Positions 1 to 64,000 of a DNA stretch of 64,000 bases are shown here, piece after piece. The stretch spans positions 4,073,476-4,137,475 of the forward strand of contig NZ_LR733293.1 of assembly GCF_902506095.1 (NCBI RefSeq), written 5' to 3'. The notes under the pieces are model-generated. The model was not told the origin of the DNA. It was given only the letters and a program-made list of their open reading frames with translations, and searched no databases. A program made the translations under genes and the position numbers. This DNA is from Arthrobacter sp. 9AX (GTDB lineage Bacteria > Actinomycetota > Actinomycetes > Actinomycetales > Micrococcaceae). Each line of letters starts with the position of its first letter. Positions within the stretch are counted from its first letter, which is position 1.

Positions 1-1
1 T

Positions 2-328
2 GCCGAAAGGCCTAACTACGGGTCAGCAGAGAAGCGGTCTACCAGTACCAGCGTCACGCCAAAAGCCAAAGAGCTCGTGCAGCGGCTTTCCGGTGAGGAC
101 TACAAGGGCCGCCGACAAGACATCGAACAGGCGGAGCCAGCGATCGCTGAAGAGCCGCGAGCAACTTCGGCCCAGATTCCAGCCCCGGAGCCGGTACAAC
201 TGCCGCAGCAGCCCCCAATGTCACCGGCTGGATGATGTCCGCCGTCCACACCGGGCGTGCTTGGGTACTGGGACGGTCAGGCTTGGACCGGCGAAACCAG
301 GCCTGATCCGAACAGCTTCCCCGGATAG
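2..328 (+). pseudogene. DUF2510 protein C-terminus with in-frame stop
   Basis: Partial gene entering from the left edge. The frame is open from base 2, encodes a charged stretch and a Pro/Glu/Gln-rich linker, then reaches SPAG followed by TGA at 233-235. Read through, the same frame continues as STPGVLGYWDGQAWTGETRP to a TAG at 326-328. DUF2510 is a short actinobacterial domain whose signature is PAGWYPDP...YWDGxxWT, so the TGA sits exactly where the first conserved Trp (TGG) is expected and the next codon (TGT) replaces Tyr (TAT). The gene is therefore a recent nonsense pseudogene, or makes a protein lacking the domain. DUF2510 usually sits at the end of membrane-associated proteins of unknown role. 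The N-terminus lies outside the window. Confidence 0.7.
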
Positions 329-368
329 GCTGCCTGCCCGGCGCGACCCTTTACAGCGCCATTACGCG

Positions 369-648
369 TCACCCTGGGACTGTGAAGAAGCTGGCCGGGT
401 CGTCGGCGCCGAGCAGGTCGTGATGGAACGCGATGGCGTCCACCGGCCTGGTGTCGATGAACAGGTCGGCGACTTCGCTCGAGTGGACGAGGGTGTACCT
501 AGTGGGCCCGTCGAGCCAGGAGTGGATCCCCGTGAACTCCTCGACGAACAACCCGTCGCCGAGCAGTCCCCGCTCTGAGCAGATGGAAGACGACATTCCA
601 GGCGAGATCCATCAGCTCGTGGATCGCCGTCTCCACTGTTGGAGCCGT
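369..648 (-). pseudogene. Hypothetical gene, probably frameshifted
   Basis: Two minus-strand frames join into one plausible protein. The upstream frame gives ETAIHELMDLAWNVVFHLLR. After a shift near 570-580 the other frame gives GLFVEEFTGIHSWLDGPTRY and ends at 369 with ...FFTVPG. Amino-acid usage on either side looks protein-like, unlike the shadow frames. No family is recognised. Either a broken gene or an indel in the sequence. Confidence 0.35.
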
Positions 649-751
649 TATAGGACCATGGTCCTCCCGGGCACTGACTGCTTTGCGGAGCCGGGCACCG
701 TGTCTCCAAAGACGATTGTTTTTGAACCGAACGGGCGCCCACCATGGAAGC

Positions 752-1297
752 GTGGGAACGAAGGGCATATGCCAACGGCTTGGGCTTGCCCTGTGCCTGC
801 TTATTCCACCTGGTGCAACGTCGGGGTGCTCCTATGACTACCCCGAGCCATCGCCTCCACCTGCAGCTAATCCCGTGCCCGAAACAGCGTCCGTCCAGGT
901 ACACAGTGATCCGCTGGTCCTGGAGCGGGAAGCGAAAAACTATGCTGAGCTGGACCGGCTTCTCGAGACATCGCCGGGGCCAGTCCTTCTTTCCGACAAG
1001 GGACCACTGGACGGACCCTTCAGGGGTTTCGGCAAGGCCGCTAACGTGCCGGCGACCGGGGCCTACACAGTGACAGCGGCCTGCGTTGGAGCTTCCGGGG
1101 CGACGGTCGCAGTAGGACAAGAGCATCCCGGTGAGCCCTTCCGGCCCACGGAGCTTGTGCTGGATTGCGGGGGACCCACTTCACAAGTCATTACCCTTGA
1201 CCAGGGGTATGTTTTTGCGCATTTGCTACTGACTGCTCCGGGCGACACCCCATGGACAGGAGCGGTCGGTGGAGTCCGTGTGACCGGGGGCAGCTGA
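752..1297 (+). CDS. Putative lipoprotein
   Basis: From the GTG at 752 the protein (181 aa) begins with a short basic segment, a hydrophobic core (LGLALCLLI) and a lipobox-like ATSGC, then a Pro-rich linker. This is the pattern of a lipoprotein cleaved by signal peptidase II and anchored outside the membrane. The mature part (PNYAELDRLLE-type N-half, then TAACVGASGATVAV and LVLDCGG) has two Cys that could pair. The open frame extends back to 683, but the GTG start gives the correct signal-peptide length. No family is recognised. It stands alone between two broken loci. Confidence 0.5.
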   Translation: MGTKGICQRLGLALCLLIPPGATSGCSYDYPEPSPPPAANPVPETASVQVHSDPLVLEREAKNYAELDRLLETSPGPVLLSDKGPLDGPFRGFGKAANVPATGAYTVTAACVGASGATVAVGQEHPGEPFRPTELVLDCGGPTSQVITLDQGYVFAHLLLTAPGDTPWTGAVGGVRVTGGS

Positions 1298-1341
1298 CGA
1301 CATGAAATTTCCAGGCTCGGTGAGCGGCCAGGAATGAGCCC

Positions 1342-1545
1342 CTAGTTCAGGCCATTGTCCCGCCGGTCGCCGGCGAGTCGTTCTGGATGCTTAGGGTCCT
1401 TTCCCCGTTCACGCCGGTATTCGTCGCGCTGCCCGAGCGAGAACCGAATGACGTGGGTTCCTAAGGCAATGACGAAGAGGATTCCAAGCGCCGTCTTGGC
1501 GATCAGCCACGACGCGGGGATGTCCGGGAAGTCCCTAATCTTGAG
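1342..1545 (-). pseudogene. Truncated small membrane protein, paralogue of 38282-38569
   Basis: The minus frame is open from just inside a TAG (1546-1548) to the TAG at 1342-1344, with no usable start codon. It encodes one hydrophobic segment (LIAKTALGILFVIALGTHVI) and a basic tail RFSLGQRDEYRRERGKDPKH. The tail closely matches RFSLWQRDEYWRGHGRDPKY in the intact 95-aa gene at 38282-38569. It is therefore a 5'-truncated relic of the same small membrane-protein family. Function unknown. Confidence 0.6.
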
Positions 1546-1582
1546 CTATCCAACCGCACCACCTCTCTGGACGGCACCCACA

Positions 1583-2126
1583 ATGAAAAACTTCTTCTCT
1601 GGCTCACCGCTTCTTGCCGCGGTTGGGCTGGGCATTCTGGCTCAGGGGCCCGCTTCGCCAGCCACTTCGTATTGCGGTCTCGAATGGGATCTCAGGCTAA
1701 AACCGCGCCCCGGATGAGCACGGCCTCCGCCACCAATGTCCGGACGGGCAGCAACCGTGCTTCGACCGGATGGTGGTTGGCCTCAACGGCCCCGGAAAGG
1801 GCTACACGGTCGGCTGCGTCCCGGAAATCTTCCAGAACCCAACCGGCTTCACGATCCCGGTGTACGGCAGCGCACGTCTGCAGGTTACCGTGAACGCACC
1901 CTCCTATGACAACAACGGCAACCTGACGTACAACCCGGCCGCGAAGGCAGAGTTGTCCAACGTGGCCGGCTACCAGACCTTCTGGCAGGTTGTTTACGCC
2001 GGAAGCTTCGAAGGCTCCACCGACGTTGGCCTGGGCGCCCGTGCCCGGCTGCCGCACATGGTTTTCACCCTTGACGGGCCAGGGTCCGATTCCCGGCTGA
2101 TCGTGGACGTCGCCCACTACTGGTGA
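1583..2126 (+). pseudogene. AMIN-like secreted protein, two frameshifts
   Basis: The ATG at 1583 starts a signal peptide (KNFFSG...LAAVGLGILAQGPASPATS) leading into YCGLEW. The reading frame then shifts near 1689 to GSQAKTAPRMSTASATNVRT, and again near 1752 to QQPCFDRMVVGLN, continuing to the TGA at 2126. The composite matches the actinobacterial AMIN-like secreted family, including FDRMVVxLxGPGKGY, YDNNGN and the terminal LDGPGSDSRLIVDVAH. Both shifts are explained by one missing G in a short G run (TGGGGATCT read as TGGGATCT; ACGGGGCAG read as ACGGGCAG). The family's role is unknown; proteins are exported and may bind the cell wall. Pseudogene or sequencing error. Confidence 0.7.
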
Positions 2127-2357
2127 CGAAGTGCAAGGAGGTGCCGTACGCACCTGGCTCGGAGTGCGGCACCTTCTTCGCGTGGCCCACCTAAAGCCCC
2201 AACGGTTTCCGTTCATGGCCTGCGTACATAGGCTGCCGGAGGCTACGGCGTAACGACTGCGCTGTTAAAGGAACCCTTGGTCTGGAGGGGCTGGCTTTCC
2301 GCGCCTGAGTGGCCCAGAGTATGTTTACCGCTCCGCAGAGAGCACCGGGAGGCATCG

Positions 2358-3096
2358 ATGGCAGGTGGCACGGTCCTGGTTACCGGGCGGCGCCCGCGGA
2401 ATCGGCCGGGCAATCGCCGAACACCTGGCCGAATCAGGGTGGAATGTGGTTGCCACCTACCTCACCGGCCGCAACGAAGCCGAAGAACTAGCCCGGACCC
2501 ATGACGCCCAGATACGCCAGGTCGATCTTTCAGACCCATCGGAAACGGTCGGGTTCGCGAGGCAGATCAGCGAGGAATTTTCATTGACCGCCCTGGCCAA
2601 TAACGCCAGGATCCTCGAAAGGGACCCCTTCGACTCTATGACGCTTGAAACTTGGGACAGGACACTGGAGGTCAACGTCACCGCTCCCCTGATCCTGGCT
2701 CAGTCCATCGGCCTCCGCATGTCGGAAGGCGGGAGCATCGTCAACGTTGCGAGCAGCGACGCGTTCGTCGGCTCTTACAGGGGAATCGCCTACTCGGCCA
2801 GCAAGGCTGCGCTGATTTCGGTAACCCGGAGCCTCGCCAACGTCCTGGGTCCCCGCGGTGTCCGCGTCAACGCAGCAACCCCGGGCTGGATTGACTCAGG
2901 CATTTTGCCGGAGTCCTACGAGGCAGCAAGCGCCACTCCCCTGGGCCCTAACGGTAAGCCGGCAGACATCGCGGCCGTCGTCGGCTTTCTCCTGAGCCCC
3001 GAGGCGGGCTTTATCACCGGGGCATCCATCGTTGCCGACGGCGGATACAGCGGTGTCGACTACTACATGAAGAAGGAGGATCAGCCCTCAGATTGA
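2358..3096 (+). pseudogene. SDR-family oxidoreductase, frameshifted at the NAD(P) motif
   Basis: The ATG at 2358 follows GGGAGG at 2347-2352 and opens MAGGTVLVTG. The expected glycine motif GARGIG lies one frame over because of one extra base near 2390, after which the frame runs to the TGA at 3096. The rest is a classical short-chain dehydrogenase/reductase of about 245 aa: catalytic Ser in VASSDAF, YSASK (Tyr-x-x-x-Lys), PGWIDSGI, and C-terminal GASIVADGGYSG. The usual NNAG reads NNAR, so the copy is also degenerate by substitution. If expressed intact it would oxidise or reduce a small carbonyl or alcohol with NAD(P)H. Standing alone, its substrate cannot be guessed. Confidence 0.75.
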
Positions 3097-3223
3097 GATG
3101 CCCGACGTGGAACTGCTTTAGGCAGCCGGGTCGAAGCTAGACTGGCACGGTTAGGACGGATTGGGGGATCCAGGGCGGCCCGCGCCGCTGTCCCGCTGGT
3201 CGGTCGCAGCCAGCGAACCTAGG

Positions 3224-3868
3224 ATGATCATGACCTTCTTCCGCGATTTTCCCGTACCAGAACTTCCACCAAGGCCCAGAACGCCAAAGCCGATCCGTCC
3301 GGAATGGTCTGGTGCGCCAGATGACGAACTGCCCGCTGTCGTTCATCTGGGGCAGTTCCTGTACCGAAGCTCCAACCGTGTCCTCGCCATTCGAAGCGCC
3401 CAGATCTACTCGACTGGTTGCACCCTAGACGTGGCCTGGTTCATTCGGCGTGCCGATGAGAGCGACCAGGACTGGGCGGCGCTCAACGCCGCCTTTTTCA
3501 GCCATGGACATGACCCGAGGCACGCGGCAAGTGGCACGGGCCTGCTTTTCGGCGTGGAGTTTTCTGACGGCTCCAGGGCCAGTACGGCGGTGATGCATAT
3601 GCCCGTCGGCCCCCACGATCCGGCTTACCAGCCCACGTCTCCCGTTCTCTATCTCCAGAACCGCGGGGGCGGCGGTGGAGATGACGAACTGTCAGGCTCA
3701 GGCTTTCTCTGGCTATGGCCGCTTCCATCGGCCGGTGACCTCCGCCTTGTCGCCCAGTGGACGGACATGGGCATGAGCGAAGGCTCCATCATGCTGGACG
3801 GCAAACGGCTCCGGGAGACCGCGGCCGGTGCAGAGAAGTACTGGCCGGAAGCGGGCGGGCAGAGATGA
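3224..3868 (+). CDS. Hypothetical soluble protein
   Basis: 214 aa from ATG 3224 (a second ATG at 3230 is equally possible). The open frame begins at 3161, but MIMTFFRDFPVPELPPRPR is a natural N-terminus. No signal peptide or membrane segment. Notable features are a Pro-rich start, a Gly run (NRGGGGGDDEL) and a W/L-rich segment SGFLWLWPLPSAGDL with LVAQWTDMG, which resembles a compact beta-rich domain common in actinobacterial hypotheticals. It overlaps the next gene by four bases (ATGA), so the two are translationally coupled. No function is recognised. Confidence 0.6.
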   Translation: MIMTFFRDFPVPELPPRPRTPKPIRPEWSGAPDDELPAVVHLGQFLYRSSNRVLAIRSAQIYSTGCTLDVAWFIRRADESDQDWAALNAAFFSHGHDPRHAASGTGLLFGVEFSDGSRASTAVMHMPVGPHDPAYQPTSPVLYLQNRGGGGGDDELSGSGFLWLWPLPSAGDLRLVAQWTDMGMSEGSIMLDGKRLRETAAGAEKYWPEAGGQR

Positions 3869-4047
3869 TGTGCATCGATAACCCGGTCCTGGCCGTGGTG
3901 TTCGCGGCGGTCTTCTTTTACGTCCTCTATGGAGTCATCCGCGGCGCAGTCCGCGATGGCATCCTCCAGGCGGACGAACGGCGGCAGGAGGCTCTCTTAC
4001 GTTTTGGCGATGTTCGGGCTGGCTCCGAATGGCACGGAGGACCCTGA
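3865..4047 (+). CDS. Small single-pass membrane protein
   Basis: 60 aa. The ATG at 3865 overlaps the TGA of the upstream gene. One hydrophobic helix near residues 7-25 (PVLAVVFAAVFFYVLYGVI) is followed by a charged tail (RDGILQADERRQEALL). Coupling suggests it works with the upstream soluble protein, perhaps as a membrane tether; that is inference. It is shorter than most annotated genes but the overlap and composition support it. Confidence 0.55.
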   Translation: MMCIDNPVLAVVFAAVFFYVLYGVIRGAVRDGILQADERRQEALLRFGDVRAGSEWHGGP

Positions 4048-4379
4048 TTCTCGTCGTCCTGCTTTGGGCCGGCAGCTGGGCCTCTGCTCGTCGGGGAGCT
4101 GCCAAGCGACGCCCGTCAGGTCGCTGATTCCTCCGGCGCTATTTAGTTTCCAGCAGGGCGGGCAGGGCCCGTACCCGCGAGGGGTCGAATTCGACACGCC
4201 GTCGCAAGGACCAGGCTTCGGCCCCGTCAATCGCTTCTCGCGTCGACTGTACTCCCTAGCGGCCGATTACCGCCAGTGGCTAAAAGAGCAGGAGACCGGA
4301 GTCCGCGGTTTGAAAAATGGGCAGACATGCGAGATTGCGGGCTAGGCTGGCCGGAATCTAGGGATGGGATACCAGAACC

Positions 4380-4610
4380 ATGGAGCTACTCGTGGGAAGT
4401 GTTGTTGCCGGACTCGCCCTTCTTATCGGTGTCATTTTGATCGTAAAGCGCAAAGCGTTTAGCAAATTCATCGAAGACTCTCAGCGATCAACGTTCGGCC
4501 AAGTGGGCACCAGGTTGATGGGCCGGCCAGAGCCTGTGTACGTGGTCGTTGTCGGACTGTGTGCCGTCCTCATCGGCGTGGCGATAGCGATTGTGCTGCT
4601 GACCCGCTGA
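4380..4610 (+). CDS. Small two-pass membrane protein
   Basis: 76 aa from ATG 4380. Two hydrophobic helices (residues ~3-22 and ~54-74) flank a basic cytoplasmic-type loop (VKRKAFSKFIEDSQR). No good Shine-Dalgarno site is visible directly upstream. Unknown function. Between 4048 and 4379 I see no convincing gene. Confidence 0.5.
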   Translation: MELLVGSVVAGLALLIGVILIVKRKAFSKFIEDSQRSTFGQVGTRLMGRPEPVYVVVVGLCAVLIGVAIAIVLLTR

Positions 4611-4708
4611 ATTCGCAGGACGCTTAGTTCAGTCCGACGGAAGGCAAAGGCGGCATCTTCCCGAAATCTGGTACGTCACTTGCAGCTTGAGGCGTCCCGC
4701 TGCGATGT

Positions 4709-4839
4709 GACGCTTATAGGAGCATCGTCGTAGACAGAACAGGGCCAGGGGGGCCGGAGCGCTGCGACGGCACGCCCTGGCCCCAACAGCCGGCCGCGCC
4801 AGCGGTCGCCCGATCCTGTGAGCTCTGCGAACACGCATC
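4709..4839. repeat. Dispersed repeat, partial copy A
   Basis: About 130 bp matching the first half of the copy at 19005-19303. It shares ATAGGAGCATCGTCG, the arms GGCCAGGG / CCCTGGCC, CAACAGCCGGCCGCGCCAGC, and GTGAGCTCTGCGAACAC. It stops abruptly after the last block. The arms form a hairpin, so an RNA role is possible. Minus-strand frames across all copies give Arg/Ala-rich translations, but no start or ribosome site is shared. Confidence 0.7.
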
Positions 4840-4941
4840 TCTACCACGGCAGATTGCGCTGGCACACCTACCGACTCTGGCATGCCCGGTGCAATCGTGG
4901 TGTCATACTCCACGTCATCGCTGATACCGCAAGGAGTGATC

Positions 4942-5469
4942 ATGGACAACACTGCAAGTGGTGCTTTTCTTTCCTTCGGCGATCCCGCAGTGGGGGGTTC
5001 GATAGCTGTGGTCGCAGAGTATGCCGCGGTTCTTACCTGAGCGTTCTCGCTGTTGGCGTCCGTCAGCGCGGGGGCGTTTATGAGTCCGGTGGCTGTCGTG
5101 CTTTTGATACCCGCTGTTGCAGTGACGGTGGCGGTTATGGTGATTCGTCGCCGAAGTAAGCTTCCGCCCAGGTACAGGTCGGGGGCCGCGCACGCTCGGC
5201 GATGGGTACCTGTTTGGAGGCGTGCAGCGGCGGGGTATTCCAGAATGAGTGATCCTGCCGCGCGTGCTGGCCGCCCTCAGGTTGCCCTGTGGATCCTGGT
5301 TGTTGTGTTCGTGCTGGCCGCAGCCGGATCGCTAGCAGTGGTGGCCTTGGACCTGCTCGTTGGCCGGCCTGCGGGGGGTGATGTTTTCATCGCTGTCCTC
5401 AACAGCGTTGTTGCCGCCGTGCTGTGGCGGCGGCTCGCTGAGCAGAACAGCCGCCACGAGACTGCGTAG
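4942..5469 (+). pseudogene. Membrane protein with in-frame TGA
   Basis: ATG 4942 follows a textbook AAGGAG at 4931-4936. The frame encodes MDNTASGAFLSFGDPAVGGS...VVAEYAAVLT, then TGA at 5038-5040, and continues in the same frame without another stop to TAG 5469. It covers a hydrophobic segment around MSPVAVVLLIPAVAVTVAVM, a basic region, and a second hydrophobic part (WILVVVFVLAAAGSLAVVAL). The intact product would be 175 residues with two or three membrane segments. The TGA may replace a Trp codon (TGG). Alternatively 32-aa and downstream products (TTG 5053 or ATG 5245) are made separately. No family recognised. Confidence 0.5.
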
Positions 5470-5730
5470 ACACAGGGTCGGGTCCGGAGCTCTGCGACGG
5501 TGAGCGTCGGCCCCAGCAGTCGGCCGCGCCAGCGGACGCCCTCTCCTTGGGGCGCGGCCTGCGAACCATCCATGAGCACCCCTCGCTCCCTTCCGGGCTC
5601 GGGCGGACGTCGGCGGGACGCGCTGCCCTCCTAACCCACGGATGGCCTCGGCGGTTGGCGGTCCGCCGCGGCGACCAACGGCGCAAGCCAACCACGACGG
5701 CGGACCTCCCGGGGTGACCGGTCCCGAAGG
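5467..5730. repeat. Dispersed repeat, copy B
   Basis: About 265 bp similar over most of its length to 19005-19303. Shared blocks are GTCCGGAGCTCTGCG, CAGTCGGCCGCGCCAGCGGACG, GGGACGCGCTGCCCTC, GGCGGTCCGCCG, GGCGCAAG, CGGCGGACC and GTGACCGGTCCCGAAGG. The first hairpin arms differ from copy C (GGGTCGG and TCGGCCC here) but still pair through G-T, so structure seems kept while sequence drifts. Confidence 0.7.
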
Positions 5731-5765
5731 ATGGCGGCAGGGGTGTGCTGACTGCCCGCATGTAG

Positions 5766-6782
5766 TTACGGCACTGGCCGAGATGTTGAAGCACGGGTGA
5801 TGAGCAATGGTGTAGGAGCCGTTGCTGATTGAACAGCAGTATCGCCGGTGAGTAATTGGTGCAGCAAGGCCACCGCGGTTTTGGCAAGATCCGGGAAGTT
5901 CAGATTTAGCGATGTCAGTTGCGGTACAGAGTTGCTGGATCGACGCCCATCGTAATTAGTTCCGATAATGATGTCGGCGGGGACGTCGTAACCCAGATCC
6001 ACCGCTGCACGAAGCGCCCCCGTCGCGAACGCGTCGAGGGAAGCATAGATGGCATCGATGCCGGGATGTTCCCGAAGAAGCTTCACGGTTGCTTTATAGC
6101 CGGCTTCTTCCCCCTGGACGGCGCGTGCATGGGCTGTTACGACGCGCATGGAGGAGGGTGGGAGAGCCGATACATACGCGGAAACGGACACGGCGACGGA
6201 GTGCGGTTCTTCGCTAAGGAGCACAGCCACAAATTTTGAACCGCGTTCGCGGAAGTGGTCAATCATGACGTCCCCGCCGCTGTGTCCACGGTCAACGAAC
6301 CCGTTCGCCATGGTTCCTCCGGAGCGACCAACGGTTACTACCACCACTCCACGAGCCCTCAGCTCAGCTGTTATCGGGTCTGCCGTGCGGGGGTCATCAA
6401 CAATGGCGCCGTCAATATCCATCAGGGCTAGATCGTTGGGTGAGGTCAAGGGGGGAACGAGCAGCAGGGAGTAGCCGTGCAGCAGGCATTCCTGCGCGAT
6501 TGGTAATGCCAGATCCAGCAGAAACCCGTAATTGGACGCTTCGGCCACAATGGGAGCCGGTAAGGCGGTGATCAAGGCGACGGTGTTAGACCTGCCTCCT
6601 CGCAGCCGCTGCGCGCGAACACTGGGCCGGTAGCCAAGCTCCTCCGCAACGGCTCGCACCTTGGCCCGGGTGCCGGAATCAATGCGCCCCTTCCCGCTTA
6701 GCGCCATCGATACCGTCGCTCGTGAATAACCCGACGTCTCGGCAACGTCGGCAATTGTAGGTCTGCCACTTCCCTTCACCAT
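5766..6782 (-). CDS. LacI-family transcriptional regulator
   Basis: 338 aa from ATG 6782, preceded by AGGAGG about ten bases upstream; a longer frame to 6896 has no comparable site. The N-terminal helix-turn-helix reads PTIADVAETSGYSRATVSMALSGKGRI, followed by the hinge helix ELGYRPSVRAQRLRGGRSN, as in LacI/GalR proteins. The rest is a periplasmic-binding-protein-like effector domain (DGAIVDDP, AIYASLDAFATGALRAA, GTNYDGR, PQLTSLNLNF). It is divergent from the nucleoside hydrolase operon, so it most likely represses that operon until a nucleoside-like inducer binds. Confidence 0.9.
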   Translation of the reverse strand: MVKGSGRPTIADVAETSGYSRATVSMALSGKGRIDSGTRAKVRAVAEELGYRPSVRAQRLRGGRSNTVALITALPAPIVAEASNYGFLLDLALPIAQECLLHGYSLLLVPPLTSPNDLALMDIDGAIVDDPRTADPITAELRARGVVVVTVGRSGGTMANGFVDRGHSGGDVMIDHFRERGSKFVAVLLSEEPHSVAVSVSAYVSALPPSSMRVVTAHARAVQGEEAGYKATVKLLREHPGIDAIYASLDAFATGALRAAVDLGYDVPADIIIGTNYDGRRSSNSVPQLTSLNLNFPDLAKTAVALLHQLLTGDTAVQSATAPTPLLITRASTSRPVP

Positions 6783-6919
6783 GCTGACCGACCCTCCTCT
6801 ACTCCATCTTGTAATGCGCCAAGACCGGCCACTGGGCATCCCCGTATCCATTCGGTTAGCTTCTTGTAAACATCCTGTTTCCTCGGCGAAAAGCATCGCT
6901 TTTACCCTGTACGTTCAAT

Positions 6920-6935
6920 GCTAAACCGATTCAGC
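6920..6935. promoter_or_regulatory. Candidate LacI-type operator
   Basis: The 16-bp near-palindrome GCTAAACCGATTCAGC matches its own reverse complement at 12 of 16 positions and has the central CG typical of LacI/GalR operators. It lies 19 bp before the nucleoside hydrolase start and between the divergent regulator and operon. Confidence 0.5.
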
Positions 6936-6953
6936 AACCTTCAGGAAACCACG

Positions 6954-7865
6954 ATGCTGCTCATTGATACGGACCCGGGCCTTGACGACGCCCACGCGTT
7001 GGCCATGGCGCTTACCCGGCTGCCGGCCGAGGAAGTTATTGTCACCACTGTGGCCGGTAATACCGGACTGGATGCCGTGACCCGCAACGCCGCCTGGATT
7101 TTGGGGATGTTGGCGCCCGAGGTCAGGCTCTACGCCGGGGCGGCGGCGCCGCTGCTCGGCCAGCCCGTTGAAGCTGTGCACATCCACGGTGAAGACGGAC
7201 TTATGAACATGAAACGAGTCCCCCGGCGCCCGGTTCCCGTCCAGGAAGTTCACGCGGCGCAGGCCATCGTTCAGGCGGCACGGGAGCACGGCAAAGATCT
7301 GACCATCGTCGCTCTGGGCCCTCTGACTAATGTGGCATTGGCTCTCCAATTGGAGCCTAAACTCCCGCAGCTGATCGACAGAATTGTGGTCATGGGCGGC
7401 AGTCCGGCCGGGTTCGGCAACGCCTCCCCCAACGCTGAGTTCAATGTTTTTGCCGATCCCGTGGCGGCGGACATTGTTTTTGAACGTATGCACAACGTGA
7501 CCCTGATCACTTGGGACCTGTCCCTGCAGACCCGATTCAGCAGGGACGAAATCGAGTCATTCTGGGTTTCGAAAAACGCGGCGTCGGATCTGCTCCGGGG
7601 GCTGCACGAGCAGCGTATTTCCCTGGATTCCGGTTATGCGCAAAGCCGCGATTTCGGCCGTGCCGACCCGCTGGCGATGGCTGTGGCTCTGGATTCCGGA
7701 GTGATTCGGCGGTCGGCGGGCCACCGCATCCGCGTCGGTTATGACGGCGGTCTCGCCCATGGCGCCACTGTCGTGGACTGGCGGAACGAGACGACCGGCC
7801 GGGACCAGCTCGAACTCGTCCTTGACCTCGACCGTCCTGCCCTCATCAAAGCCCTTACCCTTTAG
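6954..7865 (+). CDS. Inosine/uridine-type nucleoside hydrolase
   Basis: 303 aa. Start chosen at ATG 6954, which puts the metal-binding N-terminus LLIDTDPGLDDAHAL at residue 2, as in IU-NH enzymes; AGGAAA precedes it. Further motifs are the AEFNVFADPVAA loop and a C-terminal DPLAMAVAL. In many homologues a catalytic His precedes this Asp (HDPLA); here it is Ala (ADPLA), so substrate range or mechanism may differ. Family members hydrolyse the N-glycosidic bond of nucleosides to ribose and base with a bound Ca2+. First gene of an operon with an ABC transporter; eight bases separate it from the next gene. Confidence 0.9.
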   Translation: MLLIDTDPGLDDAHALAMALTRLPAEEVIVTTVAGNTGLDAVTRNAAWILGMLAPEVRLYAGAAAPLLGQPVEAVHIHGEDGLMNMKRVPRRPVPVQEVHAAQAIVQAAREHGKDLTIVALGPLTNVALALQLEPKLPQLIDRIVVMGGSPAGFGNASPNAEFNVFADPVAADIVFERMHNVTLITWDLSLQTRFSRDEIESFWVSKNAASDLLRGLHEQRISLDSGYAQSRDFGRADPLAMAVALDSGVIRRSAGHRIRVGYDGGLAHGATVVDWRNETTGRDQLELVLDLDRPALIKALTL

Positions 7866-7873
7866 GAGACAAC

Positions 7874-8932
7874 ATGCCTACCATGTCCATCAATTCGCCG
7901 TTCAAGCGCCGATTTCAGGAGACAAAAAGCAAGAGGATCGTCCTTGCGGCCGTAGCGGCTGCGGCGCTGGCCCTCTCCGCCTGCTCGGCCGGAGCCGGCG
8001 AACCCGCCGCCGAGAGTGGCCAGCTCCAGCAGGCCAGCATCCAATTGGGATGGGTTCCGAATGTCGAGAGTATGGCGCCTATCGTGGCCCAGGCCAAGGG
8101 GTACTACGAGGAGGAGGGACTGGAGGTAAAACTGCTCCCTGGCGGCCCGGACGTGGTCGCCGACGCGCAGATTGTAAGTGGGAATGCGCTCATGGGCATT
8201 CTCAATAGCGAGACATTGGCTAACGCTGTCAAGGGAGGCGCCCCGCTGGTGGCCGTGGGCGCGACTTACCAGACATCTTCCTCCGCCATAGTGACCCTCG
8301 CAGACAGCGGCATCACTGAGCCCTCGGACCTTGAGGGCAAGCGCTTTGGTTTCGCGCAAACGGATGAGCGGGTCTATAAGCCGTTTTTCAAAATGGCGGG
8401 CGTGGACATTGACAAGATTGAGCTGGTAACCACCGGCGCTGATCCAGCCTCGCTGGTTTCCGGAGAAGTGGATGCCATGTCCGGCACATTACCCAACCAG
8501 CCCATTGCTATCCAGAGCCAGGGACTGAAAACCCGCGAAATCCGGCTCTCGGACTATGGCTACAACCGGTGGAGCGGCCTGTTGGTGGTCCGCGCGGACT
8601 CTTTGGAGAATCCGGAAAAGCGGTCGGCCATTGAAGCAATCCTCAAGGCAACCCACCGCGCACTCGAAAACGCAGTGAAGGACCCTGAAACGGCCGGGCA
8701 AACCGTGTACGACGTTTACGGTGAACAGCTGGGGCTCAAGCTCGAGCCCCAGATCGCCGGAGCCAAGGTCTGGGCTGGTCTTGCGTCCGAATCATCCGAG
8801 CTGCTGCAGGTGACAAATGAGGGTGTCGCATCCCAGCAGAAGTTCTTCGACAGCATCGGCCTTCAGGCGGACGCGAGCAAAATGTTCGATCTCTCGGTCG
8901 GTGAAAGGGTCTTCAATGACGGCAGCAACTAG
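7874..8932 (+). CDS. ABC transporter substrate-binding lipoprotein (NMT1/SsuA type)
   Basis: 352 aa, AGGAGA directly upstream. A signal peptide with lipobox ALSAC (residues ~32-36) marks a lipoprotein held outside the membrane. The mature protein has the NMT1/THI5-like fold signature: [36 protein letters not shown], and [15 protein letters not shown]. Relatives bind thiamine precursors, nitrate, aliphatic sulfonates, riboflavin or pyrimidines. With a nucleoside hydrolase and an amidohydrolase beside it, a nucleobase- or nucleoside-like ligand is likely (inference). It overlaps the ATPase gene by 17 bases. Confidence 0.9.
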
Positions 8933-9719
8933 ACCGCCAGGCCTGGATGCGCGCAGGGTCAGCAAGACGTTCACAGCCCACAAATCCACGGTCAAGGCCC
9001 TGACGGATGCATCGCTGAGCACACCACAGGGTTCCTTCGTCGCATTGATTGGTCCCTCCGGGTGCGGCAAGTCCACCTTGTTGCGTATGTTCGCCGGCCT
9101 TGAAGAGCCTTCCGAGGGCGTGCTCTCTGTGCTCGGCGAGGCCCCGGCGGCCGTCCAGTCCCGGCACACCATCGGCGTTGCTTTCCAAGACTCCGCACTG
9201 CTGCCGTGGCGCTCGGTGGAGTCAAATATAGCGCTGCCACTGCAGGTGGCCGGCAAAACAATCAACCGTAAAGCTATCGAGGACCTAATCGCGCTTACGG
9301 GACTGCAGGGCTTTGAAAAGGCACGGCCCGCGCAGCTTTCTGGCGGGATGCGCCAACGGGTGGCAATAGCCCGGTCGCTGGTCCTGGAGCCGCAAGTCCT
9401 TTTGCTGGATGAGCCCTTCGGTGCCTTAGATGACATGACGCGCCAGCAAATGAATATCGAACTGCAGCGCATTTGGACCGAGCGGCCCACGACGACCCTG
9501 CTTGTGACCCATTCCATCAATGAGGCAGTATTTCTCTCCGACCGCGTCTACGTTATGGCGGCCCGACCGGGTCGGATCATGGCCGAGGTGGATATCGAGC
9601 TGGCCCGGCCGCGGAAGCCTGAAGTCCAGCAGTCGCCCGAGTTCCACGCATACGCCGACCGGCTCTCTGATCGGCTGTTCTCAGCACGGGCCTCCTCCCT
9701 GCCTGCGGCGGCATCGTGA
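8916..9719 (+). CDS. ABC transporter ATP-binding protein (SsuB/TauB/NrtD type)
   Basis: 267 aa from ATG 8916. Complete nucleotide-binding domain: Walker [11 protein letters not shown]-loop [10 protein letters not shown], signature [15 protein letters not shown], Walker [14 protein letters not shown], and switch His in [13 protein letters not shown]. The [11 protein letters not shown] and FGALDDMTR sequences are characteristic of the nitrate/sulfonate/taurine subfamily, matching the binding protein before it and the permease after it. It powers import from the cytoplasmic face. Its TGA overlaps the GTG of the permease (GTGA). Confidence 0.95.
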
Positions 9720-11353
9720 TCACCGTTGCCGATCCCGGTGCGCAAACAGCCCAAGCGCCCCCGACTGGGGATCAAGGCAAATTCGCGCCCGCCAAGGCCA
9801 GAGGCCCGGTACTGGTGGTGTCGGGGCTGCTGGCGGCCTGGATGCTGCTCGCCGTCGTCTTCGACGGCCGACACATCGTTCCTTACCCATGGACGCTTTT
9901 GGAGCAGTTCGTCGCCGACCGGTCCCTGCTGCTTTCCAATGCCGCCTACACCCTCGATACCGCAGTCAAGGGCTTCGGACTGGGCGTGGCCGCCGTCATT
10001 CCGCTAGCCGTCCTGTGCCTGCTGTTTCCGGTCTCCGAACCCATCATCATGCGGCTCGCAGTGGTAGTCCACGTCATCCCGTTCGTGGCGATAGCCCCGA
10101 TCATCGTGGTGGCCCTGCCTGGAGACATGGCACGGATTGTCATTGCCGCCCTGGAGGTCTATTTCCCCCTGATGATCGGCCTGCTGCTGGGCCTGCGTAC
10201 AACCGACGAAAGAGCACTTGATGTAGTCTGCGCCAGCGGCGGCCGCGGATGGGCGCAGCTACGCTTTGTCCGACTGGCCTCTTCCATTCCCAGCTTGGTT
10301 TCCGGGCTCCAGATCGCTGTTCCGGCGGCCGTCCTGGGCGCACTGATCAGTGAGTTCTTCGGTGCAGACCGGGGTCTTGGCGCTATCCTCGTCAACGCGC
10401 AGGACTCGCTCATGATGGCTAGAACCTGGTGCATCGCGGTCTTCATCGGGGCAATAGCAGCGGCCGGGTACGGCTTAATCCGTGGGCTCTCACAGCTCAT
10501 TGTGCCGTGGGCCGGGCAGGGAACCGATGTGAGCGCGGCAGTGGCCGGAACGGAAACCGCTAAGGTGGGCCGGGCCGGCACACTGATGGCCGGTGCCGCA
10601 TCCCTGATCCTCATCCTGGGTTTCTGGCAAGGTCTGAGGTCTGTGTTCGGTTTTGATGAATACTTTGTCAAAACCCCGGGAGAGGTGCTGAACTTCCTTA
10701 TCGTCGGCAATCCGGTCACCGGCGAAGGCCCGGGGATGTTCTTTGGCGAATTTATGGTCGGCCTGGGCCAGACGATTGTAGATGCGACTGCCGGATTCCT
10801 GGTCGGCATGCTGGCCGCAATAGCAGCCTCGGTCCTTTTTGTCGCCGTGCCCAGCCTGGCCACGGTACTGATGCCGATGGCCATTATGCTGCGTTCGGTG
10901 CCGCTCGTGGCGCTTACGCCGCTGTTGGTGCTGATTTTCGGGCGAGGGCTACTGGGAGTCACACTGCTGGTGACCTTGGTGACGTTTTTCCCCACCCTGG
11001 TGACAGTGGCACTGGGTCTGCGAAGCACGCCGGAGGCCGCGATCGACGTAGTGCGGGCCACCGGTGGCACAAAGCTTCAGGCAGCCCTTCACGTACGGCT
11101 GATGTACGCCATCCCGTCTATCTCCTCAGCTGCCCGCATCGCCGTTCCGGCCGCAGTGTCGGGAGCCACGTTGGCGGAATGGTTAGCCACAGGCAAAGGC
11201 CTGGGGAGCGTCATTACGATGGCATCCGCGAATGCCGAGTATCTGGCGTTATGGAGCTCGGGAGCGCTACTAGTCATCTTCGTCTTGGCTCTGTACACAC
11301 TGATCGGACTCATCGATAAGGGCGTCTCACGGCGCCTCGGCATAGCACTCTAA
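9716..11353 (+). CDS. Fused double ABC permease
   Basis: 545 aa from GTG 9716, coupled to the ATPase by a GTGA overlap. Two consecutive permease domains are joined in one chain. The first carries the ATPase-contacting EAA-type loop around [19 protein letters not shown], the second around [20 protein letters not shown]. Each half has five to six membrane helices and the RIAVPAAV / QIAVPAAV stretch of the SsuC/TauC family. Most relatives encode one domain and work as a homodimer; here one polypeptide supplies both halves, which may allow an asymmetric channel. Imports the ligand of the upstream lipoprotein. Confidence 0.9.
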
Positions 11354-11384
11354 GAGGTCAGGACCCATCACCGTGGAAGAAAAC

Positions 11385-12755
11385 ATGCAACAACAAGCGG
11401 ATTTGATTCTGCAGAATCTCTACATCATCAGTTTCGACCAGCAAGGCACTGTAATTCCGGATGGCGCCATCGCCATCAAGGACGGCGTAATCGTTGGAAT
11501 TGGACCTACCAGTGAGGTCACGGCTGCGTGGGACCCCGCCCGCCGGATATTCGGCAGCGGACAGATCGCCATCCCCGGACTGACCGATGCTCATATCCAC
11601 ACGGCACAGACCATGATGCGCGGTCTGCTAACCACCGTGGGCGCTTCAAGCAACCTGCGGGTACCTACATGGCGCGAATACCTGGTCCCGTTCGAGGCGG
11701 CACTGACCCCTGAAGACGTGGAGCTGTCCGGGCAGCTAGCCTATTCCGCCATGCTGCTGACGGGCACGACATCCTTCTTCGAAGCGGGTGGTCCCCACCC
11801 GGAGCGGATGGCCGCCGCAGCCTGGCGAACCGGCATCCGCGGCATCGTCTCTCAATCGACCATGGACGGCGGGGACAGGATTCCGGCTTCGATGCGCATG
11901 AGCACTGATGAGGCGATCCAGCGAAACATAGATGTAGTTGAGGCCCTGCCGGCCGCGGTTGACGGCTCCAACCGGGTCACCGGCGGCATGTCTCTTCGCC
12001 AAATTATTACCTGCACGCCCGAACTTGTGCGCTCCATCCACAAGGAAGCTCAAAACCGGGGTGTAAAAGTCCACACACACCTGGTCGAGGGAACCTACGA
12101 AATCGACTTCAGCTTGGAACGCTACGGGATGCGTCCGTTGGAGTACTTGATCAACGAAGGCGTTTTTACCGAGACGCTGCACTGCGCCCACTCGATCCTG
12201 GTAGGAGACGAAGACATCGATAACTTCCGCCACTACGGCGCCACGGCCTGCCACTGCGCCAAGGGAAACTACTCGATCGGCCATCCACCGGCGCTAAAAA
12301 TGTGGCGACGCGGCGTAGCCATCGGTCTGGGAACAGACGGTGTAGCCTCGCTCGGAACGCTTGATCTGTTCCGCGTTGCCATGCTGGCCCGGGTAGGCCA
12401 ACAGCTCGTCGAGGCGACCCCTACCCACAACCGCAACGGTGTGGCCGCAGCAGAGCCGTTATCGATGGCCATCATCGGCGGTTCCCGAGCCATGGGGCTA
12501 GCAGCGCACACGGGCAGCCTAGAAAAGGGCAAGCGCGCGGACATAGTGCTACTGCGCACTGATGGCCCGGATGCCGCCGGTTACGCTTCGCCAGAAGCTT
12601 TTCTTTATGAATGCGCCAGCGGCCGCGACGTCGATACCGTCCTGGTGGACGGGAACATTGCTGTCTCCGCCGGCCAGCTTGAAAACGTCGACTTTCACGC
12701 CATCAGAGACCAGGTCGCCCGCCGGCAACCGCAGCTCATGGGGGCCATCGCCTGA
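11385..12755 (+). CDS. Amidohydrolase-superfamily deaminase
   Basis: 456 aa. ATG 11385 follows GGAAG; a GTG at 11373 is an alternative. Metal-dependent amidohydrolase of the TRZ/ATZ-cytosine deaminase branch: HxH in TDAHIHTAQ, HTH in VKVHTHLVEG, His in HCAHSILV, and catalytic Asp in GLGTDGVASLG; C-terminal KGKRADIVLL belongs to the composite beta domain. Such enzymes deaminate cytosine, guanine, S-adenosylhomocysteine or triazines. Here the likely job is to deaminate the base released by the nucleoside hydrolase or imported by the transporter (inference from the operon). Confidence 0.85.
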   Translation: MQQQADLILQNLYIISFDQQGTVIPDGAIAIKDGVIVGIGPTSEVTAAWDPARRIFGSGQIAIPGLTDAHIHTAQTMMRGLLTTVGASSNLRVPTWREYLVPFEAALTPEDVELSGQLAYSAMLLTGTTSFFEAGGPHPERMAAAAWRTGIRGIVSQSTMDGGDRIPASMRMSTDEAIQRNIDVVEALPAAVDGSNRVTGGMSLRQIITCTPELVRSIHKEAQNRGVKVHTHLVEGTYEIDFSLERYGMRPLEYLINEGVFTETLHCAHSILVGDEDIDNFRHYGATACHCAKGNYSIGHPPALKMWRRGVAIGLGTDGVASLGTLDLFRVAMLARVGQQLVEATPTHNRNGVAAAEPLSMAIIGGSRAMGLAAHTGSLEKGKRADIVLLRTDGPDAAGYASPEAFLYECASGRDVDTVLVDGNIAVSAGQLENVDFHAIRDQVARRQPQLMGAIA

Positions 12756-12787
12756 GCCAGCAGCTCTGCCTTGCGGAGCCAGGAGAG

Positions 12788-12808
12788 TTCCTGCCAGACG
12801 GGCAGGAA
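12788..12808 (+). terminator. Hairpin after the uptake operon
   Basis: A perfect 8-bp inverted repeat, TTCCTGCC-AGACG-GGCAGGAA, lies 33 bases after the amidohydrolase stop. There is no following T run, so it would be a weak or factor-assisted terminator, or an mRNA-end stabiliser. Confidence 0.45.
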
Positions 12809-13028
12809 ACCCCTCCGGTCAAAAGCGAGAACTGCGCAACTGTACGAAAAACGGGCATACTCCAGGCCCGGGTCAGGGAAACGTGAATCTGCAGACCCCT
12901 GCCGTCCAGCACCGACCCCTCGGCCAATGGGCTGGAGAGTTCAATCCCTGGAACGAGGAGTTGACGATCAACTGCTTGTGCCTCAATACATCCACTAACA
13001 GTCACGGCAAAACAACCGAAGAGGACCA

Positions 13029-14168
13029 ATGACCACCGTAATTTCCGGAACGTCCACCCATGTCTCCCAAAACACTATTTCTCGCCGCGGCACTGGCCTT
13101 TTGGCCATAGACCGCGCAGCCATCTCAGAGGGTTACACCCTTATCACTCCCATCGCCGAGAGGGGCGACGTATACCTCATCGATACCGACGGCAACGTAG
13201 TCCACGAATGGCACTTGCCATACCCTCCGGGACGCCATGCCCGCCTCCTGCCCAACGGCAACCTCTTCTACCAGGGCAAGCTGACCGGCGACGAACCCCT
13301 GTTTCCTATTTGGGAGGTCTACCACGGCGGTGTTTTCCTTGAGGTCACCCCATCAGGACAAATCGTGCGTGAGGCCCACCACCCCCGTCACCATCATGAC
13401 GCCACAATTCTGGATAACGGCAATCTCATTCTGCTCACAGTCGAGCCGTTGCCCTCCGACCAAGCCAACCTCGTCGTAGGCGGTACCCCTGGAACCGAAG
13501 CCCCCGGCGGAACCATCTGGGCGGACGTCATTGTTGAAATGACCTGGGAAGGCGAAATCCTCTGGAAATGGGCGGCGGCCGACCACCTTGCCTTCGCAGA
13601 TGCCCCGCTGGATCCGCACTACGCCCGGGAGCACTGGCCGATGGCCAATACCGTCAACCAAACACGCGACGGTGACATTATCGTTGGCTTCCGCAGCGCC
13701 TCCCTGGTGATACGCATCGACCGTCACACCAACAACATCAACTGGACGCTCAATGCCCCCGTTGTTTCGCAGCAGCACTACCCGCACGAACTGGACAATG
13801 GAAACATCCTGGTCTTCGACAACGGATCATTCCGCGAGGGCGTCAGCTTCCCGTACTCCCGCGCCATTGAGGTTGATCCTGCTACCAATCAAGTGGTTTG
13901 GGAATACAAAGATAATCCCCCGCAAAACTTCTACAGCCCCTATATGTCCAGCGCAAGCCGCCTCCCGAACGGCAACACACTCATCGCGGAAGGCACTTTC
14001 GGACGCATCTTCGAAGTCAATCGCGAAGGGACCCTGGCGTGGGAATACGTGGTCCCGTGGTTCGGATCATTTGGAGAGGGGGTAGGCCACGACTCATCCC
14101 AAGGCCCCAACAACTCAGTCTTCCGCGCCTACCGTTACTCCCCCGACCAGGTCCCCTGGCTGAGCTAG
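13029..14168 (+). CDS. Arylsulfotransferase-like (ASST) beta-propeller protein
   Basis: 379 aa, with AAGAGGA before ATG 13029. Repeated blades of the type VYLIDTDGNVVHEWHLP, RLLPNGNLFYQG, HDATILDNGNLILL and ANTVNQTRDGDIIVGFR identify the arylsulfotransferase/PQQ-like propeller family. In this family His and Arg residues transfer sulfate between phenols without PAPS. There is no signal peptide, unlike the periplasmic enzymes. The His-rich segment EAHHPRHHHDA may bind metal or substrate. It follows the amidohydrolase on the same strand after 273 bp with a hairpin, so it may be separately transcribed; link to the uptake operon is likely but unproven. Confidence 0.8.
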   Translation: MTTVISGTSTHVSQNTISRRGTGLLAIDRAAISEGYTLITPIAERGDVYLIDTDGNVVHEWHLPYPPGRHARLLPNGNLFYQGKLTGDEPLFPIWEVYHGGVFLEVTPSGQIVREAHHPRHHHDATILDNGNLILLTVEPLPSDQANLVVGGTPGTEAPGGTIWADVIVEMTWEGEILWKWAAADHLAFADAPLDPHYAREHWPMANTVNQTRDGDIIVGFRSASLVIRIDRHTNNINWTLNAPVVSQQHYPHELDNGNILVFDNGSFREGVSFPYSRAIEVDPATNQVVWEYKDNPPQNFYSPYMSSASRLPNGNTLIAEGTFGRIFEVNREGTLAWEYVVPWFGSFGEGVGHDSSQGPNNSVFRAYRYSPDQVPWLS

Positions 14169-15090
14169 CCTCCTCAGTCATCCGGATCAGCACATCCACC
14201 CGGACAATTTCACACGGTTCCATGGCAGCCCAACGTCGACCCGGATCTGAGCCCGAGGTACTGCCCTTCGCGTCGCGTAAAGGTACGAGCTACCGCTTTG
14301 TGCGACCGCGGCGATTTACTCCTGGTTCAACAGGCGGTATCACACGACGGGTTTGAGGCCGGCCCCCTTGGGGCCGGCCAGCAACCAAAGCCATACCCGC
14401 CTCCCCTGGTAGCCACGCCCCTACGACGGCCGCGGAACTGAGCCCGGTAACAACTAGAGACAGCAGCCAAAAATCGTCGTCAACGGGCGATAGACAAACG
14501 GAGGGAACGGCGTGGTCATGACCGCTCCGTATGGCCTCTCTAATGGGCCGCAGGTGCAGGCGGCGGAAAGGCCCGACTATGAGTGAATACATCCAGTTGG
14601 CCGGCCAGCAGGTGGTCGGGGACGGACGATTGCGGTGAAGCTGGTGATAATGGCGCAGAGCGATGCGAAGCCGAGCAGGAAGCCCGACCCCGCCTGTCAC
14701 CAGCTACGGCAGCGCACTAACCGTGGCCGCCGTTATGCTCATAACTCCCGGGATCCTGGCGTCCACCACATTGCCCTCTAAACCCAATGCACAGACGGAT
14801 GAGAGCGCCGAAGGCTTTGGGCCGAGCACCATATGAGTCGATAGCCGGCAGAATTGATCAGCTGGTCCCACCACATGATCGTTCGAAGGAGTGGTCAAAA
14901 CCCCACTTCGAGTGCCCTCAGGGTCAATACGTGCGCGGCAAGCGATTTTAACGATTTGCCAGGATTCCCTGTCCATCAGAGCCGGACCTGGTTCCGGTGG
15001 GAGGAGGTCATAAGGGCATTCGTTGAACATGTGCGCTGTTACGGGGGCGTTCTAGCGTCATCGGGGTACAAGCCGCCGATAAAGATTGGG
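14169..15090. other. Gene-poor stretch with a possible membrane-gene remnant
   Basis: No convincing intact gene. A minus-strand frame around 14578-14690 encodes one hydrophobic segment (GFLLGFASLCAIITSFTAIV), and a plus frame near 14690-14836 another (ALTVAAVMLITPGILAST). Neither has a good start, so this is probably decayed coding sequence. Confidence 0.4.
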
Positions 15091-15681
15091 TCAAATTACA
15101 GCAGCCAGTTGCTCACGTGCATCGGATAGCTGGTTCCCGTATGGCTCTAACCATGGCTGAACCGCGCCAGGGCCCGTATCAAACCAGTACGTTTCGAGCG
15201 AATCTGCCCCTGTGTGTTGCCCGAGTTGGCCGATTATGTGCAGGCCTAACGCTTCTTTGGGGAGCAACCAAACGTGCACGTCTCTCGGGGAGATTCCGAG
15301 ACATAGGCAGTAGTCGTAGTCCCTATCGCGGATTTGTTGAAATCTATAGATCCCGCTCTTCCAAAGCGTGGACATCTTTACTTGGACTAGCTGTCCGCCG
15401 ATCTGCAGGTACAGTTGCTTATCCTCAGTCACCATCCGAACTGGAAAACCGGACTTTTTAGCCCAAGTTGCTACCAACTGCCGTCCCACTTTGCCGCGTG
15501 TTCCAGGCGGTACAGCTAGAATCCACTCAAAAGGACTACCTTCCCAATCCTGAATTTCAGGGTGTTCGGTTGCCAGGTCTACCGAAGCCTGAACCATGTG
15601 CTCAAAATCTTCATTGGAAGCTACATTTACCATTTGATTTCCCCAAGTTTCGTCCGGTAGTGCTCCAAGAAAGTCAAGCAT
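15091..15681 (-). CDS. PD-(D/E)XK-like nuclease domain protein
   Basis: 196 aa from ATG 15681; no Shine-Dalgarno site is obvious. The pattern GTRGKVGRQLVATWAKKSGF followed by a beta strand ending QLVQVKMSTLW and then YRFQQIRDRDYDYCLCLGIS resembles stand-alone restriction-endonuclease-fold proteins, in which an (E/Q)xK catalytic motif precedes S-T-x-W and FQQIR. The acidic residue is Gln here (QVK), which some active members use. DNA is visibly AT-richer than its neighbours, consistent with transfer. No methylase is adjacent, so it could be a solitary defence nuclease or a repair enzyme. Assignment is by motif only. Confidence 0.5.
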   Translation of the reverse strand: MLDFLGALPDETWGNQMVNVASNEDFEHMVQASVDLATEHPEIQDWEGSPFEWILAVPPGTRGKVGRQLVATWAKKSGFPVRMVTEDKQLYLQIGGQLVQVKMSTLWKSGIYRFQQIRDRDYDYCLCLGISPRDVHVWLLPKEALGLHIIGQLGQHTGADSLETYWFDTGPGAVQPWLEPYGNQLSDAREQLAAVI

Positions 15682-15915
15682 CGCGAATTCTGTATAGATT
15701 CGTCTATTCTCGCCGGGGCAGCTACTTAGCGCAGCTGTTTAGACCGAGTTGGGTGTGTGGCACCAGGCGGCGGTCATAGAACTGCATGTCAGCCGCTCAG
15801 CACATCCTGAGAGCTACAGAGGAGTTCACTCCGAGCAAAAGCTGTCCTGGCCTGCCCTCCGGTTTTGTTGACTCCTTAACCTAGCGAGCTGGTGCTCGTG
15901 GAAGGGATATTGACC

Positions 15916-16301
15916 ATGCCCACGGCTTATGGGGCGGAGTTCCGCCAGGATGTTATTGATGTGGCCCGCAAGGGCGAGGTGCCGCTGGCGCAGATTGAAG
16001 GATTCGGGCTTTGGTTACGACGTTGAAGCGGTGGCTCGCCATCGCCGAACGTAAAGAACCCGGGGCCGGCCCCGCGGCGACGAAGTCGGCCGAGATGGGG
16101 GAGTTGAAGAAGCGCAACCCTCTGTTGGAGCAGGAGAATGAGATCCCGCGCCGGGCAGCTGCCTATCTGGCCAAGGACATCAATGGGTGCTGCGTGGTTG
16201 TACTCTTTGTTCAAGGTCGAGACTGCACGCTGCAAATCAAGAGCGATGCGGGCGAGGCCCGGTGCCGGGCTCAGCCGGTGCCAGCAGCCAAAAAGGAATA
16301 G
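15916..16301 (+). pseudogene. IS3-family OrfA remnant
   Basis: ATG 15916 starts YGAEFRQDVIDVARKGEVPL, the helix-turn-helix N-terminus of IS3-group OrfA. The frame shifts near 16005 and continues as VTTLKRWLAIAERK, then LKKRNPLLEQENEIPRRAAA, the leucine-zipper end of OrfA. After AKDIN the sequence diverges and OrfB, the integrase part, is missing. No terminal inverted repeats are recognised. This is a dead fragment whose right end abuts the EAL gene four bases later. Confidence 0.75.
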
Positions 16302-16304
16302 CCG

Positions 16305-17392
16305 ATGTCTCGGGATGAGTCTTCCCTTCCAGCAGTCACGGGCGCAGAAGAGATACCGGTACCGGGGTGGTCTACTTTACTGCCGCAGGGGGCGGGGAGT
16401 TCTACTCTGCGCGGTCAGGTGATGGAGTTGATTAACGACGTCCTGAATGACCCTGATCCTGATCGGCATTGGGCGAGATTGCAGCTTCGGAGCCATCTGG
16501 CAAGGCACCCGGATGAGCCGGAACGTGCATTCCTTGAGCACCTTGTCGTGACGAGGGAACCGGCAACCCGGCAGCATTCCTTTCCTGCTCCCGGCGGGTC
16601 GGCCATCGCGGAGTCACCTGAAGCTCCCTTCCTTCAGCGTCCTACGGGCGTGGGGAGCAGGAAGGAAATCGAATCGGTACTGGGCAACAGAATGTTGCTG
16701 ACGGCGTTCCAGCCGGTGCGCGAGCTACCCGACGGAAGGACTAGAGGGTTCGAAGCGCTGACCCGCTTCGTCAGCAGGGACGGTGCCAGCGCTGATGTAT
16801 GGTTCCGGGAAGCGGCGGCTATCGGCCTGGGACCCGAGCTGGAGATCGCGGCGCTGCAATGCGCTTTAAACGCGGCGCGGGAGATTCCCCCGCATCTCTT
16901 CGTCGCGTTCAACCTCAGCCCTGCAACATTCACGGACAACCGTGTTCAAGACGTACTGCAGGGCTGCGGCCTGGGGATGGACAAGATCATCATTGAATTC
17001 AGGGGTCGGGCATCGAGTGAGCAGTGGACGTCTCTCATCCGGGCGCTGGAACCCCTGCGCGAATTGGGTTTGCGTGTAGCGGTGGATGGCTCCGGCCCGG
17101 GCTTCACCCCGTATGAGCAGATTCTCAGCCTCGAACCGGACATCATCAAACTTGACCGTGCTTCATCGACAACATTGTTGCTGGGCCGGATCAGGACGAG
17201 CCGGCCGTGATAGGCCTTGCCCAGGAAGTGGGCGCGGTCCTGGCCGCCGAGGGAATTGAAACAGAAGCAGAGCTTGCGGCCGTCATCGCCGCTGGCATGA
17301 CAGCCGGGCAGGGCTACCTGCTGGGTCGGCCCTCCGTGCATCCAGTGGACTGGTCCGCGTGGGTCCTGCAGACGGAGACAGCATCGGCCTAG
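16305..17392 (+). pseudogene. EAL-domain protein (c-di-GMP phosphodiesterase-like), frameshifted
   Basis: ATG 16305 follows AAAGGAATAG. An N-terminal region of about 110 aa without a known domain precedes an EAL domain: LTAFQPVRELPDG, GFEALTRF, FNLSPATF, and LSLEPDIIKLDRA. One missing base near 17160 moves the remainder (FIDNIVAGPDQDEP, then LAAEGIETEAELA, GYLLGRP) into another frame that ends at 17392. Catalytic residues are degenerate: the expected D-D pair reads VDGSG and the IVLEITE-like strand reads IIIEFRG. Even if intact it was probably an inactive sensor-type EAL rather than an active phosphodiesterase. Confidence 0.75.
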
Positions 17393-17427
17393 AGATAGGC
17401 CCGGCAGCTTGCCCAGCCTTTCCGCTT

Positions 17428-17934
17428 TTAGTCGTGCTCTAACGGCTGAGTGAGGCGGCGAAAATCGCGGGAGAGGTAGAGGGCGATCGCGGGGGGTTGG
17501 AGCTGTTTACGGTTACGGCCAGGGTCTTGTGGCCCGTTTCGTGCAGGGCATTCATGGCGTGGCTGAGGAGTTCTTCGGCCAGACCCTGTCTGCGGTGATC
17601 GGGGTGGGTGAAAAGGTCAGCGATGAAAGCAGTTCCAGGTCCGTCGCCCCCGAGAGCCTTCTCTATGGTGATGATAGCTGCGGTGACGCGGCCTTCCCGG
17701 TCAGCAGTTAATAAGGAAGCTTGCGGGATGGGGGTCCCGTGGGCGCCTTCGGTGACGGCACTGAACCTGCCGGCGGCCTTTTCTTTGTCCGGATGGGATT
17801 CCGTCGCCGTAGGCAAGCAGGTAGAGGTCTGAGAGTTTCGGTAGGTCCGTGGCTTCAATGTTGCGGGGAGAGTGGACGGCAGCTTTGAGATTCTGCGGTT
17901 CAATAAGTGCCGACAATGAGATCAAAGAGACCAT
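17428..17934 (-). pseudogene. GNAT N-acetyltransferase, two frameshifts
   Basis: Begins at ATG 17934 (AGGA six bases upstream) and reads NIEATDLPKLSDLYLLAYG. It shifts near 17800 into the frame carrying the acetyl-CoA motif FIADLFTHPDHRRQGLAEEL. It shifts again at a run of six G (17491-17496 on the plus strand): adding one base restores NPPAIALYLSRDF, the normal GNAT ending, to a stop at 17428. The N-acetyltransferase fold is clear; substrate unknown. Confidence 0.65.
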
Positions 17935-18737
17935 GATCTGTCCTGCCTTCCCCAGATGTAGAGACAAAATTCTGAACTCAAGTGTGGGTCATGTTGTACT
18001 CCGGGGGAAGGGTCCCTGTCGGACCCTCTTCCGCCACGCATCAGCGACCGTGCGGGCCCCGCCGACGAAAAGCTCACTGCCCGGTAACTGCCCAGATGCT
18101 CTGCCCAGGACACCCTGATTTCGATCCCGGGGCCTATCCCGGGATCGTCCTTGGCAAGCTGCACCCAGGCAAGGAGAACCGGTGACATGAAGGGCTGCGC
18201 CGTCGACCCAAGGTAGCTGTCACCTCCGGTCTCGCCCGACCCGGGTTTGGGGAAGCGGCAACCCGGATAATCTCGGAGGCTTCCAGATCCACGAGTTTGC
18301 GCACCCCGGTTCTTGCGCACATGATCCAGAACATCCCACGGCGGGCACGGTCTCGCTCGCTCTTTCTCGGTGCAAAAGCTTGGCGTCACGCCGGGCCTCA
18401 ATGTGGTCACCGTTCGTAAGCGCATCACACGTCCGGACGATTGGTTCCCGAGCTGTAGGCATGGGCGGCTCCTTTTCCTGGCAGGTAGACCCTTTAGATC
18501 AGGATGCTCCTCCGATGTTGCACGGCGGTTTCATCGACGTCATTTTCCTATGTAGAGCCCGCGCCGTGTGGAAAACTTATGGTCCACTTCGCGTCCAGCC
18601 CGGCTTAGCTGCAGCGTGAAGGACCTTCTGGACTTCGCCGGCAGGTGAACGGGCGCGGCGTTTGCCTTTGTTTGCCTCACCGATTCGATCGACACTACCA
18701 CCGCCTCTGGAGGCTTGATGTCCTTTGCGTCTGCTGG
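17935..18737. other. Gene-poor stretch
   Basis: No frame here has a credible start, ribosome site and protein-like composition. Minus-strand fragments such as KLVDLEASEIIRVAASPN (around 18250-18330) look like decayed coding DNA, but I cannot name a family. Confidence 0.4.
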
Positions 18738-18986
18738 CTATTCTTGCGTCAGCCAGGTCATGTCCTTATCCACTGAGGTGAAGAACCGGGTGGGGCACGT
18801 GGGGGTGTGCCTTGCCGTGTAGAAGCTGGCTATGACTTCGTCCACAGGTGAGGCGCCGACGAGTGCGATCTTTGCGAGCGGCCAGGGTGCGGCGAAGACT
18901 TCCTTGGCACGGCGATCGATCCATTTCATGCTGGTCATTTCGACCAGCATGGGAAGGGTGCGCCCTGAAAGAAAGTTCGGTGGCAC
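18738..18986 (-). pseudogene. STAS/SEC14-like protein, C-terminal fragment
   Basis: 82 aa: LPMLVEMTSMKWIDRRAKEV, KIALVGASPVDEVIASFYTA and PTRFFTSVDKDMTWL. This ending matches small actinobacterial STAS/SEC14-type proteins (AMLGxSPVDxVxANFY...PTRYFTxxxxALAWL). Their N-terminal half is missing and replaced by the dispersed repeat beginning at 19005, so the gene was probably truncated by the event that placed that repeat. A regulatory or anti-sigma-antagonist-like role is possible but unproven. Confidence 0.5.
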
Positions 18987-19004
18987 GGCTCATCAGGGGA
19001 ATTT

Positions 19005-19303
19005 GACGACTATAGGAGCATCGTCGCAGACAATCAGGGCCAGGGGGTCCGGAGCTCTGCGGCGGCACGCCCTGGCCCCAACAGCCGGCCGCGCCAGCGG
19101 ACGTCCGATCCCGTGTGAGCTCTGCGAACACCCATCCAGCACCCCTCGCCCTCCCGGGTTCGCACGGTAGTCGGTGGGACGCGCTGCCCTCGTAAGCCGC
19201 GGATGCTGTGGGCGTTGGGCGGTCCGCCGCTCGCAACCCACGGCGCAAGTCAACCAACGACGGCGGACCGCCCGCGGTGACCGGTCCCGAAGGACCGGTC
19301 ACC
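19005..19303. repeat. Dispersed structured repeat, copy C (fullest)
   Basis: About 300 bp, the longest of three copies. It contains three inverted-repeat pairs: GGGCCAGGG with CCCTGGCCC; GGCGGTCCGCCG with CGGCGGACCGCC around a ~31-nt loop; and the perfect GTGACCGGTCC hairpin at the right end. Pairing is largely kept in copy B despite substitutions. It may be a structured RNA, a miniature element, or a decayed IS end. Confidence 0.7.
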
Positions 19304-19304
19304 G
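19275..19304 (-). terminator. Perfect 13-bp hairpin after dprA
   Basis: GTGACCGGTCC-CGAA-GGACCGGTCAC, extended by two more pairs at the base, lies 7 bases beyond the dprA stop. No T tract follows on the minus strand. It doubles as the right end of repeat copy C. Confidence 0.55.
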
Positions 19305-19311
19305 GCTTGGT

Positions 19312-20226
19312 CTAGCTGGCGAGCAGTTCGGTCACGTCCTCAGGGCCGGTGACAAGCACGGCACCGCCTTCCTTCAGCAGCCGGTGGCATCCGGCCGAGT
19401 TCGCACTGTGGATACTGCCGGGAACTACTGCGACATGCCGGGCGATTGTTTCGGCGTGATGCGCTGTGTTCAGCGCCCCTGACCGCCACCTGGCTTCCAC
19501 CACACAGGTCACCCCGGCGAGGGCGGCAATGATGCGGTTCCTCTGCAGGAACCTGTATCGGGTTGGGGCGCTTCCCGGGGGCAGTTCGGAGAGCGTCACG
19601 CCGTTGGCGCGGATCGCGGCTGCGAGGTCCGCGTTCCCGGATGGGTAGTCCCGGTCAAGGCCTCCGGCCAGCACGGCGATAGTCGCTGGTCCGTTCCCTT
19701 GGGTTCCTGCCAATGCGGCCCGGTGCGCGTGCGCGTCGATGCCATAGGCGAGGCCGGAGATGATGCAGAGGCCACCCCTGGCCAGCCTATAGGCCATGTC
19801 CCCGGTGACGGCCGCCCCGTAGGTCGTGCAGTCCCGTGAGCCGGTCACGGCCACGCACCGGGACGGGCCGAGGATCCCGTCCCCAATGACGCCGCGGTAC
19901 CAAAGCCCCCACGGTGCGTCCGGCAGGTCGTCCAGCCCTACCGGCCACAGCTCATCATCGGGAACGAGGAATCCCCCACCCAAGCGTTCGATCGTTGCCA
20001 GGTCATTTTCGGGCTGCAGGTCTGGAATTCGACGCGCCCACCGCCGCAGGCCCTCGGTCAAGGCGTCGGCGGTGACGTCCCAAAAGGGGTCGGCGGGAAG
20101 GGAGCCGGTGGCGATCTTCAGCGCCTCGGAGGCGCCGTGTTTGGCCACCAGGGCGCGGCCCACAAGGTCGCCGGGCTCGAAGAGGCGGGTCAGGGCGGCG
20201 CGAGCGATGCGGTTGTAGTCAGTCAT
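19312..20226 (-). CDS. dprA: DNA-processing protein DprA/Smf-like
   Basis: 304 aa from ATG 20226 (AAGGA upstream); the open frame further upstream is not needed. The Rossmann-like DprA core is present: VAVTGSRDCTTYG, MAYRLARGGLCIISGLAYGIDAHAHRAAL, AVLAGGLDRDYPSGN, and FLQRNRIIAALAGVTCVVEA, followed by TAHHAETIARHVAVVPGSIH. DprA loads RecA on incoming single-stranded DNA; plasmid- and island-borne variants are common and may serve conjugation or defence instead. It lies among recombinase and traD remnants, so an accessory copy is more likely than the housekeeping one. Confidence 0.85.
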   Translation of the reverse strand: MTDYNRIARAALTRLFEPGDLVGRALVAKHGASEALKIATGSLPADPFWDVTADALTEGLRRWARRIPDLQPENDLATIERLGGGFLVPDDELWPVGLDDLPDAPWGLWYRGVIGDGILGPSRCVAVTGSRDCTTYGAAVTGDMAYRLARGGLCIISGLAYGIDAHAHRAALAGTQGNGPATIAVLAGGLDRDYPSGNADLAAAIRANGVTLSELPPGSAPTRYRFLQRNRIIAALAGVTCVVEARWRSGALNTAHHAETIARHVAVVPGSIHSANSAGCHRLLKEGGAVLVTGPEDVTELLAS

Positions 20227-20596
20227 GGTTTTCTGTCCTTTGCTGAGGATCCGGTGGGTGGGGCGGCTTTGGTGACCGGCCAGCTTCCCTTCTCCCCCGG
20301 TTGTTTTTTGCCTGCTGGCGGAGCATCGCGTAGCTGTGCCCGACGGAGCCGGGGCAACCCGAAGGGCAAGCAGTGGATGGGTTGTAAGAGGAAATAAGCG
20401 AAGCGCCGACACAAGGCATCGGCTGCGCAGCCGTCCGCAGGACGGTTGAGCCGGTGGAGTGGGCACGTACGATCCGCAGGACAGCAGCAAAAAACAGAAA
20501 AACGCTTCTACCGCCCGAGCGAAGCGAGGCCCGTGCAGTAGACCTGGGCGCTGGCCAACGCCGCCCGGTCAAATTGCCTGGGTCTACTCTGGCAGC

Positions 20597-21709
20597 ATGC
20601 GGCGTTATAGCGTCTTGGTGTGCGGTGCGGGAATCGCCGGAGCAACCCTCGCCTACTGGCTGGCCCGGCACGGCATGCGGGTGACAGTCGTTGAACGCGG
20701 AGACGGGCTACGATCCAGCGGTGGCCCGGTTGATGTCCATGGTGCCGCCACGGAGGTGGCCCGAAGGATGGGTGTTCTGCAGGGCTTGCAAGACAGTGCT
20801 ACGCACGCTCCCGGGCTGACACTGGTGACACCATCGGGGCGGCGGGTAGGCCCGCTCCGTCTCGGCAGGCCGCGCGGAGATGATGTGGAGATCGCCCGAG
20901 CGGACCTGGCAGCGATCCTTCGGTCGGCTGTCGAGGACCAGGCATATTTCATCTTCGGGGACGAGGTGACGGCCTTGGAGCAGGATGAGGCCGGCGTCGA
21001 TGTCAGTTTTCTCCGCTCTCCCCGCATGCGCTTTGACCTGGTCGTGGGGGCGGACGGGCTGCACTCAAGCGTCAGAGAGATGGTCTTCGGACCAGAACAG
21101 GACTTAGTCCACCCCCTGGGTCTATACATAGCGACAATGTCGCTTGGACGCCCGGCAGCGGACCCCGCTTCGGTGGTCATGTACAACCGGCCCGGACGGT
21201 CCTTGACGGTGCATCCGGTCAATGGGACCGCGGGTGCCGGTTTCATTTTCCGCGCCCCGCCCCACCCGAAGGCCGCGTACCGGGACATTAGAGTTCAGAA
21301 ACAGGTCGTTCTGAACGCCTACGGCGTGACCGACTGGGCGGTACCGGAACTAACGGACCTTCGTGGCCAGGTTGAGGGGGCAGATGACCTGTACTTTGAT
21401 GCCATCAGCCGGGTGCAGCTCCCGCACTGGTCACGAGGGCGGGTAACGCTGCTCGGTGACGCTGCTTCTTGCGTCTCCCTGTTCGGCGACGGTTCCAGCT
21501 TGGCTATGAGCGGTGCCTTCACCCTCGCGGAAGCATTGGCCGACGACCCCAACAGGCTAGCGGCTGCGCTGAAGCGCTACGAAACACACCACCGCAAGGC
21601 GGCAACCTCCCGTCAGTGGGGATACAGTCTGGCTGCGGCATGGCTAGTCCCGGCCACTCAGGCAGGGCTCACTGCCCGGAACCTCAGCGGGGCACTGCTC
21701 CCCCACTGA
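20597..21709 (+). CDS. FAD-dependent monooxygenase (PHBH fold)
   Basis: 370 aa from ATG 20597. N-terminal dinucleotide motif VLVCGAGIAGATLAYWLA, then VDVHGAATEVARRMG, DLVVGADGLHSSVR (the DG motif contacting FAD and NADPH) and LLGDAASCVSLFGDGSSLAM (the GD motif). This is the p-hydroxybenzoate-hydroxylase group, similar to TetX/PgaE-type aromatic hydroxylases that inactivate or tailor polycyclic compounds. No partner pathway is nearby, so substrate is unknown; antibiotic modification is one possibility. The gene looks intact, unlike its neighbours. Confidence 0.85.
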   Translation: MRRYSVLVCGAGIAGATLAYWLARHGMRVTVVERGDGLRSSGGPVDVHGAATEVARRMGVLQGLQDSATHAPGLTLVTPSGRRVGPLRLGRPRGDDVEIARADLAAILRSAVEDQAYFIFGDEVTALEQDEAGVDVSFLRSPRMRFDLVVGADGLHSSVREMVFGPEQDLVHPLGLYIATMSLGRPAADPASVVMYNRPGRSLTVHPVNGTAGAGFIFRAPPHPKAAYRDIRVQKQVVLNAYGVTDWAVPELTDLRGQVEGADDLYFDAISRVQLPHWSRGRVTLLGDAASCVSLFGDGSSLAMSGAFTLAEALADDPNRLAAALKRYETHHRKAATSRQWGYSLAAAWLVPATQAGLTARNLSGALLPH

Positions 21710-21796
21710 GGTTTACAGATGGCAAGCACTGGGACGGTCAACCGGCCGGTCCGAGGTTAGTCGCTCTGTCGCGGAGGAACACGCCGTGACGTTACG

Positions 21797-22372
21797 TTAG
21801 CGGTTTTGCTGGTGGCGGTAGAGCGTTGCACGGCTCCAGCCAACGAGGCGAGCGGCTTCTTTCGCCGTGTGCCCCTTGGAACGGGCTTCCTTGATGATCG
21901 CCAGTTTCTCCGCAATGAGGGCCGAATCCGACACCGGTCGGCCAAAGCGTGTGCCGTTTTGCCTGGCGGCTGCGATGCCGGCATTGACCCGCTCGACAAT
22001 CAGCTCGCGCTCATACTCGGCGAGGGTTGCGAGCATGTTCAGCATCAGCCGGCCGGTCGAGGTTGCCGGGTCGATGCCATCGGAGATGGACCGGACCTGG
22101 ACACCACGACCGCGGAGCAGGGCGACCGTATTCAGCACGTCGATCAGCGACCGGCCCAGCCGGTCGACACGCCACACAACGACGATGTCGCCTTCCTCGG
22201 CATACTCGAGGAGCTTTTTCATGCCCGGCCGTTCGATCGCGGTCTTGCTACCGGAGGTCGGCGAAGACATCTCGTTTCTGCACACCAGCGGCAACCAGCG
22301 CGTCCAATTCGAGCTGGGCGTCCTGGCTGGAAGTGCTGACTCGGGTGTAGCCGTGTAGCCCAGTTGCCTCAC
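21797..22372 (-). pseudogene. Serine recombinase (resolvase/invertase), disrupted
   Basis: The GTG at 22372 starts RQLGYT, but an 8-bp tandem duplication (GTGTAGCC twice at 22345-22360, plus strand) throws the catalytic segment YTRVSTSSQD into the next frame. A second shift near 22255 returns to GSKTAIERPGMKKLLEYAEE, VVVWRVDRLGRSLIDV, NMLATLAEYERELIVERVNAG and the C-terminal helix-turn-helix EAARLVGWSRATLYRH. Catalytic Ser and the Arg residues are otherwise preserved. The parent was a Tn3-resolvase/Hin-type enzyme for plasmid or transposon DNA. Confidence 0.8.
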
Positions 22373-22647
22373 CAGTCAAGTTCGACTCGAAAAGGCTCAG
22401 ATGCGCCCAGGACGAGACGAAATGCGGTGAGACGTCTTTGCGAGACGCAGATGCCCCAGTCTTACCGCTCATTTTGAAGAGTTGGAGCAGGGCCGCGAGG
22501 TCTGTCTCAGAAAGCTGTTGTATTCCAAGACAGATGGTTCACGCCATCTACCAAAGGCGCGTGGAACACTTCTTGATCCGCTGCACACATCAACTAGGGG
22601 CTACGCTCCCCGGGGCCGCGGGACGTCCGGGCCGTTGAGGGCCCGGT

Positions 22648-23607
22648 ATGGTCTTTGACCCGCAGGCCATCGCCATGGAAGAACCTTCTTGGTGGTGGAA
22701 CCCGCTGTCCTACGTCACCGACGAAGTCCGGGCCGCCCGCCTCGCTGACCACTTCGCCTCCGGCACACGCGGGCCCGGAGCCCAAACCGACGCGTACTTC
22801 GACCCTGCCGGACAGGACCTGCTCGCCGCCGCGCCTGGCCGACCTTCACATCACCCAGGTTCACACCTGGCTGACCGACCCCACCGACGACGCCGCCGTC
22901 CCGATCCTGATGGAGGCCGGCTTTTACCCAGACCGGCAACGCCGTCCGAGGTGTCATCAACCTACACGACAAACAACGCGGCGGCATTTACGGCACCGCT
23001 CTGCAGATGGCCTCCTGCCTGACCAACCGGCAAGTCTCCCGGTGGGCGACCTCTCAGCCTTCCCCCGAGGCCGCGCCATCATGTTCGCCTCCGGAGCCCC
23101 CGCAGCGTTGCTCGAAACCGTGCCTTGGATGGGCAAAAGCACGACGCCCAGATCCTGGCCTCCATCGCAGCCCACGACCCCTCCAATCGGCCAGCGGCGT
23201 CTACCGCTGCTGCTGAAACAGCGCATCCATGGGTTGTCACGCAACATCCAGCAGGAGCGCAGCCGATGAGTGACCTCGGCGAATGGGACGACGGTCCCAA
23301 GCATTCGGACAATCCTCCAAGACCGGCTTATGGCTTCTTCGTGTTTCCACCAGGAGGGGCACCAGGTGCGGGGGGTTCCGCTAAGGCTGCGCCGGTAGGA
23401 CGGTGGAAGGTGTTCCTCTACGAAGCTGACCAGATCGTTGTAGAAGAGCTCCGGCTCAGGAGCATCTTCTGCTTCCGGCCCGCTGGCTTCCAAGGGATGC
23501 CGTCGACCGGCACCGTGCGCACCTGGGGCAACGCAATGGACCCTTTTCGTCCCACGTTGGGACAGTATCGGTTTGTCCCAACTTTGGGACAAGGGAGGTC
23601 GAGGTAA
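22648..23607 (+). pseudogene. TraD/VirD4-like coupling protein, decayed copy 1
   Basis: Pieces of an actinobacterial conjugative coupling protein occur in order in three frames: MVFDPQAIAMEEPSWWWNPL, LADHFASGTRGPGAQTDAYF, DLHITQVHTWLTDPTDDAAV, and GGIYGTALQMASCLTNRQVS. An internal deletion then joins directly to FPRGRAIMFASGAPAALLET and the tail MSDLGEWDDGPK. Most of the ATPase core is gone. It marks former conjugative DNA, probably plasmid or ICE, at the left edge of the next island. Confidence 0.7.
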
Positions 23608-23681
23608 TCTGCATGCACCAGGCCGCTGGCCTCAAATGCCTGAATGAATCAAATGCCCGTCGGCAAGGCACCCAATTTTTG

Positions 23682-26195
23682 TCAGGGTAGAGTCCTGATC
23701 CTCATGTGGCGGAAGGCGACCCGCCCCCCGTGCGACTGCAGGCCAATGAAGCTTGGAACCGCCGCGCTACTCGCGACACCTCTACCCGCGATGTTGCTCG
23801 TAACCTGCGTGCTCTGAACCCCGTTAAGTCGAACGGTGTACGTATGGTTCATGACGTCAATTTCCAGATCATTCCACTGACCGGGCGGCTGGCAGGCTAC
23901 TTGGTTGTAGTTTGGATTTGCTATGCCGTAGAGGGACCCAGTCCGGTGGTTGTCGCCTCCATCGGGTCTGGCCAAGTCATCAATCTGAATCTCGTATCCG
24001 AAGTGGACAGGCACCCAGGCGGGATTGTTGTAGCCCTTGCTGTTTGGGTCTGGGAATCGCACGAAAACACCTGCGTTGTCGTCATGTCGGGACAGACGAA
24101 ATTGAAGACGAAGGCGGTAGTTTGCTGGGGTTGGCGTTGTGCACCAAGACAATCCGAGGTCGTCGCCGGGTTCGCTCACTAAAGCCCCGTCCACAAGTGG
24201 GAAAGCTCCACTCCCCGCGAAGCGCCACTTGCTGTTATCCAATCCATCAAACAATGTTTGGTAGCCGGCTTCTGCCACATAGGGTAGTGCTTCTCCCAGC
24301 TGATTGTCTGGTTGGGGACCAGGCTTCGGTGCCAGGTGTTCTGCCAGACGTCTGGAAAGTGCTACGCCCGTGAGCATTGGGTTGGGGCTGCCCAGCCGCG
24401 GAAAGACAGCCGGACCTAAGACGTAGGTGTTAGAGATAGCATGCAAGCGCCCATCGCTGTTCACTGCGGAAGTGTTTGGATCTGATCCCATGCGCAAACT
24501 GGAGGCTTCATGGTGAGTGGTGCCCAGCCCATCATGGCGGAACGCATGCGGCTGCACCGTCGAGGGAGCAGCATTGGCCGAGACTGTTTGCCAGCGGCCG
24601 GCCGCCAGCACCTCGTAATCGTTGCCTCCTGCAAAAGCCAGAGCGACGTCATCACTGCATTCGTCCATGGCCGTCCACAGTTTTTGATCCCGGGCGGAGG
24701 CCGTTATACCGACAAGGGCTCTAGGGGTCCCATAATCAGGATCTCCCATATCTTGCCCGACGAAGCTGGCGGCGTTGTCGGTGTCCATCTCTCCAATGCC
24801 TCTGATGGTAATGACGACGTGAGAGTCGCTGGCTGTTTTGAAGCGGTCTAGGGTGTCGATGTCCGGGATCTTCTGCCAGAGTTCAGCCTCACTAGAGTTG
24901 CCCTGGGGGCCCAGTCCAGCGGCTGTAATCTGCAGGTGGAAGTAACGGTCCGTCTGTTTAGTGTGAAGGCCTTTCAGGAACAACGCAGCTTCAGAGAGTT
25001 CGGCGACGGGTGGATTGGTGGGCAAGGACGTGCGCGGGATGCGGATCGTTAAGTTTGATCGCAGGTGCGCGGTCAGCCCGGTTCCTATCGCACCGGTTTG
25101 GGGTAGTCCTTGGAAGGAATTCTTGGCAAGCCTGGTGCTCTCAATGGTTCCTGCGGCAATAACAACAACGGCGCCCCGTTTCACAGGAACATTGCCTAGG
25201 TTCGTACGTACCTCCGTCACTTGTGATCCGTCATGGACCAGCTGCTGGACATGGCAGTTCGGAATAAGCATCAGACGGCGTCGCAGGTTATCCTCACGCG
25301 GCCACTCGCCCCAGGCTGTACGGGAAGATTTGACAATTAGAGGTCCGGAGCTGAACTTGTTACCGGGAAAAAAGCCAGTACGAGCAGTTGCCTGAACAGC
25401 AAGTGGAGCCTCTAGTTTCGCCTCATTTTGAAGCTGCTTAGCAGTACGTCCGCCTGCGTTTTCCAGGCCGAGTACTCGAGCAATGTCATCAGCAGAAGGG
25501 GCCTGCCCGAGTGCGGCAACGGCAGGATGATCCGGCAACGTAGCAGACGGAATGGCGTGAGTGATGCCACCGTTGGCGTCGGTGAGGACCCGCCGCAGGG
25601 CGTTCTGTAACGGACCATAGATGAAGTCGTTGGTGGAATCACTGCCTAACTGCCGCGCCGCGGCATCAAATCCGTCGGGTGATGAAAGGTCAGTTACGAC
25701 GGCCTGCGGCCAGCCCGTTAGTTCCTCCGGCAGCGGCCGCGGGGACCACCCACCCCAATACAGTGACCTGCCTCCAACACAGTATGCCAATCCGGGGAAA
25801 GCAACGTTGGACCGCCAAGACAAACCCCACACTTCGAATCGAGGTTTGTCAGCCTTTCCGGCCGCCTGTAAAGCGTCCAGCGTGGTGGCCCCGCCGGGTC
25901 CGGGATCCCCGAGGCCAATCATGGGCAGGTTTTGAACGTGTTCACCGATAAGCATCGGTCCCGCTTCCAGAACCAGGACACGGTGCCGACGACCAGTGTC
26001 TACTGTCAAAAGGTGCTGAGCGAAGGTGCCAGCAAAGCTGCCGCCTCCAACGACAATGACGTCAAATGGTCGAGCATCTGCGTTCAAAGCCTCATCTTGG
26101 GCTGCCTTGGCTTCGTCAATGGTGTTGCAGACATATCGGCCCAGAACATCGCGGCTAAATAAGGTGTCGGGCGTAGGAATCGGCGATGTCGGCAC
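23682..26195 (-). CDS. GMC oxidoreductase fused to a DUF1080 domain
   Basis: 837 aa. The GTG at 26195 is preceded by GAGGAGA; an upstream GTG at 26210 overlaps that site and is less likely. Residues ~40-75 form the FAD-binding motif DVIVVGGGSFAGTFAQHLL ending VLVLEAG. Further GMC signatures follow, and the C-terminal catalytic region has GTTHHEASSLRMG, with two His. From about residue 640 a second module begins (YQTLFDGLDNSKWRFAG ... GYEIQIDD ... QWNDLEIDVMN ... IGLQSHGG), matching DUF1080, the jelly-roll domain linked to 3-keto-disaccharide hydrolysis and glycan binding. No signal peptide is seen. A sugar or glycan oxidase that binds its polymer is a reasonable guess. Box 1 lies 58 bp upstream. 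Confidence 0.85.
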   Translation of the reverse strand: MPTSPIPTPDTLFSRDVLGRYVCNTIDEAKAAQDEALNADARPFDVIVVGGGSFAGTFAQHLLTVDTGRRHRVLVLEAGPMLIGEHVQNLPMIGLGDPGPGGATTLDALQAAGKADKPRFEVWGLSWRSNVAFPGLAYCVGGRSLYWGGWSPRPLPEELTGWPQAVVTDLSSPDGFDAAARQLGSDSTNDFIYGPLQNALRRVLTDANGGITHAIPSATLPDHPAVAALGQAPSADDIARVLGLENAGGRTAKQLQNEAKLEAPLAVQATARTGFFPGNKFSSGPLIVKSSRTAWGEWPREDNLRRRLMLIPNCHVQQLVHDGSQVTEVRTNLGNVPVKRGAVVVIAAGTIESTRLAKNSFQGLPQTGAIGTGLTAHLRSNLTIRIPRTSLPTNPPVAELSEAALFLKGLHTKQTDRYFHLQITAAGLGPQGNSSEAELWQKIPDIDTLDRFKTASDSHVVITIRGIGEMDTDNAASFVGQDMGDPDYGTPRALVGITASARDQKLWTAMDECSDDVALAFAGGNDYEVLAAGRWQTVSANAAPSTVQPHAFRHDGLGTTHHEASSLRMGSDPNTSAVNSDGRLHAISNTYVLGPAVFPRLGSPNPMLTGVALSRRLAEHLAPKPGPQPDNQLGEALPYVAEAGYQTLFDGLDNSKWRFAGSGAFPLVDGALVSEPGDDLGLSWCTTPTPANYRLRLQFRLSRHDDNAGVFVRFPDPNSKGYNNPAWVPVHFGYEIQIDDLARPDGGDNHRTGSLYGIANPNYNQVACQPPGQWNDLEIDVMNHTYTVRLNGVQSTQVTSNIAGRGVASSAAVPSFIGLQSHGGRVAFRHMRIRTLP

Positions 26196-26252
26196 AGCGG
26201 TTCTCCTCACACGAGTTATAGGACGTCGCTAGAACAGCATGAACGAGAGCGC

Positions 26253-26268
26253 GTTACTGGTGCGTTAC
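26253..26268 (-). promoter_or_regulatory. GTAAC-N6-GTAAC box 1
   Basis: On the coding strand of the GMC gene this reads GTAACGCACCAGTAAC. The two pentamers are 11 bp apart, the spacing bound by OmpR-family regulators such as GlnR and MtrA. It lies 58 bp before the GTG at 26195. Confidence 0.6.
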
Positions 26269-26577
26269 CCCGTCAGACAAATCTGGTTGCGACCTGTCCG
26301 GCCTTTGTCGGAACCGGGGCTCATCTCAAGAAGTCCACGCAGTTGCCCCCTCTAGATCGAATACTCGATGGCTCCGTTACAAGATTGGGGCGGTTGGAAG
26401 CGCTATCTAAGCTTCGGCCCGTAGGTCGTCGGCAGGATTAGACCCCCGCTAGTGCACACCGGCGACTTTCCTCGTGCATGGGCGGGCTGAGTCGGGAAGG
26501 ATTGGCTCCCCATACCTGGAAGGGATACCGGTCCCCGTGTCTACACTATGCATTTCTGACCAGACGCAGGTCCAGAT

Positions 26578-26907
26578 TTAGATCATGTAATTCCATCCAG
26601 AGTTGTTGTCCCAAGAAATACCGTCAGGACTTGCTGCAGCCAGGGCATAGTGCAGAGTGATCGGGGGCGTCGTGAAGTAGCTTATGCTGCCGGTCCAGAT
26701 GTCAGAGTCATTTTGGATATCGCTCAGACCACACACCGTGCGCTGAACTGATTGCCATCGATCCGGTGTCCACACGACTACGACTCGGTAGGCCCGAAGG
26801 TTCGGTAGGGTCTGTACTGTAACGTCGAATCCACGTTGAACGGCGCTCGAACCTGGAGTTCCAGTCGCTTGCTTTTTCACGGCGCTTAACAGGCGGACAA
26901 CAACCAT
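26578..26907 (-). CDS. Small CBM21-like carbohydrate-binding protein
   Basis: 109 aa; ATG 26907 follows AAGGAA with seven-base spacing, a better start than ATG 26922. After a beta-rich first half (GFDVTVQTLPNLRAYRVVVV) the C-terminus SPDGISWDNNSGWNYMI has the aromatic/Asn pattern (W-D-N-N-x-G-x-N-Y) of starch/glycogen-binding CBM21/CBM53 modules. No signal peptide. It lies 187 bp downstream of the metallopeptidase-like gene on the same strand and may share its transcript. A role in binding alpha-glucan or a related polymer is inferred from the motif only. Confidence 0.6.
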   Translation of the reverse strand: MVVVRLLSAVKKQATGTPGSSAVQRGFDVTVQTLPNLRAYRVVVVWTPDRWQSVQRTVCGLSDIQNDSDIWTGSISYFTTPPITLHYALAAASPDGISWDNNSGWNYMI

Positions 26908-27094
26908 TTGACATTCCTTCAAAAATGATGAGCAGCGGCTGATCGAATCGTGTGTGTAAAGCGCGTGTAGGAGCCTCGTGCGGTGACTCTGAATTCGGCT
27001 CTTGCCCGCTCGGGAACTGGGACACTTCTTCCAGGGAAAATTAGGAGTCTCGCACCCCGTGGGAACACTATGGCCTGGTCCTCTCCTTAGCTGC

Positions 27095-30000
27095 TCAGGG
27101 TCGAATACGTAACGAGTTCGAGCGTAGGCCCGCGACGAATTCGGCGTGGTCTACCACGGCGACAACGTCGATTGCCCGGCCGTCCAGCTCGGGGTTGCGG
27201 TCGATTACCGCGCGCAGGTCGAATTGTGTATCAAATGCGCCAGACGGCCCCGTCACGGTCTCGTCCACTACTACATCGCCTTCGGGTCCTCCCGTGATGA
27301 CGATGAGCACGGGAGTTCCCGAGCCTCCGGGGCTGACGTCCCCGCCCACCGCAACTGTCCCTTCACCGGATTCCGCCCAGATGCGCACGCTGCCGGTGAA
27401 CTTGGCCTTGCATCGGGCGGTAAGCCCGCCTATGGGTGAGAGGAATTCGCCTGGCTCGATCCCATCTGCGGTCTCGGTGTAGCGTCGTTCGAGGAATCCG
27501 TCGATTTGCACATCAATCGCGGGCTGCTCGACATACCGCCCGACGTCGTTGGGTGCCGCGACAATGACTTCGATGACACGCTCGTCGTGTCCGTCGACCC
27601 AGACCCACTGGTGTGGGATCTGCGCCAGGTAACCCTTGGAACGCCCCGTGACCCGGGTACGCAAGTGGATCCGCTGGCGGTTGGCGGACGGGTTGCGAAC
27701 CGCGACCGGAAAGGTGAGCGGGTGCACCGGGCTCCCGGCCGACAGGTCGAACTCCGAGATGTTCTCCTGTGCTTGGTTATTGCCGCCAGTTATCTCTCCC
27801 AGCTGATGTGTTGCCGCGACTTTGAGGCAGGTGTGCTCACCGATCTGGGGCACCCACACCGTCGTTGCGTCAAAGAAGGAGCCGCTGGCGATGGAGTTCA
27901 CGGTAGCTGTTTTGATTGGCGTCCAGCTGCCGTTGTCGCCCACACCTGGGGGTGTTACTGAGTAAAAAGTGACTAGGACGTTGGCTGCTGCATCTGTCCC
28001 ATCGTTGTGGATTCGGCAATAGAAGTCGTTCTTGGCCTTGACGAGGGGTTTGTCCCCGCTTCCCTGCGGCCGGCCCTCAGCGTCTAGGGGCTGGTCGTAC
28101 ACGCCGTCCTGTTTACGGTCGATCCAGACGTCCGGTGTCTGGTAGCTGTCGTCCCACGGCTGGATGCGTAAGTCGAACTTGCCGTTGGGATCGTTCGGGA
28201 TGTTCTGTGCCCACTCGATCTTCACCCTGCAGATCAGGGGCCATGCCTGGACGTTGTCGTTCACAACGGTGATCTTGAGGTCGCGCAGCGGATCAACGAC
28301 GACGCCGCCGGTGCGCAATACGTTCGAGGCATGGGCAAGGGTGATGAAGCGGGTCTGCTGATTGTTATTGACGGAATCGAGCAGCACACGTGTAACGATA
28401 ACTCCGCCCTGGTTGGGGTTGGCCCCGCTGCCGAGAGGCAGATTCGGGTCGAAGACCAGACCGGTCGTGCCCGGACGCTGCCGTACCTCGACGTAGTACG
28501 CCAGGGAGGGTGTGATGATGATCTTCAGTACGTGATACCTACCCTGAACCGTGTTTTCGGTCGTGCCGTGTGCTTCCAGCTCGACCTCAAGGGCGCGGGG
28601 ATTCCGGTCCCACTTAACGCGCCCGATGTTTGTCTGCCCTCCCAGGTTCTCGTCGTTGGGTTTTGCCGCGTGCGCGTCGGTTAACCAGCCCAGATTCTCC
28701 ATATTCGAGCCGCTGAACAGTGGGTGAAATGCGTCGTGGGAGCCCATTATGTCGAAAGCCGCAGCGGTCGCCTCGGCCGGGTCGATAAGATCGGACCCGT
28801 AGATGTCCTCGCCGAGGTGCGCTCCCGCCACGAACTTCGGGTCGATGATGTTGTGCCCGGTCTCATGCGCGAGACGACCCCAGTCGGCGTCCTCGTTTAC
28901 CGTCATGTACGGGGTGTCCTTGCTAAGCGTCTCATTGATGCTTAGCCCCGCCGCGGAGAAGGCGAAGGTCTTGGCGCTCATGTTTCCCCACCCACGCGTG
29001 AACTTTCCGCCGGTGTAGCACGTCACGGCGATCATGTCGGGCTGCGCCGCGGCGATCTCGGTCTTATAGAGCTGGACTGCCTCGGCGACCAGCCGCGGAT
29101 TGTTCCAGAAGTTGTTGTACATCTTGATGGTGCCGTCGGGGTTTGTTTGAGCCACGGGATTTCCAGATGCGTCTGTCTCGAACTCTGCGTGGCCGTTCGC
29201 GTCGTAAACCGGGTTGCCGCTGGCGTCGACCTTTTGTTTCAGCTCTGACGTCCAGTGGTAGTCAAGCAGATTGCCGCTGAGCGTCTTCCAACCGGCTGTC
29301 ACGGCACCGCTGACAGCGCTCTTCGAGTAGCTGGCCTGATCGTAGTACGTGGCGACCGAACCTCCGGTGCCGTTCCAACGGTCGTCGATCGTTGTGCGCG
29401 CGCCCGTCAGCGGTGATGACAGGTCGGACGGGGTCACCAATGCTACGAAGACCGCGCCGCCTGACTTCGGCAGACCCTGCTCGCCGAGCGCGGGTGTGGG
29501 TGCAATGTCTGCCAGCACGAGCGGCGGCCCGTCGTCGAAGTACCCTGGGCTCGCGTTTAAGGTGAACTTACCCGCATCGAGCACATCGGGCCCTACCTCA
29601 ACGATGAGAGAGCCGTCCCGTGTGTCGGGGTGCGTAAGCACACGCAGCCGGTGGTCCGAGTGCTCCAGGACGGTTGCTGGCGTACCGCCAACCTCAACGG
29701 TAACGGGCGTCGCCCAGACCCCGAACCCGCTGCCCGAAAGTACCAGCACGTCGCCACCATGGCCGAGCAGAGGCGAGACGTTGGTGACAACCGGTCCTGG
29801 CGGCACGGGGGAGAGGTCGTAGACGATGACCTCCCGCAGGCCGCTGATCACCACCTGATCCCGCACCATGCCAATGCTTGCCGGCTGCACATCCCCTGCG
29901 TCGAACAGCACTGTTGTCACACCGGCCGAGTCGATCTGCTCCACTCTGCCACCTGTGCTGGGCTCAGCGTGCAGCAGCGCCGTTTCGCTGTCGTCCGTCC

Positions 30001-30553
30001 AGGTGAGGCGGCCCGGGCTCTCGAACGAGTTTGTTAACGACGAGATCGGTCCGGCCGAAACATCGACCGCGAGGATCTCGTTGGGACGCGAGACGAAGGC
30101 AAGCGAGCCGTCAGCACGGGCGGCAAGGCCCACTCCGTTATTGAGCGCACCCGACAAACGCGAGACATCGCCGGTCGCGGGTGCGATTTCGATGAGGCAT
30201 CCCTCCGATCCCGTCTGCACTGCCCATACGGCAGATCGCGCCTGAATCCAGGCGATCTGTGCGACCCCACCGAGGTCTTTAGAGACGAGCTGGGGCGCCG
30301 AATCTGGCGATGACAGGTCGAGCAGGTAGAGACGGCCGTCCCGGATGGCGACGAACGCGGTGAGACCATCACTGGTGATCGCCAGATCCACGGCGCCCCG
30401 CAGGTCGCGGGTCACTGCTTGCACTGAGCGGTTTAAACCGAGGCTCGTGACTCGGCCCGAGATTTCCGCGACATAGACCCTGTCATCGATCGGGTTATAG
30501 CGGCATCCGCTAGTCGGGGTCAAGCCATCTGCAATCGTCAAACCCACAACCAT
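27095..30553 (-). CDS. Giant beta-propeller/IPT/metallopeptidase-like protein
   Basis: 1152 aa. ATG 30553 follows AGGAGG with good spacing; the open frame starts at 30598. Rough order: repeats resembling a beta-propeller (1-270), an IPT/TIG immunoglobulin-like domain (VTNVSPLLGHGGDVLVLSGS, ~275-350), then a catalytic region with RLAHETGHNIID (HExxH zinc motif) and MENLGWL, as in M6-type peptidases. CARDB-like beta domains follow (residues ~800-1000) and a final beta-rich segment. Known M6 peptidases are secreted, yet no signal peptide is visible here. It could act inside the cell, be released by lysis, or use another export route. Box 2 lies 115 bp upstream. Confidence 0.75.
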   Translation of the reverse strand: MVVGLTIADGLTPTSGCRYNPIDDRVYVAEISGRVTSLGLNRSVQAVTRDLRGAVDLAITSDGLTAFVAIRDGRLYLLDLSSPDSAPQLVSKDLGGVAQIAWIQARSAVWAVQTGSEGCLIEIAPATGDVSRLSGALNNGVGLAARADGSLAFVSRPNEILAVDVSAGPISSLTNSFESPGRLTWTDDSETALLHAEPSTGGRVEQIDSAGVTTVLFDAGDVQPASIGMVRDQVVISGLREVIVYDLSPVPPGPVVTNVSPLLGHGGDVLVLSGSGFGVWATPVTVEVGGTPATVLEHSDHRLRVLTHPDTRDGSLIVEVGPDVLDAGKFTLNASPGYFDDGPPLVLADIAPTPALGEQGLPKSGGAVFVALVTPSDLSSPLTGARTTIDDRWNGTGGSVATYYDQASYSKSAVSGAVTAGWKTLSGNLLDYHWTSELKQKVDASGNPVYDANGHAEFETDASGNPVAQTNPDGTIKMYNNFWNNPRLVAEAVQLYKTEIAAAQPDMIAVTCYTGGKFTRGWGNMSAKTFAFSAAGLSINETLSKDTPYMTVNEDADWGRLAHETGHNIIDPKFVAGAHLGEDIYGSDLIDPAEATAAAFDIMGSHDAFHPLFSGSNMENLGWLTDAHAAKPNDENLGGQTNIGRVKWDRNPRALEVELEAHGTTENTVQGRYHVLKIIITPSLAYYVEVRQRPGTTGLVFDPNLPLGSGANPNQGGVIVTRVLLDSVNNNQQTRFITLAHASNVLRTGGVVVDPLRDLKITVVNDNVQAWPLICRVKIEWAQNIPNDPNGKFDLRIQPWDDSYQTPDVWIDRKQDGVYDQPLDAEGRPQGSGDKPLVKAKNDFYCRIHNDGTDAAANVLVTFYSVTPPGVGDNGSWTPIKTATVNSIASGSFFDATTVWVPQIGEHTCLKVAATHQLGEITGGNNQAQENISEFDLSAGSPVHPLTFPVAVRNPSANRQRIHLRTRVTGRSKGYLAQIPHQWVWVDGHDERVIEVIVAAPNDVGRYVEQPAIDVQIDGFLERRYTETADGIEPGEFLSPIGGLTARCKAKFTGSVRIWAESGEGTVAVGGDVSPGGSGTPVLIVITGGPEGDVVVDETVTGPSGAFDTQFDLRAVIDRNPELDGRAIDVVAVVDHAEFVAGLRSNSLRIRP

Positions 30554-30667
30554 CGCTGCCTCCTGCATCCATCCGCGAATACTTCCAGGGCTGAACACAT
30601 GACCGGTCCGCTAGCTCAAGGAGCGCGTCATTTGGCTCGCTGGTCCTGCAAGTGTCCAGCTGATGTC

Positions 30668-30683
30668 GTTACTGACGCGTTAT
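30668..30683 (-). promoter_or_regulatory. GTAAC-N6-GTAAC box 2
   Basis: Coding-strand sequence ATAACGCGTCAGTAAC: one mismatch in the first pentamer (ATAAC), same 11-bp phasing and the same CAGTAACG context as the other boxes. Located 115 bp before the start of the 1152-aa gene. Confidence 0.55.
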
Positions 30684-30874
30684 TGAGTTTCACCCGTCTG
30701 GTCGACGCTGTCCCTTGCGTTCCTGCAATGGACAAGGAGCCCTTCAGATTAGTGTGAATTTTCCGTTTGTTGCCTTACGTAGCCCGGGTTGATGTGTTTT
30801 CCCGGCAAGTGTCCTGTGAAGAGAACTTACCTACTCAGGTGTCTTAGGGCCCGGCTGATCACCGGCCGCAGTTG

Positions 30875-31377
30875 GACCCGGCAAAGTTCGTCCGGTCCAA
30901 GGGAAGGCTGTACAGCCTCTCCATGCCTTCCGACCTACTCTGACGGTCTTTGCCTTGCGCCTGACGGCCGCGCCATCATGTTCGCCTCCGGCGCCCCCGC
31001 AGCGCTGCTCGAAACAGTGCCGTGGATTGGCGGCAAGCACGACGCCGGAATCAATGTCGAAGCCCACGACCCCTCCAGGCAGCGAGCCACCGCGGAGACC
31101 GCTGCCACTGAAACGATGAATCCTTGGGTTACCGCCGTAGCATCCAGCAAGGGCACAGCCGACGACTGACCTAGGCGAATGAGACGACGAACCTGAAGTC
31201 CCCAACCAACCTGCCGGGCCACTGGAAGCTGGGGAGTCTGAAGCAGAAGAAGCCGCTGGTGGCGAGACCACGCAGACCACCACATGGGAGTCCTACTTTC
31301 CGCGGACGGTCCATTCAAGGGATGCAAGCCCCGTTAGTGGCGGGCACGACCAACAAGCTCAAAGCTCTCCCGTGTGA
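30875..31377 (+). pseudogene. TraD/VirD4-like coupling protein, decayed copy 2
   Basis: Begins with DPAKFVRSKGRLYSLSM, an internal TraD segment missing from copy 1. It then jumps by deletion to GRAIMFASGAPAALLETVPW and WV near the end of the ATPase. The next frame continues LGE-TGA-DDEPEVPNQ: the TGA at 31180-31182 replaces the Trp seen in copy 1 (LGEWDD), and the matching ATG start is ACG. Roughly 75 bp around the shared AIMFASGAPAALLETVPW segment are near-identical to 23060-23135. Copies 1 and 2 flank the 23.7-30.6 kb genes. Confidence 0.7.
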
Positions 31378-31460
31378 GCGGCCCCCCGAAGGCCTCTTCT
31401 GAAGATCGCAGGGTTCCCGTACCAGACAGTGGGCCGGCCCTTAGCCGAGGTGATGGACCA

Positions 31461-31476
31461 GTAACGGAGCAGTAAC
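31461..31476 (+). promoter_or_regulatory. GTAAC-N6-GTAAC box 3
   Basis: GTAACGGAGCAGTAAC, in the forward orientation of the operon that follows at 31715-34609. A GAAAC at 31485 could be a further half-site. Confidence 0.6.
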
Positions 31477-31506
31477 GCTGAACGGAAACGATAGCTAGGA
31501 GGAGCC

Positions 31507-31650
31507 ATGACGCTACGAGCTATATCGGGCTTCAAGCCCATGGGGGGCGCGCCTCATTCAGAAACGTGCAAATCAGGGAGGTCTAGGTGGTCAGGGCCTA
31601 CTTTGGCTTTGAAGCTTTCGCGTTATCCAGGTTTCGTGCTTGGGCGCAAA
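31507..31650 (+). CDS. Possible small leader ORF
   Basis: 47 codons from ATG 31507, with a strong AGGAGGAG just upstream but tight spacing. The product is basic and not recognised. An overlapping frame from GTG 31587 (GGAGG upstream, 40 aa) is an alternative. Either could be a translated leader of the PASTA-lipoprotein operon driven from box 3. Confidence 0.3.
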
Positions 31651-31714
31651 TAGTTCAGACGCGGTGCTTGGAACAAAGGAGCAACAGTCGCAAGCTCTTG
31701 AGGAGGTGAGGCGG

Positions 31715-32470
31715 ATGTCGCAGTCGACAAGGAAGCTAGGCTTTTGGATGCCAGTGGTAGCGGGGGCAATGGCGGTCAACCTGTTAACCGCTTCATGCTC
31801 ATCTCAAACAGACAACACTGGATCCTCGTCAGCACCTACGCCGGAAACGTCAGGCAGCAATACTGGAGTCCAAACCCCTGCCCCATCGGGCACAGACACT
31901 CCGGACGCAACGCTGAGGGTTCCAACAGATCTGGTCAATAAGACCGTTGAGGATGCCAGCGCACAACTTTTGGCCGCCGGAATCCTCTTCACCACACTCT
32001 TAGAGGAAGCTGAAGAATCTCAGGTCGGCAGGGTGGTCAGGGTGGAACCGGCCGCCGGGACAGTGCTTAGAGAAAATGACAGGATTCACCTGATAGTTGG
32101 AAAGACCAAAGATGGAACTCCCTCCACGCCAGTCCGGCCTGGGGACCTTACTATTACAGGTGTCGAATTCATCAGGATACCACCGGCTGCTAATTGCCAG
32201 ATCGTCGTCACTGTCTTTAATAATTTATCAAGGACAGCAGATAGGATCAACGTCACGGGTCATGTGCAGATGCGCGATCAAGATAGTTCCAGATTTACAC
32301 TCGATTTCAGTCGCCATGAAGGACTGCAGAATCTTGAACCGCAAACACAGCATCCAATCTACGGTGAAGTTACATTCGAACGTGGAGTCACTGCAAGTTA
32401 TCAGTTCCAAGTTGTGCAGGACACCCAGGTAATTGATGAAGTGGCTGAACAACTGGCAACGTGTGAATGA
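31715..32470 (+). CDS. PASTA-domain lipoprotein
   Basis: 251 aa from ATG 31715, with GGAGGTGAGG upstream. Signal peptide with lipobox LLTASC (residues ~24-29), then a Ser/Thr/Pro-rich linker typical of surface-exposed lipoproteins. One PASTA domain follows (residues ~67-133: VPTDLVNKTVEDASAQLLAA ... VVRVEPAAGTVLRENDRIHL), which in other proteins binds peptidoglycan or beta-lactams. The C-terminal part is a beta-rich domain with two Cys. First clear gene of an operon with two membrane proteins and a DUF922 protein. DNA is AT-richer than its surroundings, suggesting a foreign origin. Confidence 0.8.
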   Translation: MSQSTRKLGFWMPVVAGAMAVNLLTASCSSQTDNTGSSSAPTPETSGSNTGVQTPAPSGTDTPDATLRVPTDLVNKTVEDASAQLLAAGILFTTLLEEAEESQVGRVVRVEPAAGTVLRENDRIHLIVGKTKDGTPSTPVRPGDLTITGVEFIRIPPAANCQIVVTVFNNLSRTADRINVTGHVQMRDQDSSRFTLDFSRHEGLQNLEPQTQHPIYGEVTFERGVTASYQFQVVQDTQVIDEVAEQLATCE

Positions 32471-32538
32471 TTTAGATATGCCTACCCATTCGAGAAACTC
32501 ACCCGTCGTACGGTAATGGGATCAGGGAGTGATGGCTT

Positions 32539-33225
32539 ATGGAGCGGCGCCTTCCCGTCTCAGGGGGCGGACTGCCCAACCCCAGAGCTGGCTGGCAAGA
32601 AGACCCTTTAATGTTTTTTCTTGCATTCACGGCGGCAATTACTTCAATTGCTGCCCTTCTACTCCATCTGGCTGATTTCATTCGCATGCCTTACACCTTG
32701 TCCTTCGTCACACTCCCTGGGATGGTCATCTTGTTGGGCATTCGAATCAGGGCAGGCCATGCGGGACGCGACATCATAGTACAGCGCTTGAGTGCTGGAT
32801 TCGTTGGTGGAATTCTTGGCCTTGGTGCCTACAACCTTGTCCGTTGGATTATTGGTTTGCTACTTGCAGCGGACTTGTCACCATTCTATTCCATCTACAT
32901 TTTCGGATCTCTAATTACGGGAAAAACGCCCAATTCAAGCCTTTCAATTCTTTTTGGCTGGGCATATCACATAAGCAATGGAATAACTTTCGCGATCATC
33001 TATGCCCTATTTGCAGGAGCTGCGCGGTGGCACTACGGGCTTCTTTGGGGTCTGGCATTGGAGGTGGCAATGCTAGCAATTTATCCTTCCAGCACGCTCT
33101 TGCGGCCGCCTGCCCTGATGCCGTTTGTCACCATTAGTCTCGCTGCCCACGCGTCGTACGGCGTGGCTATAGGGCTTTATGTTCAGCGGCGATGCTCATT
33201 GCCAGCCACAGCGGTGCTGAGATGA
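32539..33225 (+). CDS. Polytopic membrane protein
   Basis: 228 aa from ATG 32539; a Met at residue 25 is an alternative start. About six hydrophobic helices (FFLAFTAAITSIAALLLHLA, TLSFVTLPGMVILLGI, RLSAGFVGGILGLGAY and so on). Contains an HISNGITFAIIYALF helix and a C-terminal VAIGLYVQRR. Its family is not recognised. It overlaps the next gene by four bases (ATGA), so the two probably form a membrane pair. Codon use is AT-richer than the flanks. Confidence 0.65.
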   Translation: MERRLPVSGGGLPNPRAGWQEDPLMFFLAFTAAITSIAALLLHLADFIRMPYTLSFVTLPGMVILLGIRIRAGHAGRDIIVQRLSAGFVGGILGLGAYNLVRWIIGLLLAADLSPFYSIYIFGSLITGKTPNSSLSILFGWAYHISNGITFAIIYALFAGAARWHYGLLWGLALEVAMLAIYPSSTLLRPPALMPFVTISLAAHASYGVAIGLYVQRRCSLPATAVLR

Positions 33226-33851
33226 TTCAGAACCTGCGGCGCCTTTGGGGCTTCATTGCCTACGTCATATTCTTCGCATGGCTAGACTGGATGACCCACC
33301 GAAGCGTTCCTTTTATTGTGTTCGTTGGAGGGGCGGTTATCCTTGGAGCACTATTTCGAGCCCGAATCGGTGGTGCGATACAGGCGATGTCCCTAAGAGA
33401 TACCTCAGGGTGGACAAATAGATTCGTGAACGGCTGGTTGGTGCTTCCTTGGAAGATGCGAAGGACACTGGTGGCGCTAACGCCGCTTCTCTACTTTTTA
33501 CTCCGTGGCCAGGGAACCTCGGGGGCAGGAGGTGCTGTACTTTTAGGCGCCGCCGCTGTCGCCGTGCCAGTCATACTCATGGGTGACCAAATAGACCGTT
33601 TACTACAACGCTACTACCTGCGGCGAGACGCCTTGCTCCCCCGATGGCTTCGCTTGGTTCTGGCCCCGGCGGTGGCTATCGTTCTGGCTTTCGCTATAGT
33701 GCACGGTTCAATTCTTGACTTACCTGCACTATTTGGTGGCGCTACATTGACGCCTCGTTCGCCAGTGGGGTTGGACGGACGCTTCTTTCTCGCCACTTTG
33801 ATCGCTAGCGCGTTCTCAGTGCTGCTGATTCGCGAACGGGGGACCTCTTGA
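33222..33851 (+). CDS. Polytopic membrane protein
   Basis: 209 aa if started at ATG 33222, which overlaps the preceding TGA; an earlier ATG at 33192 would add ten residues. Five or six hydrophobic helices ([80 protein letters not shown]). No known family. Its stop overlaps the TTG start of the DUF922 gene, so the last three genes of the operon are all translationally coupled. Confidence 0.65.
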   Translation: MIQNLRRLWGFIAYVIFFAWLDWMTHRSVPFIVFVGGAVILGALFRARIGGAIQAMSLRDTSGWTNRFVNGWLVLPWKMRRTLVALTPLLYFLLRGQGTSGAGGAVLLGAAAVAVPVILMGDQIDRLLQRYYLRRDALLPRWLRLVLAPAVAIVLAFAIVHGSILDLPALFGGATLTPRSPVGLDGRFFLATLIASAFSVLLIRERGTS

Positions 33852-34609
33852 CCAACACCCTCGCCGGCGCAACAGTCTCGCATCTCGTCAAGATGGCTGT
33901 CAGTGGTGTTCTTACTGCGATGTTCATCTTGTTAGTTGCGGGCCCTGCTGCTGCCGACAACTGCGATATTTTCGTCTCCCCGCAGGATTGTCAGAATACT
34001 GGGTGGACCATCGGCATCATCGCTACAGCAGGGGGCGCCGCGGCCGCGGCTATTGCCGCCGCTTCCAAGGGCAGCCCTAAGCCGAAGGTCAAAAAGAGAA
34101 AGTTTAAAAACTGCGGAACGGCTAGTGACTGGCTCAATTCGGGCGTCGAGACTGGCAGTGCTGCGACGGGATTCACTCCCGTGCTTGGGAAGCCACAGTT
34201 AGCAGGAAACAACGGTGACGGATACGAAGTGTCGGTAGACGTTACTTGGAAGTTGAACCCCAGTAAGACGGCCACGGTCATGGAAGTTCCTGAGTGGCCA
34301 AATATGTCGGAAGCGGACAAGGCAGCCGTACAGGAGTACTCTGATGCGCTTCGAGCTCATGAAGAGGGCCATCATGAGCGAGCCATTGACTTCATGTCAA
34401 GAAACGGAAAAACGATCACAGGCGAGGGTGGGACTCGGAAGGAGGCCCAAGCGGACTTGCAACGGAAACTTGATGAATACATGGCCGAGTCCAAAGACCA
34501 GTTGGATGAAGTTTCAAAGTCTTACGATGAAACCACTGATCATGGCCGCAATCAATCTGCTGTAGGCGGTCGTGACGTACGACTGAACTGCCCCCCTGGC
34601 ATTTCATAG
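33848..34609 (+). CDS. DUF922-type putative zinc protease
   Basis: 253 aa from TTG 33848, overlapping the previous stop (TTGA), with GGGGGA upstream. Signal peptide or anchor near residues 15-36 (AVSGVLTAMFILLVAGPAAA), a Cys pair after it, then a Gly/Ala-rich hydrophobic segment (IIATAGGAAAAAIAAA). The C-terminal domain has RAHEEGHHERAIDF, a HExGH zinc-binding motif as in the DUF922 zincin-like family. These are predicted surface or periplasmic proteases of unknown substrate. With a PASTA lipoprotein in the same operon, cell-envelope remodelling is plausible (inference). Confidence 0.75.
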   Translation: MTNTLAGATVSHLVKMAVSGVLTAMFILLVAGPAAADNCDIFVSPQDCQNTGWTIGIIATAGGAAAAAIAAASKGSPKPKVKKRKFKNCGTASDWLNSGVETGSAATGFTPVLGKPQLAGNNGDGYEVSVDVTWKLNPSKTATVMEVPEWPNMSEADKAAVQEYSDALRAHEEGHHERAIDFMSRNGKTITGEGGTRKEAQADLQRKLDEYMAESKDQLDEVSKSYDETTDHGRNQSAVGGRDVRLNCPPGIS

Positions 34610-34989
34610 CAGGGCAATAAATTTTCGTGATGCGATAGCGCAAGTTCATCGGTAGGAGCGCCTGCTTTCCGCCCTCGCAACTCACCAGCAACTACCCGTC
34701 AGCAGGTGCAACCAACCTATTGGCTGAGTAAACCTGGGCCGGCAAGAACACTCCCTCGAGCCCGTCCGATGCACAGGTGGAAATGTTTTGTTCGTCCAGC
34801 GCCAAAATTTGACTACAGCTCAATGTCAGGTCCACCCCCTAGCAGCTTCGAGTTTCCCCGCAGAAATTGAGCTGTCGTCCCGCCGCCTCGATCCGGCGCA
34901 CTCTCAAGGTGGCGCTTCAAAGCTGTCGGCTATAGACGACGGCATCAGTTGCTGCTGATGCGGCTGCAGCAAATTCCGGTTCAACCTAC
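34610..34989. other. Convergent intergenic region
   Basis: Between the DUF922 gene and the convergent lipase gene I see no gene, no strong hairpin with a T run and no repeat. Confidence 0.5.
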
Positions 34990-36279
34990 CTAGGCGTCCG
35001 GTCGGCACCAACCACAAGCATCAAATCCAGACTTTCTTGCTTCTAACGGTGTGTCAAAAAGAACGACTCGCAGTATTTCGTTGATTTGGCAGTTAGCACT
35101 CATTCGGGCAAGGTCATGAAATTCGTGAGTTGAATCATTACCGAGGAACCCGGCGCCACACCCTACCGCCGTAACGTTTCTTACTGGCGTTCCGAGGATC
35201 TGCCCTACTCTTTCGAAGAGCATTTCATCCCAAAGAGCTTCTGCGTGATTGAACGGAAGCGTCTCATGGGAAGCGCCTGTAAGTTGTGAGCTCCTCACGG
35301 TAACGCAAGAGTCACCCCTTCCCTCCACCTGTTCCTCAAAAAGTAGACCGTCCGGAACCGAGTCCAGCAACGGTGAAATGATCGGCAGCTCGCTGGCTTC
35401 CTCTGTCCAGTCAAAGCGCACGTCTGGAAAGCCACCGGGAAGATAGCTCGAAAGGGTATACCTCCAGAAGAACAGGCCGGAGAACCTTACAGATGAACCG
35501 CCGAAAGTGTGGAAATCAATCGATGGTGTGTCCGCTGGCATCGACAGACTGTTGAAAATTGGGTTGTTTGGCAGGAGTTGGCGGGCACCCGGCGTCACGT
35601 CGTACCAGTCAAAAATACGATCAAGTGCATATCTGATCAGAAATTGTGGACTTAGAAAGTCGATCTCCGGAATGGGCAAGAAATTCCCCAGGAGAGCGTC
35701 TACCATGTCCCCAATTTTCCCTTTCGCCAAGGGGGCGTTAGTGGCGCCGTGGGGAGTTCCTACCGTAATCACCTTACTGATCCAGTCCGGTCCATCTTGT
35801 AAATGATCAGCGAGGTATCGACGAACGAGAATGCCCCCGCGACTGTGCGCCAGCACCACGACCCTCTTGTTCGCGAGAGGCCCCTGCAGGACCTGCTGCC
35901 TGATAAAGGGAATGATGTGAGACTCAAGCTGACGGAGCGGGACGTCGACGGTTTCCTGGTTACCGTCTTGGCTGTAGTTGATGACGGTATGACCCATGCC
36001 GCGCAGGACTCCGGCCCAACATCGGATATCCGAGCGCATGTCGGCTAGGGACGGAGGAAGGAGGAATCCGGTCGGAGGTGGAATGAAGTTGTCATTGTCG
36101 TGGCGGTCTCGCGGCGTTCGATGCTGCCAATGGAGCCCGCGCCATTGCGGCTGTCTCCAATCATTGATGCTTCCGCCAAGGCCGTGAAGCAGGAGAACTA
36201 CTTCTCGATCACTGCGTCTAGCTTCAGGCGTAGAAGGATGTACTTGCAAATAGCCGAATTCCCTCCCCAAGCTGGTCAA
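34990..36279 (-). CDS. Lipase-like alpha/beta hydrolase with Ada-like Cys/His tail
   Basis: 429 aa from TTG 36279; GGAGGAGG lies six bases upstream, making this start convincing. VVLLLHGLGGSINDW is the oxyanion-hole strand and VVVLAHSRGGILVRRYL carries the nucleophile Ser. TVGTPHGATNAPLAKGKIGD is typical of lipase/PGAP1-like enzymes. A catalytic Asp/His pair lies further on. The last ~60 residues form a separate module (FLGNDSTHEFHDL ... NCQINEI ... GFDACGWC) whose H-x8-C and C-x2-C spacing resembles Ada-type zinc-binding domains. No signal peptide. An esterase acting on a lipid or polymer tied to the island's other enzymes is inferred. Box 4 lies 60 bp upstream. Confidence 0.75.
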   Translation of the reverse strand: MTSLGREFGYLQVHPSTPEARRSDREVVLLLHGLGGSINDWRQPQWRGLHWQHRTPRDRHDNDNFIPPPTGFLLPPSLADMRSDIRCWAGVLRGMGHTVINYSQDGNQETVDVPLRQLESHIIPFIRQQVLQGPLANKRVVVLAHSRGGILVRRYLADHLQDGPDWISKVITVGTPHGATNAPLAKGKIGDMVDALLGNFLPIPEIDFLSPQFLIRYALDRIFDWYDVTPGARQLLPNNPIFNSLSMPADTPSIDFHTFGGSSVRFSGLFFWRYTLSSYLPGGFPDVRFDWTEEASELPIISPLLDSVPDGLLFEEQVEGRGDSCVTVRSSQLTGASHETLPFNHAEALWDEMLFERVGQILGTPVRNVTAVGCGAGFLGNDSTHEFHDLARMSANCQINEILRVVLFDTPLEARKSGFDACGWCRPDA

Positions 36280-36338
36280 TGGGGACCTCCTCCGGTTCGC
36301 AGGGACATAATCTTCTTCTTGAGGATAAGTGCGTGGCC

Positions 36339-36354
36339 GTTACTGGGCCGTTAC
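36339..36354 (-). promoter_or_regulatory. GTAAC-N6-GTAAC box 4
   Basis: Coding-strand sequence GTAACGGCCCAGTAAC, 60 bp before the TTG of the lipase gene. It shares the divergent control region with box 5. Confidence 0.65.
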
Positions 36355-36473
36355 TTGGGGGCCAGTTCCTACCGTCCGACTGGTAGCTTCCCCAGGAGCT
36401 GTTAGACCTCATTGTCCGTAACCTTGACAAAAGCATCGGACGCGAATTGCAAATGGCACCCTGGAATCCCGCA

Positions 36474-36489
36474 GTAACGCTGTAGTAAC
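36474..36489 (+). promoter_or_regulatory. GTAAC-N6-GTAAC box 5
   Basis: GTAACGCTGTAGTAAC, 70 bp before the TTG at 36559. Orientation follows the gene it precedes, opposite to box 4. Confidence 0.65.
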
Positions 36490-36558
36490 GCCACGTGAGA
36501 TATGTGTCCTTTATCAGAATCCGTCACGGGGGGTTCTCAGCCGAGCCAGGAGGTTTCG

Positions 36559-37215
36559 TTGGAAAATACCGATGATTCGTCAGCAGCGGACAGCGCGTTA
36601 GACCAAGAAAGTATCGCGAGGGCTGCGGACCTGCTTGCCAGCCTGCCGCCTAGTTACAAACTTCCCGAGGGGTTCGCCGAGGTGTTCACAGAGCGAAATA
36701 CCTTGAGGTACCGCATAGCTCTTGTACCCGCGCACCGCCATGAAGACCTCTTGGGGAAAATACGAGGCAGTTACAGCACCTATATGCTGCTGGGCTCAGG
36801 GAGTAGCCAAACTGATTCTTTGGGGCAGGCGTTTATTGACGTGGACGATCTGCTTCGTGCCGTCAGAGGGGGCAGGCCCATGCATAAGGGTATACATCCT
36901 TGGCCGGATGGGAATGTGGGCGGCAGAAATGATGTGGTTCCTTACGATGTGTTGGTTACGGGAGTTCCGGTCACTGTAGTAACTGGAACCGGCGACATCC
37001 CCACGCTATTCACAACCAAGAATCAGGAAGTAGCCGATTACGATGGTCGCGGAATGACACTTGCCTCGTGGTACGAACCGGCGCCTCGTAGCGGTAGGTC
37101 AGCAGGGAGCATTCTCGTAACGAGCTTTGCTCTCGACGGGGCCATCAGAGGAGACGAGGCGTTCGACTGGCAAACCTCCGTAGAAGTCGTTTTCGGACGC
37201 GCCGCCATCTACTGA
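36559..37215 (+). CDS. Hypothetical protein of the boxed island
   Basis: 218 aa. The TTG at 36559 has AGGAGG five bases upstream and puts box 5 at the same distance as box 4 from its gene; the ATG at 36502 has no ribosome site. The N-terminus is acidic and Ser-rich (ENTDDSSAADSALDQES), followed by ARAADLLASLPPSYKLPEGF and a mixed alpha/beta domain with RYRIALVPAHRHEDLLG. No signal peptide, membrane helix or recognised family. Divergent from the lipase gene and apparently under the same regulator. Confidence 0.6.
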   Translation: MENTDDSSAADSALDQESIARAADLLASLPPSYKLPEGFAEVFTERNTLRYRIALVPAHRHEDLLGKIRGSYSTYMLLGSGSSQTDSLGQAFIDVDDLLRAVRGGRPMHKGIHPWPDGNVGGRNDVVPYDVLVTGVPVTVVTGTGDIPTLFTTKNQEVADYDGRGMTLASWYEPAPRSGRSAGSILVTSFALDGAIRGDEAFDWQTSVEVVFGRAAIY

Positions 37216-37444
37216 AGTTGGGGGGCTACGCTGCCCGTGCAGCTTGGTCGCGCGAGCCGAATCTGATCTCGAGCAGTCGGGCGGTCTGCTGCGGCAACTG
37301 TTTCCCCTGGCAGGTGCGGTGTACGGCGCCCCCATTCACACATTTAGCCCGCTGAGACAAGCCCGGTCCACGCCTGTGTGATGACGGCACGTAAATGCCA
37401 AACCCAGCGGGGTGCTGAAGACCTCAACGGGCAACCCTATCTGC

Positions 37445-38005
37445 TCAGGTCTTTTTGCGGTTGCTTCGCAACGCCAAGGCCGTGCGCACGGTCCGCGCCT
37501 TTGTGGCCTTACCGCGCGAAGACGAGACAGCTGCTGCTGGTGGAGTTGCGTGGTTCCGATCGGCGTTGAGTCGAGCCTGCACGGCTTTCCGTCGTTCTGC
37601 TAAGTCGTAAGTCGCTGCAGTTTCATCCGCTGGCTGTTCGGGCTTAGCGTTGTCAGCTTCGACGTTTCGGCGACGGGCCTTGTCGGCCCGTTCGGCTTCC
37701 GCGAGGAGCTGGTCGGCTTGGGCTTTTCCGCTAATGCTGCCGTACGTTCTTCTCAGTAGGAGGCGACACCGAAAAGGTTGCCGATGGTGTCGGACGTGGC
37801 GGGTAACAGCGATCATGACGTAGGGCCATTGGCCTAAGTCCCAGCCCTCGCAGCCCCACACACCAAGGATTGCCCAGCCCTCGGCATCGATCAGCTCCAT
37901 CCAGTCGCAGCCGCCGTTTTCGTGGTAGTCACGAAGGACGGATACTGCCTCGATTACTTCGTTGGTGTCGGCCGTAGTGGCGGTGTCGGTTGCAATGGCG
38001 TTCAT
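37445..38005 (-). CDS. Hypothetical plasmid-like protein
   Basis: 186 aa from ATG 38005. The N-terminal half (VLRDYHENGGCDWMELIDAE ... GVWGCEGWDLGQWPYVMIAV) is acidic and Trp-rich and looks like a small globular domain. The C-terminal half is a highly charged helix (QLLAEAERADKARRRN) ending in a basic tail. Between them CRLLLRRTYGSI reads unnaturally, so a local frameshift is possible. This type is common among actinobacterial plasmid genes, with no known function. Confidence 0.5.
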   Translation of the reverse strand: MNAIATDTATTADTNEVIEAVSVLRDYHENGGCDWMELIDAEGWAILGVWGCEGWDLGQWPYVMIAVTRHVRHHRQPFRCRLLLRRTYGSISGKAQADQLLAEAERADKARRRNVEADNAKPEQPADETAATYDLAERRKAVQARLNADRNHATPPAAAVSSSRGKATKARTVRTALALRSNRKKT

Positions 38006-38281
38006 GGTTTTCGTCTCTGCCGCGGAGAAGCCCTTTATCGGGCATCGTGCGCACCTCGCATCGAGCCTCTGCTAATCACGGCTCCGGGATAGTCCGAGAT
38101 TGTGCGATGAGGGATCCGCCACCGGGCAATCCATTCAATGCCCGTTTGACCGAGCCATGGTCACGCTACCCATGGAACCGGGCGGTGCGGATAATGACTG
38201 ACACCATCGCAATAGATCCAAAGCCCCTCCTTAGAGCTATTCGATTTGGAACCGGCCAGCATCCCGACTAACGGAGGCAAG

Positions 38282-38569
38282 ATGGCAACGAAGGAAGAAG
38301 TGCAGCGAAGGCTTCAACGCATCTTGCGCTGGTTCCTTCCAGTAATGATCATCATGCTGATCTCAACCGTTTTAAGTCTCGTTGGTATCGATTCGGAGGC
38401 GTGGTTCTGGACCCGGAGTATTCTCTTCGGCGTCGCTGTCGTCGTAGTCTGCGTCCAAGTCACCAGATTCTCATTGTGGCAGCGGGACGAGTACTGGCGC
38501 GGACACGGACGGGACCCTAAGTACCCGGACCGCTTCCCCTCGCGTGGCACTGCTGATTGGGCAACATGA
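38282..38569 (+). CDS. Small membrane protein
   Basis: 95 aa; ATG 38282 follows GGAGG. Two hydrophobic helices (FLPVMIIMLISTVLSLVG and ILFGVAVVVVCVQVTRF) precede a basic, aromatic tail RFSLWQRDEYWRGHGRDPKY. A truncated relative lies at 1342-1545. Unknown function. Confidence 0.7.
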   Translation: MATKEEVQRRLQRILRWFLPVMIIMLISTVLSLVGIDSEAWFWTRSILFGVAVVVVCVQVTRFSLWQRDEYWRGHGRDPKYPDRFPSRGTADWAT

Positions 38570-38714
38570 CGACAGCAACGGGTGTGAAGTACGAGACGAG
38601 GTCCGTCAAGACTTCCCTCTTCGCCTGGACATCAAGCTTTCTTGGAGAGCTTAGAGTGACGCGACCTTTCCCCAAAACGCCGCCATCTATCGCTCATCCC
38701 AGTCTCCCGACCTA

Positions 38715-40037
38715 CTAGTGCCGCGGAGACTCACCTTTATCAACAAGTTTATTCTGATACATATAAAGCGAGAAAGCGGAGATTGCTTTGATCAGACTCC
38801 CTGAACCCATGCTTGGGCGCCAATGCATCGCCGCAACGTTTTCTCTGAAGCCCTCCCGCAGCGGCGTTGCAGATAGGGCAAGCACTGGTCTTCCCGATAG
38901 CCGCAAATTCGAAATACGTTTCTCCGCTGCTTTCGGATTGCGAGGCAGCGCAACGAGCGTAAGTCGGCCAGCGGCACCATATTGGACGCTAATCTCGTCA
39001 TCTTTACCACCTAGCACTTTTCGATATTTTATACCTTCTTCAGTGAGAGCGTCCACGATCTGACGTTTGAGAACGTAAATCTCTGCATCTGTTGAACTGC
39101 TGGTCGTCCCCTCGGTCTTTTCGACGTACTCCAAGGCTGCTTCATACGCACGATCAACTTCTGTGAACAAAGTGCCGAGCGCCAGGGCGGTCGAATTCTT
39201 GGACGCATTCTTCGACACCCGGCCTGGGCCTTGCTCTTGCACATCCACCGGACCGTCAGTCGTGGTGGGTGGAATCGCAACGTCAACCGGGACCTCCGCA
39301 TCCGCCGGGACCTCCGCCTCGACCGGGACCTCCTCAGTTTTATCAGGCAGTTCCCGCACTAAGAGGGACATGAAGTTTGAGCACGCTTTCTTCTGAAGGT
39401 CGGATACTGCCTCAACTTCAAGTTGGCTCAAAAGAATTGTGGCAAAACCCTCAGATATCGCATTGTCCTTATTTTCTGCCTTCGAGGGGAAGGCTCGCTC
39501 AGTTATCCACTCGTATCTTTCCCACCAGTTCTCTGCGTGATCCTTTGCCTTTGTATGCTTTAGTTGAGCGAACACGACCGCGGCTGTGATGACGGCTGCG
39601 AGTAGAGCTGCAACTCCTCCCACTGCTGGGCTTACAAAGAGCCGTCCGAGATATGACTGGACCCGCTGCTCAGTTTGCTGAACTATGAAGGCTTTAAAAG
39701 TTTGATCGCCGACGTTTAGCAGAAAAGCTGCGGCTAAAGTCAAAATGGCTCCGAGAGCAATACAAGCAACAAGAGTTACCCACTCTTTGCGAATGATTCC
39801 AACAAACTCGCCAAATTCACTCCGGATGCTTTGGCCTTTAGCACTGACGATCGCGCTTCTTAGAGATGCAATCTCGGCTTTCCTCTGAGCGACTTCAGCG
39901 CGAAGTGCAGCCACTTGGCTCTTCTTATCAACGGTTCCCCCGTCACTTGCCAACTCATCCTGATTTTTAGCCGGAGGGGACTCCCCTGCGTTCTCCATTT
40001 TGGTCCTCTCAGCTTCAAGCCCAGCTGCTTCGTTCAC
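38715..40037 (-). CDS. Membrane protein with coiled coil and acidic repeats
   Basis: 440 aa from GTG 40037, whose bases overlap the TGA of the upstream gene (GTGA). ATG 39998 with GAGAGGA upstream is an alternative start (427 aa). Order: an acidic N-terminus, a coiled coil (AALRAEVAQRKAEIASLRSA, ~40-65), two membrane helices (~87-110 and ~140-160), a soluble region, a Val-Pro-Glu/Asp repeat (VEAEVPADAEVPVDVAIPP, ~240-260), and a C-terminal alpha/beta region. DNA is AT-richer than its flanks. No family recognised; the architecture suggests a membrane-bound scaffold or sensor. Confidence 0.65.
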   Translation of the reverse strand: MNEAAGLEAERTKMENAGESPPAKNQDELASDGGTVDKKSQVAALRAEVAQRKAEIASLRSAIVSAKGQSIRSEFGEFVGIIRKEWVTLVACIALGAILTLAAAFLLNVGDQTFKAFIVQQTEQRVQSYLGRLFVSPAVGGVAALLAAVITAAVVFAQLKHTKAKDHAENWWERYEWITERAFPSKAENKDNAISEGFATILLSQLEVEAVSDLQKKACSNFMSLLVRELPDKTEEVPVEAEVPADAEVPVDVAIPPTTTDGPVDVQEQGPGRVSKNASKNSTALALGTLFTEVDRAYEAALEYVEKTEGTTSSSTDAEIYVLKRQIVDALTEEGIKYRKVLGGKDDEISVQYGAAGRLTLVALPRNPKAAEKRISNLRLSGRPVLALSATPLREGFRENVAAMHWRPSMGSGSLIKAISAFSLYMYQNKLVDKGESPRH

Positions 40038-40522
40038 GCGTCTTTTAGCCTCCTGCCGCCGGGAAGTTTCTCACCCCTAGGGTCGACTGATGGGCGTTCG
40101 TCCCGTGGGCAAGAGCAGCGTCCGATAAACGAATGGGCTAGCGTTCCGCTGCTCGTACCCGAGCGCCCGGAGCGCTCCGTGACTAGCAAGCCAGTCCACC
40201 ACCTTCGGCATCTAAGCCCTACTGGGTCCGCGGCCCTTTGTGTCGTCATGAGCGAAGCGTGTATCCGCCAGGGCTGGATGAGCCACGGGGCGACGAACGA
40301 GAGGGCGCCGCGGACGTTCACGTGCCGGGCCCAGCCGCCAACGTGTACGATCTCGCGCAGGAGGTACTCCTCGCATTTTGCGAATGCATGCCGTTGACCC
40401 CGCCTGGACGGCGGGTACGGCACCGCGGCGCGGCCCGGGTCCGTCGGGTACGGGACTGTCTTCGAATTGAACTCGTGCCACCATTGGCGCAGACGTCCAC
40501 CATTCGTCTTGCCATTGCTCAT
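40034..40522 (-). CDS. Hypothetical protein
   Basis: 162 aa from ATG 40522, which has a strong GGAGGGGGAG upstream; it overlaps the downstream gene by four bases. Starts MSNGKTNGGRLRQWWHEFNS and includes CEEYLLREIVHVGGWARHVN. Basic and Trp-rich, no membrane helix. Composition towards the C-terminus (RRWWTGLLVTERSGRSG) is less protein-like. Coupling to the coiled-coil membrane protein is the main argument for its reality. Confidence 0.45.
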   Translation of the reverse strand: MSNGKTNGGRLRQWWHEFNSKTVPYPTDPGRAAVPYPPSRRGQRHAFAKCEEYLLREIVHVGGWARHVNVRGALSFVAPWLIQPWRIHASLMTTQRAADPVGLRCRRWWTGLLVTERSGRSGTSSGTLAHSFIGRCSCPRDERPSVDPRGEKLPGGRRLKDA

Positions 40523-41009
40523 TCGCTCCCCCTCCACCCTCTGTACTGACGACGATACCGGGGTCACCGGCTCCCGATCGGCGTCCGCCGCTAAACACCG
40601 ATGCGCGGCGTCATGGCCCTGTCCCAGTAGCCGGTCGATCACCGGACGTTTTGCGGCCCGCCAGGGGATCCCTTGCGGGCCGCACCCGTCGCCAAATAAC
40701 GCCGAAAAAAGACCGCCATTTACCGCCAGAAGTCACACTCCGGCCTTTTCGGAGACTTGTCGCCACGAGGTCAGAAACGGTCGTTTTGGAAGCGTCACTC
40801 TCCGGCGACCCCGCCATGTACCGGCTAACGCGACGATGGACGGACAGGCCTCTTTCGAACCGGCCACCCGGAGCGCCCACCGCCAACGTTCCCAAATACG
40901 TGAGGGTAAATAAAGAAAGCGTGGCAGCGTCAGGCATCAGGGCCATCTCCCCGACCTGGCTCAGAGAAGGTGGGGACGTGTCGGTGCTGCGTCTTGATTT
41001 CCCATCGCG
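40523..41009. other. Gene-poor stretch
   Basis: No supported gene. A small hairpin CTCCG...CGGAG lies near 40740. AAATAACGCCGA at 40695-40706 vaguely recalls, in inverse, the CATTATCGGCGTTT repeat at 46121 and 47229. Confidence 0.35.
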
Positions 41010-41447
41010 TTACGGGCGCGGCACTGCCCCGACGAGAACACTGGCGTGAACCTTGCGCCAACCCTCAAATTCGAGAGCCCGAGTGTCAAAGCCGGTTGTG
41101 ACGAACTTTACCGTCGGCTGTCCGATATGGGTGACGGTAACGATTTCCCGGTCACCTGTAATCCCGTCGCTGCAGCTACTAACCCATTGGTCTAATTTGT
41201 CCAGTGGATAGGCGGCGACGCAGGCGATGGCGTGGTCGGAGCTTTCCGCTGCGAAATACTTGACCCGGCCGTCCTCAGTGAGGAGTCGGAAGTCGGAAGG
41301 CATGTCTGGGTCTGAGAGCAGAATGTCGTCAGGAAAGTCGTCTTTGGCTTCTGCAGGCCTTTGGACTGCGGTGATCCCTGAGTAACTGGAGCAGCCGGTA
41401 ACTGCCAGAAGGACAGCGGCCGTAGTCATGAACACGCGGTATTTCAA
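41010..41447 (-). CDS. Putative lipoprotein
   Basis: 145 aa from TTG 41447, with GGGGGA a few bases upstream. A signal peptide (KYRVFMTTAAVLLAVTGCSS) carries the lipobox AVTGC, so the mature protein is anchored outside the membrane. Two further Cys (AIACVAAY and VSSCSDG) could form a disulfide. No known family. Stand-alone gene. Confidence 0.65.
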   Translation of the reverse strand: MKYRVFMTTAAVLLAVTGCSSYSGITAVQRPAEAKDDFPDDILLSDPDMPSDFRLLTEDGRVKYFAAESSDHAIACVAAYPLDKLDQWVSSCSDGITGDREIVTVTHIGQPTVKFVTTGFDTRALEFEGWRKVHASVLVGAVPRP

Positions 41448-41745
41448 TGTTCCCCCAAACAGTTTGAACAGCCACCTTATCCTGGGTCTCGCGTCCTATA
41501 GCGACATCGCCGAAGTCATGTTTTCCCCGCTCCCCCGGCCCATGAATAGGTGTAAGCCACTACCGGCCTACTCAACATAACCGGAACGAGAAAACGCAAG
41601 AACTCACCTAAAGCAGGCGGAAGGACCATCAGCCAGGGACTTGACCCCGCCGCCCCACACACCTGAATAGAACGGCAGCCAGGCTAGAGCCGCGACCCAG
41701 CCGTCAGAGCGAAGCAACCACAAGCTTTGTACACACGTCCAAGCA

Positions 41746-41769
41746 AAATCGCCTCTGACGAGGCAATTT
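41746..41769 (-). terminator. Terminator behind the tRNA 3' fragment
   Basis: On the minus strand GCCTC-GTCA-GAGGC is followed by GATTTTG. It sits directly after the tRNA-like 3' end, as expected for the native terminator of that tRNA gene. Confidence 0.5.
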
Positions 41770-41771
41770 GT

Positions 41772-41794
41772 TGTGCCCGAGGTGGGACTCGAAC
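41772..41794 (-). other. tRNA 3'-end fragment, probable att scar
   Basis: On the minus strand the 23 bases from G 41794 begin GTTCGAGTCCCACCTCGGGC and end ACA. This is a T loop, the 3' T-stem strand, the 3' acceptor strand and discriminator of a bacterial tRNA, in Leu/Ser style. The 5' T-stem strand and everything before it are absent. Such remnants are left where an integrase inserted an element into a tRNA 3' end. The element would then extend to the right. Confidence 0.55.
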
Positions 41795-41908
41795 TACATT
41801 CCCGCCCTTGAAAATACTGGGAACCCGCGAAAACATAGGGAAACCGGCCTAGTTCGAGGCCTGTAGGACGGGATCTGAGACGGAAAGTGTGGACAATGTC
41901 CACACCCC

Positions 41909-43237
41909 CTAATTCAGCTCAGGACACTTCGAACGGTAGTGGCCAGGGGTTCGGCAGTGTCCGCACTTTCGGACCTTGACGTCCTTTCCCATTGGCTCAT
42001 CCAATCCCTGTTCGACGGCCTGGTTCGAAGGCGTTGTACTCGGCTGCAGGTCGTCGAAATAGCCAGGTGCAGCCAAAGCGTCTGCTGCTCGTTTCAGCTC
42101 CCCTAACTCTGCGGCTGTCAGTGTCTGATCAGCGAAGGCGGCTTCTCGCATCATCTCCAGGAAGCGCTCGTTGAGGCCCCGCACTTGTTCCGCGCCCATG
42201 CCGCCACGACCGGCGACCTTTGCCAGTGCTTTAGCTTCGTCGCCGATGATCTTGCCGTCTTCCAAAGCGACAGCCAGCAACTCAAGGTACTCGGTGGCGG
42301 CCGCGTCACTTACATCGCCTGTGCTGATGGGTAGTCGGGACATCAGCGAAGACATCCAACCCTCGGTGCCTTTCCTCAAGGCAACTGCCCGGGTTACCGG
42401 GCTGACGGCTCCGAGCTTGTATGGATCGAAGAGCCCGCGGGACGGGTCGTGTCCGAATTCAATGGCTGCCTGATACCGGTCAAGCATCAGGGGAAGCAAA
42501 GCAGCCGTGGCCCTGACATCACCGAGAGCAGCATGGGCGTCTACGAGAGGTATCCCGGCGTGCTGGGCGAGTGTACCCAGCTTGTGGTTCGGAGTATCAA
42601 AAGTTTGCTGTCCCAGCCATAGCGAGCAAAGGGCGGGCAGAGGTGGTGTAGCGACGCCAGCACGGGCAAATTCAGCAGCGAAAAACCGCTCCTCGAAAAC
42701 TGCGTTGTGCGCGACAATCACTGCCCCGTCTAAACGCGCCAAGACCTCCGGCAGGACATCTGAGAAAAGCGGCGCATTCTTGACAGCGTCATTGGTGATT
42801 CCATGGACAAAAACTGCACCCGTGTCACGACCTTCCGGGTTGAGCAGCGTGGCGTATTCGTCTTCGATCCGCCCATTCTTATCAACCCGGGCAATCGCCA
42901 GTTCAATAACACGGTCACCATTGCCTGGAGAGAAACCCGTTGTCTCCACATCTATCACAGCGAAGGGACCGTCGTGGCTATAGCCCCTTCCTGAGGAAGG
43001 GCCTCCATAGCTGAACAGCTCGCCAACGCGACCCGGTTCGGCAAAGCGCATCGGCCGCTGGGAACGAACCGGCCGCTCAACGCGCGGCTGAGTATAAGTC
43101 AGTGGCGTGTTGGGCACTTCCAGCTTGGCAGGTTCAGGCCGAGCAGAAGCCGAACTACTTCCAGCCTGACGCTTCTTTTTGCGACCCCTCCACCAGAAAA
43201 AGGCGACGACAAATAGCAGACCAACTACAACTTCCAT
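41909..43237 (-). CDS. Membrane-anchored DnaQ-type exonuclease with zinc knuckle
   Basis: 442 aa from ATG 43237. Residues 1-17 are a membrane anchor (MEVVVGLLFVVAFFWWRGRKK) followed by a Pro/Ser linker. A DEDDh 3'-5' exonuclease domain follows (~90-260): FAVIDVETTGFSPG, FVHGITNDAV, VIVAHNAVFEERF and LVDAHAALGDVRAT supply the Asp/Glu/Asp/His/Asp residues. A helical region (~300-400) is followed at the extreme C-terminus by KCGHCRTPGHYRSKC, a perfect C-x2-C-x4-H-x4-C zinc knuckle, a single-stranded nucleic-acid-binding motif rare in bacteria. The enzyme probably trims DNA or RNA at the membrane. It adjoins the tRNA scar. Confidence 0.85.
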   Translation of the reverse strand: MEVVVGLLFVVAFFWWRGRKKKRQAGSSSASARPEPAKLEVPNTPLTYTQPRVERPVRSQRPMRFAEPGRVGELFSYGGPSSGRGYSHDGPFAVIDVETTGFSPGNGDRVIELAIARVDKNGRIEDEYATLLNPEGRDTGAVFVHGITNDAVKNAPLFSDVLPEVLARLDGAVIVAHNAVFEERFFAAEFARAGVATPPLPALCSLWLGQQTFDTPNHKLGTLAQHAGIPLVDAHAALGDVRATAALLPLMLDRYQAAIEFGHDPSRGLFDPYKLGAVSPVTRAVALRKGTEGWMSSLMSRLPISTGDVSDAAATEYLELLAVALEDGKIIGDEAKALAKVAGRGGMGAEQVRGLNERFLEMMREAAFADQTLTAAELGELKRAADALAAPGYFDDLQPSTTPSNQAVEQGLDEPMGKDVKVRKCGHCRTPGHYRSKCPELN

Positions 43238-43753
43238 GGGAACCCTTCATCGCGGCAAGAGCCCGATATTATCACCGCAATTCACCGCCTTCCGAACAAA
43301 TCGTGTTTGCTAAACGATGTCATCGACCTTCCGACTTTGCCCGCCATCTTCGCGGGATGCGTTGTGCCGCACTTTAGGAAGCTTCATCGGACAATATTGA
43401 CAACAACAAAGCATGACGCGGACCAGGTAAATGGCGGCCGAAAGTCATGCCGCCTGAGCCGTCCGCAACGATGAATGAGCAAAACGCAACCTCTCTGCTC
43501 GTCATTCTGATATGTCCCAATGATCGCTGGGCGGGTCCTCCACGCAACCAGGGCGCTACCGCGCCGACCCCGGAACCGAAAACTTGCCAGAACAACGGAA
43601 CCCGCTGTCCGCAGCGAAGTTTTCAGTCCCGGCGCCGGTACCCCAAGTTGCACTCCGGCCCCTCAACCCAGCGGATGGTCCCCTACCAGAACGACGCCCA
43701 CAACCAACAACCGCAGAACAAACGCAATGACAAGTCTGAAAGGGAATGGGATC
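43238..43753. other. Divergent intergenic region
   Basis: 516 bp between two divergent genes. No supported gene; open frames here lack starts with ribosome sites. Presumably holds both promoters. Confidence 0.4.
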
Positions 43754-44782
43754 ATGGAAAAGCTCACAATCAAGACACCATCGGATGCCCTCAGCTTCAT
43801 CGGGCACACACTCGGCTTCTGGCCCCAGGAAAGCCTCGTCTGCATCACCCTGAATGACAACAGCATCGGCGCCACCCTCAGGATCGACCTTCCCCGCCAA
43901 CCCGGCCAGGAACTCTCCTACGCGAAAACGGTCGCCCACTACCTCACCAGCGATACCACCGCCACTTCCGTCCTGTTCGCGGTCTACAGCAGCGAACCCT
44001 GCGAACAAGGGTCAGCCAAACCCCACGCCGCCACCATCGCCGCGCTCACCGGCGTTCTCGCCGAACAAGGCATCACCATCAGGGACGGCCTCTTCGTAGG
44101 AGACACAACCTTCTCCCCCTATGACGGCGAACCTGGCACCAGCATTGCGCTGCCCGTCAGCTCTACCCAGACCAGCGCCATTAACGCTGAATTCATCTAC
44201 CGCGGCAGCTACATCCAACCCACCGACCGCATCACGCTCCCAACAAACCACGAGGCAGCAGCGAAGGCAACCGCTGTCGAAAACTACATGGAAACCATCA
44301 GGTCGCAGCGGAGCGCCGACGCACTGCAGCAGGGCCGGGAACTCTGGTCAGACATGCTCGACTCCAAGAACTTCCCGAGCGATGAGGACTGCCACGCCCT
44401 GGTCGCGCATCTTCAGTTCCCCGCAATCCGGGACCGGCTCATCGCAGACATCCCCGGCGTGGACGAACCTATGCAGCACATCCTGTTCGCCCAGACCCAA
44501 TCAGCCCCGAGATGGTCACGCATCGAATGGGCACAACAACTGCTCCTGCACGCCTACACGCACACCAGCGCAGAACACGCAGCACCCGTCCTCACCGCCA
44601 TCGGCTACATCAACTGGTGGGAAGGCAAAGGCAGCAAAGCCCACCAATTCCTCCAACTCGCCCTCGACACCGACCCCGCCTACCGCCTCGCCCGCCTTAG
44701 CGACCAAATGATCGGCTCCGGCCTCGTCGCCGGCTGGAACATGAACAAAAAAACCGCCTACAAAGCACTGCCCTTCGACTAG
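43754..44782 (+). CDS. DUF4192 family protein
   Basis: 342 aa from ATG 43754; the open frame begins earlier at 43520 but the N-terminus KLTIKTPSDALSFIGHTLGF fits the family. DUF4192 is an actinobacterial domain with the signature FWPQESLVCITL near its start and GLFVGD in the middle. The C-terminus has a tetratricopeptide-like helix pair with AIGYINWWEGKGSKAHQFL, commonly seen in the family. Soluble. Its function is unknown; it is frequent on plasmids. The IS481 element landed 46 bp after its stop. Confidence 0.8.
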   Translation: MEKLTIKTPSDALSFIGHTLGFWPQESLVCITLNDNSIGATLRIDLPRQPGQELSYAKTVAHYLTSDTTATSVLFAVYSSEPCEQGSAKPHAATIAALTGVLAEQGITIRDGLFVGDTTFSPYDGEPGTSIALPVSSTQTSAINAEFIYRGSYIQPTDRITLPTNHEAAAKATAVENYMETIRSQRSADALQQGRELWSDMLDSKNFPSDEDCHALVAHLQFPAIRDRLIADIPGVDEPMQHILFAQTQSAPRWSRIEWAQQLLLHAYTHTSAEHAAPVLTAIGYINWWEGKGSKAHQFLQLALDTDPAYRLARLSDQMIGSGLVAGWNMNKKTAYKALPFD

Positions 44783-44879
44783 CCACAGAACATCAGCGAC
44801 GCAATAGCTCTGACCGCGTGTGCCCCGGACTAGGTGTACTGAGCCGGGACGTTGTTGACATGTAGGGCTTGAAAACGAG

Positions 44880-44938
44880 GAGGACCTCCGGGCTAAGTGG
44901 AGCTGTCTAGTTCACACACTTTGCGCTCGGAGGTCCTC
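44880..44938 (+). promoter_or_regulatory. Hairpin sequestering the transposase ribosome site
   Basis: Perfect 11-bp inverted repeat GAGGACCTCCG (44880-44890) and CGGAGGTCCTC (44928-44938). The right arm contains the GGAGG Shine-Dalgarno site and ends directly before the GTG start. Transcripts entering from outside would fold and block translation, a known safety device of insertion sequences. Confidence 0.65.
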
Positions 44939-45894
44939 GTGTCCCACGTTAATGCCCGTCTGACAGTTCATGGAAGATGCCTGATCGTTGACCGTGTCGC
45001 CGCAGGCCGTCCGGTCGCTCATGTCGCTGCAGAGCTGGGCGTTTCCCGGCAGACCGCCTACCGGTGGATCAGACGGTTCCGGGCCGAGGGCGCGGCTGGT
45101 CTGCCAGACCGTTCAAGCCGGCCCAAGTCTTCACCGACCCGGACGAGTTCCGAACGTGAGCAAGCCGTCCTGGCCGCCCGGCGCAGTGTCAGGTTCGGGC
45201 CCCTGCGGATCGCTGCCCTCACCGGCGTCCCGGCCCGGACCGTGTCGCGGATCCTGCACCGGCACGGGGTTCCGCGGCTGGCGGACTGCGATCCGCTGAC
45301 AGGTGCCCCGATCCGAGCGGCCAGAACCACGGCCAACCGGTACGAACGGGCCCGGCCAGGGGAACTGGTCCATCTGGACGTCAAGAAGCTCGGACGCATC
45401 CCGGACGGCGGCGGCTGGCGTGCCCACGGCCGCTCGGAGCAGGTCAAGGCACGCGGGATCGGCTACGACTACGTCCACGTCGCGATCGATGACCACACCC
45501 GCATCGGCTACGCCGAAGTCCTTCCCGACGAGAAGGGTGCCACCGCGGCCGGGTTCCTCACCCGCGCCGCAGGATACTTCGCCGGCCACGGCATCCACCG
45601 GATCGAACGCGTCATCACCGACAACGCCTTCGCCTACCGCAACTCCACCGCGTTCCATAGGCCGTGACCGATCTCGGAGCAGTTAAACGCTTCATCAAGC
45701 CCCACTGCCCCTGGACCAACGGCAAAGCCGAACGCTTCAACCGGACCCTGCAAAGCGAATGGGCCTATCGGCAGATCTTCACCAGCAGCAACCACCGCCA
45801 AGCCGCACTTGCGCCCTGGCTCCAGCACTACAACACTGAACGAATCCACACCGGCATCGGAACCACACCCCTCACCCGGGTGTCACCAACCTAA
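44939..45894 (+). pseudogene. IS481 transposase, frameshifted
   Basis: GTG 44939 with GGAGG five bases upstream. N-terminal double helix-turn-helix (ARLTVHGRCLIVDRVAAGRP, AAELGVSRQTAYRWIRRF), then the DDE integrase core: ELVHLDVKKLGRI, VAIDDHTRIGYAEV, VITDNAFAYRNS. One indel near 45658 moves the end (VTDLGAVKRFIKPHCPWTNG, ERFNRTLQSEWAY, HYNTERIHTGIG) into the next frame. As read, the element is no longer autonomous, yet its ends and target duplication are fresh, so programmed frameshifting or a sequence error should be considered. Confidence 0.85.
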
Positions 45895-45912
45895 TGGCCC
45901 AGTACAACTAGG

Positions 45913-46393
45913 TTCCGCGAGAGGTTTACCGCGACGCGTCAACTCGAAAGGGCACCCGATTGTCCAACAGGCTGCCGGACAATCGCGGTTGAGGAGCACC
46001 GGCTTCGTATGGGGAGACTGCAGGACGACATGCCTTAGCTGAGGCCTCTCGGTGACGCTTCTTCGGCCCTCCCGGTGTTACCAGCAACTCCACCTGCTGA
46101 GCACAGCTTTACGAAACGTCCATTATCGGCGTTTAAATAGCGGGAGTAGAAGTAGCTGCGAGAACTCCCGTAGATCGACGAATCGGACGTTTTCGGACGT
46201 AGCCTGCCATGCGTAAGACGACGTGCTCGCGCCCTGGACTGGTCACACGCGGAAGCTTACGTAGACTGGCGCGTTCGCTACCTCGTCAGGTGTGCCCTGT
46301 CGGGACTTTGGGGAGCCTATACGAGCTGTCAGGAGTGGGCGGTAACGTATTCTCCACTGGCGCTGGGCCAGGCGCGTTGACTGGGGGTAGTTT
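45913..46393. other. Intergenic region with one direct-repeat copy
   Basis: No supported gene. It contains the left copy of the imperfect repeat listed at 46090-46136, and GGACGTTTTCGGACG at 46188. Confidence 0.4.
46090..46136 (+). repeat. Direct repeat, left copy
   Basis: Aligns with 47198-47244: CCTGCT, CAGCTTT and the exact core CATTATCGGCGTTT (46121-46134). The pair flanks exactly two genes. Confidence 0.55.
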
Positions 46394-46903
46394 ATGTCCA
46401 AGGAAGCCTTGGAGCGGGTACAGAAGCACCTGCGTAGCAGCAACAACAATTGGCCACGGGATCACTTCATGATGTCGGAGAAGGTGGCGACGTGGCTGGA
46501 GCACCGTCTGGCACGGGTAGTAGGTGACTCCGAAGTCCAGTTTCTATCTTCCACCGTGGAAGACGGGCGCGGAGGCGGCCGAGCACGCTATTCAGCCACG
46601 ATCCTGACGGACGAACTGGTGATTCATGGCGAAATACAAGCTCCGGAGGACTCCGGCAGAGCTCCTTACCCGCATCAGGGCGATGTCACGGTGGTTCACC
46701 GCTCCAAGATCCAAAGCCTGACTCTCCACCACGTTGAGCCAGCTGACGACGAAGGTACGCCTGACTACGTGTCCTTCACCGCCGCCTTTGATGGCATGCC
46801 GCCAATGGTCGTCGGCATGCCGCGGTACTCGTCACAGATGGACGGGAGTACTAGTAACGCATTTGACTCTCTCATGAGGGACCTTGGGAGGACTTCACGC
46901 TGA
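46394..46903 (+). CDS. Hypothetical protein
   Basis: 169 aa from ATG 46394. N-terminal helix (SKEALERVQKHLRSSN), then a predicted beta-sandwich-like region (SEVQFLSSTVEDGRGGGRAR, ILTDELVIHGEI, VTVVHRSKIQSLTLHH). Soluble, no recognised family. Its stop overlaps the next ATG by one base (TGATG), so it forms a two-gene unit with a zinc-ribbon protein, both enclosed by direct repeats. Confidence 0.6.
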   Translation: MSKEALERVQKHLRSSNNNWPRDHFMMSEKVATWLEHRLARVVGDSEVQFLSSTVEDGRGGGRARYSATILTDELVIHGEIQAPEDSGRAPYPHQGDVTVVHRSKIQSLTLHHVEPADDEGTPDYVSFTAAFDGMPPMVVGMPRYSSQMDGSTSNAFDSLMRDLGRTSR

Positions 46904-47127
46904 TGCCAACAGGAGAGGTCTACACGGACCAGACGAAAAACAAGTTCGTTGCGCCGCGGTGCCCTGAGTGCGGACGCCGGCTGCTTTTCCGATGGGCAGA
47001 CGTAAAATCGCCGGCCGACGTGGGCGGGCGTTGGGTTCCGTCCGGATTCAAGTGCCCTGGCCGCTCGTGCCCGAACTCTGAGCCCTCGGGCGGAGGGATC
47101 CCTGGGCTGTTATCACAGCCTCGCTAG
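46903..47127 (+). CDS. Small zinc-ribbon protein
   Basis: 74 aa from ATG 46903, coupled to the gene before it. CPECGRRL and KCPGRSCPN provide two Cys pairs, a zinc-ribbon arrangement. Could bind nucleic acid or a protein partner. No specific family recognised. Confidence 0.55.
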   Translation: MPTGEVYTDQTKNKFVAPRCPECGRRLLFRWADVKSPADVGGRWVPSGFKCPGRSCPNSEPSGGGIPGLLSQPR

Positions 47128-47197
47128 ATTCAGGAGAACTCGCTGGTGTTCCGGCAGCCGTTCGAGCCGATGTTTAGGGGAGCAGCGGGGGGACCGC

Positions 47198-47244
47198 TCC
47201 CCTGCTCGACCAGCTTTTACAGAATCTTCATTATCGGCGTTTGA
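47198..47244 (+). repeat. Direct repeat, right copy
   Basis: Partner of 46090-46136, with core CATTATCGGCGTTT at 47229-47242. Just upstream, AGCGGGGGGACCGCT forms a short hairpin that may end the two-gene unit. Confidence 0.55.
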
Positions 47245-47305
47245 GTGGGGCCACTCTTAGGCGAGAGAATCGCTCATCGACTCTCAGATGTCCAGAGCTT
47301 TTTAG

Positions 47306-48139
47306 CTATGAATCTCGGAGGCGAGTTTCTAACCTTCCCGGGATGCAACAAGCGGGTCGTGTGGCCATTTCCGTGCCTGCTGTATTGGCCCCAAGCGACG
47401 GCCTGGACGGACGCCTACCGGCTCGTTCCCGGCAGCCAGTCCTGATCCCCGTCCGCATGAGGCACCCGGTGGCGGTCCTCGCCGTCGACCCGTTCCACAG
47501 CGCGACGGCGAGGACCGCCACCCACAGCAGGAACGCGCCGATGCTGATTCGCTCGCCGACGCCCAGCACGAGGTTCGGTCCTGGGGCCGCCATAAACGCG
47601 ACCATGCCCATGAGCGCAGAAACAACAAGCGAGGTGATCGAGTAGACACGCATCCGGCCGTGGAACCCGGCCGCCACGAAGCACATCGCAGCAACCATGA
47701 GGGCGAGCGTGATGTTGGTGGCGACGATGTGCATCGGAATAGACGTATCGTCGCCCAGCGTGAGCGGGTATAAGGCTCCCACGATGTTAAATAGACCGTA
47801 CGCGGTGAGCAGCGCGCCGCCGATCCGCAGTGGGCGGTGGCCGGATGCTGAGATCCAGACGCCCACTCCGAATGCGGTGAACAGCACCGTGTAGAACCAC
47901 GTAAAGGGGAGCAGGACGTCGCGGCCAGGAGAGCCGACGGCGAACAGTTCGCTCACCATCTGCTCCATGCGGCGGTAACCGTCCCACCTGGACGCCGCGA
48001 AGCCGTCGGTGAACACCACGTAAAGCAGTGACGACAGTGGCCCGGCGGTAAGGAGGGCCCTGCGTACGGCGTCCCGGCGCGCGCTTGCAAACGCGGCGCC
48101 CAGGCGGCGCTGAGGGAGCCGTCCCCGTGCAATTGACAT
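47306..48139 (-). CDS. DUF998 family membrane protein
   Basis: 277 aa from ATG 48139 (GAGG upstream). Multi-span protein with the DUF998 pattern: LLTAGPLSSLLYVVFTDGFA, GGALLTAYGLFNIVGALYPL, DDTSIPMHIVATNITLALMV, and ISIGAFLLWVAVLAVALW as the last helix. After that helix the tail (NGSTARTATGCLMRTG onward, about 50 aa) is Arg-rich and unlike the family, so the natural stop was probably lost through a frameshift or deletion. Function unknown. Confidence 0.7.
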   Translation of the reverse strand: MSIARGRLPQRRLGAAFASARRDAVRRALLTAGPLSSLLYVVFTDGFAASRWDGYRRMEQMVSELFAVGSPGRDVLLPFTWFYTVLFTAFGVGVWISASGHRPLRIGGALLTAYGLFNIVGALYPLTLGDDTSIPMHIVATNITLALMVAAMCFVAAGFHGRMRVYSITSLVVSALMGMVAFMAAPGPNLVLGVGERISIGAFLLWVAVLAVALWNGSTARTATGCLMRTGIRTGCRERAGRRPSRPSLGANTAGTEMATRPACCIPGRLETRLRDS

Positions 48140-48641
48140 GTTAGAAGTCCTCAGAGCCCGCAGTGTGGCAAATGTGCAGGACCCGCGGGCCCCGGCCCAC
48201 ACACTGTTACCAGTTAAGCTTGGGCCTGGTCTCGGGACACCGGTAGGGCCGAACTGCCCCGCCGTTTGATTTGGGCCACGGAGCCAGCGTTGATGCGCTA
48301 GCAGTCCGGCCAGCTACCCTCCACCCGGCCCAGCTGAAATTGTGCTCCTCGATGAGCCGCCGGCTGAAGGTTGCCCGCCATTGGTAATACTCCTGTGCCG
48401 TGTGAACCTTCGCCCAGGCAGACGCTTGCTGGCCACTTCAGGCCGAGAGTGCCCCTTGGTACTCGCGTTCGTAGGTACAAAGCTCGTTTTCTAAAGGTTC
48501 TCTCGCGGCAGGAAGTTCGCCGTCACGCCCGGTCGATGGAACGGAAGATACTCACCGCAGGTGTCGCAGCCCCCGTCATCTGGGTCTTTTCCAACGAGAT
48601 GGTAGCACCCACCTTTACCCGGGCTACACTCTCACTGCCAC
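48140..48641. other. Gene-poor stretch
   Basis: No frame with a credible start and composition. GGACCCGCGGGCCC near 48180 is palindromic and lies just before the DUF998 gene; it might be an operator. Confidence 0.4.
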
Positions 48642-48923
48642 CTATTGCGCTGTGGGTCCACACCCGGGATCTGCCGGCGCGGAATGATGGATCTTCACCG
48701 TCAGCAGCACCAGGGCCGGCGCGATGAGGGCTGAGGCGCCGATAGGGACCCACACGTCCCATGGTGCGGGCATGATGGGGTCCAGGAGAAACCCGACGTC
48801 GAAGGCGATGTAGGTGACGGCGGTCGCGGTCGCCGCCTAGAATCCGAGGACGACACGGCCCGACGGCTGACGGTGGTGGCTGGAGGACTCGGCGCTAGGA
48901 CCAGAATGGCCGGAAATGGTCAT
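48642..48923 (-). pseudogene. Small membrane protein with nonsense codon
   Basis: ATG 48923 has a near-perfect AAGGAGGTGG upstream. The frame reads MTISGHSGPSAESS ... RVVLGF, then TAG at 48837-48839, and continues in the same frame as AATATAVTYIAFDVGFLLDP and VPIGASALIAPALVLLTVKI to a stop at 48642. The TAG is probably a former CAG. The intact product would be 93 residues with two membrane helices. It directly follows the membrane-protein gene at 48945 and would be co-transcribed with it. Confidence 0.6.
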
Positions 48924-48944
48924 CCCATCCACCTCCTTCCTCGA

Positions 48945-49340
48945 TCAGCCCATCACCTGTTGGTCGACCCACCGCTCCAACGGTGGCACCAACAGCAGCA
49001 CCGCCACGACGGCGACCATCAGCACGTGCACAAACGCGTTCCAGGTAGCTGTCCCTACCGTCTCACCGGAGCGGACGGCGGCGAACCAGTAGGGTAAAAG
49101 CGTAAGAAGCCCGAGCCCCGCCGAGGCCAGGGCGGCGTATTCCCACCACCCCCATTTGGCAAACAATGCCCATGTGGCGACACAGAAACCGAGAATGGTT
49201 ACCAGGGAAAGAACCATCGTGATGCTCCACAAGATCCCGGAGGTATCCAGGCCTCTGGTAGCGAAGGTGGGCGTGAGCCAAAGCCAACTGCTGCCGGCCA
49301 TTAGCAAGGCGATGCCCCCCATGGTGCGAAGAGTGAACAT
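48945..49340 (-). CDS. Four-helix membrane protein
   Basis: 131 aa from ATG 49340, with GGAGGAGG upstream; an earlier ATG (49373) is less well placed. Four hydrophobic helices (MGGIALLMAGSSWLWLTPTF, LWSITMVLSLVTILGFCVAT, YAALASAGLGLLTLLPYWFA, FVHVLMVAVVAVLLLVPPL). Family not recognised. A DosR-like site lies 71 bp before its start. Confidence 0.65.
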   Translation of the reverse strand: MFTLRTMGGIALLMAGSSWLWLTPTFATRGLDTSGILWSITMVLSLVTILGFCVATWALFAKWGWWEYAALASAGLGLLTLLPYWFAAVRSGETVGTATWNAFVHVLMVAVVAVLLLVPPLERWVDQQVMG

Positions 49341-49410
49341 ATTCCGGCCTCCTCCATTCCAAATTTCCAGCACTGCAGATCCAGCCTTTCAGCTGCGCAG
49401 GAAGAGCCCT

Positions 49411-49425
49411 AGGGTCGAATGACCC
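49411..49425 (-). promoter_or_regulatory. DosR-like box
   Basis: Coding-strand sequence GGGTCATTCGACCCT, 71 bp before ATG 49340. Compare the mycobacterial DosR consensus, roughly GGGACTTTNGTCCC. Confidence 0.5.
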
Positions 49426-49674
49426 GTCCCGTGACCGGACAGCGTACTGGGGGACGGATATTGCCGCTGCGGGTGTGAGCGCGGGACTCACAGTCTGAGT
49501 ATCAAACCGGTGAAGCAGGTGGACGCAGGGGCTGTGTCGTCTCGGGGGGGCCGAGGCGGTGATGCCGCTTGGAATGCGCATTTCTTGAGCGCGGCCACCG
49601 GGCATACGTCCTCCTGGTAGCCCATCCCCGAATCAGCGCATTGAACTGGTCTGCCTCAGTCCCGAATCGCCCCC

Positions 49675-50667
49675 GTGTTCAGCCTGCTAAATAATCAGTG
49701 GGTGGATACGTTGTGGAAGAAGGATGTTCTTGGCCCCGGCTTTGAACAGCGCGAGCTCGCCCTCCCCAATGGCGCCGTGGCAACCATTATCCGATACGAA
49801 TCAGCCGAGGAACCGGATCACTACCCTGTCGCGGCAGGAGCAGACGTTCTCTATGTCCACGGTTGGTCAGACTATTTCTTTCAACAGAAACTGGCCCGGT
49901 TCTGGCACCGCGACGGTGCACGGTTTTATGCCTTGGACCTGCACAACTACGGCCGAAGCCTCCGTCCGGGGAACACCCCGGGCTTTATCAGGGACCTTCG
50001 CGACTATGATCCGGATATAGCTGCAGCATTGGAGGTAATCGGCTGCGGCTCCGGTCGGCCCCTAATTTTGCTTGGCCATTCCGCCGGTGGGCTGACGCTG
50101 AGCTGGTGGGTGCACCGGCATCCCGGAATCGCAACAGCGCTGATCCTGAACAGCCCGTGGCTGGAATTCCAGGGCGCCGAGATAGGCCGCCGCGCCATTT
50201 CGCCGCTGGTCCAGCTCCAGGCGCACCGCCATCCGCTGGCTCCGCTGCCTGTTCAGGATCCGGGGATATATTCGCGCTCCTTGTCGTCCGAGTTCGGCGG
50301 GCAGTGGACCTACGACAAACGTTGGCGCCCTTACCGCGGGTTCCCGGTCACCAGTTCCTTCCTTAACGCCGTATTCCAGGCCCAGAACGCGGTCGATGCC
50401 GGGTTCAGCATCGATGTGCCGGTCTTGACCCTGCTCTCGAGCCGGGACTATCTGCAGCCCCGGTGGACCGAAACGGCCACGGAAGCCGACGTTGCCCTTA
50501 ACGTCGACGTAGTTGCTCATCGCGCGCTTTCCCTCGGTAACAACGTCACCGTGCTACGGATACCGAAGGCCGTGCACGACATCTTTCTCTCCCCCGCCCC
50601 GGTGAGAAAAATCGCATACCGGGGTATAGAGCGCTGGCTTGGCGGTTATCTCAACAACTGCGACTAA
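49675..50667 (+). CDS. Alpha/beta hydrolase
   Basis: 330 aa from GTG 49675. Oxyanion region LYVHGWSDYFFQ, nucleophile elbow ILLGHSAGGLTLSWW, and a C-terminal catalytic His in KAVHDIFLSP. The HGWSDYFF and LHNYGRSLRPG sequences suggest the monoglyceride lipase/lysophospholipase-like group. Soluble, no signal peptide. It stands between DosR-like sites and may belong to the stress region; membrane-lipid turnover is a plausible role. Confidence 0.8.
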   Translation: MFSLLNNQWVDTLWKKDVLGPGFEQRELALPNGAVATIIRYESAEEPDHYPVAAGADVLYVHGWSDYFFQQKLARFWHRDGARFYALDLHNYGRSLRPGNTPGFIRDLRDYDPDIAAALEVIGCGSGRPLILLGHSAGGLTLSWWVHRHPGIATALILNSPWLEFQGAEIGRRAISPLVQLQAHRHPLAPLPVQDPGIYSRSLSSEFGGQWTYDKRWRPYRGFPVTSSFLNAVFQAQNAVDAGFSIDVPVLTLLSSRDYLQPRWTETATEADVALNVDVVAHRALSLGNNVTVLRIPKAVHDIFLSPAPVRKIAYRGIERWLGGYLNNCD

Positions 50668-50697
50668 GACACAGCTCTCAGCCCCAGCCATGTACAC

Positions 50698-50712
50698 GTG
50701 ACCTTCGGCCCT
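50698..50712 (+). promoter_or_regulatory. DosR-like box
   Basis: GTGACCTTCGGCCCT, 31 bases after the hydrolase stop and 209 bp before the first PPOX gene. The distance is long; the transcription start is presumably well upstream of the ATG. Confidence 0.5.
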
Positions 50713-50921
50713 GTTCCGGCCGGATAATCCACGTCATTCTGAATCAAAGCACCAGCAGACCGGATAGGCCAAGGCATTGCCTGACGACGGGAAGGCATGC
50801 AAGACACTGCCGGCCCGGACGCTGGCTCCAGGGAGCGTGCACCTTCCCGGAGTCACGAAGAATGCACAGCACACGCCTTTCCGGTCACGCGGACTCAGGA
50901 TTGGCTCGAGAGGATCTGCTC

Positions 50922-51422
50922 ATGACATCTACGGCAAATGGGCCCGCAGCTGACACCAATCAGTCCGCCCAGGGCGATGACCCGCGTCTGTCCTTCGACC
51001 AGTGTTGGGACCTGCTGGCTTCAGAAACAGTTGGTCGCTTGGGTCTGGTTGTGGATGACCATCCGGAGATCTTCCCGGTGAATTACGTCTTGGACAACCG
51101 CACCATTGTCTTCCGCACCGGCCGCGGACGGAAGCTGTGGGGCGCGATGGCAGCGCGGCCGTCAGTTCTGGAAATCGACGGGTACGACCCGCCAAGCGAG
51201 GAAGCCTGGAGCGTCGTAGTCCGTGGCGAGACACAGCTCATCGATGATCATGACGAAGTGGCGCGTGTGGATTCTCAGGGCCTGCAACCCTGGCAGCCCG
51301 GGTCCAAAGACCACTACATACGCCTGACACCTCGTGTCCTGACCGGCCGCAGGTTCAAGGTAAACCCACCTGATGTGTGGACAACCAGGCCAAACGATGC
51401 ACGCCGGGCTTCTTTCGAGTAG
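50922..51422 (+). CDS. PPOX/NimA-like FMN split-barrel protein 1
   Basis: 166 aa from ATG 50922 (AGAGGA upstream). Split-barrel core typical of pyridoxamine-5'-phosphate-oxidase-like proteins: CWDLLASETVGRLGLVVDDH, EIFPVNYVLDNRTIVFRTGR, AWSVVVRGETQLI, and the ending LTGRRFKV. Such proteins bind FMN, F420 or heme, and one (Rv3129) belongs to the mycobacterial DosR regulon. One of three paralogues here; reaction unknown, redox protection likely. Confidence 0.85.
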   Translation: MTSTANGPAADTNQSAQGDDPRLSFDQCWDLLASETVGRLGLVVDDHPEIFPVNYVLDNRTIVFRTGRGRKLWGAMAARPSVLEIDGYDPPSEEAWSVVVRGETQLIDDHDEVARVDSQGLQPWQPGSKDHYIRLTPRVLTGRRFKVNPPDVWTTRPNDARRASFE

Positions 51423-51480
51423 GACCCGGGTGGTTGTTTTCCACCAATCCATCGAGACAGAAGAGGTCAGGATCAGTTAC

Positions 51481-51951
51481 ATGGAAAACCAACAGAAGGT
51501 GACGCCGGCGGAGGTGCTGGAAAGTCAGGAATGCTGGGCTTTGCTGCGGCAAGTGTCCGTGGGCCGCCTGGCAGTGTTGCTGGAAGACGGCCCCGACATT
51601 TTTCCCGTCAACTACGTCACAGACCACGGAACGCTCGTCTTTCGGTCCGGGACAGGAACGAAACTCGACGCGTTGCAACGTGAATCTCCCGTGGCAATGG
51701 AAGCAGACGGAGTCGACCCGGACACCGGAGTGGCGTGGAGCGTCGTGATTCGGGGCAAAGCACAACTCCTGACAAAGACCGATGACGTCCTCGAGTCCTT
51801 CTCGCTTCCATTGTTTCCGTGGGAAGCAGGCCATAAAGATCAATTTGTACGGGTAGTGCCAAACTCCATCTCAGGACGTCGCTTCACCGTTGCGCCTCCC
51901 AATATCTGGTGGAATGTTATGCAAACGGCAAAACGGGCAGCCCCCGAATAG
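51481..51951 (+). CDS. PPOX/NimA-like FMN split-barrel protein 2
   Basis: 156 aa from ATG 51481, 58 bases after paralogue 1, so probably co-transcribed. Same framework: CWALLRQVSVGRLAVLLEDG, DIFPVNYVTDHGTLVFRSGT, AWSVVIRGKAQLL, ISGRRFTVAPPNIWW. Sequence has diverged well beyond a recent duplication. Cofactor and substrate unknown. Confidence 0.85.
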   Translation: MENQQKVTPAEVLESQECWALLRQVSVGRLAVLLEDGPDIFPVNYVTDHGTLVFRSGTGTKLDALQRESPVAMEADGVDPDTGVAWSVVIRGKAQLLTKTDDVLESFSLPLFPWEAGHKDQFVRVVPNSISGRRFTVAPPNIWWNVMQTAKRAAPE

Positions 51952-52161
51952 GCCGTGCCTTAGCGCACCTGGCTACCATGGGGCTTAGCGTCCTGGCTAC
52001 CGTGGGGCGCTGCATGACCGCCGTACAGCTGCCTGACCGCCACACAGATGAGGGGCCCGGGCCGCACCCATGGACTCTTCCCGGCGGAGGGCACCGTCTC
52101 TGTTGCCGCAGAGCACCCTGCTGCAGAGCACCCTGCTGCATAGTCATCGTGGTACCGCCGG

Positions 52162-52800
52162 CTATCGAGTCCCGGGCATGCTATTGCCTTCGGCTCGTTT
52201 CTTGATGCCGTAGAGCATCTTTCTCATCATGGGGAAGTCCGCGAGTTCCAGCAGTGGAACGGTGAGCAGCAGAGACCGGCCGGGCCGGTAATGCTGTTTG
52301 AGCCGGGTAACCAGTCTTGTCCTGTTGCCCGGAAGCCGGGTGAAACGCCAGGACCAGGAGGAATCCGGTTTCGCCCACACCAGCTGCACCGGGAATTTCT
52401 CCTCGGCGACAACGAAAGATGTTGCGGGATTGGGCTTGGCCGTCATCGGGGCCACCACGTCGCCTACACGCAGGTTTTGCCATTCCGGAAGAACGGTGTT
52501 GGAGCTGGGTATGCCCAGGGAGTCAAGCAGATCGTATGAATAGAAGCCCGCCCGGTTGATGCCCACCTGTATGACCCATGGCCATACCTCCTCTGGCTGG
52601 GCGTTGACCGTTATGGCCCGTGTGGCCGTGAAATGCGACGTGGTGACCAGGCCGTCGCCGGGCAGCGGCGAGGCAACCTCCACCTCAGTTGCTCCCCACC
52701 GCAGATGCCAGGACCTGAACAGTGGCGCGGTGACGAATACGGGCAGCACTGCCACAGCTTCTGCCCCCTGCAGCAGCAGCGTACGCCAGCCTGGCTTCAC
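52162..52800 (-). CDS. SRPBCC-type ligand-binding protein
   Basis: 212 aa from GTG 52800, overlapping the stop of the upstream gene (GTGA). An N-terminal hydrophobic segment (LLLQGAEAVAVLPVFVTAPLF) may anchor it. The remainder has the START/SRPBCC pattern: ATRAITVNAQPEEVWPWVIQ, GFYSYDLLDSLG, LRVGDVVAPM, SWSWRFTRLPGNRTRLVTRL. Relatives bind hydrophobic ligands. Coupled to a seven-helix membrane protein, so the two probably act together. Confidence 0.75.
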   Translation of the reverse strand: MKPGWRTLLLQGAEAVAVLPVFVTAPLFRSWHLRWGATEVEVASPLPGDGLVTTSHFTATRAITVNAQPEEVWPWVIQVGINRAGFYSYDLLDSLGIPSSNTVLPEWQNLRVGDVVAPMTAKPNPATSFVVAEEKFPVQLVWAKPDSSWSWRFTRLPGNRTRLVTRLKQHYRPGRSLLLTVPLLELADFPMMRKMLYGIKKRAEGNSMPGTR

Positions 52801-53627
52801 TGGTTTTCCCCGGCCATGACGGGTCCCCGGGCAGGGACAGTTGTGGTCACGCGGAGCAGCCGCAAGTGCAGGGATCCGAGGACCAGGAAGAACAGTGACA
52901 GTGCCAACCAAAGCCAGAACGCTACCGGGTCAAAACGCGAACCGAACACCTCCTTGGCTGGTTCTGCTGCCGCCAGGGACAGTATCAGGGAGAAGCCGAG
53001 CACATAGGCGGCCGGAAGCAGCAGGAGCCCTGTCTTTTGTCCGCGCATGGCGGCGATAGCCAGGATGAGGAAAGCAGGCATGATGAGGCACAGATCCAGG
53101 ATGAAGACCGAATAGATCGACTCAATTTTCTGCCGTGCCGCCATAAGTGGCAGAAGCATGGCGATCCACAGTGGATAGAACATCACCGGCTGCAGGAGTG
53201 CTCCGGACGCCGACAGAAGACGGACGCCCCTTGGCAGGCTCACTTGCACGGTCCTGCGGCACAAAGCCACCGTTTCATAAACCACGGCCCACAAAGCCGC
53301 CGCGAAGATGGTCATGTAAACCAGGTAAAGCCAGTTGTAGACCCGTTCAATGGTATAGATGCCATAGGCATACACGAGGTAGCCCAAGAGGCCAAGGACT
53401 ATCAGCTCCAGCCTTGGCCGGGAAGCCTTCCTTGTCAGGGCCAGAACCAGCAGCGCCAGGGCAGCCGCAACGGACATCCCATCCTGCGAGTAGGCGCCCG
53501 GCAGGTAGGGCTCCTCGACAAGGCCGTTATAGACGGCAGGGGAAGCAACTCCTGTCCCGGCCGCAACGAGCGTCAGCAGCGCAATGAGTACCCACGACGC
53601 GCGCCTGAAGATATCCCGCTCCCCCAT
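52797..53627 (-). CDS. Seven-helix membrane protein
   Basis: 276 aa from ATG 53627. About seven hydrophobic helices (WVLIALLTLVAAGTGVASPA, VAAALALLVLALT, LIVLGLLGYLVYAYGIYTI, YLVYMTIFAAALWAVVYETV, MFYPLWIAMLLPLMAARQ, LDLCLIMPAFLILAIAAM, VLGFSLILSLAAA, ALSLFFLVLGSLHL). Family not recognised. Divergent from the universal stress gene. Confidence 0.7.
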   Translation of the reverse strand: MGERDIFRRASWVLIALLTLVAAGTGVASPAVYNGLVEEPYLPGAYSQDGMSVAAALALLVLALTRKASRPRLELIVLGLLGYLVYAYGIYTIERVYNWLYLVYMTIFAAALWAVVYETVALCRRTVQVSLPRGVRLLSASGALLQPVMFYPLWIAMLLPLMAARQKIESIYSVFILDLCLIMPAFLILAIAAMRGQKTGLLLLPAAYVLGFSLILSLAAAEPAKEVFGSRFDPVAFWLWLALSLFFLVLGSLHLRLLRVTTTVPARGPVMAGENQ

Positions 53628-53778
53628 TGGGGGTCCTGCAAAGAGCGCCCTCCCGCGCCTGCCGCAGATTCCTTCATCTTCATACTCCTTCAGCCCTTAT
53701 CCGACAGGGTTGCACGCGTGCGGACTCCATTGAAGTGGCTTAAGTCCTTCCGTTACCACCGCGAAGCATTTCCTTGCC

Positions 53779-53793
53779 GTGACCTTTGGCCCT
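53779..53793 (+). promoter_or_regulatory. DosR-like box
   Basis: GTGACCTTTGGCCCT, 65 bp before the universal stress gene; nearly identical to the site before the second one (57853). Confidence 0.6.
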
Positions 53794-53858
53794 ATATCTC
53801 ATGGGAGCCCCGGGCCAGTCTTGAAGTGACCACTCCCGAGCAACCAGAAGGTCCAGCC

Positions 53859-54743
53859 ATGACAACCCGTAAACCAATCGCCGTCGGCACCAACGATTCG
53901 CCACAGAGCCAGGCAGCGGTGCTGTGGGCGGCGCGTCGCGCCGACCAGGCCAAGGTGCCGCTGGTAGTCCTTCACGTCGTGGACGACCGCTGGGTGGCTG
54001 AACCATACCCGTGGATTGGAGCGTTGGAGGAGGCGGGCGAACAACTCCTCGAGATTGCGGCGGATCGTGTCCGGGGCGCCCTTCCCATCACTATCACCAC
54101 CAAGCTCCTGACCGGCAGCGTCGGTGGATCGTTGGCGAAGTACTCGGGAAAGGCCTCAATGGTAGTTGTCGGCTCGGGCAGCGGTCATCTTGGTGGTTCC
54201 CTGGCAGACCGCGCCCTTCAGGTTGCCGCATCTGCCAAAGTTCCTGTTGCTGTAGTAGGAACACAGGAAATGGAAGGCCGTTCCGGCGTGGTGGTCGGCG
54301 TTGACGGGTCCAAGGAATCGACGGAAGCGGTTGCCTTTGCTGCATCGGAGGCCGACAGAACAGATGAGGAACTCACCGTCGTCTATGCCATCAGTGCCCC
54401 TGACCCCGTTGTGGATGCAGGTCTCACCCCCACCACGTTGGCCGAATTAATTGTCGAAGAGGAACGGCTTGTTCTGGCAGAGACCGTGGCCGGAACCAGG
54501 GAAGACTATCCGGACCTGCAGGTGCGCCAGGTACTGGAAACAGATAAGGGGCCGGTGGATGCGCTGGTGGATGCAGCCGCAGGCGCCAGGATGCTGGTCG
54601 TCGGGAGCCGGGGCAGGGGCGCCATCAAACGGCTCCTGCTCGGATCCACCGCACATGGCGTCCTCAAGCATCTGCCCTGCCCTACCATCATCACCCGGCT
54701 CCAGCCTCTCAAGAACAAGATGACTGCTGGCACATCGAAATAG
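53859..54743 (+). CDS. Universal stress protein, tandem domains
   Basis: 294 aa from ATG 53859 (AGAAGG upstream). Two USP domains in tandem. The first (KPIAVGTNDSPQSQAAVLWA) has a degenerate nucleotide loop. The second is complete, with GVVVGVDGSKESTEAVAFAA and the ATP-binding LVVGSRGRGAIKRLLLGSTA. Tandem USPs of this size are hallmarks of actinobacterial dormancy regulons (Rv2623-like) and bind ATP under hypoxia or redox stress. Followed after 35 bases by a PPOX-like gene, probably one operon. A DosR-like box lies 65 bp upstream. Confidence 0.9.
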   Translation: MTTRKPIAVGTNDSPQSQAAVLWAARRADQAKVPLVVLHVVDDRWVAEPYPWIGALEEAGEQLLEIAADRVRGALPITITTKLLTGSVGGSLAKYSGKASMVVVGSGSGHLGGSLADRALQVAASAKVPVAVVGTQEMEGRSGVVVGVDGSKESTEAVAFAASEADRTDEELTVVYAISAPDPVVDAGLTPTTLAELIVEEERLVLAETVAGTREDYPDLQVRQVLETDKGPVDALVDAAAGARMLVVGSRGRGAIKRLLLGSTAHGVLKHLPCPTIITRLQPLKNKMTAGTSK

Positions 54744-54778
54744 CCGGCGGGAACATCAGATAAGGATCGACGACGCCC

Positions 54779-55243
54779 ATGAACGATCACTCCTCAAGCT
54801 CGCAAACCGAATTTCTGGCAGCCCACGACTGCTGGAAGTACCTGGAGTCGTCCTATATTGGCCGTCTGGCTGTCATCGACGGCTCCAACCCCGAAATCTT
54901 CCCCGTAAATTTCACAGTTATTGGGAGGAAGCTGGTCTTCCGCACGGCGCCGGGGACAAAACTTCGGGCCCTCTTGACCGGCAATGCGGTTGCACTGGAA
55001 GCGGACGGACTCAACACCTACGCCACGGAAGTATGGAGTGTCGTGGTGAAAGGTATCCCCGTGCTGTTTGAGGGTGACGACGCAGACTTCGCTGACGTTG
55101 ATCCTGACCGCCGCCCCTGGGAGTCCGGTCTGAAGGAGCATCTGATCTGCATTGACCCTAAGGAGATCAGCGGGCGCAGATTCGCAGTGCGGTCCCGCGC
55201 ACGTTGGTGGCCGCCCCAGGACTTCTCGGCAGACTGGCTATAA
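54779..55243 (+). CDS. PPOX/NimA-like FMN split-barrel protein 3
   Basis: 154 aa from ATG 54779. Third paralogue: CWKYLESSYIGRLAVIDGSN, EIFPVNFTVIGRKLVFRTAP, VWSVVVKGIPVLFEG, EISGRRFAVRSRARWW. Shares an operon with the tandem USP, which argues that these flavoprotein-like proteins serve the same stress response. Confidence 0.85.
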   Translation: MNDHSSSSQTEFLAAHDCWKYLESSYIGRLAVIDGSNPEIFPVNFTVIGRKLVFRTAPGTKLRALLTGNAVALEADGLNTYATEVWSVVVKGIPVLFEGDDADFADVDPDRRPWESGLKEHLICIDPKEISGRRFAVRSRARWWPPQDFSADWL

Positions 55244-55359
55244 ACCGTGCGTTCAAAACTGGCTTAGGCCCTGTCAGACAGCCGTTGAACCTGGCACGCT
55301 CAAGAAAACCCATGTCCATTAGAGGCTAATACTGCCTCCGACCCAACAGGTTTGGCATC

Positions 55360-56892
55360 ATGAAAAAAGCAGGCTCCGTAATAATGCTCGTTGTCGGGAT
55401 CCTGCTATCGATCCTTGGCTTCACCGCACTGGCCGGAGGCATTGCCGCATCCGTGCTGGGAACCGCACAGGGCGACGGATACTTCACTTCGGGCAGCGCG
55501 CGGTTTTCCGTCGCGTCCCACGCACTGACTACGCCCCGGCTCGACGCCGTAGGCGAGGGTGTCCCGCCCCGCCTGCCTTTCGATATCGGTACGCTCAGGC
55601 TCCGTGCGGCCTCCGCGGAGCCCGGCAGGGAGATTTTTATAGGCATCGCTCCCCAGGCCGACATCGAGCGGTATCTTTTGGGCGTTCATCACACCGAGCT
55701 GCTCGAGGTAAACAGCCGTCCTTTCCGGGCGGAATACCGTGACATTCCGGGCACCACCACTCCCGCCCCGCCTGCAGAGCAGACCTTTTGGAACACATCC
55801 GTGTCAGGTACCGGCGAGCAGGAGCTGACCTGGGATCTTGCTACCGGCAGCTGGGCAATCGTCGTCATGAATGCCGACGCCAGCCCGGGCGTCGATGCTG
55901 ACGTGCAGGCCGGATTCAGGTCCGACCTGATTTGGCCGGCGGCCACCGGCCTGCTGATTGGAGGGGCCATCGGATTGGCTATCGGGGTTCCCCTGCTCGT
56001 TTCGGGCGCTGTCGGACTCGGGAGGCATGCAGAACCGCCTTCCCGGGGGCCCCGTGGACCGCTTCCCCAGTTCCCCGGTGGAGCCCCGGGACTGGCGTCT
56101 GCCCCGGAAATGCAGGGAACACCGCCTGCTTCACAGGCCGACCCGCTGACACCTGCCGAAAACGCTCCGTACCCTGCCCGGCTCCTCGGCAGACTGGATC
56201 CGGCCCTGTCCCGATGGATGTGGCTGGTGAAGTGGTTCTTAGCCATTCCGCATTTCATCGTGCTGGCTTTCCTCTGGTTCGCGTTCCTCGTAACCACAAT
56301 CGTTGCCGGATTCGCGATCCTGATTACCGGCCGCTATCCGCGCCCACTGTTCACTTTCAATGTCGGCGTTTTGCGGTGGAACTGGAGGGTGGCCTTCTAC
56401 GCCTACGCCGCCGCAGGCACCGACCTTTATCCGCCTTTTACCCTGGCACGCACCAACTATCCCGCGGACTTTGAGGTGGACTACCCCGAGCGACTCTCCC
56501 GCGGCCTGGTCTTGGTGAAATGGTGGCTCCTGGCCATCCCGCACCTGCTCGTCGTCGCGGCCTTCGCCGGGACCACCTGGACCTGGCAGGCAGAAACCGA
56601 TGATCTGGGTACAACCTATGAGCGTGGGACAGGGCTCTCCCTGCTGGGCCTGCTTGTCCTGATTGCCGTTGTGGTCTTGCTCTTTACCGGCAGGTACCTG
56701 CGTCCCCTGTTCGGCCTGATCATGGGGATCAACCGCTGGATCTACCGGGTCCTCGCTTACACTGCGCTGATGCGTGATGAGTATCCGCCGTTTCGGCTCG
56801 ATCAGGGCCCTGATGAGGTCCCGCATCCGGCGGTGGGGACGCAGCTCGATGGAGCGGTGCTCCCCGAGGCCGGACCAGCACCACGGCCATGA
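55360..56892 (+). CDS. DUF4389 membrane protein
   Basis: 510 aa from ATG 55360. An N-terminal helix (VIMLVVGILLSILGFTALAG) precedes an extracytoplasmic beta domain (~35-190) ending in QELTWDLATGSWAIVVMNAD. A membrane helix (~195-220) and a Pro-rich linker follow, then two DUF4389 repeats (WLVKWFLAIPHFIVLAFLWF and LVKWWLLAIPHLLVVAAFAG, each followed by FTGRYxRPLF-type loops). Family role unknown; members are frequent near stress genes in actinobacteria. Overlaps the next gene (ATGA). A weak DosR half-site (CTTAGGCCCT) lies about 88 bp upstream. Confidence 0.85.
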   Translation: MKKAGSVIMLVVGILLSILGFTALAGGIAASVLGTAQGDGYFTSGSARFSVASHALTTPRLDAVGEGVPPRLPFDIGTLRLRAASAEPGREIFIGIAPQADIERYLLGVHHTELLEVNSRPFRAEYRDIPGTTTPAPPAEQTFWNTSVSGTGEQELTWDLATGSWAIVVMNADASPGVDADVQAGFRSDLIWPAATGLLIGGAIGLAIGVPLLVSGAVGLGRHAEPPSRGPRGPLPQFPGGAPGLASAPEMQGTPPASQADPLTPAENAPYPARLLGRLDPALSRWMWLVKWFLAIPHFIVLAFLWFAFLVTTIVAGFAILITGRYPRPLFTFNVGVLRWNWRVAFYAYAAAGTDLYPPFTLARTNYPADFEVDYPERLSRGLVLVKWWLLAIPHLLVVAAFAGTTWTWQAETDDLGTTYERGTGLSLLGLLVLIAVVVLLFTGRYLRPLFGLIMGINRWIYRVLAYTALMRDEYPPFRLDQGPDEVPHPAVGTQLDGAVLPEAGPAPRP

Positions 56893-57245
56893 ATTGGCTG
56901 GCCGGACTGTTCCTTGTGGCCCATGGACTGGTTCATGCGGGCATCTGGTGCACACCGTTCGATCCGGCGAAAGCCCCGTTCGACCCCAGGCATTCATGGC
57001 TTGCGGCACGTCTGGGCCTGGCCGGGCCCGCCCGCCGCGTTTCAGTGATGCTGGCACTGGCAGCGGCCATACTTTTTGTGATCTCCGGTCTGTCGGTTAT
57101 CGCCAATGCCCCTTGGGCTGGAGCAGTAGCCATCGTTGCCGCGGGCGTGTCGCTGGCGCTCACCGTACTGGTGTTTCACCGCTGGCTCTCTCTGAATCTG
57201 TTGATCAACACCGCCATCATCTGGGTTGTTTCGGCTAGCGGCTAG
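56889..57245 (+). CDS. Small four-helix membrane protein
   Basis: 118 aa. ATG 56889 overlaps the stop of the DUF4389 gene. Hydrophobic helices at FLVAHGLVHAGIW, VSVMLALAAAILFVISGLSV, AGAVAIVAAGVSLALTVLVF and LINTAIIWVV; His and Cys near the N-terminus (HGLVHAGIWC) could bind metal. Unknown. Its end overlaps the convergent DoxX-like gene by 11 bp. Confidence 0.65.
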   Translation: MNWLAGLFLVAHGLVHAGIWCTPFDPAKAPFDPRHSWLAARLGLAGPARRVSVMLALAAAILFVISGLSVIANAPWAGAVAIVAAGVSLALTVLVFHRWLSLNLLINTAIIWVVSASG

Positions 57246-57702
57246 CCCCTCGGACCCGCCTGTCCCAAAGGGCATGTGGAAATTCCTTGGTCAGCAGCCG
57301 GGCCAGTCCAGCGGCCATCAGAGGATTCGGCAGGGTCCATACGCCCAGAGGAGTGATGATGAGCAGGAAGACGATTGCGCCAATAAGTCCCAGCTTCACC
57401 CGGCGCCCACGGCTGAGGATCAACAGGCCCACCGTTATTTCTCCTGCCGCTGCCACAATGCCAACCACGGGAGGGGCAGCCGCCACCACATTTTCAAAAA
57501 TCCAGGCGTAGAAGGGGATCAGCGGCTTGTCTGTTCCTAATGAGACGAACAGTTCCGGGGCAATGAAGCTGAGTAACGCATTGACTCCCAGCGCCATGAC
57601 GATGAAGAAGATGCCGATAAAGATGCGTGCGCCGTACGGCCTGACAAGACTGAACAACAGGAAGGCAGCACAAAATACCAGCCACGGGATCAACTGCTCC
57701 AC
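57235..57702 (-). CDS. DoxX-like membrane protein
   Basis: 155 aa from ATG 57702. Four hydrophobic helices with the DoxX/DUF417-like layout: RIFIGIFFIVMALGVNAL, LIPFYAWIFENVVAAAPPVV, VGLLILSRGRRVKLGLIGAI, PNPLMAAGLARLLTKEFP. Some DoxX proteins partner with quinone oxidation or redox-sensing complexes. Convergent with the previous gene; the 3' ends overlap. Confidence 0.7.
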   Translation of the reverse strand: MEQLIPWLVFCAAFLLFSLVRPYGARIFIGIFFIVMALGVNALLSFIAPELFVSLGTDKPLIPFYAWIFENVVAAAPPVVGIVAAAGEITVGLLILSRGRRVKLGLIGAIVFLLIITPLGVWTLPNPLMAAGLARLLTKEFPHALWDRRVRGASR

Positions 57703-57852
57703 GGTTTGCCCTGTCTATAGAAGTTATCGATGGTCGATCTCGCCATCCGGGCGGGGGCAATCCAGTGGGTCCCCGTCATTTGCCTATGGTGTCCCCAGCG
57801 CAAAGCTGACAGCAAGGGCTGAAGGACCTCGGAAATCCTGGCCCAGTGCGCA

Positions 57853-57867
57853 GTGACTTTTGGCCCT
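57853..57867 (+). promoter_or_regulatory. DosR-like box
   Basis: GTGACTTTTGGCCCT, 63 bp before the second universal stress gene. One base differs from the site at 53779, at nearly the same distance from its start. Confidence 0.6.
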
Positions 57868-57930
57868 ACCCTGCCTTGCTTCGGCGGGAAATCATTACGT
57901 GTGACCGCACCGGTTACGTGAGGAGCTGAG

Positions 57931-58389
57931 ATGACTACTGCTGGAGCACCATTCGCCCAGATAGTTGTGGGGGTGGATGGATCGGAGGCGTCCATCGAGG
58001 CTTTGCGGCAGGCCCAGCGTCTGGCAGTACCCCTCGGAGCCAAGGTCTTGGCCAATGCGTATTGGGATTACCCACAGGTCTATTCGGGCTACATGATGAT
58101 GGGCATCGAGGGCTTTGAGGAACGCGCCGGGCAGATCCTTGATGAAACGATCAGGACGGCGTTCGGTGACGAAACGCCATCGAACGTTATTTCCAACCTG
58201 GTTCGCGGGCACCCGCGGGAATCGCTGATCGAAGCCAGCCGCAACGCCGGCATGATCGTCGTGGGGCGGCGCGGGCATGGCGGCTTTGGCGGCCTGCTGC
58301 TGGGCTCAGTCAGCTCTGCCCTGGTGGCACACGCTCACTGTCCGGTACTGGTGGTTCACACGCCCGAGCAACGTCCGGAAGCTTCCTAG
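57931..58389 (+). CDS. Universal stress protein, single domain
   Basis: 152 aa from ATG 57931, AGGAG upstream. Complete USP fold: QIVVGVDGSEASIEALRQAQ at the start, then the ATP-binding loop IVVGRRGHGGFGGLLLGSVS and PVLVVH. It leads an apparent operon with the deacetylase and the P-type ATPase. Confidence 0.9.
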   Translation: MTTAGAPFAQIVVGVDGSEASIEALRQAQRLAVPLGAKVLANAYWDYPQVYSGYMMMGIEGFEERAGQILDETIRTAFGDETPSNVISNLVRGHPRESLIEASRNAGMIVVGRRGHGGFGGLLLGSVSSALVAHAHCPVLVVHTPEQRPEAS

Positions 58390-58433
58390 AGGAGGGCAAC
58401 TGCGGTGGGAAGGACTACAGCGGACGTGTACCG

Positions 58434-59396
58434 GTGACAACAATGCTGCAAGGCGGGCGACGGCGGGTGGGGGTCATCGTGGCAATCCTCGCCCTGCTGG
58501 TCCTTTCTATAGGTTTGGTCCTCTTGTTCCGGTCCCCCGCGGCGAACCCGCCACCGTCGGCATCACCGTCGACTCCGGCGACCACCGGCCCAAGCCCTGC
58601 ACTGTCCAGTGATACTCCCTCACCATCACAGCCAGTAGAAGTCTCCACCGAAACACCGGAAGCGGGCCAGAACCCCGTCCAGCCACCGGTCATCGTACCC
58701 CCAATCCCCTTCACACCGCCGTCCGAGCCGGATACTGTTCCGCCGGCAGCACCTTTCCCCGCCCCACTCCGTGGCCAGGATTTGGCGGTCATGCCTGGCG
58801 CAGGTCGCGTGGTGGCACTGACTTTTGATGCGGGCGCCAACGCAGCAGGACTTCCAAGAATCCTGTCCGCCCTGGCCGCCAAAGGAGTCGCGGGCACTTT
58901 CTTCTTGACCGGGAACTGGGCGGAGGCCAATCCGGAAGGAGTCGGTCTGATCATTTCGGCAGGCCATCGGGTCGCGAACCACTCCACGACGCATCCCGCT
59001 TTCACCGGCCTTACCGACAGCCAGATCGTGCAGCAGGTACGCGGGGCAGAGCAGGTGATCCTTGCTGCCGGCGGTGACCCCCGGCCTTTCTTCCGTTTTC
59101 CCTTTGGCGATCGGGATCCCCGCACCGTCGCAGCCATTAATAGCCTTGGCTACGTTACCGTCCGGTGGACCGTGGACACTATGGGTTGGAAGGGCACCAG
59201 CGGCGGTGTCAGCGTACAGATCGTCACTGACCGCATCATGGCGGGTCTGCAGCCGGGCGAAATAGTCCTCATGCACCTCGGTTCCAATCCCGAGGACGGC
59301 ACCACTTTGGACGCGGACGCCCTGCCTGAAGCCATTGACCGGATCAGCGCTGCCGGTTACGGCTTCGTCACCCTCGACGCGCTGCTCGCCCGGTAG
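58434..59396 (+). CDS. Polysaccharide deacetylase (NodB domain)
   Basis: 320 aa from GTG 58434. One N-terminal membrane helix (VGVIVAILALLVLSIGLVLL) and a Pro/Ser/Thr linker of about 100 residues place the enzyme on the outer face. NodB motifs: VVALTFDAGAN (catalytic Asp kept, but the usual second Asp of TFDDG is Ala), NHSTTHPAF (HxxxH metal ligands), FFRFPFGDRD (Arg/Pro) and IVLMHLGSN (catalytic His). The TFDAG variant recurs among actinobacterial secreted deacetylases. Likely removes acetyl groups from peptidoglycan or another glycan under stress. Confidence 0.85.
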   Translation: MTTMLQGGRRRVGVIVAILALLVLSIGLVLLFRSPAANPPPSASPSTPATTGPSPALSSDTPSPSQPVEVSTETPEAGQNPVQPPVIVPPIPFTPPSEPDTVPPAAPFPAPLRGQDLAVMPGAGRVVALTFDAGANAAGLPRILSALAAKGVAGTFFLTGNWAEANPEGVGLIISAGHRVANHSTTHPAFTGLTDSQIVQQVRGAEQVILAAGGDPRPFFRFPFGDRDPRTVAAINSLGYVTVRWTVDTMGWKGTSGGVSVQIVTDRIMAGLQPGEIVLMHLGSNPEDGTTLDADALPEAIDRISAAGYGFVTLDALLAR

Positions 59397-59415
59397 ACAG
59401 AGAAGAGCCAGGACC

Positions 59416-62178
59416 ATGGAAAAGACCAGGCAGACAAGGACCACCGGCACCAGGCAGCCTCCGGGGCAGAACGGAACCGAAGGACCAGCACATCATGGGT
59501 TGCCCTTGCACGAAGTTGTCCTGCTGCTTGAAACCGACCCCGGACAAGGCCTCGCTGCCCAAGAGGTGACCCGCCGGCAGGCCCAGTTCGGAGCGAATAT
59601 CCTGCCCCGTTCGCGATCCGGGGGCATCGCACGCAAGCTCGCGCGTCAGTTCAATAATCCACTCGTGTACGTGCTGCTGGCCGCGGCCGCCGTCACCACG
59701 GTTCTTGGCGAGTATCTGGATTCCGGCGTCATCCTTGCCGTGGTGCTCATCAATACTCTGATTGGCTTCGTCCAGGAGGTCCGGGCGGAAGCAGCCCTGG
59801 ACGCCCTCCACAACCTCGTCCGTACCCGCGCCGTCGTCATAAGGACTGGCCAGCGGCTGGAGGTTCCATCCGAGGACCTTGTCCCGGGAGACCTTGTCCT
59901 GCTGGAAGCAGGTGACAAAGTACCGGCCGACATCCGGCTTGTCCGCCTGTCCGGGCTGCGGGTGGATGAATCTGCGCTAACAGGGGAATCGGAATCTGTA
60001 GCGAAGGACGAGGTGGTGCTTCCCCCGACAACACCTGTGGCTGACCGCCGGAACATGGCCTACAGCGGGACGCTGGTGACTGCCGGTGCGGGCGCTGGCG
60101 TCATCGTCGCCATCGGTGGCGGGACTGAGCTCGGTGAGATTCATCGGCTCATGGGAGCTGTGCGGCCGGTGGCCACACCCCTGACCCAAAAGCTGGCCCG
60201 ATTCAGCATGACGCTTACCGTTGCCATTCTTGCCCTGGCCGCTGTGAGCTTCGCTGCGGGAGTGGCACGCGGCCAGCCGCCCGCGCAGATGTTTACCGCC
60301 GCCGTTGCGCTTGCGGTGGGGGCGATCCCGGAAGGTCTGCCGGCAGCAGTCACCGTAACCCTCGCCATCGGCGTCCGCCGGATGGCACGTCGTCGTGCCG
60401 TTGTCCGCCGCCTGCCGGTGGTTGAGACGCTGGGCAGCACCACTGTCATCTGCTCCGATAAGACCGGTACGTTCACCGAGAACCAAATGACCGTACGGTC
60501 GCTGTGGACTCCATCCGCCAACTACGTTGTGACAGGTTCCGGGTACGACCCGGAGGGGCACATTCTTCTGCCAGGGGAAGATGCCGGGGCTGGGGCGCCG
60601 CAGGCAGAGCATGACGCTGCCCTGTACTGGTCGTTGCTGGCAGGAGGCGCCTGCAACGATGCCAAGGTCATCCGGGAAGGACATGTCTGGCAGGCCCAGG
60701 GCGACCCTACCGAAGCAGCGATGCTGGTGGCAGCCGGAAAAGGGGGCGTGGACGTAGCTGCGTTCCTTTCCGCAAACCCTCGAATCAATACCCGGCCCTT
60801 CACGTCCGAGCTGCAGTACATGGCCACGCTCCACTCTGCAGGATCCACGGGCGGCAGCGGTGTTGTGTTGGTAAAGGGCGCGGCGGAGAGGGTACTTGAG
60901 CTCTGTGAGTCGCAGATGGACAGCGATGGCAGAAGCCGGCCCCTCGCCAGACAGGTGGTCCTTAACGCAGTTCACCATTTCTCGGAAACGGGCCTGCGAG
61001 TACTCGCCACTGCAACTATGCAACTACCGCCCGAGACCGCCTTTGAAGGGGCAACCCTGCGCCAGATGACTCTCACGGGACTTCAGGCGATGTTCGATCC
61101 GCCCAGGGAAGCAGCGGCAGCAGCGGTACGTGCCTGCCATCAGGCTGGAGTGGCCGTAAAGATGATTACCGGAGACCATGTGGGAACTGCGGCGACCATC
61201 GCCGAAGCCGTGGGCCTGACCGCGAACCGTGAAGACCGGACGGCACTGACGGGCGCAGAACTGGACGCTATCCCGGCTGCTCAACTGCCTCAGGCCGTTG
61301 AGCACGCCACCGTCTTCGCGCGCGTATCTCCGGAACAGAAGCTTCGCCTGATCGGTGCCCTGCAGTCCCTCGGCCACGTGGCCGCCATGACGGGCGACGG
61401 TGTCAACGACGCACCGGCGCTAAGGCAGGCGAACGTTGGTATCGCCATGGGACGGTCAGGAACGGAAGTGGCCAAAGAGGCCGCGGACATCGTCCTGACC
61501 GACGATGACTTCGCCACCATTGAAGCCGCCGTCGAAGAAGGCCGCAACGTCTTCGATAACCTGACCAAGTTCATCGTCTGGACGCTGCCTACCAACATGG
61601 GAGAAGGTCTGGTCATCCTGGTGGCGATCCTGATTGGAGCCACGCTTCCGATCCTGCCCACCCAAATCCTGTGGATCAACATGACCACCGCCGTTGCCCT
61701 CGGCCTCATGCTGGCGTTCGAACCCAAGGAACCAGGCCTGATGTCACGTCCGCCCAGGGCGCCTGATCGCCCGCTCCTGACGTGGACACTCACTCTTCGC
61801 ATCATGTTGGTCTCCACCCTTCTCGTAGCGGGCACATGGTGGATTTTCGAACTGGAACTTGTCGGCGGTGCGTCCCTTGCAGAAGCCAGGACCGCCGCAG
61901 TCAACCTCTTTGTCGCGGTCGAACTTTTCTATCTGTTCAGCTGCCGTTCCCTCACCCGCTCGCCATGGCGGATTGGCTTCTTCAGCAACCGTTGGGTCAT
62001 TCTGGGCGTTCTGGTCCAGACGGCCGGCCAGCTGGCCATCACCTACATCCCGGTGATGAACGAGCTCTTTCACACGGCACCCATAAGCCTGGAATCATGG
62101 GTGCGGATCCTGGGCATTGCCGTACTCGCTTCCCTGGTTGTGGCAGTGGACAAACGCTTCCGCCGCAGCGCTTTCTAA
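59416..62178 (+). CDS. P-type cation ATPase (Ca/Mg type)
   Basis: 920 aa from ATG 59416, 19 bases after the deacetylase. N-terminal cation-ATPase domain (LETDPGQGLAAQEVTRRQAQ, GANILP), actuator VDESALTGES, transmembrane PEGLPAAVTVTLAIGVRRMA, phosphorylation site CSDKTGTFTENQM (Phe where Leu is usual), and hinge TGDGVNDAPALRQANVGIAM. The C-terminal helices include ILWINMTTAVALGLMLAFEP. This is the P2-type group containing mycobacterial CtpF, a DosR-regulon member, so calcium or a similar cation may be moved during dormancy-like stress. Apparently in one operon with the USP. Confidence 0.9.
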   Translation: MEKTRQTRTTGTRQPPGQNGTEGPAHHGLPLHEVVLLLETDPGQGLAAQEVTRRQAQFGANILPRSRSGGIARKLARQFNNPLVYVLLAAAAVTTVLGEYLDSGVILAVVLINTLIGFVQEVRAEAALDALHNLVRTRAVVIRTGQRLEVPSEDLVPGDLVLLEAGDKVPADIRLVRLSGLRVDESALTGESESVAKDEVVLPPTTPVADRRNMAYSGTLVTAGAGAGVIVAIGGGTELGEIHRLMGAVRPVATPLTQKLARFSMTLTVAILALAAVSFAAGVARGQPPAQMFTAAVALAVGAIPEGLPAAVTVTLAIGVRRMARRRAVVRRLPVVETLGSTTVICSDKTGTFTENQMTVRSLWTPSANYVVTGSGYDPEGHILLPGEDAGAGAPQAEHDAALYWSLLAGGACNDAKVIREGHVWQAQGDPTEAAMLVAAGKGGVDVAAFLSANPRINTRPFTSELQYMATLHSAGSTGGSGVVLVKGAAERVLELCESQMDSDGRSRPLARQVVLNAVHHFSETGLRVLATATMQLPPETAFEGATLRQMTLTGLQAMFDPPREAAAAAVRACHQAGVAVKMITGDHVGTAATIAEAVGLTANREDRTALTGAELDAIPAAQLPQAVEHATVFARVSPEQKLRLIGALQSLGHVAAMTGDGVNDAPALRQANVGIAMGRSGTEVAKEAADIVLTDDDFATIEAAVEEGRNVFDNLTKFIVWTLPTNMGEGLVILVAILIGATLPILPTQILWINMTTAVALGLMLAFEPKEPGLMSRPPRAPDRPLLTWTLTLRIMLVSTLLVAGTWWIFELELVGGASLAEARTAAVNLFVAVELFYLFSCRSLTRSPWRIGFFSNRWVILGVLVQTAGQLAITYIPVMNELFHTAPISLESWVRILGIAVLASLVVAVDKRFRRSAF

Positions 62179-62223
62179 GCTGCGACCGTCTCCCCCGTAT
62201 ACGGACACCCAGAGGCCGCTGCA

Positions 62224-62835
62224 TCAAGTCTTTGGCAGGAGCCGAACCATGACCAGGCCGGTAATAACAGCCATGGTCACCGCCATCAAAACCGCTGCGC
62301 CGATCCCGATGACAGCTGAAAGCAACACCGCCTGGCCCGGTTGCCACAAAGGAGTCGCGACCGCCATAAATACACCCAAACCAGCAGCCCAGGCTGCCGC
62401 ACTGCCGGCGATCCAGCGCCAGGCGCGAGGCACGTGGGCCCGCAGTTCCATCCATTGGGCGAAGCCGATCGAACCCAGGAGCCCCGCGCCACCTAAAGTT
62501 CCTACCACAATCTGCGCAGCTACCGGCCAGTCCCGCCAGGAATTGTTTGCGGACGGCAGCAAACCAAGAGTCCAGGCCGCTGCGGCTGCACCACCTGTCA
62601 GCAGGATCCAACGGGGAGTGGAAACAGCAGGAAGCCGGTGATGGAGCACGCACCCCTGAAACCACCCCAGCACCGCGCCCTCGACAAAGCCTGCCACCAC
62701 GAGCAGCGGAAATGTCCCAGTTGGCCATACCGCGGCCGCCACGAGTTGGGCAAGAGCAGGGGCAAGGAAGCCCAGGCTCTCCCCGAGACCCACCCAACGG
62801 ACCCAGCGGCCCAGGAACGCGCTCCGGTCTGTCAC
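62224..62835 (-). CDS. Polytopic membrane protein
   Basis: 203 aa from GTG 62835, preceded by GGAGGAAGG; the longer frame to 62898 lacks such a site. About six hydrophobic helices. Contains FVEGAVLGWFQGCVLHHRLP and GFAQWMELRAHVPRAWRWI, patterns shared with unnamed actinobacterial membrane proteins. Convergent with the ATPase gene. Unknown function. Confidence 0.65.
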   Translation of the reverse strand: MTDRSAFLGRWVRWVGLGESLGFLAPALAQLVAAAVWPTGTFPLLVVAGFVEGAVLGWFQGCVLHHRLPAVSTPRWILLTGGAAAAAWTLGLLPSANNSWRDWPVAAQIVVGTLGGAGLLGSIGFAQWMELRAHVPRAWRWIAGSAAAWAAGLGVFMAVATPLWQPGQAVLLSAVIGIGAAVLMAVTMAVITGLVMVRLLPKT

Positions 62836-62963
62836 GGCATTACCTTCCTCCACCTGCCCGCGCACGCCAACCCCAGCGCCCCCATCGTTCCCTCTCATGG
62901 TCGGCAGTGTCCGGTCCCGCCAACAGTGCCGAAAGCCCCGGCGGATGCAACTTCCAGCACTGT

Positions 62964-62978
62964 TGGGACCAATGGCTC
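62964..62978 (+). promoter_or_regulatory. DosR-like box
   Basis: GGGACCAATGGCTCT, 81 bp before the SHOCT gene and 129 bp from the divergent membrane-protein gene. Confidence 0.5.
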
Positions 62979-63059
62979 TGCCGCCACGCCACGTTCACGC
63001 TGATACTGAGAAGGCATAGGCGGCCAACGGACTGCCGCCAAGGCCGAAGGGCAATTTCG

Positions 63060-63317
63060 ATGCACAGCTGGGATGGCGACATGGGCGTTTGGGGCTACAC
63101 GATGATGAGTATCAGCATGCTGGTCGTGTGGGGGGCGATCATAGCGGGCATCATCCTGCTGGCACGTTCCCTGCGCACCCCAAACCAGCAGAACCAGCAG
63201 TTCCCCTCCCCCAGGACGGCCGAGGACCTGCTGGCTGAACGCTTCGCGCGTGAGGAAATCGACGCCACGGAATATCAGGACAGACTTAATGTCCTGCGCC
63301 GGCGTCCGGGCACATAG
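63060..63317 (+). CDS. SHOCT-domain membrane protein
   Basis: 85 aa from ATG 63060 (GAAGGG upstream). One membrane helix (MSISMLVVWGAIIAGIILLA), a short Gln-rich linker, and a C-terminal SHOCT motif AEDLLAERFAREEIDATEYQ. SHOCT domains are short helical modules thought to aid oligomerisation. First gene of a three-gene run with DUF3040 and hemerythrin. Confidence 0.8.
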   Translation: MHSWDGDMGVWGYTMMSISMLVVWGAIIAGIILLARSLRTPNQQNQQFPSPRTAEDLLAERFAREEIDATEYQDRLNVLRRRPGT

Positions 63318-63429
63318 CTACCGCTTTGGGCCAGCGTCCGGTCATGGCGCTGGGGGGCCTGGCGGGAACCGGCCGCTCCAGCGGCGTGACAATTCAAAGC
63401 ACAAGAAGACATACACACTGGAGGCCACC

Positions 63430-63678
63430 GTGCCGCTTTCGGAATTCGAGAAACGGGAGCTCGAAAGAATCAGCAATGGCCTCGGGAAGGACGATCCCCG
63501 GCTTGCCGTGCTGCTTGGCCAGGATGCCTTCATGCTCATCCTGGTGGTCGGTCTGATGCTCAAGGCTCCGCTGCTGGGGATTACCGGATTTGCTGTCATG
63601 AGCGCTGCCGGGTATTGGAGCACAACGGACGTGTGCCGAATTTTGGCCGGGGGCAGGCAAGGAGCTCGGGAATCATGA
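63430..63678 (+). CDS. DUF3040 family membrane protein
   Basis: 82 aa from GTG 63430, GGAGG upstream. The N-terminus PLSEFEKRELERISNGLGKD DPRLA matches DUF3040 (PLSExExRxLExIExxL...DP), then one or two membrane helices (FMLILVVGLMLKAPLLGITG). Function unknown. Its stop overlaps the hemerythrin start (ATGA). Confidence 0.8.
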   Translation: MPLSEFEKRELERISNGLGKDDPRLAVLLGQDAFMLILVVGLMLKAPLLGITGFAVMSAAGYWSTTDVCRILAGGRQGARES

Positions 63679-64000
63679 ACCATGGCAAGAATGCCGCGTC
63701 CGAGGCACGGTCACTGCAGGCAGTTCAGGAGCATCATGCCGACATGCTCAGGCAGCTGAACGGCCTTGTCGGGCGATTGACCGATGCTGTTCAAGAAGAC
63801 GATGCGGCTGCCGAACAGAAAGCCCAGGCGGCGCTTCTGGATTGGTGCGACAGGGACCTTGTTCCCCATGCGCTGGCCGAAGAGGGACCTTTATACGCAG
63901 GACCGGGTGCTAAGCCCGAGGGCAGGCTCTTGGTGGAAGGGATGCTGGCTGAGCATCGTGTGATAGTCGACCTTGTGGAGGAACTGCGCACATCCAACGG
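63675..64000 (+). CDS. Hemerythrin-domain protein (partial)
   Basis: ATG 63675 overlaps the DUF3040 stop. At least 108 residues before the window ends. Iron-ligand His residues of the HHE fold appear in VQEHHADMLRQLNG, LVPHALAEEGPLY and MLAEHRVIVDLVEEL. Hemerythrin domains bind O2 or NO at a di-iron centre, fitting the stress/hypoxia theme of the surrounding genes. The C-terminus lies outside the window. Confidence 0.85.
   Translation, partial: MNHGKNAASEARSLQAVQEHHADMLRQLNGLVGRLTDAVQEDDAAAEQKAQAALLDWCDRDLVPHALAEEGPLYAGPGAKPEGRLLVEGMLAEHRVIVDLVEELRTSN

What the first reader, a model, noticed from the sequence alone, without database searches (positions are those of the whole stretch)
23682..37215. 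Candidate undescribed island: five direct-repeat boxes tie together oxidoreductase, peptidase, lipase and envelope genes
Five 16-bp sites (26253, 30668, 31461, 36339, 36474) follow RTAACG-N4-(C/T)AGTAACG-like sequence with exactly 11-bp phasing. Each reads in the direction of the gene that follows, mostly 58-115 bp before the chosen start. I saw no other correctly phased pair elsewhere in the window. OmpR-family regulators bind 11-bp-phased direct repeats; GlnR and MtrA of actinobacteria bind GTAAC-N6-type boxes. The controlled units (GMC-DUF1080 fusion, M6-like giant, CBM21-like protein, PASTA/DUF922 operon, lipase with Cys/His tail, unknown 218-aa protein) have no obvious known pathway in common, which suggests a novel co-regulated polymer- or envelope-processing system.
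Basis: partly seen in the sequence, partly recalled or inferred. Interest (0 to 1): 0.78.

Follow-up and report, generated by a model that had tools for sequence, protein, structure and literature searches.

The report
SARP-activator boxes controlling Arthrobacter effector genes
Five matching DNA switches in this soil bacterium sit in front of unrelated enzyme genes and look like docking sites for an antibiotic-regulator-type activator (SARP) that, in related Arthrobacter, appears to switch on contractile injection machines and a varied set of hydrolases, a use of SARPs I did not find described.

Summary
Observation confirmed and strengthened. The five boxes (CAGTAACG-N3-CAGTAACG, exact 11-bp phase) are the only exact copies in the 4.43-Mb genome, and all lie within 10.2 kb (chance about 1e-10). 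They are not a GlnR or MtrA regulon. Across 206 Arthrobacter genomes, boxes track an accessory SARP-family activator (OmpR-type DNA-binding plus BTAD fold): p=9e-20, replicated at p=9e-7 in further genomes. The activator acts in trans: 27 of 50 boxes lie more than 100 kb from its gene. The boxes have the geometry of AfsR-type SARP operators, with two 11-bp repeats and a -10 element at fixed phase. They precede contractile-injection-system (eCIS) operons, many proteases and esterases, a TIR and a caspase-like protein, and a sigma-54 cassette. The window holds an island of five box-driven units. This strain lacks the accessory SARP and any detected eCIS sheath. Its core SARP (42% identical) has a conserved triple 11-bp repeat of the same hexamer beside its own operon, so it may serve the boxes, or the island may be orphaned. 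SARP operators are a known kind; the regulon and its clients appear new. No binding or expression data exist.

The parts
26252..26268 (-). Box 1, GTAACG-CAC-CAGTAACG; -10-like CATGCT at 26241-26236 (weak); drives the GMC/3-keto-disaccharide hydrolase fusion
23682..26195 (-). GMC oxidoreductase C-terminal domain fused to 3-keto-disaccharide hydrolase (DUF1080) domain, no N-terminal signal seen; relatives in G202 (70%), G256 (68%), G083 (48%)
   Evidence: Pfam PF05199 9e-14, PF06439 6e-33
30667..30683 (-). Box 2, ATAACG-CGT-CAGTAACG; -10-like GACACT at 30656-30651; drives the M6-like gene. Box and -10-like sequence conserved in A. pascens and Arthrobacter sp. Leaf337
27095..30553 (-). 1152-aa M6-like protein with HEXXH-type motif (HETGH), TIG domain, CARDB-like match below cut-off, no signal peptide seen; 88% and 83% identical orthologues behind boxes in two species
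   Evidence: (M6 domain 9e-4, below cut-off)
26578..26922 (-). 114-aa ORF downstream of the M6-like gene, CBM21-like similarity below threshold
   Evidence: E=0.026
31461..31477 (+). Box 3, GTAACG-GAG-CAGTAACG, with a third degenerate repeat GTGATG at 31450-31455; no good -10 at the expected phase
31507..31653 (+). 48-aa ORF with strong Shine-Dalgarno, first ORF after box 3 (possible leader)
31715..32470 (+). PASTA-domain protein with lipoprotein-like N-terminus (LLTASC)
   Evidence: Pfam PF03793 2e-9; start
32539..33225 (+). DUF6789 membrane protein
   Evidence: Pfam 3e-7
33192..33851 (+). 219-aa protein of unknown family (hydrophobic)
   Evidence: no family
33848..34609 (+). DUF922 protein with metallopeptidase-like HEEGHH motif, last gene of the box 3 operon
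   Evidence: Pfam PF06037 3e-11
36338..36354 (-). Box 4, GTAACG-GCC-CAGTAACG, with good -10 TATCCT at 36327-36322
34990..36279 (-). 429-aa alpha/beta hydrolase (lipase/esterase-like) with Cys/His-rich C-terminus, no signal peptide seen
   Evidence: Pfam Abhydrolase_1 6e-8, PGAP1 8e-7
36474..36490 (+). Box 5, GTAACG-CTG-TAGTAACG, -10-like TATGTG at 36501-36506
36559..37215 (+). 218-aa protein of unknown family; the ATG at 36502 overlaps the -10, so the TTG start is preferred

Best explanation
The boxes are operators of a small SARP-family activator (OmpR-type DNA-binding domain plus BTAD), an AfsR-like 'sigma-adaptation' activator. Two protomers would sit side by side on two 11-bp direct repeats (8 conserved bp plus 3 free bp) over the -35 region and hold RNA polymerase on a weak -10 element at fixed distance. 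In Arthrobacter an accessory SARP ('SARP A', usually with a small conserved partner protein) acts in trans on boxes scattered on islands and switches on eCIS operons and a varied set of mostly leaderless proteases, esterases and other presumed effectors. The window island is one such client island: five transcription units under one activator. SHOWN: the boxes, their local confinement, their co-occurrence with SARP A in other genomes, the -10 phase, the SARP fold. INFERRED: binding, activation, and the effector role of the clients. OPEN: in this strain SARP A is absent, so either the core SARP B (42% identical, with a conserved triple repeat of the same hexamer beside its own operon) serves the boxes, or the island is orphaned. 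I hold SARP operators at about 0.85, and SARP B as the acting regulator here at about 0.5.
For: Five of five exact genome hits in 10.2 kb. Set 1: 31 of 33 box genomes carry SARP A against 7 of 88 without a box, p=9e-20; set 2 (80 further genomes): 16 of 22 against 8 of 58, p=9e-7, and every genome with two or more boxes has SARP A except this one. SARP A genomes lacking exact boxes carry 35 one-mismatch boxes in 15 genomes against 5 in 15 SARP-free genomes. 27 of 50 boxes lie more than 100 kb from the SARP gene. 84 non-redundant boxes share T-N2-A-Y-T at +27 to +32 with random sequence around it; the window's five match that model jointly at P=3e-4. Box centre is at about -30.5 if this is the -10, against -29.5 for AfsR (PMC10936776). 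SARP B model pLDDT 93, best PDB hits AfsR in its initiation complex (E 9e-9) and EmbR; profile to AfsR 3e-11 over full length. Triple RTAAYG-like repeat conserved in six SARP B loci. Box directly before the eCIS sheath gene in two genomes (80 and 108 bp) and upstream of an eCIS operon in A. pascens.
Against: No SARP A in this genome; its only BTAD proteins are SARP B and one 484-aa protein. Other genomes with SARP B but no SARP A have no exact boxes (except one single-box genome, G045), and the SARP B operator lacks the -10 at the usual phase. One of the five window sites (31461) has no good -10. Six box genomes in set 2 have no SARP A (single sites, possibly chance). Genomes share ancestry, so Fisher p-values are too optimistic. 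No eCIS sheath in this genome, and most SARP A genomes (48 of 62) lack a detected sheath, so eCIS is one client rather than the definition of the regulon.
Confidence: 0.78

Rival explanations
1. The island is an orphan: the boxes are SARP A operators that came with horizontally acquired client genes, and the strain has lost or never had the matching activator, so they are now silent relics.
For: This is the only genome with two or more exact boxes that lacks SARP A. In A. pascens and Leaf337 the SARP A gene lies beside the M6-like gene, whereas no trace of it is found in the window. Degenerate mobile-element repeats lie at 23069-23293 and 30966-31189, and a resolvase gene lies next to the island.
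Against: All five boxes are still exact and the frames are open, so decay is not yet visible; SARP B has a conserved triple repeat of the same hexamer beside its operon.
Confidence: 0.35
2. The boxes are MtrA, GlnR or another core OmpR-type response-regulator sites.
Against: No exact copy elsewhere in the genome; absent from about three quarters of Arthrobacter genomes; presence follows an accessory SARP. GlnR and MtrA sites were not tested directly.
Confidence: 0.04
3. The boxes are parts of a mobile element (recombination sites, iterons, phage-repressor operators) rather than promoter elements.
For: They are island-confined, with a resolvase and mobile-element remnants nearby; a relaxase-like ORF lies near the related G202 locus (by eye).
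Against: An ORF start follows within about 400 bp in 105 of 108 cases by a permissive rule, spacer trinucleotides vary, and a -10 lies at fixed phase; the box position before the M6-like gene is conserved across three species.
Confidence: 0.04
4. Chance clustering of a short motif.
For: The motif has only about 12 specified bases.
Against: Probability about 1e-10 for the cluster alone, plus replication in other genomes.
Confidence: 0.005

Closest known systems
AfsR and the afs box of Streptomyces coelicolor (SARP family; PMC10936776)
   Same: Protein fold (Foldseek best hit); two 11-bp direct repeats with the first 8 bp conserved; a weak -10 at almost the same distance (box centre about -30.5 against -29.5)
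   Different: Repeat sequence CAGTAACG instead of CGTT(T/C)ATCG; the regulator is a small SARP without NOD/TPR domains; the clients are eCIS and hydrolase genes, not afsS or antibiotic genes
Cluster-situated small SARPs such as ActII-ORF4, DnrI and the SARP-LAL PimR (PMC10972967, PMC5930380)
   Same: Heptamer plus 4-nt spacer = 11-bp units, two or three repeats, close to the promoter
   Different: Those act mainly on an adjacent biosynthetic cluster; here a trans-acting regulon of scattered, unrelated units is inferred
Extracellular contractile injection systems (eCIS)
   Same: Sheath, tube, Pvc16, AAA, hub-like and eCIS_core proteins in box-driven or box-associated operons of three relatives
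   Different: No sheath gene in the window's genome; whether the window proteins are cargo is untested
MtrA/GlnR regulons of actinobacteria
   Same: GTAAC-like direct repeats with about one helical turn spacing (own knowledge)
   Different: Box distribution is accessory and follows a SARP gene
Daptide / epipeptide RiPP loci
   Same: The SARP B locus has an operon with two ~65-aa peptides and a protein matching daptide_HExxH (3e-26) and YydH/LiaK (5e-14) models
   Different: Both matches are far below the curated cut-offs

Membership tests
SARP-family activator (SARP B of this strain; SARP A of relatives) | C-terminal BTAD domain | tested here: met
   Pfam BTAD 1.9e-16 and 2.4e-14
SARP-family activator (SARP B of this strain; SARP A of relatives) | N-terminal OmpR-type winged helix | tested here: met
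   No Pfam hit, but the model (pLDDT 93) aligns over its length to AfsR SARP chains 8k60_I and 8hvr_I and to EmbR; profile match 3e-11 from profile position 5 to 236
SARP operator | Direct repeats in 11-bp (or 22-bp) phase | tested here: met
SARP operator | Downstream repeat about 8 bp from a -10 element | tested here: met
   -10-like hexamer at +27 to +32 in 84 boxes: 8 bp after the conserved stretch ending at +18, 7 bp after the 11-bp unit. Window sites jointly P=3e-4, one of five lacks it
SARP operator | Bound by the SARP and needed for activation | not testable with these tools
   Needs binding and expression assays
Regulon controlled by SARP A | Regulator gene present wherever the sites are | tested here: not met
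   Met in most relatives, but this genome and seven genomes with a single box lack SARP A, so for this strain the claim is limited to 'SARP operator', not 'SARP A regulon'
eCIS cargo island | eCIS structural genes in the genome | tested here: not met
   No sheath relative in G000 at 1e-10
GlnR or MtrA regulon | Sites distributed with a core regulator across the genus | tested here: not met
   Exact boxes in 55 of 206 genomes only
Daptide biosynthesis locus (SARP B divergent operon) | Metalloprotease above the curated NF041824 cut-off | tested here: not met
   92 bits against a cut-off of 300

The most novel reading that the evidence does not exclude
A genus-wide accessory SARP regulon in Arthrobacter co-ordinates a weapon or predation-type programme: contractile injection systems plus many leaderless hydrolases and toxin-like proteins on mobile islands, and an actinobacterial sigma-54 cascade. 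Strains such as this one carry cargo islands served in trans by the ancestral core SARP, which normally controls a RiPP-like peptide locus.
Probability: 0.3. Interest if true: 0.85.

Novelty: new variant of a known kind. Interest (0 to 1): 0.68.

Why it matters
SARPs are known as antibiotic-cluster switches. Here a SARP-type operator appears to define a trans-acting regulon of injection systems and effector-like enzymes. The near-exact motif with a fixed -10 gives a way to predict eCIS clients and effector genes anywhere in the genome, independent of homology or gene neighbourhood, and to test what triggers eCIS in soil actinobacteria. It also links an unexpected sigma-54 system in actinobacteria to the same switch.

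Tried and rejected
GlnR/MtrA as regulator: rejected from box distribution. Chance: rejected. A SARP A remnant in the window: tblastn found none (best E 0.023). A regulator encoded in the window beside the island: no Pfam family for 37445-38005, 38715-40037 or 40034-40642. Anti-phage defence: no PADLOC model matched. General link of eCIS to SARP A: any sheath p=0.85, only the longer sheath clades p=5e-6, so eCIS is one client, not the definition. Canonical sigma-54 -24/-12 sites in the sigma-54 cassettes: one weak hit in eight loci searched. Plasmids: SARP relatives only below 60% identity, M6-like relative only partial in Ensifer. My gene calls outside the window come from a simple codon-usage script, so starts and small genes are approximate. 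The reversed-pattern control is not a perfect background because its base order differs; the SARP-plus/SARP-minus comparison is the better one.
Full report
WHAT IS THERE. The five sites exist and are exact. Each is two copies of CAGTAACG-like sequence in 11-bp phase: RTAACG-N3-YAGTAACG. In the window no other spacing from 5 to 30 bp gives an RTAACG pair. In the whole 4,429,628-base genome the motif occurs five times and all five lie in 10,238 bp (chance about 1.4e-10). At two mismatches the genome count is no higher than the control, so there is no wider degenerate regulon of this exact form.

THE GENUS. Relatives found by the M6-like protein are Arthrobacter pascens DSM 20545 and Arthrobacter sp. 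Leaf337, so the genus is Arthrobacter. Exact boxes occur in 55 of 206 Arthrobacter genomes, 1 to 10 per genome, and in none of 78 genomes of other families of the order. Downstream genes are unrelated to each other: 105 downstream ORFs fall into 67 families.

THE REGULATOR. Beside boxes in at least 12 genomes lies a gene for a small SARP-family protein. A search of 199 genomes gives a clear class with at least 50% identity (SARP A, 38 Arthrobacter genomes) and a more distant class (SARP B, 41-44%). Box presence against SARP A: 31 of 33 against 7 of 88, p=9e-20. A second set of 80 genomes, searched afterwards, gives 16 of 22 against 8 of 58, p=9e-7; for two or more boxes 14 of 14, p=1e-9 (five box-negative genomes were left out of the second set because the tool takes 80). 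Fifteen SARP A genomes without exact boxes have 35 one-mismatch boxes, against 5 in 15 SARP-free genomes. In 18 genomes with mapped contigs, 27 of 50 boxes lie more than 100 kb from the SARP gene, so simple linkage does not explain the association. Shared ancestry is not corrected for.

HOW IT WORKS. Eighty-four non-redundant boxes aligned on the box show conserved CA before the first repeat, C or G after each repeat, three loosely conserved positions, and a -10-like hexamer T-N-N-A-Y-T at +27 to +32; sequence outside is near random. If this is the -10 (-12 to -7), the box centre is at about -30.5. The AfsR box is centred at -29.5, its protomers contact the first 8 bp of each 11-bp repeat, and SARP boxes lie about 8 bp from the -10 (PMC10936776; see also PMC5930380, and PMC10972967). 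The window's sites fit the -10 model jointly (P=3e-4), though 31461 does not and 26252 only weakly. A model of the core SARP of this strain (41-sequence alignment, pLDDT 93) matches AfsR in its initiation complex (8k60_I, 8hvr_I) and EmbR best, and the profile matches AfsR over its whole length at 3e-11. The box before the M6-like gene is conserved at the same place in three species while its spacer trinucleotide varies. Binding and activation remain inferred.

WHO SERVES THE WINDOW BOXES. This genome has no SARP A. Its two BTAD proteins are SARP B (C5:865881-866558) and a 484-aa protein at C5:3417978. SARP B forms a core locus in at least six species: a 67-aa partner and SARP B, and divergent to them two ~65-aa peptides and a ~610-820-aa protein with weak similarity to the daptide and epipeptide metalloproteases. 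In all six, the intergenic region holds three hexamers in 11-bp phase, in this strain ATAACG-N5-ATAATG-N5-GTAACG, with GTAACG invariant. That makes SARP B a plausible reader of the same box. Against it, other genomes with SARP B alone keep almost no exact boxes and the usual -10 is missing at that operator. In A. pascens and Leaf337 the SARP A gene lies beside the M6-like gene; in the window no trace of it remains. So the island may be orphaned, or served by SARP B, with SARP B slightly ahead in my estimate.

THE CLIENTS. In G280 and G221 the box lies 80 and 108 bp before the start of an eCIS sheath gene; in A. pascens a box lies upstream of an operon with sheath, gp19 tube and further eCIS genes, and its neighbours are SARP A and the M6-like gene. 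Pfam confirms sheath, tube, Pvc16, AAA, hub-like and eCIS_core proteins. Other clients: matrixin with peptidoglycan-binding domain, astacin-like, thermolysin M4, M1 with InhA-like MAM, subtilase-trypsin fusion, caspase-like C14, TIR, GDSL esterases, DUF2278-LTD, FHA, and a sigma-54 with its activator. By a crude hydropathy test 51 of 67 client families lack a strongly hydrophobic N-terminus. Most SARP A genomes lack a detected sheath (14 of 62 have one), so eCIS is one client among several; a common 'effector' role is inference. The window genome has no sheath.

KNOWN OR NEW. SARP operators with 11-bp repeats are known. Literature searches found no paper tying a SARP to eCIS or describing this motif in Arthrobacter (only open-licence papers are held). 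I file it as a new variant of a known kind. Conserved neighbourhood for the whole island is not found: only the M6-like gene (3 genomes) and the GMC fusion (4 genomes at 48% identity or more) recur.

Noticed in passing
L053 5691-6980 (+) and 14227-15612 (-), with counterparts in G025, G035, G074, G093, G104, G120: Sigma-54 (PF04552 2e-26, PF04963 2e-15, RpoN box ARRTVNKYR) and, in most of these genomes, an activator with GAFTGA motif (PF00158 4e-52) in one cassette beside SARP A and phenylacetate-type genes, with boxes before rpoN and the activator. PMC3162934 states that Actinobacteria lack sigma-54. No clear -24/-12 sites were found.
   Followed up: partly
L153 8715-11980 and syntenic loci L187, L188, L189, L192, L108: Core SARP B locus with two ~65-aa RiPP-precursor-like peptides (ELLPxRETLF) and a metalloprotease-like protein similar to daptide/epipeptide models below cut-off.
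   Followed up: partly
L061 1266-1451 (+), L107 8038-8304 (+), L153 8715-8918 (-): Small conserved partner protein of the SARP (mostly 61-94 aa, 34 copies in 30 genomes), no Pfam or NCBIfam family.
   Followed up: partly
L058 (G019 C4:56000-75999), ORF starting at about 6540 (-): A box lies before a giant ORF that looks like a TcB/SpvB-type toxin-complex subunit by eye; only named, not studied.
   Followed up: no
window 23069-23293 and 30966-31189; resolvase at 21797-22372: Two 77%-identical copies of a degenerate sequence flank the GMC-M6 part of the island, with a serine-resolvase gene next to it, suggesting acquisition by mobile elements.
   Followed up: partly
L247 (G202 C92) 3295-10746 and 15906-17929: A GMC-fusion relative (70%), a box and a DUF2278-like ORF on a contig that also carries relaxase-like ORFs (by eye), so such islands may be mobile.
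   Followed up: partly
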